In this document: in pieces, positions 1 to 20,683 of the stretch
Layout: each line of letters opens with the position of its first letter
How positions within the stretch are numbered: the first letter of the stretch is position 1
Origin: a virus
DNA length: 20,683 bases
Strand: one strand, 5' to 3'
IMG/VR virus record: IMGVR_UViG_3300024262_000311
Span: 1 to 20,683 of that record
Position numbers and translations under genes: made by a program
The notes under the pieces: generated by a model
What the model was told of the DNA's origin: nothing
The model's database searches: none
The model's input: only the letters and a program-made list of their open reading frames with translations

Positions 1-1148
1 ATAGGTTGGTTAAAAATACTTGCCCCTGAGGTGCCCCCGAAAGGATTCCCCGGATTAATATTACCAGCCCTCAGAGTATCAAAAACGGTGCCTCGTGTAG
101 CAATATTTCTGGCTACAATGTTACGGGCTTGCTCGTCTGGGAAGGTCTCAAACTGGAATTGGTTAAGGGCTAATTGCCCCGGAAGCATGACACTCGCAAG
201 ACGGCGGTTATAGTCGTCTTCTTTGATACTTTGTAGAAGTTGTTGTCCCTGTAGGCTTGCTCCGGCTACGGCTTGGTTAGCTTGTGCTCGATTACCTACT
301 GTGGCCCTAGCCAACTGTCCTTGTTGAGCCGAACTAGTACCTGTGTACCCCCTAGCAGCATTTTGAGCTGCAAGCCTTGCGTAAGTTTGTTGTAAACTCG
401 TATCAAGAGCTCTGGATTCTGCTGCACCTTGATTTACAGTAGCGTCTACTACAGGCTGGGCATTCGTTAATCTCTCTTGTAAACCTTGTCCACCAAACAA
501 GTTATTTACTATCTGAGCAGCTTGAGTAACAGCCGGTCTATACTGAGCTTGGAGACCTCTTCCTATAGCCTGTAAAGCTTGGAAACTAGGAGAATTGCTT
601 CTTAAATTTCTGAAGTTTCCTACGGCATCAGCTGTTACCTCACTTTCGATACCTCCGAAGTTACGGGCGAGGGCTTCATCCTCCCTCTTAATCCGAGTCG
701 CTTCTTTCTGCTTCTCAAAATTGAGAATGTCCTGCTGTCTCTTGTCTTCGGCTTTAGCTGCCTTGTTACCCATAAAAAGATCCCCTATCCCCCCAGCAAG
801 ATTTCCTAAAAGTTGACCCCCACCCCCCATGAAGAGTTTTGTCCAGTCTATTCCCCCCAGACCTTTCCTCGAAGTACCTCCTGATTTGTTCGCAGAAGAC
901 CCTCCGCCCCCAGAACTAGAACTAGAACTAGAACTCGGTGTTGCGTAGGGATTTAAGTTATAGTCACTCTCCCTAAACGCCGGTTGGTTCGTGTCGTAGC
1001 CAGCCTTGAACGTCGTATCATAACCGCTGTCTAGGTCGTAGTTACTAGACTGGAGGGAAGACGAGTTCCCAAGGTAGTCAGAGTCGTTAGTGTACCCTCC
1101 AATATTGTAGTCAGGAGAATTGTGGGAGTCGACGAATATATCACTCAT
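1..1148 (-). CDS. Internal/ejection-type virion protein, N-terminal part (3' end outside window)
   Basis: Open from ATG at 1148 to the left edge: 382 codons without a stop, so the gene is cut. Residues 1-70 are rich in Tyr, Asp, Asn and Ser with recurring S/D-x-Y-N/D motifs. Residues 72-79 are eight serines from a hexanucleotide repeat, followed by a Gly/Ser linker. Residues 101-127 form a Gly-rich hydrophobic stretch (LFMGGGGQLLGNLAGG), a possible membrane-interacting segment. Residues 128-165 look like a charged coiled coil. From about 190 on it is Ala/Gln-rich and helical (QQTYARLAAQNAARGYTGTS). This Ala/Gln-rich helical style with a Gly-rich hydrophobic stretch is typical of podovirus internal or ejection proteins that leave the capsid and help DNA cross the cell envelope. 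That role is inferred from composition and position next to tail genes, not from a recognised domain. The start lies 16 bases after the upstream stop and has no good Shine-Dalgarno. Confidence 0.6.
   Translation of the reverse strand, partial: MSDIFVDSHNSPDYNIGGYTNDSDYLGNSSSLQSSNYDLDSGYDTTFKAGYDTNQPAFRESDYNLNPYATPSSSSSSSSGGGGSSANKSGGTSRKGLGGIDWTKLFMGGGGQLLGNLAGGIGDLFMGNKAAKAEDKRQQDILNFEKQKEATRIKREDEALARNFGGIESEVTADAVGNFRNLRSNSPSFQALQAIGRGLQAQYRPAVTQAAQIVNNLFGGQGLQERLTNAQPVVDATVNQGAAESRALDTSLQQTYARLAAQNAARGYTGTSSAQQGQLARATVGNRAQANQAVAGASLQGQQLLQSIKEDDYNRRLASVMLPGQLALNQFQFETFPDEQARNIVARNIATRGTVFDTLRAGNINPGNPFGGTSGASIFNQP
912..935. repeat. Hexanucleotide microsatellite (AGAACT)x4
   Basis: Four perfect copies of AGAACT on the plus strand. 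On the coding (minus) strand this reads AGT TCT repeated and encodes eight consecutive serines between the Tyr-rich N-terminus and the Gly-rich segment of the ejection-type protein. Change in copy number would keep the reading frame and only lengthen or shorten the Ser linker. Confidence 0.9.
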
Positions 1149-1164
1149 AATATGTTACCAGTAT

Positions 1165-1392
1165 TTACTTTTTCCTCTTGGCTGTCGAGGTTCTTTTGAA
1201 TGAGCGGTTAGCTGAAGGTGATTGCTTGTAGATACGACCTCTAGCCCCGGGCTTTGAATGTGCCACGTCTTTCCCGTCCCCGTTGCCGTAGGTTCCCATG
1301 TCTCGGTTTGCTTTGTTGTTCCTCGCTCTTTGTTTTTTGGCCTTTGGTTTTGAATGGTAACAATCATATTCTTTTTTGTAATTTCTTTTCAT
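1165..1392 (-). CDS. Small basic HNH-like phage protein, probably degenerate
   Basis: 75 residues, very basic. The start is taken as ATG at 1392 (MKRNYKKEYD); an in-frame TTG three codons upstream is less likely. Visible motifs in order: KKEYDCYHSKP (about residues 6-16), QRARNNKANR (about 20-30), GDGKDVAHSKP (about 38-49) and NRSFKR near the C-terminus. From memory, small phage proteins with the pattern YxxYH...RAxRNxAR...GDGKDVxH...NRS are common among virion genes of podoviruses, and are labelled either HNH-like or structural. The D-V-x-H and terminal N-R resemble part of an HNH metal-binding fold, but the usual second histidine of the HH pair is absent, so nuclease activity is doubtful. 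It lies between a small coiled-coil gene and the ejection-type gene, which suggests a virion or assembly role. No clear Shine-Dalgarno. Confidence 0.65.
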   Translation of the reverse strand: MKRNYKKEYDCYHSKPKAKKQRARNNKANRDMGTYGNGDGKDVAHSKPGARGRIYKQSPSANRSFKRTSTAKRKK

Positions 1393-1405
1393 AATTAACA
1401 AGTTA

Positions 1406-1455
1406 CTTGGTTTGCGGGGTTTTTCAATTATTAAATTATGCGTCCTCTAACCAAG
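1406..1455 (-). other. Possible hairpin around the end of the 76-residue gene
   Basis: CTTGGTT (1455-1449 on the minus strand) and AACCAAG (1412-1406) form a perfect 7-bp stem with a loop of about 36 bases. The upstream arm contains the last codons and reaches into the TAG stop at 1447-1449, and the stem ends 13 bases before the next ATG (1392). There is no T-run after it, so it is not an obvious terminator. It could modulate translation of the following HNH-like gene. The long loop makes it weak. Confidence 0.25.
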
Positions 1456-1677
1456 GGTTTCAATCTTTGCTTCGAGTTCCTCTACTCTCCTCAGTAGATC
1501 GTTTAAGGTGGTGTTGTCTTCCGTCCCATACAAGTCTTGTAATAAATTCTTTCGCACGTCAAACCACCAACGTTGCAGCTCGGGTATTGGGACCTCTGGC
1601 AGATTATCGGGATTTGTAGCAGCAAGAGCCTCAGACGAGCTTCGGGTTACTTTAGGTGTTTTTCTAGATATAGGCAT
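1447..1677 (-). CDS. Small coiled-coil protein of unknown function
   Basis: 76 residues. The N-terminal half is Ser/Pro/Asn-rich and probably disordered. A WWFDVRKNLLQDLYG segment (about residues 37-51) is followed by a short Leu-heptad helix ending RRVEELEAKIETLG, a likely coiled coil. Its ATG overlaps the stop of the large nozzle-like gene (TAATG), so it is probably translated by re-initiation and made together with that protein. Not recognised as a known family; the context suggests a small tail or assembly accessory protein. It ends in TAG while most neighbours end in TAA. Confidence 0.7.
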   Translation of the reverse strand: MPISRKTPKVTRSSSEALAATNPDNLPEVPIPELQRWWFDVRKNLLQDLYGTEDNTTLNDLLRRVEELEAKIETLG

Positions 1678-4523
1678 TAAGCGTCTGTATCTCTAGGGGC
1701 TGACTCAGAATCTACAATATCAACATCGTAAATACGGGTGGCAATCCCAGCGTTTCGGAAATCATTTTCTATAAGGATCTCATCCCTGTAGTAGTTTTCC
1801 TTGAAATAAGTTTCGATAGAATTCTCAGTGTCTGGTTCTGGGAGTTGGACGTCCGCAAGAAGCTTTTGAGTTTTGGAAGGGTTCAAAGTTCCATATAACT
1901 TGATACGTACCTCTGGGTTGTCCGACTGAGAAGACAAAATAAGAACATATCTCTTGAGTATTTTCTCGTTAAACTCATCGTTAACAATACCCCAACCTGA
2001 TAATAGAACCGGAGTATACGCAACTCGATCAATCCAGTTCGCAGGGATGATATCGTAATAACCTTCTCGACTATACATGGAAGTCTCTCCAGCAAATTGA
2101 TCTCTTTTGAGGTTTGCTCTGCCGTAGGTATACATCGTTACGTCGGGCCCTCCCATTACGAACAAATGCTCCGAAGGACCTGAGAACTGACCTTCTGTAG
2201 GGGATTCAATAGACTCGGAAGCTGAGTAGTACTTGTCAACTGTACTACAAGTATTAAATTTGTAATCCCAACACAAAGCTTTGTCAGTAACCCCGTTAGG
2301 GAAGTTCCACCAGATCTCAGAGGTTATCGTGTTGACTGAACCATAGACTCGTTCCATGTCGGCACGCTCAACATTGCTGTAGAAGATGTCGTCACATAGG
2401 GAGAGTTTCTCCATAGGGACTGGGTTTGCAGTGATTACATCAAACCTAAAGAACTTGTTACGTCCGGGATAAACAAGGTAGTCCCCGTTGACTCTCACAA
2501 GCCCCCATCTCCAAAAGATTGTATCCTCACCTCGGTAAACAATACGGAAGGTGAAAGGATCGTCGACATCTCCTGTGTACCTTCCTAGGAAGATCGTAGT
2601 GTCTTTGAAAACAACTAGAGTCCCTTGGACATCTTCCATACGGAGTATGCCACTACTATCATCATCGAGATCATAGGAAAACGGTTGGGGTCCCAGTTCC
2701 AATATATCGTTTCTTTGAACAATCTCATCAGTAATTGTGGCTCCTGCATTGTCTACTACTCCATATTCTACGTGGCGGACAATCTCCGCACCAGATAACA
2801 CATTAACATCGATGCCGTAAACTCCGGGGGACTTCCCACTACTTGCGGGAGTTATAACTATCTCATCTGTGCTCCTGCCAGCAAAGCTATAAGCGGCTTG
2901 TAGCTCAACAAAATCAGGCGAGGGGTCAGTAGAAAGTTTGGTGACTATGGCATCCCTTAGTTGGGTTGTTGTTGTTGCCCCTGTGAAGCCTACCCCTTCT
3001 GTTAACGTAACCTCTACGCCTGCTAAGAAAAAAGTGAAATGAGAACCGGGAACTCCTGAAGGAGCGGTTCCAATATCTACAGTTAAAACAGTTTTTGGAC
3101 CAGAAGTCAAGGTCGTAATCAGATCTTGATTATAATCAGTGCCTTGTGAAATCCAGTTAATTGTTGTTTCCGCTTCTGGGGTTGCAGCAAGTCCACTCCC
3201 AGTCCCGGCATTGTCGGATTTATAAAGAGTGCCTCCGTAAGAAACTGTAACTCCCGCCCCCCAAATAGAGGTGTCGTTAGGAGCCCAAGGAGCATAAGTC
3301 AAAGAAGCTCCAGCTCTAGGAATCAATAACTCGTCCCCCGAGGTCCAAGAGAACATTGGGAACTTTGTCCGTAACACGTTTGTACCGACATCCATAGAAC
3401 CCTCAACAATAGAACCCCAACGTTTAGGGTTTGCTACAGGAGAGCCTATCATTCGGTATTGTGTCCGAGTAGATTTTGTTATGTCAAGAAAAGGTTGGAT
3501 TGCAGCGTTTTGTCCATTAATACCAGTGATGTCACTCGTATTCATTATTTCTTCAAGGTCATTGGTACTAATCTCAGACACATCCGCTGCAATCAAAAGA
3601 CCGTTGGTCTCGTCGATATTATCAACAAACCCATACCCGTTTTCTCGCAGCTCAAAAAGAAACTCTACGGAGAGGTCGTCGATATTGTAAGCAATAGGTA
3701 AATCATACCCATTGTTAAAAACTAAAGTCCCACTAATGTTCTCAACTTCCCAGCGGTGGCCGAGTTTGGAAAACTTGTATTTAGAGGATTGAGAATCTGT
3801 AGGGTCGTGAGGCGGGTTAATCTCTAACCACTGGTCACTTGCGTCGGTAGAATACACGGGGTAGATCGTATCCGGGCCAATCAAAGTATCTCCGGGAAGT
3901 ATGCCTAGGCCTGTTATATTTTCTGCTACCGTAAAAGTTGTTTCTCGGTCTTGGGGAAGTACTGCGTTGTTGTAAGAAATCCCAACAACCGTAAGAGTGT
4001 GGGTCGTCACAGTGCCGTCTAGGATATCAATAGTTTGTCCCAAAGACATCCCGTTCGGGTTTGTCGGACTATATTCTGTCCACTTACCTTTGATTGTAAT
4101 CTGTTGGTGCGTGGTTTGGACGGCCGAAACCTCAGCTCCAAAAACAGGGTAGTTCCCTACAACTGCGTCAGGCCCTGTAGCTCCGAGAAAGGGTTCTTCA
4201 AAATAAGTTGCTACGTCGTCAATTCCCAGATACCTGAAAATTGTAGTAGGCGTCGCAATGACAAGAGCGAGAGTCCCTCTAGGAGACCTCCCAGAGTAAA
4301 TCAAATTAATCTCTTCGTCTGAGGGTAAAGGAGGATACGCTTGTATATCAAGAGGTAAGTCTTTATTAGGCCGAAACAAAACATCACCCTCTCGTCTAAC
4401 TTCCTGATCGTATTCCCTACGGAAATTACGTTTCGTGGTGTAGTTAGCAAGACCTATTGTAGCAGCAGAGGACTTAGTGACTAAGTCCCCGCCTTTGGTG
4501 GGTTTGAATTGTATCGCTGGCAT
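1677..4523 (-). CDS. Large tail nozzle / tail-tubular-B-like virion protein with inserted modules
   Basis: 948 residues. The N-terminus (FKPTKGGDLVTKSS...NYTTKRNFRR) resembles the start of short-tail nozzle or tail-stabilisation proteins, which begin with a GG..N segment packing on the connector. Residues about 615-800 look like a beta-propeller-style core, with VVFKDTTIFLGRY, GDYLVYPGRNKFFRFD and the pattern SEIWWNFPNG...DKALCWDY, where strands carry WW/FP and W-D-Y motifs. Between these lie apparent insertions. Residues about 412-461 (VSYGGTLYKSDNAG...INWISQG) resemble a CBM5/12-like chitin/cellulose-binding motif, and residues about 130-245 and 470-585 are beta-rich and of unknown type. 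Its position after connector and fibre genes and its size support a distal tail tube or nozzle role; this is inference. The ATG overlaps the collar gene's stop (TAATG). An alternative is a large tail-fibre-anchoring protein. Confidence 0.55.
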   Translation of the reverse strand: MPAIQFKPTKGGDLVTKSSAATIGLANYTTKRNFRREYDQEVRREGDVLFRPNKDLPLDIQAYPPLPSDEEINLIYSGRSPRGTLALVIATPTTIFRYLGIDDVATYFEEPFLGATGPDAVVGNYPVFGAEVSAVQTTHQQITIKGKWTEYSPTNPNGMSLGQTIDILDGTVTTHTLTVVGISYNNAVLPQDRETTFTVAENITGLGILPGDTLIGPDTIYPVYSTDASDQWLEINPPHDPTDSQSSKYKFSKLGHRWEVENISGTLVFNNGYDLPIAYNIDDLSVEFLFELRENGYGFVDNIDETNGLLIAADVSEISTNDLEEIMNTSDITGINGQNAAIQPFLDITKSTRTQYRMIGSPVANPKRWGSIVEGSMDVGTNVLRTKFPMFSWTSGDELLIPRAGASLTYAPWAPNDTSIWGAGVTVSYGGTLYKSDNAGTGSGLAATPEAETTINWISQGTDYNQDLITTLTSGPKTVLTVDIGTAPSGVPGSHFTFFLAGVEVTLTEGVGFTGATTTTQLRDAIVTKLSTDPSPDFVELQAAYSFAGRSTDEIVITPASSGKSPGVYGIDVNVLSGAEIVRHVEYGVVDNAGATITDEIVQRNDILELGPQPFSYDLDDDSSGILRMEDVQGTLVVFKDTTIFLGRYTGDVDDPFTFRIVYRGEDTIFWRWGLVRVNGDYLVYPGRNKFFRFDVITANPVPMEKLSLCDDIFYSNVERADMERVYGSVNTITSEIWWNFPNGVTDKALCWDYKFNTCSTVDKYYSASESIESPTEGQFSGPSEHLFVMGGPDVTMYTYGRANLKRDQFAGETSMYSREGYYDIIPANWIDRVAYTPVLLSGWGIVNDEFNEKILKRYVLILSSQSDNPEVRIKLYGTLNPSKTQKLLADVQLPEPDTENSIETYFKENYYRDEILIENDFRNAGIATRIYDVDIVDSESAPRDTDA

Positions 4524-5146
4524 TATGCAGGTTGAGTAAAGTCTACGAACATGATATAAGCAAGAGCATAAAACTTAGGACGGTTGTCGTGAGCCCCAGC
4601 TCCTCCTGTGTTTCCTTGAGCGTGGACGTGTCCCTGTCCCGCTAACCCGCTAGAAGACCCATCGTCAGTAGTTGATGTTGTCAGAGCGAACCGCTCTGCA
4701 TTTGGGTTCTTGGATCCTATTTCGTTACCCCCGCTGGCAATGTTGCTGGCAAGCTGGTGCGTATGAGGAGGTATTTCAGATACAACAAGAGGGTGTGCGT
4801 TAGTATTCGGGTTCGTGTGGGCATGGTTCCCGATAGCGTCCGACCCTCCTGTCTGGCCATCCGTATACCCAGAACCGGAACCTGCACCAACAACAAACCT
4901 TGCCCGCAGGTCTGGAGTCTGTTGTCCGTTGTAAGTTCCCCCATTGCAAAGAGCCCAACCTGTCGGAATCGCAGCACTTGAGCCACTCCACAAGTTTATA
5001 ACCCCTACTGGAGTACGTAAATCAAACTCAGCTTGGATACGAGTGTTGGTCGTGTCGATAGCTTCGAGATTCTCGTCATGCTCTTTAGGAGTTAGAGGTC
5101 TCCCAGTTGGGATCCTCTTTATAGTAGTTGCTTGTGTGTAACTCAT
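4523..5146 (-). CDS. Tail-collar-domain fibre/tip protein
   Basis: 207 residues. The N-terminal 45 residues are helical (RPLTPKEHDENLEAID) and likely form an attachment or trimerisation segment. Residues about 46-105 match the phage tail-collar domain: PVGVINLWSGSSAAIPTGWA, LCNGG, then TPDLRARFVVGAG. The C-terminus ends NRPKFYALAYIMFV, a signature of collar-domain proteins (T4 gp12-like short fibres and bacterial microcystin-dependent-type proteins). Several HxH motifs lie between, HAH, HTH and HVH. In T4 gp12 such histidines bind metal along the trimer axis, and the same is inferred here. Likely role: receptor-contacting tip or short fibre. ATG overlaps the stop of the Ig-chain gene and its own stop overlaps the next start (both TAATG), so the three genes are translationally coupled. 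Confidence 0.85.
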   Translation of the reverse strand: MSYTQATTIKRIPTGRPLTPKEHDENLEAIDTTNTRIQAEFDLRTPVGVINLWSGSSAAIPTGWALCNGGTYNGQQTPDLRARFVVGAGSGSGYTDGQTGGSDAIGNHAHTNPNTNAHPLVVSEIPPHTHQLASNIASGGNEIGSKNPNAERFALTTSTTDDGSSSGLAGQGHVHAQGNTGGAGAHDNRPKFYALAYIMFVDFTQPA

Positions 5147-7785
5147 TATGCGGTGAGGGTTGCAGAAGTTGTATTAACAGAACCAAACTCGTTCGAGATT
5201 ACGCATCTGTATAGGTAGCCTATTTTTGGTCCTGTGTTCGTGACGGTCAGAGTCATAGAGTCTTCCCCGGAGTAATCTACTCCCGAAGGGATTGCTACGA
5301 AACCAGCTCCGGTATTCTCTTCCCAAGTATAGTCAAGAGTTTCTCCTTCAGTGGCCGTTCCCGTGCAAGAGAAGATCACAGGAGGGGAGGCGTCAGACTG
5401 GTTAGTTGGATTTGCTGAAACTGACGGAGCTGCCGTAAGGACAGTTAACGCAAAGGTATCACTGTCAGAACCTCCGGTATTCGTAACTGTTATACGGTAT
5501 TCGAACTCGTCTCCGTTTTGAAGGTTGCTTATTTGCAGTCGAGAAGATCCCGCCGCATCCGTGATAGTGACGGTTCCAGAAGCGGAAGGACTTGGGTCAG
5601 CGTCATTTAGAGTAACCCAAACACCTCCGCCAGTAGAGTCGTATTCCCACACAACACTAGGCGCAGGAGCCCCTGTAAAGAAGTAGCTAACATCGAGTCC
5701 GTCCGTCTGTGCTAGAAACTGAGCACTATTTGAAGTGGTTAGGGCCGCTGCGGATTCATTAACTGTAACTTGGGCACTAGATGAGATAACAGAACCAGCC
5801 CCATTACTGACCGTGCAACGGTAGTATTGTTGGTGGTCAGCTTGCGTGATCGCAGTGAAAGACAAATTAGCTGTCCCTTGTCCAGAGTCTCCGGGGAGGG
5901 CTGTTACGTCTGCCCAACCTGTAGCTCCGTCAGCGGAGTATTCCCACAAGTAAGTCAGTGGAGAAGACCCAGTCACTGCCACGGAAAGGTTAAGGGTTAA
6001 CCCTGCGTCTAGGGTTTGGGTCAAGGGATCCGAGGTTATGTATGGAGCTGATAACACGTCAAGAGTTACAACATCTGACTGAACTTCCCCAGCAGCATTG
6101 ATTACTTGACAGAAGTAGTCAGAACCATCTATCGCAGGATCCGCTCCTGTAATGGTGTAGGTATTCAAAGTTTCTCCACCGATCAAAGAACTCAAGGCCG
6201 AAGCAACTCCAGTCGGAGAGGTTGTAAAGTCAACAGCACTACCCCCTCGAGAGGTACTCAGTTGGAAGGTATTTGTCCCACCGCCATAAGAGTTGTTTAT
6301 GACAAAGTATTGAGTTGCAGCACTAAACTCTCCGGGCTGTCCCGCAGTGAAAACAAAAATGTCTCCGTCGGTAAGCTGGTCTCCCGTTAGAGTTACCTCA
6401 TCTGTAGGACTACTAAAATCAAGATTTACGCTGCCCGCTTCTACATACCATTGATATGTCGGTAAAGGAGAGCCTGTCGCATTGATTAAGAACGTTACAT
6501 CATCGTAAGCGTCAATAGACTCGTTGATAGGCTGTAACGTGATAACGGGTAAGCTATCTACAAAAAGAGGAACTGTCGTAGAATCGACTGACCCTGCTGC
6601 GTTCGCTACGGTGCATAAGTAATCGTCAACGTCTGAGACGTCTATGTTACTTATAGTAAGAGTAGATCTTTGATGTCCAGAGACGGTGTCGTCTACAATA
6701 CCAATATCTCCTCCTGCGGATAGAGGAGTTCCTCCTTTTTTCCAAGTGAAAGTCACGTCCGGTTCTCCAGCGGCTTCAATAACAAATATTGCAGTGCCTC
6801 CAGTAGTTGCTGATTGTAAAACAGGTTGCACGAGTATTGAAGGCGCTTGAGTTCCAATAGACAACACGGCCACGGCACTCTCTGTAGTAGCTACTGCGTT
6901 AGTAACTTTACAAGTATAAGCTCCTTGGTCAGCGACTTGAACATTTGTCAAACTCAAAGATATCGTAGCTCCTGAAGTTGTCGAACCGGATTCTCCTCCA
7001 ATAGCCACAGCTGTTTTATACCATTGGTAAGTCATAGGTTCAGCTCCAGCTGCAACACACTCAAAGAGAACATTATCTCCGACAGAGGCAACATCCGTAT
7101 CGGGTTGATCGGTAAAGAAAGGAGCGTCTGCAATGATTGCAAGGGTCGCTGCGTTTGATTCTGTGGAGCCTTTAGTGTTGGTAGCTACGCAAGTATAAGC
7201 TCCTCCGTCGGCTATTTGTACATTTGACAAAGTCAAAGTAGAAGCTGTTTCACCCCCTATAGGAGTTCCGTCAAGTTCCCATTGGTAAGTAGCGGCAGGG
7301 ATTGCGTCCACAGTAACGAAGTAAGAGAGTCCTCCTCCTACGTTTGCAGCTTGTGAAGTCGGAAGTGGATGGGCTGTAAATTCTGGTGCATACTCAATAG
7401 TTGCGGAAACAGTATCACTTGTAACGCTCCCAGCAATATTAGAAACTATACATTTGTAATCAGCAGCATCGGTCTTTACGCTCGCAGCGATAGTTAGGGT
7501 AGAAGAAGTCTCCCCCGCAATATCTACGCCATCTTTTTGCCACTGGTACGAAGGGTCTGGTAGTCCAGTCGCCGTAACCGAGAAAGTTAAAACAGCTCCA
7601 AGGTCGACAGTTTGTGCAATGGGTTGTACAGAAATTACAGGGATTGTAGCCAGCTGAACTGTCACATGAGTAGTCTCTACCGAGCCCTCGTCGTTAGTAA
7701 TTACGCAGTAATAGTCTCCCGCATCCGCAGCTTGAAAGTTTTCTATAACAAGTTCGCTGTTAGTCTCGTCTGTAATCTCTGCCAT
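5146..7785 (-). CDS. Chain of Ig-like (I-set type) domains, virion decoration or adhesion protein
   Basis: 879 residues that are almost entirely Ig-like domains. Residues 1-48 are only the second half of a domain (SELVIENFQAADAGDYYCVI); the first half is at the end of the upstream gene. Complete domains lie at about 49-133, 134-221, 222-314, 315-412, 413-580, 581-678, 679-785 and 786-879. The repeated signature is QP..Q.....G, then YQW.KDG..I.GETSS-LTI..V..AD.G.Y.C...N..GS. Only the domains at 222 and 786 have both canonical cysteines; most others keep one. The domain at 413 carries an insert of about 65 residues. Phage Ig-like domains are known on capsid and tail surfaces, where they bind host glycans or mucus weakly, and several are attached by frameshifting. 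ATG lies one base after the upstream TAA, with AAGG six bases before it. It may be made alone by re-initiation, as a fusion, or both. Confidence 0.85.
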   Translation of the reverse strand: MAEITDETNSELVIENFQAADAGDYYCVITNDEGSVETTHVTVQLATIPVISVQPIAQTVDLGAVLTFSVTATGLPDPSYQWQKDGVDIAGETSSTLTIAASVKTDAADYKCIVSNIAGSVTSDTVSATIEYAPEFTAHPLPTSQAANVGGGLSYFVTVDAIPAATYQWELDGTPIGGETASTLTLSNVQIADGGAYTCVATNTKGSTESNAATLAIIADAPFFTDQPDTDVASVGDNVLFECVAAGAEPMTYQWYKTAVAIGGESGSTTSGATISLSLTNVQVADQGAYTCKVTNAVATTESAVAVLSIGTQAPSILVQPVLQSATTGGTAIFVIEAAGEPDVTFTWKKGGTPLSAGGDIGIVDDTVSGHQRSTLTISNIDVSDVDDYLCTVANAAGSVDSTTVPLFVDSLPVITLQPINESIDAYDDVTFLINATGSPLPTYQWYVEAGSVNLDFSSPTDEVTLTGDQLTDGDIFVFTAGQPGEFSAATQYFVINNSYGGGTNTFQLSTSRGGSAVDFTTSPTGVASALSSLIGGETLNTYTITGADPAIDGSDYFCQVINAAGEVQSDVVTLDVLSAPYITSDPLTQTLDAGLTLNLSVAVTGSSPLTYLWEYSADGATGWADVTALPGDSGQGTANLSFTAITQADHQQYYRCTVSNGAGSVISSSAQVTVNESAAALTTSNSAQFLAQTDGLDVSYFFTGAPAPSVVWEYDSTGGGVWVTLNDADPSPSASGTVTITDAAGSSRLQISNLQNGDEFEYRITVTNTGGSDSDTFALTVLTAAPSVSANPTNQSDASPPVIFSCTGTATEGETLDYTWEENTGAGFVAIPSGVDYSGEDSMTLTVTNTGPKIGYLYRCVISNEFGSVNTTSATLTA

Positions 7786-7786
7786 A

Positions 7787-7800
7787 TTAAACCTTAAACC
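7787..7800 (-). repeat. 7-bp tandem repeat (GGTTTAA)x2 at the split Ig domain; candidate recoding or slippage site
   Basis: The minus strand reads TGG TTT AAG GTT TAA T ATG across the junction of the connector-like gene and the Ig-chain gene. The 14 bases 7800-7787 are two perfect copies of GGTTTAA, the second containing the TAA stop. The downstream gene is in the +1 frame, open back past this point for nine codons (a TAA in that frame lies eleven codons before the first GCA of the Ig gene). A +1 shift at GTT TAA T would give YQWFKV-NMAEI; deletion of one 7-base unit, or a hop from UUU to UUU, would give YQWF-NMAEI. Both complete the Ig domain with near-normal length. AAGG also stands six bases before the ATG and could serve re-initiation instead. 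Confidence 0.6.
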
Positions 7801-9079
7801 ATTGGTAAGTTATTCCGGGATTGCCTATAGCTCCCACGCCTAAAGTGAGTGTTCCGCCTTGAGCGATTACTTGACCTTGTGGTTGTGTCAAAATAATAGG
7901 GCTAAAAGGTTCCGCTCCCCTACAAGTAGCGGGGCCTCTATCGACATTGAGTCTGCGTTCTCTCTTCTTAGCTGAGGCAAGCCTGCGTCGATATTCTTTG
8001 AAAGCTGCTGAAGCGGGTTGCGCTTTTGTCCCTGCTTCCTCTACATACCCGTAAATCTGAACTAGGACAAAGTAGGAAATAGCTTTAGCGGCTGTTTCAT
8101 TGAAAACTACTGTATCCCCGTCTGAGTAATCTAGTTTAGTACCTTCCCAAGTGATCTCTAATTCTACCACATCCCCAAGTAATTGAGGATATACTAGGAA
8201 CTTAGAACCTCTCGGGTCAAAGGTTATAACAGGTTCACAGTTACAGGAATTACAGATAACTTGATCTTTTAAGTTCCAAGGGACGAACCGTACTTGGCAA
8301 CCACAAATATCCTCAAGTCCGGGATATCTTAAAGTAGCCGTGAGGGGTACCGCTCCTTCTGGTAAAGTTCCCTCAGAGGCGTTCCCTACAGGGAACATGT
8401 CAGAAGCGACGTATAGATTAGAATTTTCTAATCGGTATTCGGGTATAAAGTGTTGCAGGTCAAGGAGTCCTTGTCGGATCTGTTGGTCGATAAATACATC
8501 AAAACCTTCAATATCAAGTAGGGATTTTTCAATCTGTTCATCCATCCACTCGCCGAGGGCTTTAATATCCTGCTTCCCTTCTTCGATCATAGCATCGACG
8601 TAATCGATCGTATTCTGACGGTCTTTATCGACTGGGAGGTAAACTCTTACCTTGTTACGTAAGTCAATATCCGAAAGGGCTGTTTCATACCCAACAAGGC
8701 GAAAACGATCTTTTTCATAAGAAGACCGTACAACCATTGCAAGTTCTTGATTCTGCTCTATTTCTGAAAGAATATTAGACTTAACAAATTTAGAGATTGT
8801 GGAAATAAACAAGGACTCTGAGTGGGCGTCAGATAGAAAATCCTTTACTTGGGTTTGTACGTCAGAAAGACTCAATGAAGTTTTATACCCCACCAAGTCG
8901 TTTCTCGCACTGTCGTAACTCCCTTTGTGGGAGCCATAGGAAGTAAGATCTCTTAGGAATTCTCGGGAATAGTTAGCTCGTACAAAGGTGGCTACGGTGC
9001 GGATCAACTGATCGTCGGTCCGGTCTTTGCCTCCTGTTGCGTTGTCTTTTACTAATTCCTTGAACTCCAAATAGGTCAT
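7787..9079 (-). CDS. Connector/adaptor-like virion protein ending in half an Ig domain
   Basis: 430 residues. Residues about 27-82 and 92-148 look like an internal duplication: both have T...FV(R/K)(A/S)N early and LVGY(K/E)T(A/S)LS near the end. Residues about 155-215 are helical. Residues 250-295 contain a cysteine cluster, C259-x-C261 ... C276-x2-C279-x-C281, a possible metal site. Residues 300-380 (DTVVFNETAAKAISYFVLVQ...YRRRLASAKKRERR) resemble the helical tail of head-tail connector or adaptor proteins. From residue 393 (SPIILTQPQGQVIAQGG...ITYQWFKV) the protein is the first half of an Ig domain (strands A to C), cut by TAA; the rest is in the next gene. AAAGGA five bases before the ATG is a fair Shine-Dalgarno. 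The head-tail adaptor role is inferred from position and fold style; no family is recognised with certainty. Confidence 0.7.
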   Translation of the reverse strand: MTYLEFKELVKDNATGGKDRTDDQLIRTVATFVRANYSREFLRDLTSYGSHKGSYDSARNDLVGYKTSLSLSDVQTQVKDFLSDAHSESLFISTISKFVKSNILSEIEQNQELAMVVRSSYEKDRFRLVGYETALSDIDLRNKVRVYLPVDKDRQNTIDYVDAMIEEGKQDIKALGEWMDEQIEKSLLDIEGFDVFIDQQIRQGLLDLQHFIPEYRLENSNLYVASDMFPVGNASEGTLPEGAVPLTATLRYPGLEDICGCQVRFVPWNLKDQVICNSCNCEPVITFDPRGSKFLVYPQLLGDVVELEITWEGTKLDYSDGDTVVFNETAAKAISYFVLVQIYGYVEEAGTKAQPASAAFKEYRRRLASAKKRERRLNVDRGPATCRGAEPFSPIILTQPQGQVIAQGGTLTLGVGAIGNPGITYQWFKV

Positions 9080-9080
9080 T

Positions 9081-9668
9081 TTAATCCTTTAAGTATGCGA
9101 CCCAAGCGTCGACGTTGTGTCCTTTTTTAGGGTCTCTCTTAGGAGCTCCCTCCTCTTTTGCAAGGTCTTTAAGCTTGTCCTCCGATTCTCCTGTGAACTC
9201 TGCGAGTTGTCGGTAAGATGTAGCAAATTCTGAAACAGCTTCTGAAGCTTCTTCTCCGATATCCTCCGAAAGAGCTGATACCTCGCTAAGTTCTTCCTTC
9301 GTGAAAAGACTTTCTTTTTCTTCACCATCTTCCTGTCCCACATGTTCTACAACCGGAGCCTCTTGAGGAGGACCCGCTAGAATAACTTGTTGGAGATTTG
9401 TTGGCTGCTCCAAGGTTGTTAGAGAGGAGTGTAAGGGCTTTTTTTTTCCGACCATCTGATTGTATTCGGCTTTATCAATTTCCGTAATTCCAGATTTAGG
9501 ATTAGAGATAATAGGTTTCAAAGCCTCTATAATCTCTGCATCGTCAGTTGAAAATACTCCTAGATACATCCCAGCGGATACGGAGCAAAGTTCAAAGTTA
9601 ATAGTAGTCCCTTGGGAGAGATTTACAGGGTGTTTAGCCCTCTCAGTCAAATAGTATTTAGTTATCAT
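9081..9668 (-). CDS. Unrecognised acidic protein downstream of the decoration gene
   Basis: 195 residues from ATG at 9668; a TTG directly before it also keeps the frame but is a poorer start. Residues 1-75 look like a compact domain (YYLTERAKHPVNLSQG, SVSAGMYLGVFSTDDAEI, KSGITEIDKAEY). Residues 75-165 are acidic, Glu/Ser-rich and helical, probably flexible. The end (KRDPKKGHNVDAWVAYLKD) is basic then amphipathic. No family recognised. Its place between a capsid-decoration-like gene and a connector-like gene, and its size, fit a head-completion or minor head protein, but that is only contextual. It starts just after a terminator-like hairpin, with an A/T-rich leader and no Shine-Dalgarno. Its stop is one base before the next ATG (TAAAATG), so it is coupled to the connector gene. 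Confidence 0.7.
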   Translation of the reverse strand: MITKYYLTERAKHPVNLSQGTTINFELCSVSAGMYLGVFSTDDAEIIEALKPIISNPKSGITEIDKAEYNQMVGKKKPLHSSLTTLEQPTNLQQVILAGPPQEAPVVEHVGQEDGEEKESLFTKEELSEVSALSEDIGEEASEAVSEFATSYRQLAEFTGESEDKLKDLAKEEGAPKRDPKKGHNVDAWVAYLKD

Positions 9669-9679
9669 CAATAATATAA

Positions 9680-9717
9680 AGTAAAGAACCCTCGGACTTT
9701 GTCAAGCACGAGGGTTC
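9680..9717 (-). terminator. Terminator-like hairpin after the decoration gene
   Basis: On the minus strand GAACCCTCG (9717-9709) and CGAGGGTTC (9694-9686) form a perfect 9-bp stem with a 14-base loop, followed by the T-rich tract TTTACTTTATATT. It lies 28 bases after the decoration gene's stop. The T-tract is interrupted, so termination may be partial. A TTGACA in the loop looks like a -35 box, but there is no -10 at a normal spacing. Confidence 0.6.
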
Positions 9718-9745
9718 GAAGGTTTGTATTTTTACACGTTATACA

Positions 9746-10345
9746 CTACACGGGAATGTCGGTAAACTGCTCAACTTCCAAAACTCCTTCGAAGATTGTA
9801 TCGGCTGCCGCAGGGGTAGCCTTAACCTCTAGTGTTTTGAGAGTGTCGTTCGCAGTTACAGTTACTGTGTAAGCAGCGTCTTCAAACTTGACAGCGTCGT
9901 TAGTTCCTACAATGGATGTAGAAGTTAAGTCAGCTGCAACAAGTCGGTAGATAGCGTCACCATTACCTCCAGAGATTGTAATAACATCTCCGGGCTCATA
10001 GCCAACCCCACCAGCGTTGACGGTAAAACTTGTAATCACTCCACCAGAAGTAGTCGTATCGACCGTAAGGCCTGTTCCACTCCCACCAGTAGTAGCTACA
10101 GCTGTGTTATTTGAATAACCTGAACCTCCGTTAGAAGGAGCGATCCCAGAGCCGGCTACGGCAGCGGGAGCGTTCTTAATAACACCAGAGATAAAGTGTA
10201 ACCCGTTTTCCTCAGTTGTAACGTCTTTGATTCTAAGCTTGACCTTGAAGTACAACATTTGACCAAAAGGGATAGCTTTTGAAGCAATAACTTCAGCCGC
10301 TCCCCCGCCAGTCAATGTGACTTTTGGTATCTTGAAATTTTTCAT
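9746..10345 (-). CDS. Capsid decoration / head-fibre-like small virion protein with Gly-rich insert
   Basis: 199 residues. The two ends look like one small beta-rich domain: residues 1-62 (KIPKVTLTGGGAAEVIASKA...LHFISGVIK) and 140-199 (DAVKFEDAAYTVTVTAND ... EVEQFTDIPV). Between them, residues about 66-136 form a separate Gly/Ser/Thr-rich module with GSGYSNN, GGSGTGLTV, GGVGYEPGDVITISGG. This GSGY...GDxxxxxGG style of beta repeat recurs in phage fibres and decoration proteins. It is the first gene after the major capsid gene and is bracketed by terminators, as expected for an abundant capsid accessory protein that binds the outer shell. The decoration role is inferred from position and composition. 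It ends in TAG. Confidence 0.65.
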   Translation of the reverse strand: MKNFKIPKVTLTGGGAAEVIASKAIPFGQMLYFKVKLRIKDVTTEENGLHFISGVIKNAPAAVAGSGIAPSNGGSGYSNNTAVATTGGSGTGLTVDTTTSGGVITSFTVNAGGVGYEPGDVITISGGNGDAIYRLVAADLTSTSIVGTNDAVKFEDAAYTVTVTANDTLKTLEVKATPAAADTIFEGVLEVEQFTDIPV

Positions 10346-10360
10346 ACTTATAAATTTTCC

Positions 10361-10397
10361 TTAAATAAAAAGGAAGGCGAGGAGTTTAACCCTCGCC
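10361..10397 (-). terminator. Intrinsic terminator after the major capsid gene
   Basis: On the minus strand GGCGAGG (10397-10391) pairs with CCTCGCC (10382-10376) as a perfect G+C-rich 7-bp stem, extendable by a G-T pair, with an 8-base loop. It is followed by TTCCTTTTTATTT. It begins about 10 bases after the capsid stop codon, a classic position for an intrinsic terminator, and would limit read-through into the decoration gene so that the capsid protein is made in excess. Confidence 0.8.
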
Positions 10398-10406
10398 CCC
10401 GTTAGG

Positions 10407-12098
10407 TTAAGAAGTTGCAGCGCAATCCTCGTAAGTATACACTGGGCACTCGTCTGAGAAATTCTCAAGAATGAAGTGACGTTTAGTGTCTCCGAGTATC
10501 GGAGTCATCTTAGTGGATTCCATCTCTGTGTGAGTGATGTTCGCTTCGATGATACATTTGAAGTCTGGATCAGACTCAATGTCAGGAGTGTGGCTCTTAC
10601 GGCTATTAACACCAGCTACACCCATAGACAAATCGCTCCAGTCAACGGCCACTAACATATTACCACGAGAAGCAAGGTTCCCTGTGAAATGTGATTTGTG
10701 ATCTGCGAAGAAAGGATCTACGATTACATTCAACATGATCTGTGCTTCATCCAACTCGTAAGAGTTAACATTCCACATAGTTTGTTGACCGAAGGTGATC
10801 TTCTGTCCAAGGTTAGCGTTACGAGTCAAGTCCATGCCGTAACGTTTCTTGTAGTAATCATTGAAGAGAGTCTTCAAACGATTAGCTGTAGACTTGTCAG
10901 TCATGATATCGATACTGTCTACGGAACCTCCATCAACTTCACGGTAACGCTTCAAGCTGTATAGTTGTTCTTCAAGATAGTTGATGTCAAGTTTTTGACC
11001 GAGGTTGTCAACAAGACGGTTACATCCACGTAACTGCTCACGTACACCGATTGCGTTTGACTTATATTCAATCAAACCGTTGTTCCCACGAGGGTCTCTT
11101 ACCTGAGGCAAGTTCTTGTAGTCTTCAACTGTTTGGTGTTCGTCAATCTGCTGACCGTACCAGAACGTGTTCATCATCTTACGCTGATACAAAGCATACA
11201 TACGCTTGTTCTGCTCAGACATTGGGAGTTCTTTGAAACGCTCAAGGTATGGATTTACTTGACCAGCGAAAATACGCTTCAAGAAATCTTCATACAAATC
11301 GTCGTAACAACGAGTGTAACGCATTGTCTGAGGCCAGAAAGCAATAAGACGCTTGCTGAGATCAGAAGGCTGATTGTAGCACCAAGACTCATAGTCTGAT
11401 ACTGAGTTAGCTCCCATTTGAACAACCCCAGCTTGTGCTTGGTAAGGAAGTCTTTCAGCAGCTGTCATACTAGCCCACTTAGCGTCAGTAACGTTAGGAG
11501 CAAGGATAATGTCTGCCTTTTCAATACCACCAGCGTTCGCATTAACGGAAGTAATTACCTTGTAATAAGGTTCTGTTACAGTTCCAGAAGCTGAGAGATT
11601 AAGAACAACAACGTACTCACCCGGAAGAGCATAACGCTCGAGGTTTGAAATCGTAGAAGTCCAAGGAGAAGCAGAAGCTTTAATGGTAATTTTCCAAGCA
11701 CCGATTGGGTGGTAAACTCCATTAACAGTAGTTCCTGCGTCTGGGTCAACGACACCAGCTTCGATCTGAAAAGCATTTGCATTAACAAGATCCTCTTGCT
11801 CTCTCAAGATATAAGGGAGGAAAAATGATTTGTTAGGACCGAGGTTCTGCTTGCTGATCTCGCCCTTAACGTTGGAGATACGTGACATCATAAGATCCCA
11901 CATAGAATTCTCACGAACACCACTCATACGAGCCATGGTTGTTTGACGGTACAAGAAGAATTCCATGAAAGCTGTATCTTTCAATTCCTCCATCTTGGCG
12001 GGGGTTAACCCTGTAATGTCCGCTTTCGTAAGAGATCCGTCACAAGAGTTTGAGACGTCTATGATACGGGGACCGCATTGACTGAATATATCTGACAT
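10407..12098 (-). CDS. Major capsid protein (HK97-fold type, inferred)
   Basis: 563 residues. It is identified by position (directly after an acidic scaffold and large portal gene), size, an intergenic leader of its own and a strong terminator behind it. The N-terminal 80 residues are helical (KMEELKDTAFMEFFLYRQTT), resembling an N-arm. Residues about 100-250 are beta-rich with ITIKAS, EYVVVLNL and YYKVITSV strands. Residues 260-400 are strongly helical and charged (spine-helix-like). The C-terminal part has alternating strands such as GKLA-type loops and ILGDTKRHFILENFS. No single diagnostic motif exists for this fold at sequence level, so the assignment rests on context. The protein starts MSDIF, the same five residues as the ejection-type protein. 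There is no Shine-Dalgarno before the ATG; the leader is A-rich (AACACTAAAATT). Confidence 0.75.
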   Translation of the reverse strand: MSDIFSQCGPRIIDVSNSCDGSLTKADITGLTPAKMEELKDTAFMEFFLYRQTTMARMSGVRENSMWDLMMSRISNVKGEISKQNLGPNKSFFLPYILREQEDLVNANAFQIEAGVVDPDAGTTVNGVYHPIGAWKITIKASASPWTSTISNLERYALPGEYVVVLNLSASGTVTEPYYKVITSVNANAGGIEKADIILAPNVTDAKWASMTAAERLPYQAQAGVVQMGANSVSDYESWCYNQPSDLSKRLIAFWPQTMRYTRCYDDLYEDFLKRIFAGQVNPYLERFKELPMSEQNKRMYALYQRKMMNTFWYGQQIDEHQTVEDYKNLPQVRDPRGNNGLIEYKSNAIGVREQLRGCNRLVDNLGQKLDINYLEEQLYSLKRYREVDGGSVDSIDIMTDKSTANRLKTLFNDYYKKRYGMDLTRNANLGQKITFGQQTMWNVNSYELDEAQIMLNVIVDPFFADHKSHFTGNLASRGNMLVAVDWSDLSMGVAGVNSRKSHTPDIESDPDFKCIIEANITHTEMESTKMTPILGDTKRHFILENFSDECPVYTYEDCAATS

Positions 12099-12223
12099 AA
12101 TTTTAGTGTTTCATATTTTGTTTTTAGATAAGTTAATTCTATAACAAGTTAAGCCTCTAAAAAGTATTTTGCAAGCTGTTTCTTATTAGAGACTTAAAAA
12201 ATTAACGTGTTAGGTTATCCTTG
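12099..12223 (-). promoter_or_regulatory. Leader of the capsid gene with long hairpin and palindrome-like motif
   Basis: This 125-base gap is the longest in the window. On the minus strand TTAAGTCTCTAA (12197-12186) pairs with TTAGAGGCTTAA (12160-12149) as a 12-bp stem with one U-G wobble and a 25-base loop. There is no T-run after it, so it looks like an mRNA leader or processing/stability structure rather than a terminator. Immediately after the stem is TAACTTGTTA (12151-12142), which also occurs just before the HNH-like gene (1405-1396). The remaining leader to the ATG is A-rich. A promoter for the capsid gene could lie here, but no consensus pair with correct spacing was found. Confidence 0.45.
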
Positions 12224-13783
12224 TTAAACGTCGTCGGGAAACTCTGGATCCAACATAGCGTCATACAAAGAGTTACCTGTCGGTTTATTCTTAGACACTT
12301 GGTTCCCGGGCTCTCTAGAAGGACGTTTAGACTTAGGCTTTATGTCCTCATCAGATTCTTTAGTTTTTGGTTTTTCCTTAGCATTTGCCCCTCTAAGTAT
12401 CCTATCAATCTCTGCATCTGATAAACCTCGGGACTTTAAAGAGCGAGTAAGCATAGTTTCTTGTGAAGAAACCTCGTCTTTAATCCCGTTTTCAATACGT
12501 ATTTTCATGTCAACCGCAAGGAGTTCTAACAGGTCTTGATCTGAGAAAGTCCAGTGTTTCGCTTGCTCTTCTCTGGATAGAGAAAAGAACTTCTCTCTAG
12601 GCATAAAGAACTTGTCACCCTGCTTCAAAACCTTCTCTCCTTCGGGGTGTGCTACCATGTCTTTCCCGAACTGAATAATCTTGTTACTGAGTTCTGCTTG
12701 AACTGGATTGTCCTTATCATACTCAGCAAGACCTAGACGCAACTCCATAAGAGACTTGCCCATTTCTTGAGTTTTCTGAAATTCTCTTCCTGCCACAGCG
12801 GTTTCTATAGGTAGTGATTCTGCTACTTTTTTAACACCCTCGTCGTCAAACCCGTTCTCTTGGTAAGCCTTTTTCAAACTGTCCGGTAGATAGTCCACTA
12901 AGTTGCTAACGTATTTTTGAACGGTTTTTTCCAACTTAGGTTTGTTCTCAGAATCCCGGATCTTGTCCTTGAGGGGTTTATACTTTTCCTCGATGTTTTT
13001 CTCAGCTCTTTTGGTAGCCTGATCGATCAAGTAATCCTGACCCAGCATCTGGAATTCTTCGGGATCTACTTTGGGTTTATGCTGGGATACCCAATCTTCA
13101 AAGTCTGGGTTATCAGAAAGAGGGGTATCTGGATCCTCGGCTAATAATTCTTTGGCCTTAGCCTTCAACCCCTTCAGATATTCAAGATGTTTTGCGGCTC
13201 TACCTTTGTAGGCTGGATCTTTAGACTCTGCGTGTTTCCAGACGTCGAGAGATTGTTTTTCGGAAAGTGTCAACGTAGATATAAACTCGGCATCCTCTTT
13301 TGAAACTTCCTCCTCGGCTTGGGTTTTCTCTTTAGAATCAAAACCCTCGAAGTCGGGTTTAAAATCATCGTCGGTAAAAGCTTCTTTAATGGAAGGTTTT
13401 CTATCAACGACTTCCTCGTCAGCCTCATCAGACTCATCGTCAGAGACCTTGGTGGAATTATCCTCCTTGTTCTTTTTATCCTTCTTTTCCTTAGAAGTTT
13501 TGTCTTTCGGAGTGTCGGCTTCCTCATCAACCTCTTCGGGAGGATTAGAGTCTAGATTCTTATTGCCCTCAATACGACGTAGGGTTTCAGCAACACTCCG
13601 CCCTTTGTGGCTAAATACAGAAAGTTCCTCTTCTTCTTGGTCAATACCTAAAAGTCTAGCCTCTTCAGGGCTGTACCTTTTCGTAGGTGGTTCTGGAGTG
13701 TCTAACATAAAAGACATATCAACCGGGTTGATATATTCTTCGTTCTCTACCTCTTCGTTTTCAGTCTCTTGGGTTTTGCTCAT
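12224..13783 (-). CDS. Capsid scaffold protein (inferred)
   Basis: 519 residues, very rich in Glu, Asp, Lys and Ser with almost no aromatic core in the first 170 residues. These carry low-complexity acidic stretches (KDKTSKEKKDKKNKEDNS, VSDDESDEADEEVVD). Residues about 180-400 are predicted largely helical (LEYLKGLKAKAKELLAED, DQATKRAEKNIEEKYK). The C-terminus is basic then acidic (KPKSKRPSREPGN ... MLDPEFPDDV), the usual site for coat-protein binding in scaffolds. Position between portal and major capsid, length and charge are those of a phage scaffold that guides procapsid assembly and is later removed. No protease motif (Ser-His-Asp set) was noticed. Starts 11 bases after the portal stop with no clear Shine-Dalgarno. 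Confidence 0.7.
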   Translation of the reverse strand: MSKTQETENEEVENEEYINPVDMSFMLDTPEPPTKRYSPEEARLLGIDQEEEELSVFSHKGRSVAETLRRIEGNKNLDSNPPEEVDEEADTPKDKTSKEKKDKKNKEDNSTKVSDDESDEADEEVVDRKPSIKEAFTDDDFKPDFEGFDSKEKTQAEEEVSKEDAEFISTLTLSEKQSLDVWKHAESKDPAYKGRAAKHLEYLKGLKAKAKELLAEDPDTPLSDNPDFEDWVSQHKPKVDPEEFQMLGQDYLIDQATKRAEKNIEEKYKPLKDKIRDSENKPKLEKTVQKYVSNLVDYLPDSLKKAYQENGFDDEGVKKVAESLPIETAVAGREFQKTQEMGKSLMELRLGLAEYDKDNPVQAELSNKIIQFGKDMVAHPEGEKVLKQGDKFFMPREKFFSLSREEQAKHWTFSDQDLLELLAVDMKIRIENGIKDEVSSQETMLTRSLKSRGLSDAEIDRILRGANAKEKPKTKESDEDIKPKSKRPSREPGNQVSKNKPTGNSLYDAMLDPEFPDDV

Positions 13784-13794
13784 AATGTATGTTG

Positions 13795-16293
13795 TTATAT
13801 GTTAGGAGGGCCTATGGCCGATTGCGGAGTAGGACTTTGGTCCTGTATCGCTTGTTGTTGTGCAAGTTCTTGTTGTTGTGCTGCGTCTACTGGGTTCTGA
13901 GGAGCTGGTGGTTGAGTCCCTAGTTGTAGTTGCAGCTGTTGGGCTATCTGAGTAACTGCTCCATCGAGTTCTTGGACTCCTTGTGCATTCTGCTGGATAA
14001 CTTGTAAAATCTCTTCCATAGAAGGAGCTCCCTCAGGAGTTTGTTGGTCTCCTTCACTCTCAGGATTTAGTTTAAGAGTTATGGTAGTTCCAGAAAGCCT
14101 AAAGGCCTCGGTTATCATCTCGAACAGTTGTTTTTGACCAACAGCTTTAACCATAGCCTCATTGCCTGTTATTGTTCCTAGGAACTGGAATATAGCTTGA
14201 GCCGCCTCTACAGACTGCGTACGTACCGCACCATCCCTAGAGTTGAAGATGTAGTCGTGAACAAGAGAGTTCTTTGAACCCGTAATGGTCTGTTGTACCT
14301 CAAGGAGGTTAGATTGAACGTCATAGTTTTCGATCTCCTCGGGGTTTGTAACTTTAAAACCAGCAGCTCGGATAACGTCGTCTGGGTAGGTATCTACAAT
14401 AGGGACGTAAACTTCGTTCTTCCCAGAAGCCATCAAGGATTCGTACAGGATACGTTTCATAGCGGCTCTGAACTCATCGGGGCCTTGAGACGTAAAGTTG
14501 AAAAGAGCCGTTGTAGTGTTGGCTACTTCTACAACCTCTGAAGCGGATACCTCCCGCTCAACAAACTGTCCAAGTTCCTGAGGGCTAAACATCTGAGTCT
14601 TCTCAAGAAGGCCGATAATGTTAGTGATACCTCTGAAAGTCTCTGCTATTTGAGCATGTAGGTCTGACGTCTGGAACTTAAAAGGAGAATCCCTCACTGG
14701 GTTTTTACCTCGTAGCTCTTCCTCATCCCCAGAACTATATTCAGCAATAAGGGCCTCGGAATGGAAACGTCCAGTCTTAACAAACTTTTTGATGTACTCT
14801 CGGGCATCATCTTCTAAACTGTCTACGTCAATGGCAAGAATCATGAAAGACTCTAAACGCATTAAGTAGACAAGCTGACTCATAAGGTTGTCCGCCTGAT
14901 CCTGATATGGTAGGATCTCATGAGCCATTCCCGCATTGAGAAGTCTGCCATCATCTTCATTGTAGCCCATATAAGCTGCCGGAGTAGACGGAAGAATTTC
15001 TGCATGGACCACTGTATCGTCATTAGCAATAACGAGCTTAACCCAAACAGGGTGCGGGTAGTCCCCAAACCCTTTATCTTTAGGAATAACCTTTTCATAG
15101 TAAGTAGCTAGGAAAACCGCTTGGTCGTCCTCAGCGTCAGTAAGTAATCCGGTATTAGTCTTGCGCTCGTTCTTAAGAGCTATTTGAGTAGCAGACTCTG
15201 TAGGTGCTGGAAACTTGATTACTGTATCTGGGTAGTACGCATCAAAGAAAGATTGATAGGATGTGTAAAGATCGTCAAGGGCGCTGGCTGTTTTTATCTC
15301 GTTACGATTAAAATACCCAGAATCTCTCTGGATATCCTTAGCTTGAACCACATCCCAAAAACCTAGGTATTCAACCCCGTTGTCGTAATTGACAGAGGAT
15401 AGAGGGGATGCCATATCATAGAAAACTCTAGACGGGTGAGGTGTAACGAACTTAACCCCCTCTTTTGTAATGACTTCCTCAAGTTCCCAAGCATCTGAAG
15501 TGCTTTCTAAAAAATTCTTTCGGTATTGTTTTTCTCGATCCCAAGCAGATTCAACAAAAGCTACCGTGTGCCCGTGAAGGAAACATTTCCTAAGCCACTG
15601 AGTAAATTCTGGACGGTATCCGTATTGGTCAGTTATAACCTCTACTCGCTGAGAAACAGCATCTGACCGTAAATTACCAACGTGGGTTTTGGCTCTCGGT
15701 TCGTATTTGAAAAAAGGATAGAGGTTGGCAAATCGGTTAGTTTGAGCCGCTACTCTGCGAGTTACGAAGGGGCGTATCAAGTTAAGAGCTGACTCAGAAA
15801 AACGACCTAAATCAATAGAAGTTTTTCCTCCAGATTCCTTTATGATGTACTCTTTCGCTTCGTCCTCTCCTAAAACTTCCTCTAGTTGTTTGGCACACTC
15901 TTGGACGTTTAACTTGTTCTGAGCGTACAAAGTAAGGGGGATTGTCTCGTTCACTACAGGACGTCCATCAAAAGCTAAGTCGGCAGCGAAGTAAAACCGA
16001 TAGTTGTTAAGGTTCCATAGACGGCCCTCATCTAAACGATCGTGTATGTTTTGGATCCACTTGTCTTTTTTTGCAACAAGTTTACGGAGGTACTCTTTAC
16101 GGACCTGTTTTTCAGCTTTCTCGCTGAGGGGTTCATCCTCGCCTTCATCCTCTCGTAAGGATTCTAGACGGGCAATCTCCCGTTCAACCAAACTTTCGGC
16201 CTCAGGAGGGTTGTCCTTTTCTCTAGCTAGAAAAAAGGCTTTTAAAGACTTATTGGTCGTCTTAAACTTCTTGAGAACTTCGTAATCTATCAT
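13795..16293 (-). CDS. Portal protein (inferred)
   Basis: 832 residues, in the size range of large podovirus portals. Residues 1-85 are a charged helical N-terminal extension (EREIARLESLREDEGEDE). Residues about 85-600 contain the likely wing, stem and clip regions, with RPFVTRRVAAQTNRFANLYP, a stretch of Tyr/Trp-rich strands, and helices such as DQADNLMSQLVYLMRLESFM. Residues about 725-832 are Gln/Ala/Pro-rich with an amphipathic helix (AQGVQELDGAVTQIAQQLQL), like the C-terminal barrel of P22-type portals. The protein would form the dodecameric ring at the DNA-entry vertex, bind terminase, and carry the tail. The assignment is from size, architecture and place before scaffold and capsid; no terminase gene is in the window. 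The ATG lies inside the end of the upstream small gene (32-base overlap). Confidence 0.7.
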   Translation of the reverse strand: MIDYEVLKKFKTTNKSLKAFFLAREKDNPPEAESLVEREIARLESLREDEGEDEPLSEKAEKQVRKEYLRKLVAKKDKWIQNIHDRLDEGRLWNLNNYRFYFAADLAFDGRPVVNETIPLTLYAQNKLNVQECAKQLEEVLGEDEAKEYIIKESGGKTSIDLGRFSESALNLIRPFVTRRVAAQTNRFANLYPFFKYEPRAKTHVGNLRSDAVSQRVEVITDQYGYRPEFTQWLRKCFLHGHTVAFVESAWDREKQYRKNFLESTSDAWELEEVITKEGVKFVTPHPSRVFYDMASPLSSVNYDNGVEYLGFWDVVQAKDIQRDSGYFNRNEIKTASALDDLYTSYQSFFDAYYPDTVIKFPAPTESATQIALKNERKTNTGLLTDAEDDQAVFLATYYEKVIPKDKGFGDYPHPVWVKLVIANDDTVVHAEILPSTPAAYMGYNEDDGRLLNAGMAHEILPYQDQADNLMSQLVYLMRLESFMILAIDVDSLEDDAREYIKKFVKTGRFHSEALIAEYSSGDEEELRGKNPVRDSPFKFQTSDLHAQIAETFRGITNIIGLLEKTQMFSPQELGQFVEREVSASEVVEVANTTTALFNFTSQGPDEFRAAMKRILYESLMASGKNEVYVPIVDTYPDDVIRAAGFKVTNPEEIENYDVQSNLLEVQQTITGSKNSLVHDYIFNSRDGAVRTQSVEAAQAIFQFLGTITGNEAMVKAVGQKQLFEMITEAFRLSGTTITLKLNPESEGDQQTPEGAPSMEEILQVIQQNAQGVQELDGAVTQIAQQLQLQLGTQPPAPQNPVDAAQQQELAQQQAIQDQSPTPQSAIGPPNI

Positions 16294-16564
16294 GTTGAAC
16301 CGGAGATGGGTAATCCTTTAACTCTTCGTTTAAGGTAATATGTTTATAGTAATTTTCCCAAAGGTCAAGGAGAACGCAGGCAGGCCCCGGAAGTTTATTA
16401 TCTTTCAAACAGTTCTTGAAAGTCCAAGGTTTCATGTTTAGGTAGGCGGCTAACTCATCATACTCTATAACAAGCAGTTTGCAAAAAGTATCTACCTGAA
16501 CCCGATCCCATTTGTGGACAAGGCCTTTATTGAAAGATTGGATGAGTTTTACGTTAGCTAACAC
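16262..16564 (-). CDS. Small helix-turn-helix-like protein before the portal gene
   Basis: 100 residues. GTG start at 16564, eight bases after the preceding stop; no ATG is available upstream in frame. Residues about 30-75 read like a helix-turn-helix: DTFCKLLVIEYDELAAYLNM, then KPWTFKNCLKDNKLPGPACV, then a helix LLDLWENYYK. The C-terminus is short and polar. Being next to the portal, it could be a small terminase subunit or a regulator; the large terminase gene is not adjacent in the window, which weakens the terminase reading. It overlaps the portal start by 32 bases in another frame, so the two are coupled. Confidence 0.6.
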   Translation of the reverse strand: MLANVKLIQSFNKGLVHKWDRVQVDTFCKLLVIEYDELAAYLNMKPWTFKNCLKDNKLPGPACVLLDLWENYYKHITLNEELKDYPSPVQHDRLRSSQEV

Positions 16565-16572
16565 GTTTACGG

Positions 16573-16914
16573 TTACTTAATCAGTTTGGTCAAAGTTTCC
16601 ATGACCTCTTTATGTTGGTTATCCATCTTCTTCTCAAGTTCTTTGAGTTCCACTTTAAGCTCTCGGATCTCTTCCTTTTTAGAATACTGGTCACTAACCT
16701 GAAGTTCAAACTTATGAAAATGAGCTTCTAACCGCTCAATCCTAGCACCTAAACCATTACTGTCCTCTTCGTCTTGCTTGAAGTTTCGCCCTATTGCTTT
16801 ATCGAGTTGGTCAACCCTAGCCATAACTACGTTATTAAGTATCCAAGCTGCACCTGAACAAATTGCGGCGAATATTACAGCGATAACGCCAAGGTCTGCG
16901 ATAGTTAAACTCAT
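16573..16914 (-). CDS. Membrane-anchored coiled-coil protein (possible spanin-like or accessory lysis protein)
   Basis: 113 residues. Residues about 5-28 are a hydrophobic helix (DLGVIAVIFAAICSGAAWIL), a single membrane segment or uncleaved signal anchor. The rest is a charged amphipathic helix with heptads (RIERLEAHFHKFELQV, EEIRELKVELKELEKKMDNQ), a coiled coil. N-terminal anchor plus long periplasmic coiled coil is the layout of inner-membrane spanins, and also of some DUF2730-like phage proteins. Its place right after a holin-like gene supports a lysis role, but no partner outer-membrane spanin is certain. Start ATG at 16914; stop eight bases before the next gene. Confidence 0.65.
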   Translation of the reverse strand: MSLTIADLGVIAVIFAAICSGAAWILNNVVMARVDQLDKAIGRNFKQDEEDSNGLGARIERLEAHFHKFELQVSDQYSKKEEIRELKVELKELEKKMDNQHKEVMETLTKLIK

Positions 16915-16943
16915 GTTACTTAGTCTCTATAATAGGTGCTTCT

Positions 16944-17504
16944 TTACTTTCTGAATACTGTGCCTGTAAGGACGTATTGGACGATGGCAATGACTGGGTG
17001 GAGGAGGATGAATGCGAGTCCGCCTGTGGAAAGTACTGCTGCTTCTTTCGGAGAGATCGCAATGTCAACGATCCCCCAGAGGAGTTTAACCCCTGTCCCA
17101 TCTTGTCCGGGGACGAAGGTTTGGACCATAACGTCTGGGATGTCTGCCCAGATGAGGATTGGGAAGGTGATTGCGAGTGTGAGCATGAACAATGCCCCAT
17201 TGTGAGCAAGACTAGCAAGCCCATATACCAACTTCTCTTTTTTCGATTGTGTCTCATAAGCGTATTTCCAATTCCCTAATTGTATTGAGGTTTTCTTTCC
17301 AGAATCAAGTTCTACTTCCAGAGGCGGTGCATTAAGTGTTTCTAATACTTTACGACCATGCTCTGATTGAGCAAGCCACATATTCCTTTCATGTTCTGAC
17401 TTTTCTCTACGCTCCTGAGAACGGAAAGTAAGAAAGGCTTTAAGGAGTCCTAATAGACCCCCTAAAACTTGTGCGGAAAGTAGACTTGCTATCCCTGCTA
17501 TCAT
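16944..17504 (-). CDS. Holin-like membrane protein with three hydrophobic segments
   Basis: 186 residues. Hydrophobic segments lie at about 3-27 (IASLLSAQVLGGLLGLLKAF), 95-120 (LAHNGALFMLTLAITFPILI) and 155-181 (GGLAFILLHPVIAIVQYVLT). A charged linker of about 65 residues (KSEHERNMWLAQSEHGRK) separates the first two, and the protein ends in a short basic tail. This is the architecture of three-segment phage and gene-transfer-agent holins; the exact family is not certain. Its ATG overlaps the stop of the beta-helix gene (GCATAATG), and AGGAG lies four bases before it. It precedes a membrane coiled-coil gene, so the two look like a lysis pair inserted between fibre and head genes. No endolysin is seen in the window. 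Confidence 0.6.
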   Translation of the reverse strand: MIAGIASLLSAQVLGGLLGLLKAFLTFRSQERREKSEHERNMWLAQSEHGRKVLETLNAPPLEVELDSGKKTSIQLGNWKYAYETQSKKEKLVYGLASLAHNGALFMLTLAITFPILIWADIPDVMVQTFVPGQDGTGVKLLWGIVDIAISPKEAAVLSTGGLAFILLHPVIAIVQYVLTGTVFRK

Positions 17505-19966
17505 TATGCTCCTGCGGTTATTGCGGGTGAGTTCGGTAACAAATTGAAATTACCGTTCGCTGGGTCGATGAATAGAGGGTTTCCATTATTAGTACCGATC
17601 TCACTGGGGGTATCCCCAAAGATCGAAACGTCAGTGGTTGTAAAAGTCCCTGAAACCCCATCAGAGAAAGTGTTTCCAGTGGTTTCGTTAAGAACAATTA
17701 TGCTATTTTTTAGCACTACCTGTGCTGAGGTATAATTTCCAGCGAACTTATTATTAGCATGGGCTAGGGCACAATCTAAATAGAAATTACAGTTTTCAAC
17801 AAGTAGGCTTCTTGACACAAGAGAACCTCTTGCCCAGATAATACCATGATTGTTTTGAGGGATGCAAGTACCTCCAACGCTCGTATTTATTAACTCTAAA
17901 GTTCGATCCGAATAGAATAAGTTATCTGTTGAATCCCCAAAAACTAAACAACTTTCAAATACGTCTTTAACCGTTTGCGTACCTGTGGCTACATAACCGA
18001 AAAATCCTCCGTTTGTTCCAAAATCGAACCTTAAATTCCTGTAATATGTGTCATAGTTAGAGGCCTCTTGTTGGAGTCGATATCCACTCCCTGTATCAAC
18101 TACTTGTTTATTTGCAGTAGCACTTCGATAGTCGTAACCACTCTTAACAGTCTGGCTGCCTGATATAGTGCCTCCAGTAACTGCAATTATATCTCCCACA
18201 AAGTATGTAATTGCGTCAATACTTGGTACGTCTGCAAAAGATTGCCAAGGTGATCCCGAAGTCCCTGCTCCACCAGTCCCCCCTATTGATAAGTCTAGAT
18301 ACCAATCTGGAGTAAACCCACCACCACTCGCAATCGCTGGAGAGTTAGGTAACAGGTTTAGGTTGTTGTTGGCTGGGTCGACTAAGAGGAAGTCGTCTAC
18401 TAGCGTTACGTCTGCGGAAGCATGAATACTCGTAGACCCTGTAAGCCCGAAACAGCCTTGGACATTAGCATTACTACCCCAACTTATAGGGACTTTAGTA
18501 GCAATAATACCCTGTGCTAATTCTAAGATAGTCCCAGTCTCGAATAATATAGTGGTTAGAGGTACAGTACATCCTATAGCTTTTAACCTCGTGGACGCAT
18601 TTTGAGCTAAAGATACGTTCAACCCATTCTCTGTCAGTATCGTACCAATAATCTCACAGTCTGGACACGTCTGGAATATCCTACCGCCATGTAGTGGGTT
18701 GCAATCTAAGAAACAGCCATGAACGCTCACTACATCAAATCTATAAAAAATGCCGTTGACGGGATTACCACCATAAGCACCTTCAAATTTTAGGTTTATA
18801 AAGGTAGCTTCCGTACCTGTTGTAGCTATGTCTCCATAAAAAACTTGATTAACCCCTGCTGTAATCTTTAAAGAACATTTAGTAGGATCGGTTTCTTGAC
18901 CTATCATAGTCAAAGCACCCGCAGGGAAGATCCAACTGCCTGAACCCTTGTCATGTACCCCCTCTTTTACGACCCAAATATCGCCAGTAGCGAAAGCTGC
19001 TTGCCACTCTGCGTAAGACCTAACAGGATTGTTAAAATCTAAACCTGAGCCAGTTCCTCCCGCTTCGTTGAAGTCCAACCATTTCACACCATCTGTAGCA
19101 AAATCTGCTGTATCTGGATAATTCTTACCACCCCCAGCAGTAATCGCAGGGCTGTTTGGTAGGAGGGCGAGGTTGTTGTTTTCTGGGTCTATGAAGAGAA
19201 GAGAAGTGTCAGTCCTATTTATTACATTCTCCCAAAGAACGTCAGTTTCTACCCTATTAGCCCCGAAATTATCTGCATTTAGTACACCGCTATCGTCTGA
19301 TACTAAACACGATTCAAGGGTAAGTACTCCAGTGTCCCCATCTAGGGTAGCACTAAGATTATCACTAGGTATCTTGATTGTACAATTCCTTAGGGTGAAT
19401 ATATCAGCTTGTGCTCTCCCGTGGAAAAGCGACTCGTACTCAAAAGTTCCTTGAGCCACAAGAGCTTTGGGTTTTATAACACAACCTACCATCTCTACGT
19501 TTGCAGGGTTGAGGTCTCCAAAAGTAGAACCGAAGCAACTACCTGTATTATTCGATGTTTTCTGAGCCTCTAACGTGCACTTAGTGAATAATGTCTTAGA
19601 ACCGCCTGAGTTTTCCAGATTAAAAGCACTATTATGAAATGAGCCAAAGTCTGCACCCAAGAGATTAAGACTATCAAAGTAAGTGTCTGAGGAAACAAGA
19701 GCTATAAACTGTGCATTTGCAGTGAATTGTAAGTCTATAGTTGATGGGCTAGTCTTAGACTCGGAAGTGTAAGTCATGCCACCTGCAAACGTAACATCAG
19801 CAGAAAGTAAGTGAATACCAGAAGTAACCTTAACAGTCCCCCCACTAAGGGCTACACCCTCAGCAGCAGCGATTGTCAATTTAGGGCCGCCTGTCCCTCC
19901 GTCCCATTCAGGAAGTAGTCCGTTCCATGTGTCATTTCCCGCAGTCGGGTTCCAGTAGCTAATCAT
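17504..19966 (-). CDS. Tail spike candidate: three tandem right-handed beta-helix units
   Basis: 820 residues built from three units of about 270 residues (1-279, 280-549, 550-820). Each starts with a W/Y-x-D/N-P-like strand and a Gly/Thr turn (WNPTAGNDTWNG; WLDFNEAGGTGSG; WYLDLSIGGTGGAG), runs through short strands with buried Cys/Asn/Leu ladders, and ends with the same motif: FIDPENNNLALLPNSPAITA, LLVDPANNNLNLLPNSPAIA and LFIDPANGNFNLLPNSPAIT. The last motif ends exactly at the stop. Parallel beta-helix units closed by DP..N..L.P.SPAI.AG are known in surface and adhesion proteins (choice-of-anchor Q-like, DUF1565-like). In a phage the likely role is a trimeric tail spike that binds or cuts host polysaccharide; no catalytic residues can be named. 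ATG is two bases after the upstream stop. Confidence 0.75.
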   Translation of the reverse strand: MISYWNPTAGNDTWNGLLPEWDGGTGGPKLTIAAAEGVALSGGTVKVTSGIHLLSADVTFAGGMTYTSESKTSPSTIDLQFTANAQFIALVSSDTYFDSLNLLGADFGSFHNSAFNLENSGGSKTLFTKCTLEAQKTSNNTGSCFGSTFGDLNPANVEMVGCVIKPKALVAQGTFEYESLFHGRAQADIFTLRNCTIKIPSDNLSATLDGDTGVLTLESCLVSDDSGVLNADNFGANRVETDVLWENVINRTDTSLLFIDPENNNLALLPNSPAITAGGGKNYPDTADFATDGVKWLDFNEAGGTGSGLDFNNPVRSYAEWQAAFATGDIWVVKEGVHDKGSGSWIFPAGALTMIGQETDPTKCSLKITAGVNQVFYGDIATTGTEATFINLKFEGAYGGNPVNGIFYRFDVVSVHGCFLDCNPLHGGRIFQTCPDCEIIGTILTENGLNVSLAQNASTRLKAIGCTVPLTTILFETGTILELAQGIIATKVPISWGSNANVQGCFGLTGSTSIHASADVTLVDDFLLVDPANNNLNLLPNSPAIASGGGFTPDWYLDLSIGGTGGAGTSGSPWQSFADVPSIDAITYFVGDIIAVTGGTISGSQTVKSGYDYRSATANKQVVDTGSGYRLQQEASNYDTYYRNLRFDFGTNGGFFGYVATGTQTVKDVFESCLVFGDSTDNLFYSDRTLELINTSVGGTCIPQNNHGIIWARGSLVSRSLLVENCNFYLDCALAHANNKFAGNYTSAQVVLKNSIIVLNETTGNTFSDGVSGTFTTTDVSIFGDTPSEIGTNNGNPLFIDPANGNFNLLPNSPAITAGA

Positions 19967-19968
19967 AA

Positions 19969-20683
19969 TTAAATAGTAGTTGAGGTTAATGCTTCAACCA
20001 AAGCCTCAAGCCTGATTGTTCCTGCTGTGGAAGCTGAGCCAGCGTGCCAGTTCGTCTCCACCGTTATAGTCGTTCCTGTCACCGCCTTGACTTTATGTTG
20101 TCCAAGTTCGGCAGAGTCTCCATCGGCTCCTGATACAAAGATGATGTCGTCTACATTCACGTTGACCGTAAGATCAGCCGCCCCAGAACAGGTAAATTGA
20201 ATATCACCTGCGTTGTCTGCTGAACCTGTGATTGTGGTTGTCTTATCCGAACCATCAATAATTCTACCTGACGTTTTCACACATCCATAAAACTTATCAA
20301 CTGGAGCAGTTACTCCTACAATCGAACTTGCAGTCTTACATAAGCAAATCTCGCCTTGCTGTGCTACCGATAAGAATGAGTCAATCGCTCCTGTGTAGTG
20401 CCTGACAATGTTCTCGCTCTTATTGAGTATCTTACCAAGAGGTGCAACATCTCCACCGCCATTAATCACCAACGGATAAGGGTTAGCTCCTGCATCTGGT
20501 AATTGGAAATTCTGGATAATCGGTAAACCGTTCGCTCCCTTAGAATCTGAGCTACCTGTAATCAATGAATACTTCTCAGTAGCACCCAGACCAATTACAT
20601 TATCAACATCGGTATATTCGATATCGTAAGTTTCGGCAACGTCAACCGCCCCTGAAATACCTTGGGCAATCTCTCGCTTAGTT
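19969..20683 (-). CDS. Beta-rich fibre- or tail-associated protein, C-terminal part (5' end outside window)
   Basis: The frame is open from the right edge, so the true start lies beyond 20683; at least 238 codons are present. An in-frame TTG at 20565 is internal and not the start. The visible part begins TKREIAQGISGAVDVAETYD, continues with TYDIEYTDVDNVIGLG, and has a beta-rich second half with repeated short strands (TTTITGSADNAGDIQFTCSG, DDIIFVSGADGDSAELG, TVETNWHAGSASTAGTI). Not recognised as a known family. Its position directly before the tail-spike gene, with a two-base gap, suggests a fibre, spike adaptor or capsid fibre protein. Confidence 0.6.
   Translation of the reverse strand, partial: TKREIAQGISGAVDVAETYDIEYTDVDNVIGLGATEKYSLITGSSDSKGANGLPIIQNFQLPDAGANPYPLVINGGGDVAPLGKILNKSENIVRHYTGAIDSFLSVAQQGEICLCKTASSIVGVTAPVDKFYGCVKTSGRIIDGSDKTTTITGSADNAGDIQFTCSGAADLTVNVNVDDIIFVSGADGDSAELGQHKVKAVTGTTITVETNWHAGSASTAGTIRLEALVEALTSTTI

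Follow-up and report, generated by a model that had tools for sequence, protein, structure and literature searches.

An Ig domain divided between a predicted head-tail adaptor gene and a downstream Ig-chain gene at a 7-bp tandem repeat in an uncultured short-tailed phage

The source phage is uncultured and short-tailed, and the genes of interest lie on the minus strand of the contig IMGVR_UViG_3300024262_000311; the window referred to here is this whole stretch of DNA, 20,683 nt in length. An upstream ORF of 430 amino acids, ending ...GITYQWFKV*, is followed one base after its stop codon by an ORF of 879 amino acids, beginning MAEITDETNSELVIENFQAADAGDYYC... The features of the locus are as follows:

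7787..9079, minus strand: upstream gene, in whose product a predicted head-tail adaptor (residues ~1-380) is joined by a linker to the first half of an Ig domain
7790..7912, minus strand: strands A to C, which make up the upstream half of the divided Ig domain, matching phage-Ig profile positions 3-37 of 82 and Ig_3 positions 2-37 of 78
7787..7800, minus strand: perfect 7-bp tandem repeat (GGTTTAA)x2 at the break
7792..7795, minus strand: Shine-Dalgarno-like AAGG, 6 nt 5' of the ATG
7783..7789, minus strand: coupled stop/start TAA-T-ATG (TAA at 7789-7787, single base at 7786, ATG at 7785-7783)
7651..7785, minus strand: downstream half of the divided Ig domain, comprising its last strands with DAGDYYC and matching profile positions 41-79 of 82
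5146..7785, minus strand: downstream gene, encoding the second half-Ig and then eight more Ig domains

The two neighboring ORFs hold complementary halves of one Ig domain. Against a profile of 82 positions built from phage Ig domains, the upstream half scores 32.7 bits and the downstream half 39.0 bits, while the joined domain scores 72.2-75.8 bits depending on how the halves are joined. With Pfam Ig_3, for which the curated cut-off is 30 bits, the joined domain passes at 48.2 bits and either half alone fails (15.9 bits, E 0.018, for the upstream half and 22 bits for the downstream half). The joined halves are predicted to form a complete Ig fold (pLDDT 94.8) that is matched by Ig structures in the PDB, and the break falls in the least confident stretch of this model (residues 41-50, pLDDT 81). 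No structure is predicted for the upstream half alone (pLDDT 37-42), which is due in part to an alignment without Ig rows. The break site is probably a tolerant loop, because Ig6 of the 879-amino acid protein holds an insertion of ~80 residues at the equivalent site.

The minus strand from 7800 to 7783 reads TGG TTT AAG GTT TAA T ATG, and the downstream ATG, from which the predicted N-terminus is (M)AEITDETNSELVIENF, sits in the +1 frame relative to the upstream ORF. The initial annotation of this DNA had described one Ig domain split over two genes, a perfect (GGTTTAA)x2 precisely at the break, and a TAA-T-ATG with the next gene in the +1 frame; the first is borne out by the complementary profile ranges and the joined scores, and the other two are confirmed from the sequence. 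The second repeat copy generates the in-frame TAA and the AAGG arises at the boundary between the copies. A similar AAGGA stands 5 nt from the adaptor start, and most starts in the window are without a Shine-Dalgarno sequence. Deletion of one repeat copy gives a single open in-frame fusion (..TGG TTT AAT ATG GCA..). Perfect 7-mer tandem repeats are about as frequent in the window as expected (2 observed, 1.6 expected), so the repeat by itself is unremarkable; such repeats occupy just ~0.06-0.14% of bases, and the exact coincidence of the repeat with the break is therefore notable.

Residues 1-380 of the upstream product have a predicted fold with pLDDT mostly >85, for which the best Foldseek matches are the GP4, SU10, phicrAss001, cyanophage A4, Pa223, and VP1 portal-tail chains, at a lowest E-value of 9.7e-5 and with TM-scores reaching 0.57 when normalized by target length. 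The gene is placed after the portal and capsid genes, a position that is kept in the adaptor homologues of relatives. As judged by its modeled fold, the upstream product is a podovirus-type head-tail adaptor (gp8/TtpA-type connector).

One indel would be enough to account for the split, so an assembly or sequencing error has to be considered. It is strongly disfavored and is given very little weight here: a separate record, IMGVR_UViG_3300009149_000228, is 99.96% identical to the source contig (6 mismatches and 0 gaps over 13.5-14.5 kb) and also has two (GGTTTAA) copies at the break, identical over all 14 bases and gap-free, which makes an assembly slip unlikely. None of the 6 substitutions in 14.5 kb is at the junction; the adaptor gene has two synonymous changes and the Ig gene has one. 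These are too few for a selection test. The same records bear on the idea that slippage of the DNA between a one-copy fused state and a two-copy split state provides phase variation of the Ig chain. A change of one repeat unit alters the frame, a single copy restores an open fused gene, and such switches are usually marked by a tandem repeat where a surface-protein gene is broken (PMC3711429 criteria); however, two 7-bp copies are far below typical contingency loci and both contigs have the two-copy form. A pattern scan of IMG/VR allowing 0-9 bases between the flanks found no one-copy variant, the sole match being the known two-copy contig, and phase variation is considered highly improbable.

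From the arrangement of stop, start, and AAGG, termination-reinitiation is the most likely decoding of the junction. The start codon lies no more than a few bases from the upstream stop, as in coupled gene pairs generally, and coupling at comparably short stop-start distances has been documented in bacteria (PMC10666635). Gene pairs known for termination-reinitiation (PMC6728339, PMC10666635) likewise have stop and start within one base, but their products are two complete subunits, whereas those here share one small domain. The preceding junction of the same operon (9081/9079) has an equal stop-N-ATG spacing.

Re-initiation was among the mechanisms listed in the initial annotation, and that list holds up; the preference expressed there for frameshifting does not, and programmed frameshifting at the junction is not well supported. 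A +1 shift on GUU UAA U or immediately 5' of it would yield a minority adaptor-Ig fusion, as with other phage Ig/Fn3 extensions. The +1 frame is open through the junction, the adaptor is a sensible anchor for an Ig chain, phage Ig extensions often rely on frameshifting of either sign (PMC5009743), and an Fn3 extension following CCC_UAA in SPP1 is a precedent (PMC6316719). However, on moving from GUU to UUU the valine tRNA would lose its first-position pair and is unable to re-pair. RF2 CUU_UGA is a +1 site with re-pairing. The P-site codon also re-pairs at the +1 sites CCC_UAA of SPP1 (PMC6316719) and CCC_UGA of Listeria (PMC5009743). The stop context UAAU is strong and TAA is the usual stop of the operon (9 of the 10 genes examined here), the AAGG overlaps the P-site codon rather than lying 5' of it and has a spacing that suits initiation at the ATG, and, in pseudoknot-free folding, the flanks have no RNA structure beyond that of shuffled sequences (z -0.3 to +1.5). 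An ATG with Shine-Dalgarno spacing one base past the stop is also the simpler route. The frameshifted phage Ig/Fn3 extensions of the T3 capsid, Lactobacillus A2, and SPP1 gp17.1* do resemble this locus in having an Ig-type module out of frame directly 3' of a structural gene; here, however, there is no recognizable slippery site or stimulator, an ATG with SD-like spacing comes right after the stop, and the break is inside the domain, while the cited cases append a whole domain and none cuts one. The retained W-x-K motif, previously taken to favor frameshifting, does not discriminate: the spacing from Trp to the next Ile/Leu is mostly 6 residues in the intact repeats, 7 in the +1 product, and 5 in the one-copy product. 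The joined Ig domain scores 75.8 bits as the +1 product and 72.2 bits as the one-copy product, and with a gap of ~4 bits the profile scores are no guide to mechanism. Frameshifting is regarded as unlikely.

A 7-nt ribosomal hop from one UUU codon to the other, in the manner of T4 gene 60 bypassing but shorter, is the most improbable of the decodings and is given almost no weight. As in gene 60, the skipped interval restores the frame and the take-off and landing codons match, both being UUU with the landing frame correct. The interval is 7 nt rather than 50, however, the codon after the take-off UUU is AAG, which is common (20 per 1000), instead of a stop, there is no significant stem-loop at the site such as the one at the gene 60 take-off, and the C-terminal sequence of the adaptor lacks the KKYK nascent-peptide element known from gene 60. 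Transcriptional slippage was rejected, the longest homopolymer at the site being TTT, as was readthrough of the TAA, beyond which the frame has stops and no Ig sequence.

Alignments of the capsid, portal, and tail proteins gave well over 100 related viral loci. No Ig domain is found on the adaptor in any of these loci or in any of 51 adaptor relatives (0/51); in several relatives the adaptor does have an in-frame fusion to a different domain, for example a phosphoesterase. Relatives of the Ig gene are present at seven other loci in viral contigs, every one with intact Ig domains in single ORFs. TAA-N-ATG is the commonest type of junction after the adaptor gene (11 of 49 relatives), and in 31 of 49 the next start is at -4, -1, or +1 from the adaptor stop; the junction is identical at loci L020, L021, and L024, TAATATGGC. 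The locus of the nearest capsid relative, L009, stops short of the adaptor gene, and a genome-contig search with the portal gave two remote loci. In public phage records, tblastn searches with the adaptor, capsid, portal, and 948-amino acid tail proteins found no match, so the phage is distant from named phages.

The closest public relatives of the split Ig domain, with ~37-43% identity across the junction, are the Ig tail/decoration proteins of Felix O1-type phages (Ounavirinae), but these have intact Ig domains in single ORFs and a different carrier protein. The arrangement of an N-terminal adaptor followed by an I-set/Ig_3 chain is found in the "tail tubular protein" of VP2-like Vibrio podoviruses (Enhodamvirus; K292, H2 SGB-2014), whose gene is also located among head and tail genes; residues 1-180 of the K292 protein match the Carin 1 connector. 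The VP2-like gene is one uninterrupted ORF of 741-750 amino acids in which 2-3 Ig domains are detectable, along with a Gly-rich tail, whereas the present locus has two ORFs and ~9 Ig domains, the first of which is interrupted by the break.

Given the single-ORF adaptor and Ig array of the VP2-like phages and the in-frame adaptor fusions in relatives, the locus is best read as a split fusion gene, and on balance it is somewhat probable that this otherwise ordinary coupled gene pair is an adaptor-Ig fusion gene that was split by a 7-bp duplication and is decoded by re-initiation. The ancestor would have been a single gene for a head-tail adaptor with an in-frame C-terminal Ig chain. A 7-bp tandem duplication, the presumed cause, would have cut the first Ig domain within its C-to-E loop, in a single step placing an in-frame TAA and an SD-like AAGG 6 nt ahead of a pre-existing Met codon. 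The outcome would be a translationally coupled gene pair in which ribosomes stop at the TAA and restart at the ATG one base further, making two proteins with complementary half-Ig domains. Consistent with this origin, the joined domain scores far above each half and its fold is predicted in full, loss of one copy restores a single ORF, and AAGG is at initiation spacing where few starts have a Shine-Dalgarno sequence; against it, the one-copy loop would lack one residue by comparison with most intact repeats. The direction of change is inferred, since the searches gave no relative with the single-copy, fused form.

The split may instead be a recent mutation without compensating function, leaving a broken accessory gene in one lineage. 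It is found in one lineage only (two near-identical contigs), the repeat copies are perfect, as in a young duplication, and phage Ig extensions are commonly dispensable. Lone frame breaks are, moreover, mostly indel mutations or errors (PMC3711429 classification). On the other hand, both halves still match the Ig profile well, the downstream reading frame runs uninterrupted over 879 codons from an ATG that has SD-like spacing, and two separate assemblies have the split form as their majority allele; a broken gene is thus considered unlikely.

A half-Ig at the C-terminus of a structural protein is normally a folding liability. For the split fusion gene proposed here, the half-Ig domains of the adaptor and the Ig chain may pair in the virion, docking the Ig chain on the adaptor ring; alternatively, the upstream half-Ig may be a harmless remnant. 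A more ambitious and rather doubtful proposal is a natural split-Ig coupling, in which the half-Igs would fold together non-covalently, Ig chains would decorate the adaptor ring, and the 7-bp repeat would switch between covalent fusion and two-part docking.

The locus would represent a phage accessory-domain gene caught at the boundary between fusion and fission, in which a single short tandem duplication can provide a stop, a ribosome-binding site, and start spacing together and so make a coupled pair out of one structural gene. If the halves do not pair, the locus is a caution that an out-of-frame Ig domain behind a structural gene need not mean programmed frameshifting. Pairing in the virion, if it occurs, would make the locus a natural case of Ig-fragment complementation used as an assembly device, and a possible split tag.

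A structural operon of phage type lies on the minus strand of the window (20,683 bases), and its gene order is also kept in relatives.

13795-16293, minus strand, portal-like gene (named from position and size)
12224-13783, minus strand, scaffold-like gene (named from position and size)
10407-12098, minus strand, capsid-like gene (named from position and size)
between the capsid-like and 430-aa genes, minus strand, two small genes
7787-9079, minus strand, 430-aa gene
5146-7785, minus strand, 879-aa Ig gene
4523-5146, minus strand, tail collar-domain gene
1677-4523, minus strand, 948-aa tail gene

HNH-endonuclease-like ORFs were seen by eye in the sequence amid the structural genes of related loci (L005, 9217-9843 and 17205-18071; L007, 11860-12831). 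Locus L178 (CALIKS010000067.1), from a record titled uncultured archaeon MAG, carries a portal of the window's phage family and an adaptor homologue; most probably this is a phage contig that was binned wrongly, though it could also point to an unexpected host.

The initial annotation proposed that one Ig domain is split between the 430-aa and 879-aa genes at a perfect repeat, and this is borne out. Against an 82-position profile built from 18 phage Ig domains, the upstream end matches positions 3-37 (32.7 bits) and the downstream start positions 41-79 (39.0 bits), while the halves joined via a +1 shift score 75.8 bits. With Pfam Ig_3 the joined segment scores 48.2 bits, above the 30-bit cut-off, and the halves 15.9 and 22 bits. 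Felix O1-type phages have intact Ig domains, and these align over the window junction with ~40% identity. AlphaFold2, given an alignment of the window's own Ig repeats only, models the joined 88 residues as a full Ig fold, with pLDDT averaging 94.8 and reaching its minimum in the junction loop (block 41-50), and the PDB structure matches of this model are Ig domains. When the 430-aa protein is modelled from an alignment without Ig rows, the half-Ig (381-430) comes out unstructured, with pLDDT near 40. Detected Ig domains each lie inside a single ORF in 13/13 other Ig-bearing phage loci compared, whereas complementary halves over an ORF boundary occur in the window alone. The split loop tolerates disruption, since Ig6 of the 879-aa protein carries an insertion of ~80 residues in the equivalent loop, after YQWY and before IGGET by sequence and profile pieces. 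This insertion, possibly a nested domain, lies in the region of about residues 440-535 of the protein (gene 5146-7785).

On the reading strand the junction is TAC CAA TGG TTT AAG GTT TAA T ATG GCA GAG; positions 7787-7800 form the perfect repeat GGTTTAA GGTTTAA. A duplication of GGTTTAA would make an in-frame TAA with its second copy, and the copy boundary would make AAGG, 6 nt ahead of a Met codon; judged from sequence, a single slip may have produced the stop, an SD-like site and their spacing all at once. Removing one copy restores an open fused reading frame, as DNA-level switching of copy number would do, and such switching is very improbable. That the ~20-kb window has a perfect 7-bp tandem somewhere is unremarkable, with 2 seen vs 1.6 expected, but such tandems cover about 0.1% of bases, so that one lying exactly at the break is notable. 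The second, (AACTTTG)x2 at 9586-9599 within a 196-aa gene, looks like a chance repeat because the frame of that gene is intact. An assembly artefact is unlikely: IMGVR_UViG_3300009149_000228, a separate assembly with 6 differences over 14.5 kb, shows an identical junction with no gaps. No diverged relative with a split Ig on its adaptor was found among those compared. Decay of the split gene is an unlikely reading.

Programmed frameshifting at the junction is likewise improbable. A slip from GUU to UUU would cost the first codon-anticodon pair, the stop is UAAU, which is strong, and flanking RNA folding is not above shuffles (pseudoknots being outside the folding model). The RF2 frameshift also uses an upstream SD; at the window junction AAGG and the P-site codon overlap. 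The P-site tRNA re-pairs at known phage +1 sites that yield such extensions, CCC_UAA of SPP1 (PMC6316719) and CCC_UGA of a Listeria phage (PMC5009743), and the RF2 frameshift relies on weak stop context (PMC5009743). The retained W-x-K motif, earlier taken to favour frameshifting, proves neutral: Trp to Ile/Leu spacing is 6 residues in most intact repeats, 7 after the shift and 5 with one copy. Re-initiation at TAA-T-ATG would require no special assumption, because the boundary type is ordinary and short-distance termination-reinitiation has been shown experimentally (PMC6728339, PMC10666635). The gene junction before this one reads TAA-A-ATG and has an AAGGA, the two junctions that follow it are both TAATG, and the TAATATGGC junction is identical in three relatives' loci; among 49 relatives, the gene after the adaptor starts at +1 in 11/49, -4 in 10/49 and -1 in 10/49. 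Docking of the half-Ig domains within the virion would suit the anatomy; the idea is speculative and doubtful.

The structure prediction for residues 1-380 of the 430-aa protein has good confidence, and in the PDB it best matches adaptor chains from the portal-tail complexes of short-tailed phages (GP4, SU10, phicrAss001, cyanophage A4, Pa223 and VP1). An extra all-helical N-terminal region of >100 residues (about 10-145) is absent from most relatives, appearing as alignment gaps in L005 and L006. The 51 distinct adaptor homologues occupy the same genomic place as in the window, and none (0/51) carries an Ig. Several have a long C-terminal extension (L042, L047, L055, L057, L061, L171), which in 4/4 tested (L042, L055, L061, L171) is an in-frame fused calcineurin-like phosphoesterase (PF00149), an unusual enzyme for attachment to a phage neck. 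A further homologue, L150:20273-22276 (668 aa, truncated by the locus end), has a C-terminal extension with no Pfam match. VP2-like Vibrio phages have adaptor and Ig domains in one ORF, while the window has two. Given these adaptor-Ig ORFs and the phosphoesterase fusions in relatives, attachment of domains to the adaptor by fusion is well established. The best reading of the window adaptor's half-Ig is a stump left from an adaptor-Ig fusion.

Follow-up and report, generated by a model that had tools for sequence, protein, structure and literature searches.

A three-unit beta-helix protein encoded next to a conserved fibre domain is a probable fibre-associated adhesin of uncultured phages

Introduction

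What is the role of a phage protein that closes three times with the same motif along a single chain, and how has it come to have three units? The question is raised by a 20,683-nucleotide stretch of IMG/VR virus record IMGVR_UViG_3300024262_000311 (positions 1 to 20,683 of the record; hereafter the window, coordinates of which are used throughout), where a minus-strand open reading frame (ORF) codes for an 820-residue protein that a first-pass annotation, made from the letters alone, described as a triplicated beta-helix tail spike. We propose that the protein is probably a fibre-associated adhesin of three right-handed beta-helix units that works with a fibre protein encoded immediately upstream, a reading that draws on sequence comparison and on the predicted structure of a relative. 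The features concerned are as follows.

19969-20682, minus strand: upstream fibre-like gene, its 5' part cut by the window end, with its stop 2 nt before the beta-helix ATG
20455-20670, minus strand: fibre domain marking the gene pair, YSLITG.SD..GANGLP..Q.F....GANP.PL.I.GG, recognized by similarity to loci L016 and L018
17504-19966, minus strand: three-unit beta-helix protein (P0001), 820 aa, a single ORF from 19966 to 17504
19136-19966, minus strand: unit 1, aa 1-277, by hhalign to the single-unit profile
19142-19189, minus strand: closing motif 1, DPENNNLALLPNSPAI
18320-19135, minus strand: unit 2, aa 278-549, by a subfamily profile and slot-2 units
18332-18379, minus strand: closing motif 2, DPANNNLNLLPNSPAI
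17507-18319, minus strand: unit 3, aa 550-820, by hhalign to the single-unit profile
17519-17566, minus strand: closing motif 3, DPANGNFNLLPNSPAI
16944-17504, minus strand: next gene, 186 aa, apparently membrane-associated, its start and the beta-helix stop sharing 1 nt (TAATG)

Results

Three units share a closing motif

Each of the three units of the 820-aa chain (277, 272, and 271 aa) ends in DPxNxNxxLLPNSPAI, and the LLPNSPAI segments lie at residues 268-275, 538-545, and 809-816; the spacings of 270 and 271 aa confirm the period of about 270 residues and the shared closing motif that had been annotated. Pairwise alignments of the units score 8.0, 10.8, and 8.9 standard deviations (SD) over shuffled sequences, and these values collapse to 2.5, 3.4, and 2.2 SD once the last 28 residues are removed, so the repeat visible in the chain is mainly the closing motif. 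The N terminus is the opening of unit 1, with just nine more open codons upstream, the C terminus lies 4 residues past the last LLPNSPAI, and Pfam, NCBIfam, and further family searches gave no anchor, chaperone, or trimerization family match. The 186-aa product of the next gene has no family match, and we note that gene as a neighbor without claiming it as a member of the gene pair described below.

The matches of the whole protein are weak, these being choice_anch_Q in NCBIfam (NF041518; E 2.8e-4, 21.1 bits against a curated cut-off of 25), DUF5123 in Pfam (PF17161; E 0.008, under its curated cut-off), and in the PDB only a C-terminal match to 9rx2 (E 0.07). The individual units are more informative when aligned by hhalign with a profile built from 62 single-unit relatives, which covers units 1 and 3 nearly end to end. 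Unit 1 is matched at 96% probability (E 1.3e-9, 229 columns; 92% without the closing) and unit 3 at 97% (E 3e-11, 246 columns; without the closing, score 31 against a shuffle maximum of 18). With the closing removed, the best blastp matches of unit 1 are the single-unit proteins L124 and L063 (E 3e-5 and 7e-5). In unit 2 the full-family profile finds the closing region alone; its body is picked up by the profile of a single-unit subfamily (E 1e-4, score 36.5 against a shuffle maximum of 15.7) and also by units that occupy slot 2 in other three-unit chains (E 7e-5, z 13). The protein is placed among beta-helix chains of the choice-of-anchor Q/DUF5123 kind, and the proposal that one chain holds three beta-helix units finds support, for units 1 and 3 from the family profile and for unit 2 only from the subfamily profile.

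A conserved fibre domain lies upstream of the helix

Searches of phages and viral contigs with the window proteins (the 820-aa protein, portal, capsid, and tail) recovered one near-identical contig only. The closing motif gave one locus as a strict pattern and the single-unit phage proteins L011 and L006 as a looser one, and a search by unit alignment added two loci, L016 with a single unit in 268 aa and L018 with three units in 976 aa. Comparison of the neighbors of the window, L016, and L018 revealed a fibre domain of about 73 aa that is common to their upstream genes at 47 to 49% identity in otherwise different phages. The window copy aligns with the fibre C termini of L016 and L018 at 47 to 48% identity (E 2e-15 and 1e-14), and the pattern YSLITGxSDxxGANGLPxxQxF...GANPxPLxIxGG is present in the gene immediately upstream of the 820-aa ORF. 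The L016 fibre matches PHROG tail-fibre families and has repeat modules in common with proteins annotated as tail fibres in Lau218 and cyanophages. Among 50,697 phage records there is no match to the L016 fibre domain or to the upstream protein of the window, and the L075 fibre has short-stretch matches only, outside the fibre domain. In the relatives the domain ends the fibre protein, whereas in the window about 160 residues trail it (19969-20454, minus strand), with no family or phage match to them; the docking geometry in the window could differ from that of the relatives.

We define the gene pair as the fibre domain plus one or more beta-helix units that run from opening to closing and are encoded downstream within about 30 nt, and the window carries such a pair, with a gap of 2 nt and three closings; a fibre protein that stops at the domain is not required by this definition. 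The pair sits in a structural gene block near the portal gene, and L016 carries a T7-like connector (phrog_449, E 4e-181). A search with the fibre domain only, blind to the helix, gave 49 IMG/VR loci, then the best 80 of 111, and then a few more; one of the contigs among the later matches is assigned by binning to an uncultured Flavobacteriales MAG. The gene next to the fibre domain codes for a beta-helix in 47 of 47 loci with enough sequence among the first 49, and, among the matches listed, in all 82 distinct downstream proteins (77 including that of the window, plus 5).

Chains by the fibre domain have one unit or three

The survey of unit number in relatives that the first-pass annotation had suggested shows that the number varies, being one or three, contrary to the constant number which the annotation had named as speaking against its proposal. 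Among the matches listed, 72 of the 82 proteins are complete one-unit chains, contig ends truncate 4, and 6 have three units (the window, L018, L071, L074, L075, and L076), and no two-unit chain is found beside the fibre domain among them. A seventh three-unit chain, L140, is a paralogue that follows the first in the 200-kb L075 contig, with closings near 371, 746, and 1078.

With the closing removed, the units of three-unit chains match units of other phages rather than their chain-mates. In L018, unit 1 resembles the single-unit L054, unit 2 the single-unit L016, and unit 3 that of L071; unit 1 of L071 resembles unit 1 of L074, the slot-2 units are alike in L071, L075, L076, and L140, and unit 3 of L074 resembles those of L076 and the single-unit L125. 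A change of slot is seen between L074 unit 2 and L140 unit 3 (54% identical), and units 1 and 2 of L018 (30% identical) are an exception to the dissimilarity of chain-mates. The three-unit chains thus read as mosaics in which units are replaced and the count stays three. Two further resemblances are noted within them: unit 2 of L075, L076, and L140 has an insert that by eye only resembles cupredoxin (HAxxIYNSQG...YYYQCTVxGHxNMRG), and the N-terminal part of unit 1 in L075 and L076 resembles CBM_5_12 (E 3e-5 and 0.02).

It is possible that the number follows no rule and that domains are simply concatenated, freely added and lost, with shared ancestry as the reason why three is common; such a view rivals a one-or-three rule and not the adhesin reading. 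Units 1 and 2 of the window match slots 1 and 2 of other three-unit chains, which suggests common descent, and the three-unit chains may for this reason share one ancestor whose slots were later replaced, in which case "always three" rests on few independent events, though on several slot replacements. Free concatenation is also illustrated by L014, a 405-kb contig that is unrelated and outside the pair, where a chain longer than 3,100 aa contains six or more segments running from opening to closing. Against it stands the distribution by the fibre domain among the matches listed, where the 72 one-unit chains and the six three-unit chains plus the paralogue are accompanied by none of two units, despite the replacement and movement of slots. 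We note that the L014 ORF (positions 1-20000) is a giant one in which helix segments are separated by repeated fibronectin-like domains, and that it may be bacterial DNA and not phage.

The predicted fold and the question of enzyme activity

AlphaFold2 predicts with confidence a beta-helix for the single-unit L063 (62 sequences; pLDDT 89.7, pTM 0.90), with PL6 chondroitinase B, PL6 alginate lyases, and PL9 pectate lyase as the nearest solved folds and generic phage beta-helix proteins as viral structural neighbors. The 820-aa protein itself, modeled with six diverged rows only, has a pLDDT of 37 and a pTM of 0.33, and its fold is for that reason taken from its relatives, the window units being linked to the modeled L063 by profile matches. 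DUF5123 is matched by 38 of the 62 single-unit relatives; in a literature search one paper mentioned it in passing, with nothing under the family name and no "two beta-helix" depolymerases. Ten columns are invariant across the 62 single-unit helices, namely M1, G15, N210, and residues of the closing motif, and among these invariant columns there is no conserved catalytic set.

The lyase-like folds nearest to the single-unit relative, and the fact that beta-helix depolymerases are common in phages, such as the marine podovirus spike Dpo31 (PMC13317679), would suit a canonical tail spike, in which three catalytic beta-helices in tandem would each cut a polysaccharide as parts of a trimeric depolymerase. 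We regard this as unlikely, as the chain runs from opening to closing with no anchor or C-terminal trimerization or chaperone domain, its 62 relatives have no conserved catalytic set, and its upstream neighbor is always a separate fibre gene. The strict term "tail spike" is therefore not retained here, and the protein is better described as the putative beta-helix partner of a separate fibre protein. Since no catalytic residue is conserved in the family, binding seems likelier than a shared enzyme activity, although an enzyme activity would be compatible with the absence of family-wide conserved residues.

Helix bodies vary independently of the fibre

In pairwise comparisons of 67 single-unit loci, identity averages 75.5% in the fibre tag, 48.3% in the opening, 26.5% in the body, and 79.8% in the closing. 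Among the pairs of these loci with tags at least 92% identical, 78 of 103 have bodies below 35% identity, and some pairs with tags below 78% reach body identities of up to 94% (as in L062 and L085, with tags at 74% and bodies at 94%). Because near-identical tags are paired with diverged bodies and vice versa, the helix body is swapped independently of the fibre, as expected for a receptor-binding cassette.

This pattern bears on whether the helix is instead a head decoration that coats the capsid, or an assembly chaperone that transiently caps the fibre, and in either case not a receptor binder. Beta-helix genes do also occur between capsid and connector genes (L006 and L011), and fibre-linked chaperone caps are known in Alteromonas phages (PMC10579305). 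For such roles, however, co-variation with the partner is expected, yet the bodies are swapped across diverged fibres and, at the identities given above, are the most variable part of the pair; we consider both roles improbable.

The protein motif accounts for the DNA similarity at the closings

The DNA similarity that the first-pass annotation reported at the closings is present, as three 71-nt copies (17505-17575, 18318-18388, and 19128-19198) that are 62 to 72% identical. Among positions that code for the same residue, codons are identical at 9 of 15, 5 of 17, and 5 of 15, against 5.2, 5.9, and 5.3 expected from codon usage, with only the pair of units 1 and 2 slightly above expectation (9 versus 5.2). 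As codon identity is close to that expectation, the similarity is explained as a product of the protein motif, and, being set by motif and codon usage, it is not evidence of recombination. The repeats had been offered as sites of unit gain or loss, of which there is no DNA-level sign in 17504-19966, and "triplicated" does not hold as a recent event, with the units having no detectable mutual likeness outside the closing and each resembling units of other phages. A recent triplication with the DNA repeats as recombination sites, for which the position of the 71-nt repeats at unit ends and the slight codon excess between units 1 and 2 might be cited, is rejected as highly improbable given the expected codon identity of the other two unit pairs, the absence of detectable similarity among the unit bodies of the 820-aa chain, and the matches of individual units to those of other phages.

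Other features of the window

The near-identical contig (G001/L001) ends at window position 17335, just short of the helix gene. Compared with the window, 10 of its 13 mismatches fall in its last 310 bases (window 17028-17269), several of them exactly 6 nt apart, and this cluster is probably a contig-end artefact. Clear Shine-Dalgarno sequences are found at few window genes, a scarcity that is compatible with, although not proof of, a Bacteroidota host.

Within the virion gene block, the minus-strand gene at 5146-7785 codes for an 879-aa protein with about eight tandem Ig-like domains and a PHROG tail protein assignment. At its junction with the gene at 7787-9079 (7785-7830, minus strand), an Ig-like domain is split over two ORFs, the first ending ...YQWFKV-TAA and the second beginning MAEITDETNSELVIENF. 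When the two pieces are read as one through a +1 shift at GTT TAA, the Ig_3 score of the domain is 48.1 bits, against 20.7 and 23.5 for the pieces alone. The junction is a candidate programmed +1 frameshift that would add Ig repeats to a connector or tail protein.

Discussion

We favor the adhesin reading as the probable one, and the following mechanism is suggested. The fibre protein and the helix protein would bind each other, with the conserved fibre domain probably docking the helix protein at the fibre tip, and the complex would sit at the virion tail. The variable bodies would bind, and not cut, cell-surface glycans or other receptors. It is plausible that each chain offers three binding sites, and three different units in one chain could widen or strengthen binding.

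Several known systems resemble parts of this arrangement. In the T2 and S16 gp37-gp38 systems, the tip of a trimeric fibre carries a hypervariable protein that has a gene of its own (PMC12892980). As here, the gene for this variable host-recognition protein comes after the fibre gene, and a conserved fibre part is combined with a swappable partner. However, gp38 combines a poly-glycine II sandwich RBD and a beta-helix domain (PMC12892980), in contrast to the pectate-lyase-like beta-helices predicted here, and the likeness is best seen as a functional analogy; no gp38 homology is claimed. The module of Alteromonas phages A5 and V22 likewise has a fibre and a downstream partner that are common to distantly related phages, and the exchange of host-recognition modules among such phages is documented, although the partner there is a chaperone cap (PMC10579305), whereas here it is the variable member. 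Phage beta-helix tail spikes and depolymerases (Dpo31 and P22-like) have a parallel beta-helix as main body, which in the marine podovirus spike Dpo31 is a trimeric left-handed helix (PMC13317679); they have an N-terminal anchor and trimerization, neither of which is recognizable in the 820-aa chain, with its three helices. Bacterial choice-of-anchor Q (NF041518) and DUF5123 (PF17161) beta-helix proteins have the closing motif DPxxGxxxLxxxSPAI in common with the window protein, which differs in its sub-cut-off scores, its virion-gene context, and its fibre partner. The multi-beta-helix chains of L014 also have tandem opening-to-closing units, but their start resembles a signal peptide, repeat domains lie between the units, which number more than three, and no fibre domain is seen.

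The one-or-three unit count may mirror a three-fold symmetry of the fibre. We tentatively suggest that the adhesin could exist in two interchangeable forms, as single-unit chains in three copies or as single-chain fused trimers with three different units, although this is doubtful. Speculatively, a three-unit chain would then be a fused trimer that replaces three single-unit copies on a three-fold fibre. If this is true, the fused form would be a covalent hetero-trimer made of exchangeable slots, giving one fibre tip three different host-binding faces, with the slots exchanged independently among phages.

If the adhesin reading is right, uncultured phages have in these two genes a pair for host recognition, with a conserved fibre domain that signals the presence of a swappable, hypervariable adhesin. 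Metagenomes could then be screened for receptor-binding proteins with the fibre domain as a marker. A rule of one or three units would allow a direct test of whether the symmetry of the fibre restricts the number of adhesin copies, and would also bear on how a phage may display several binding specificities from one gene.
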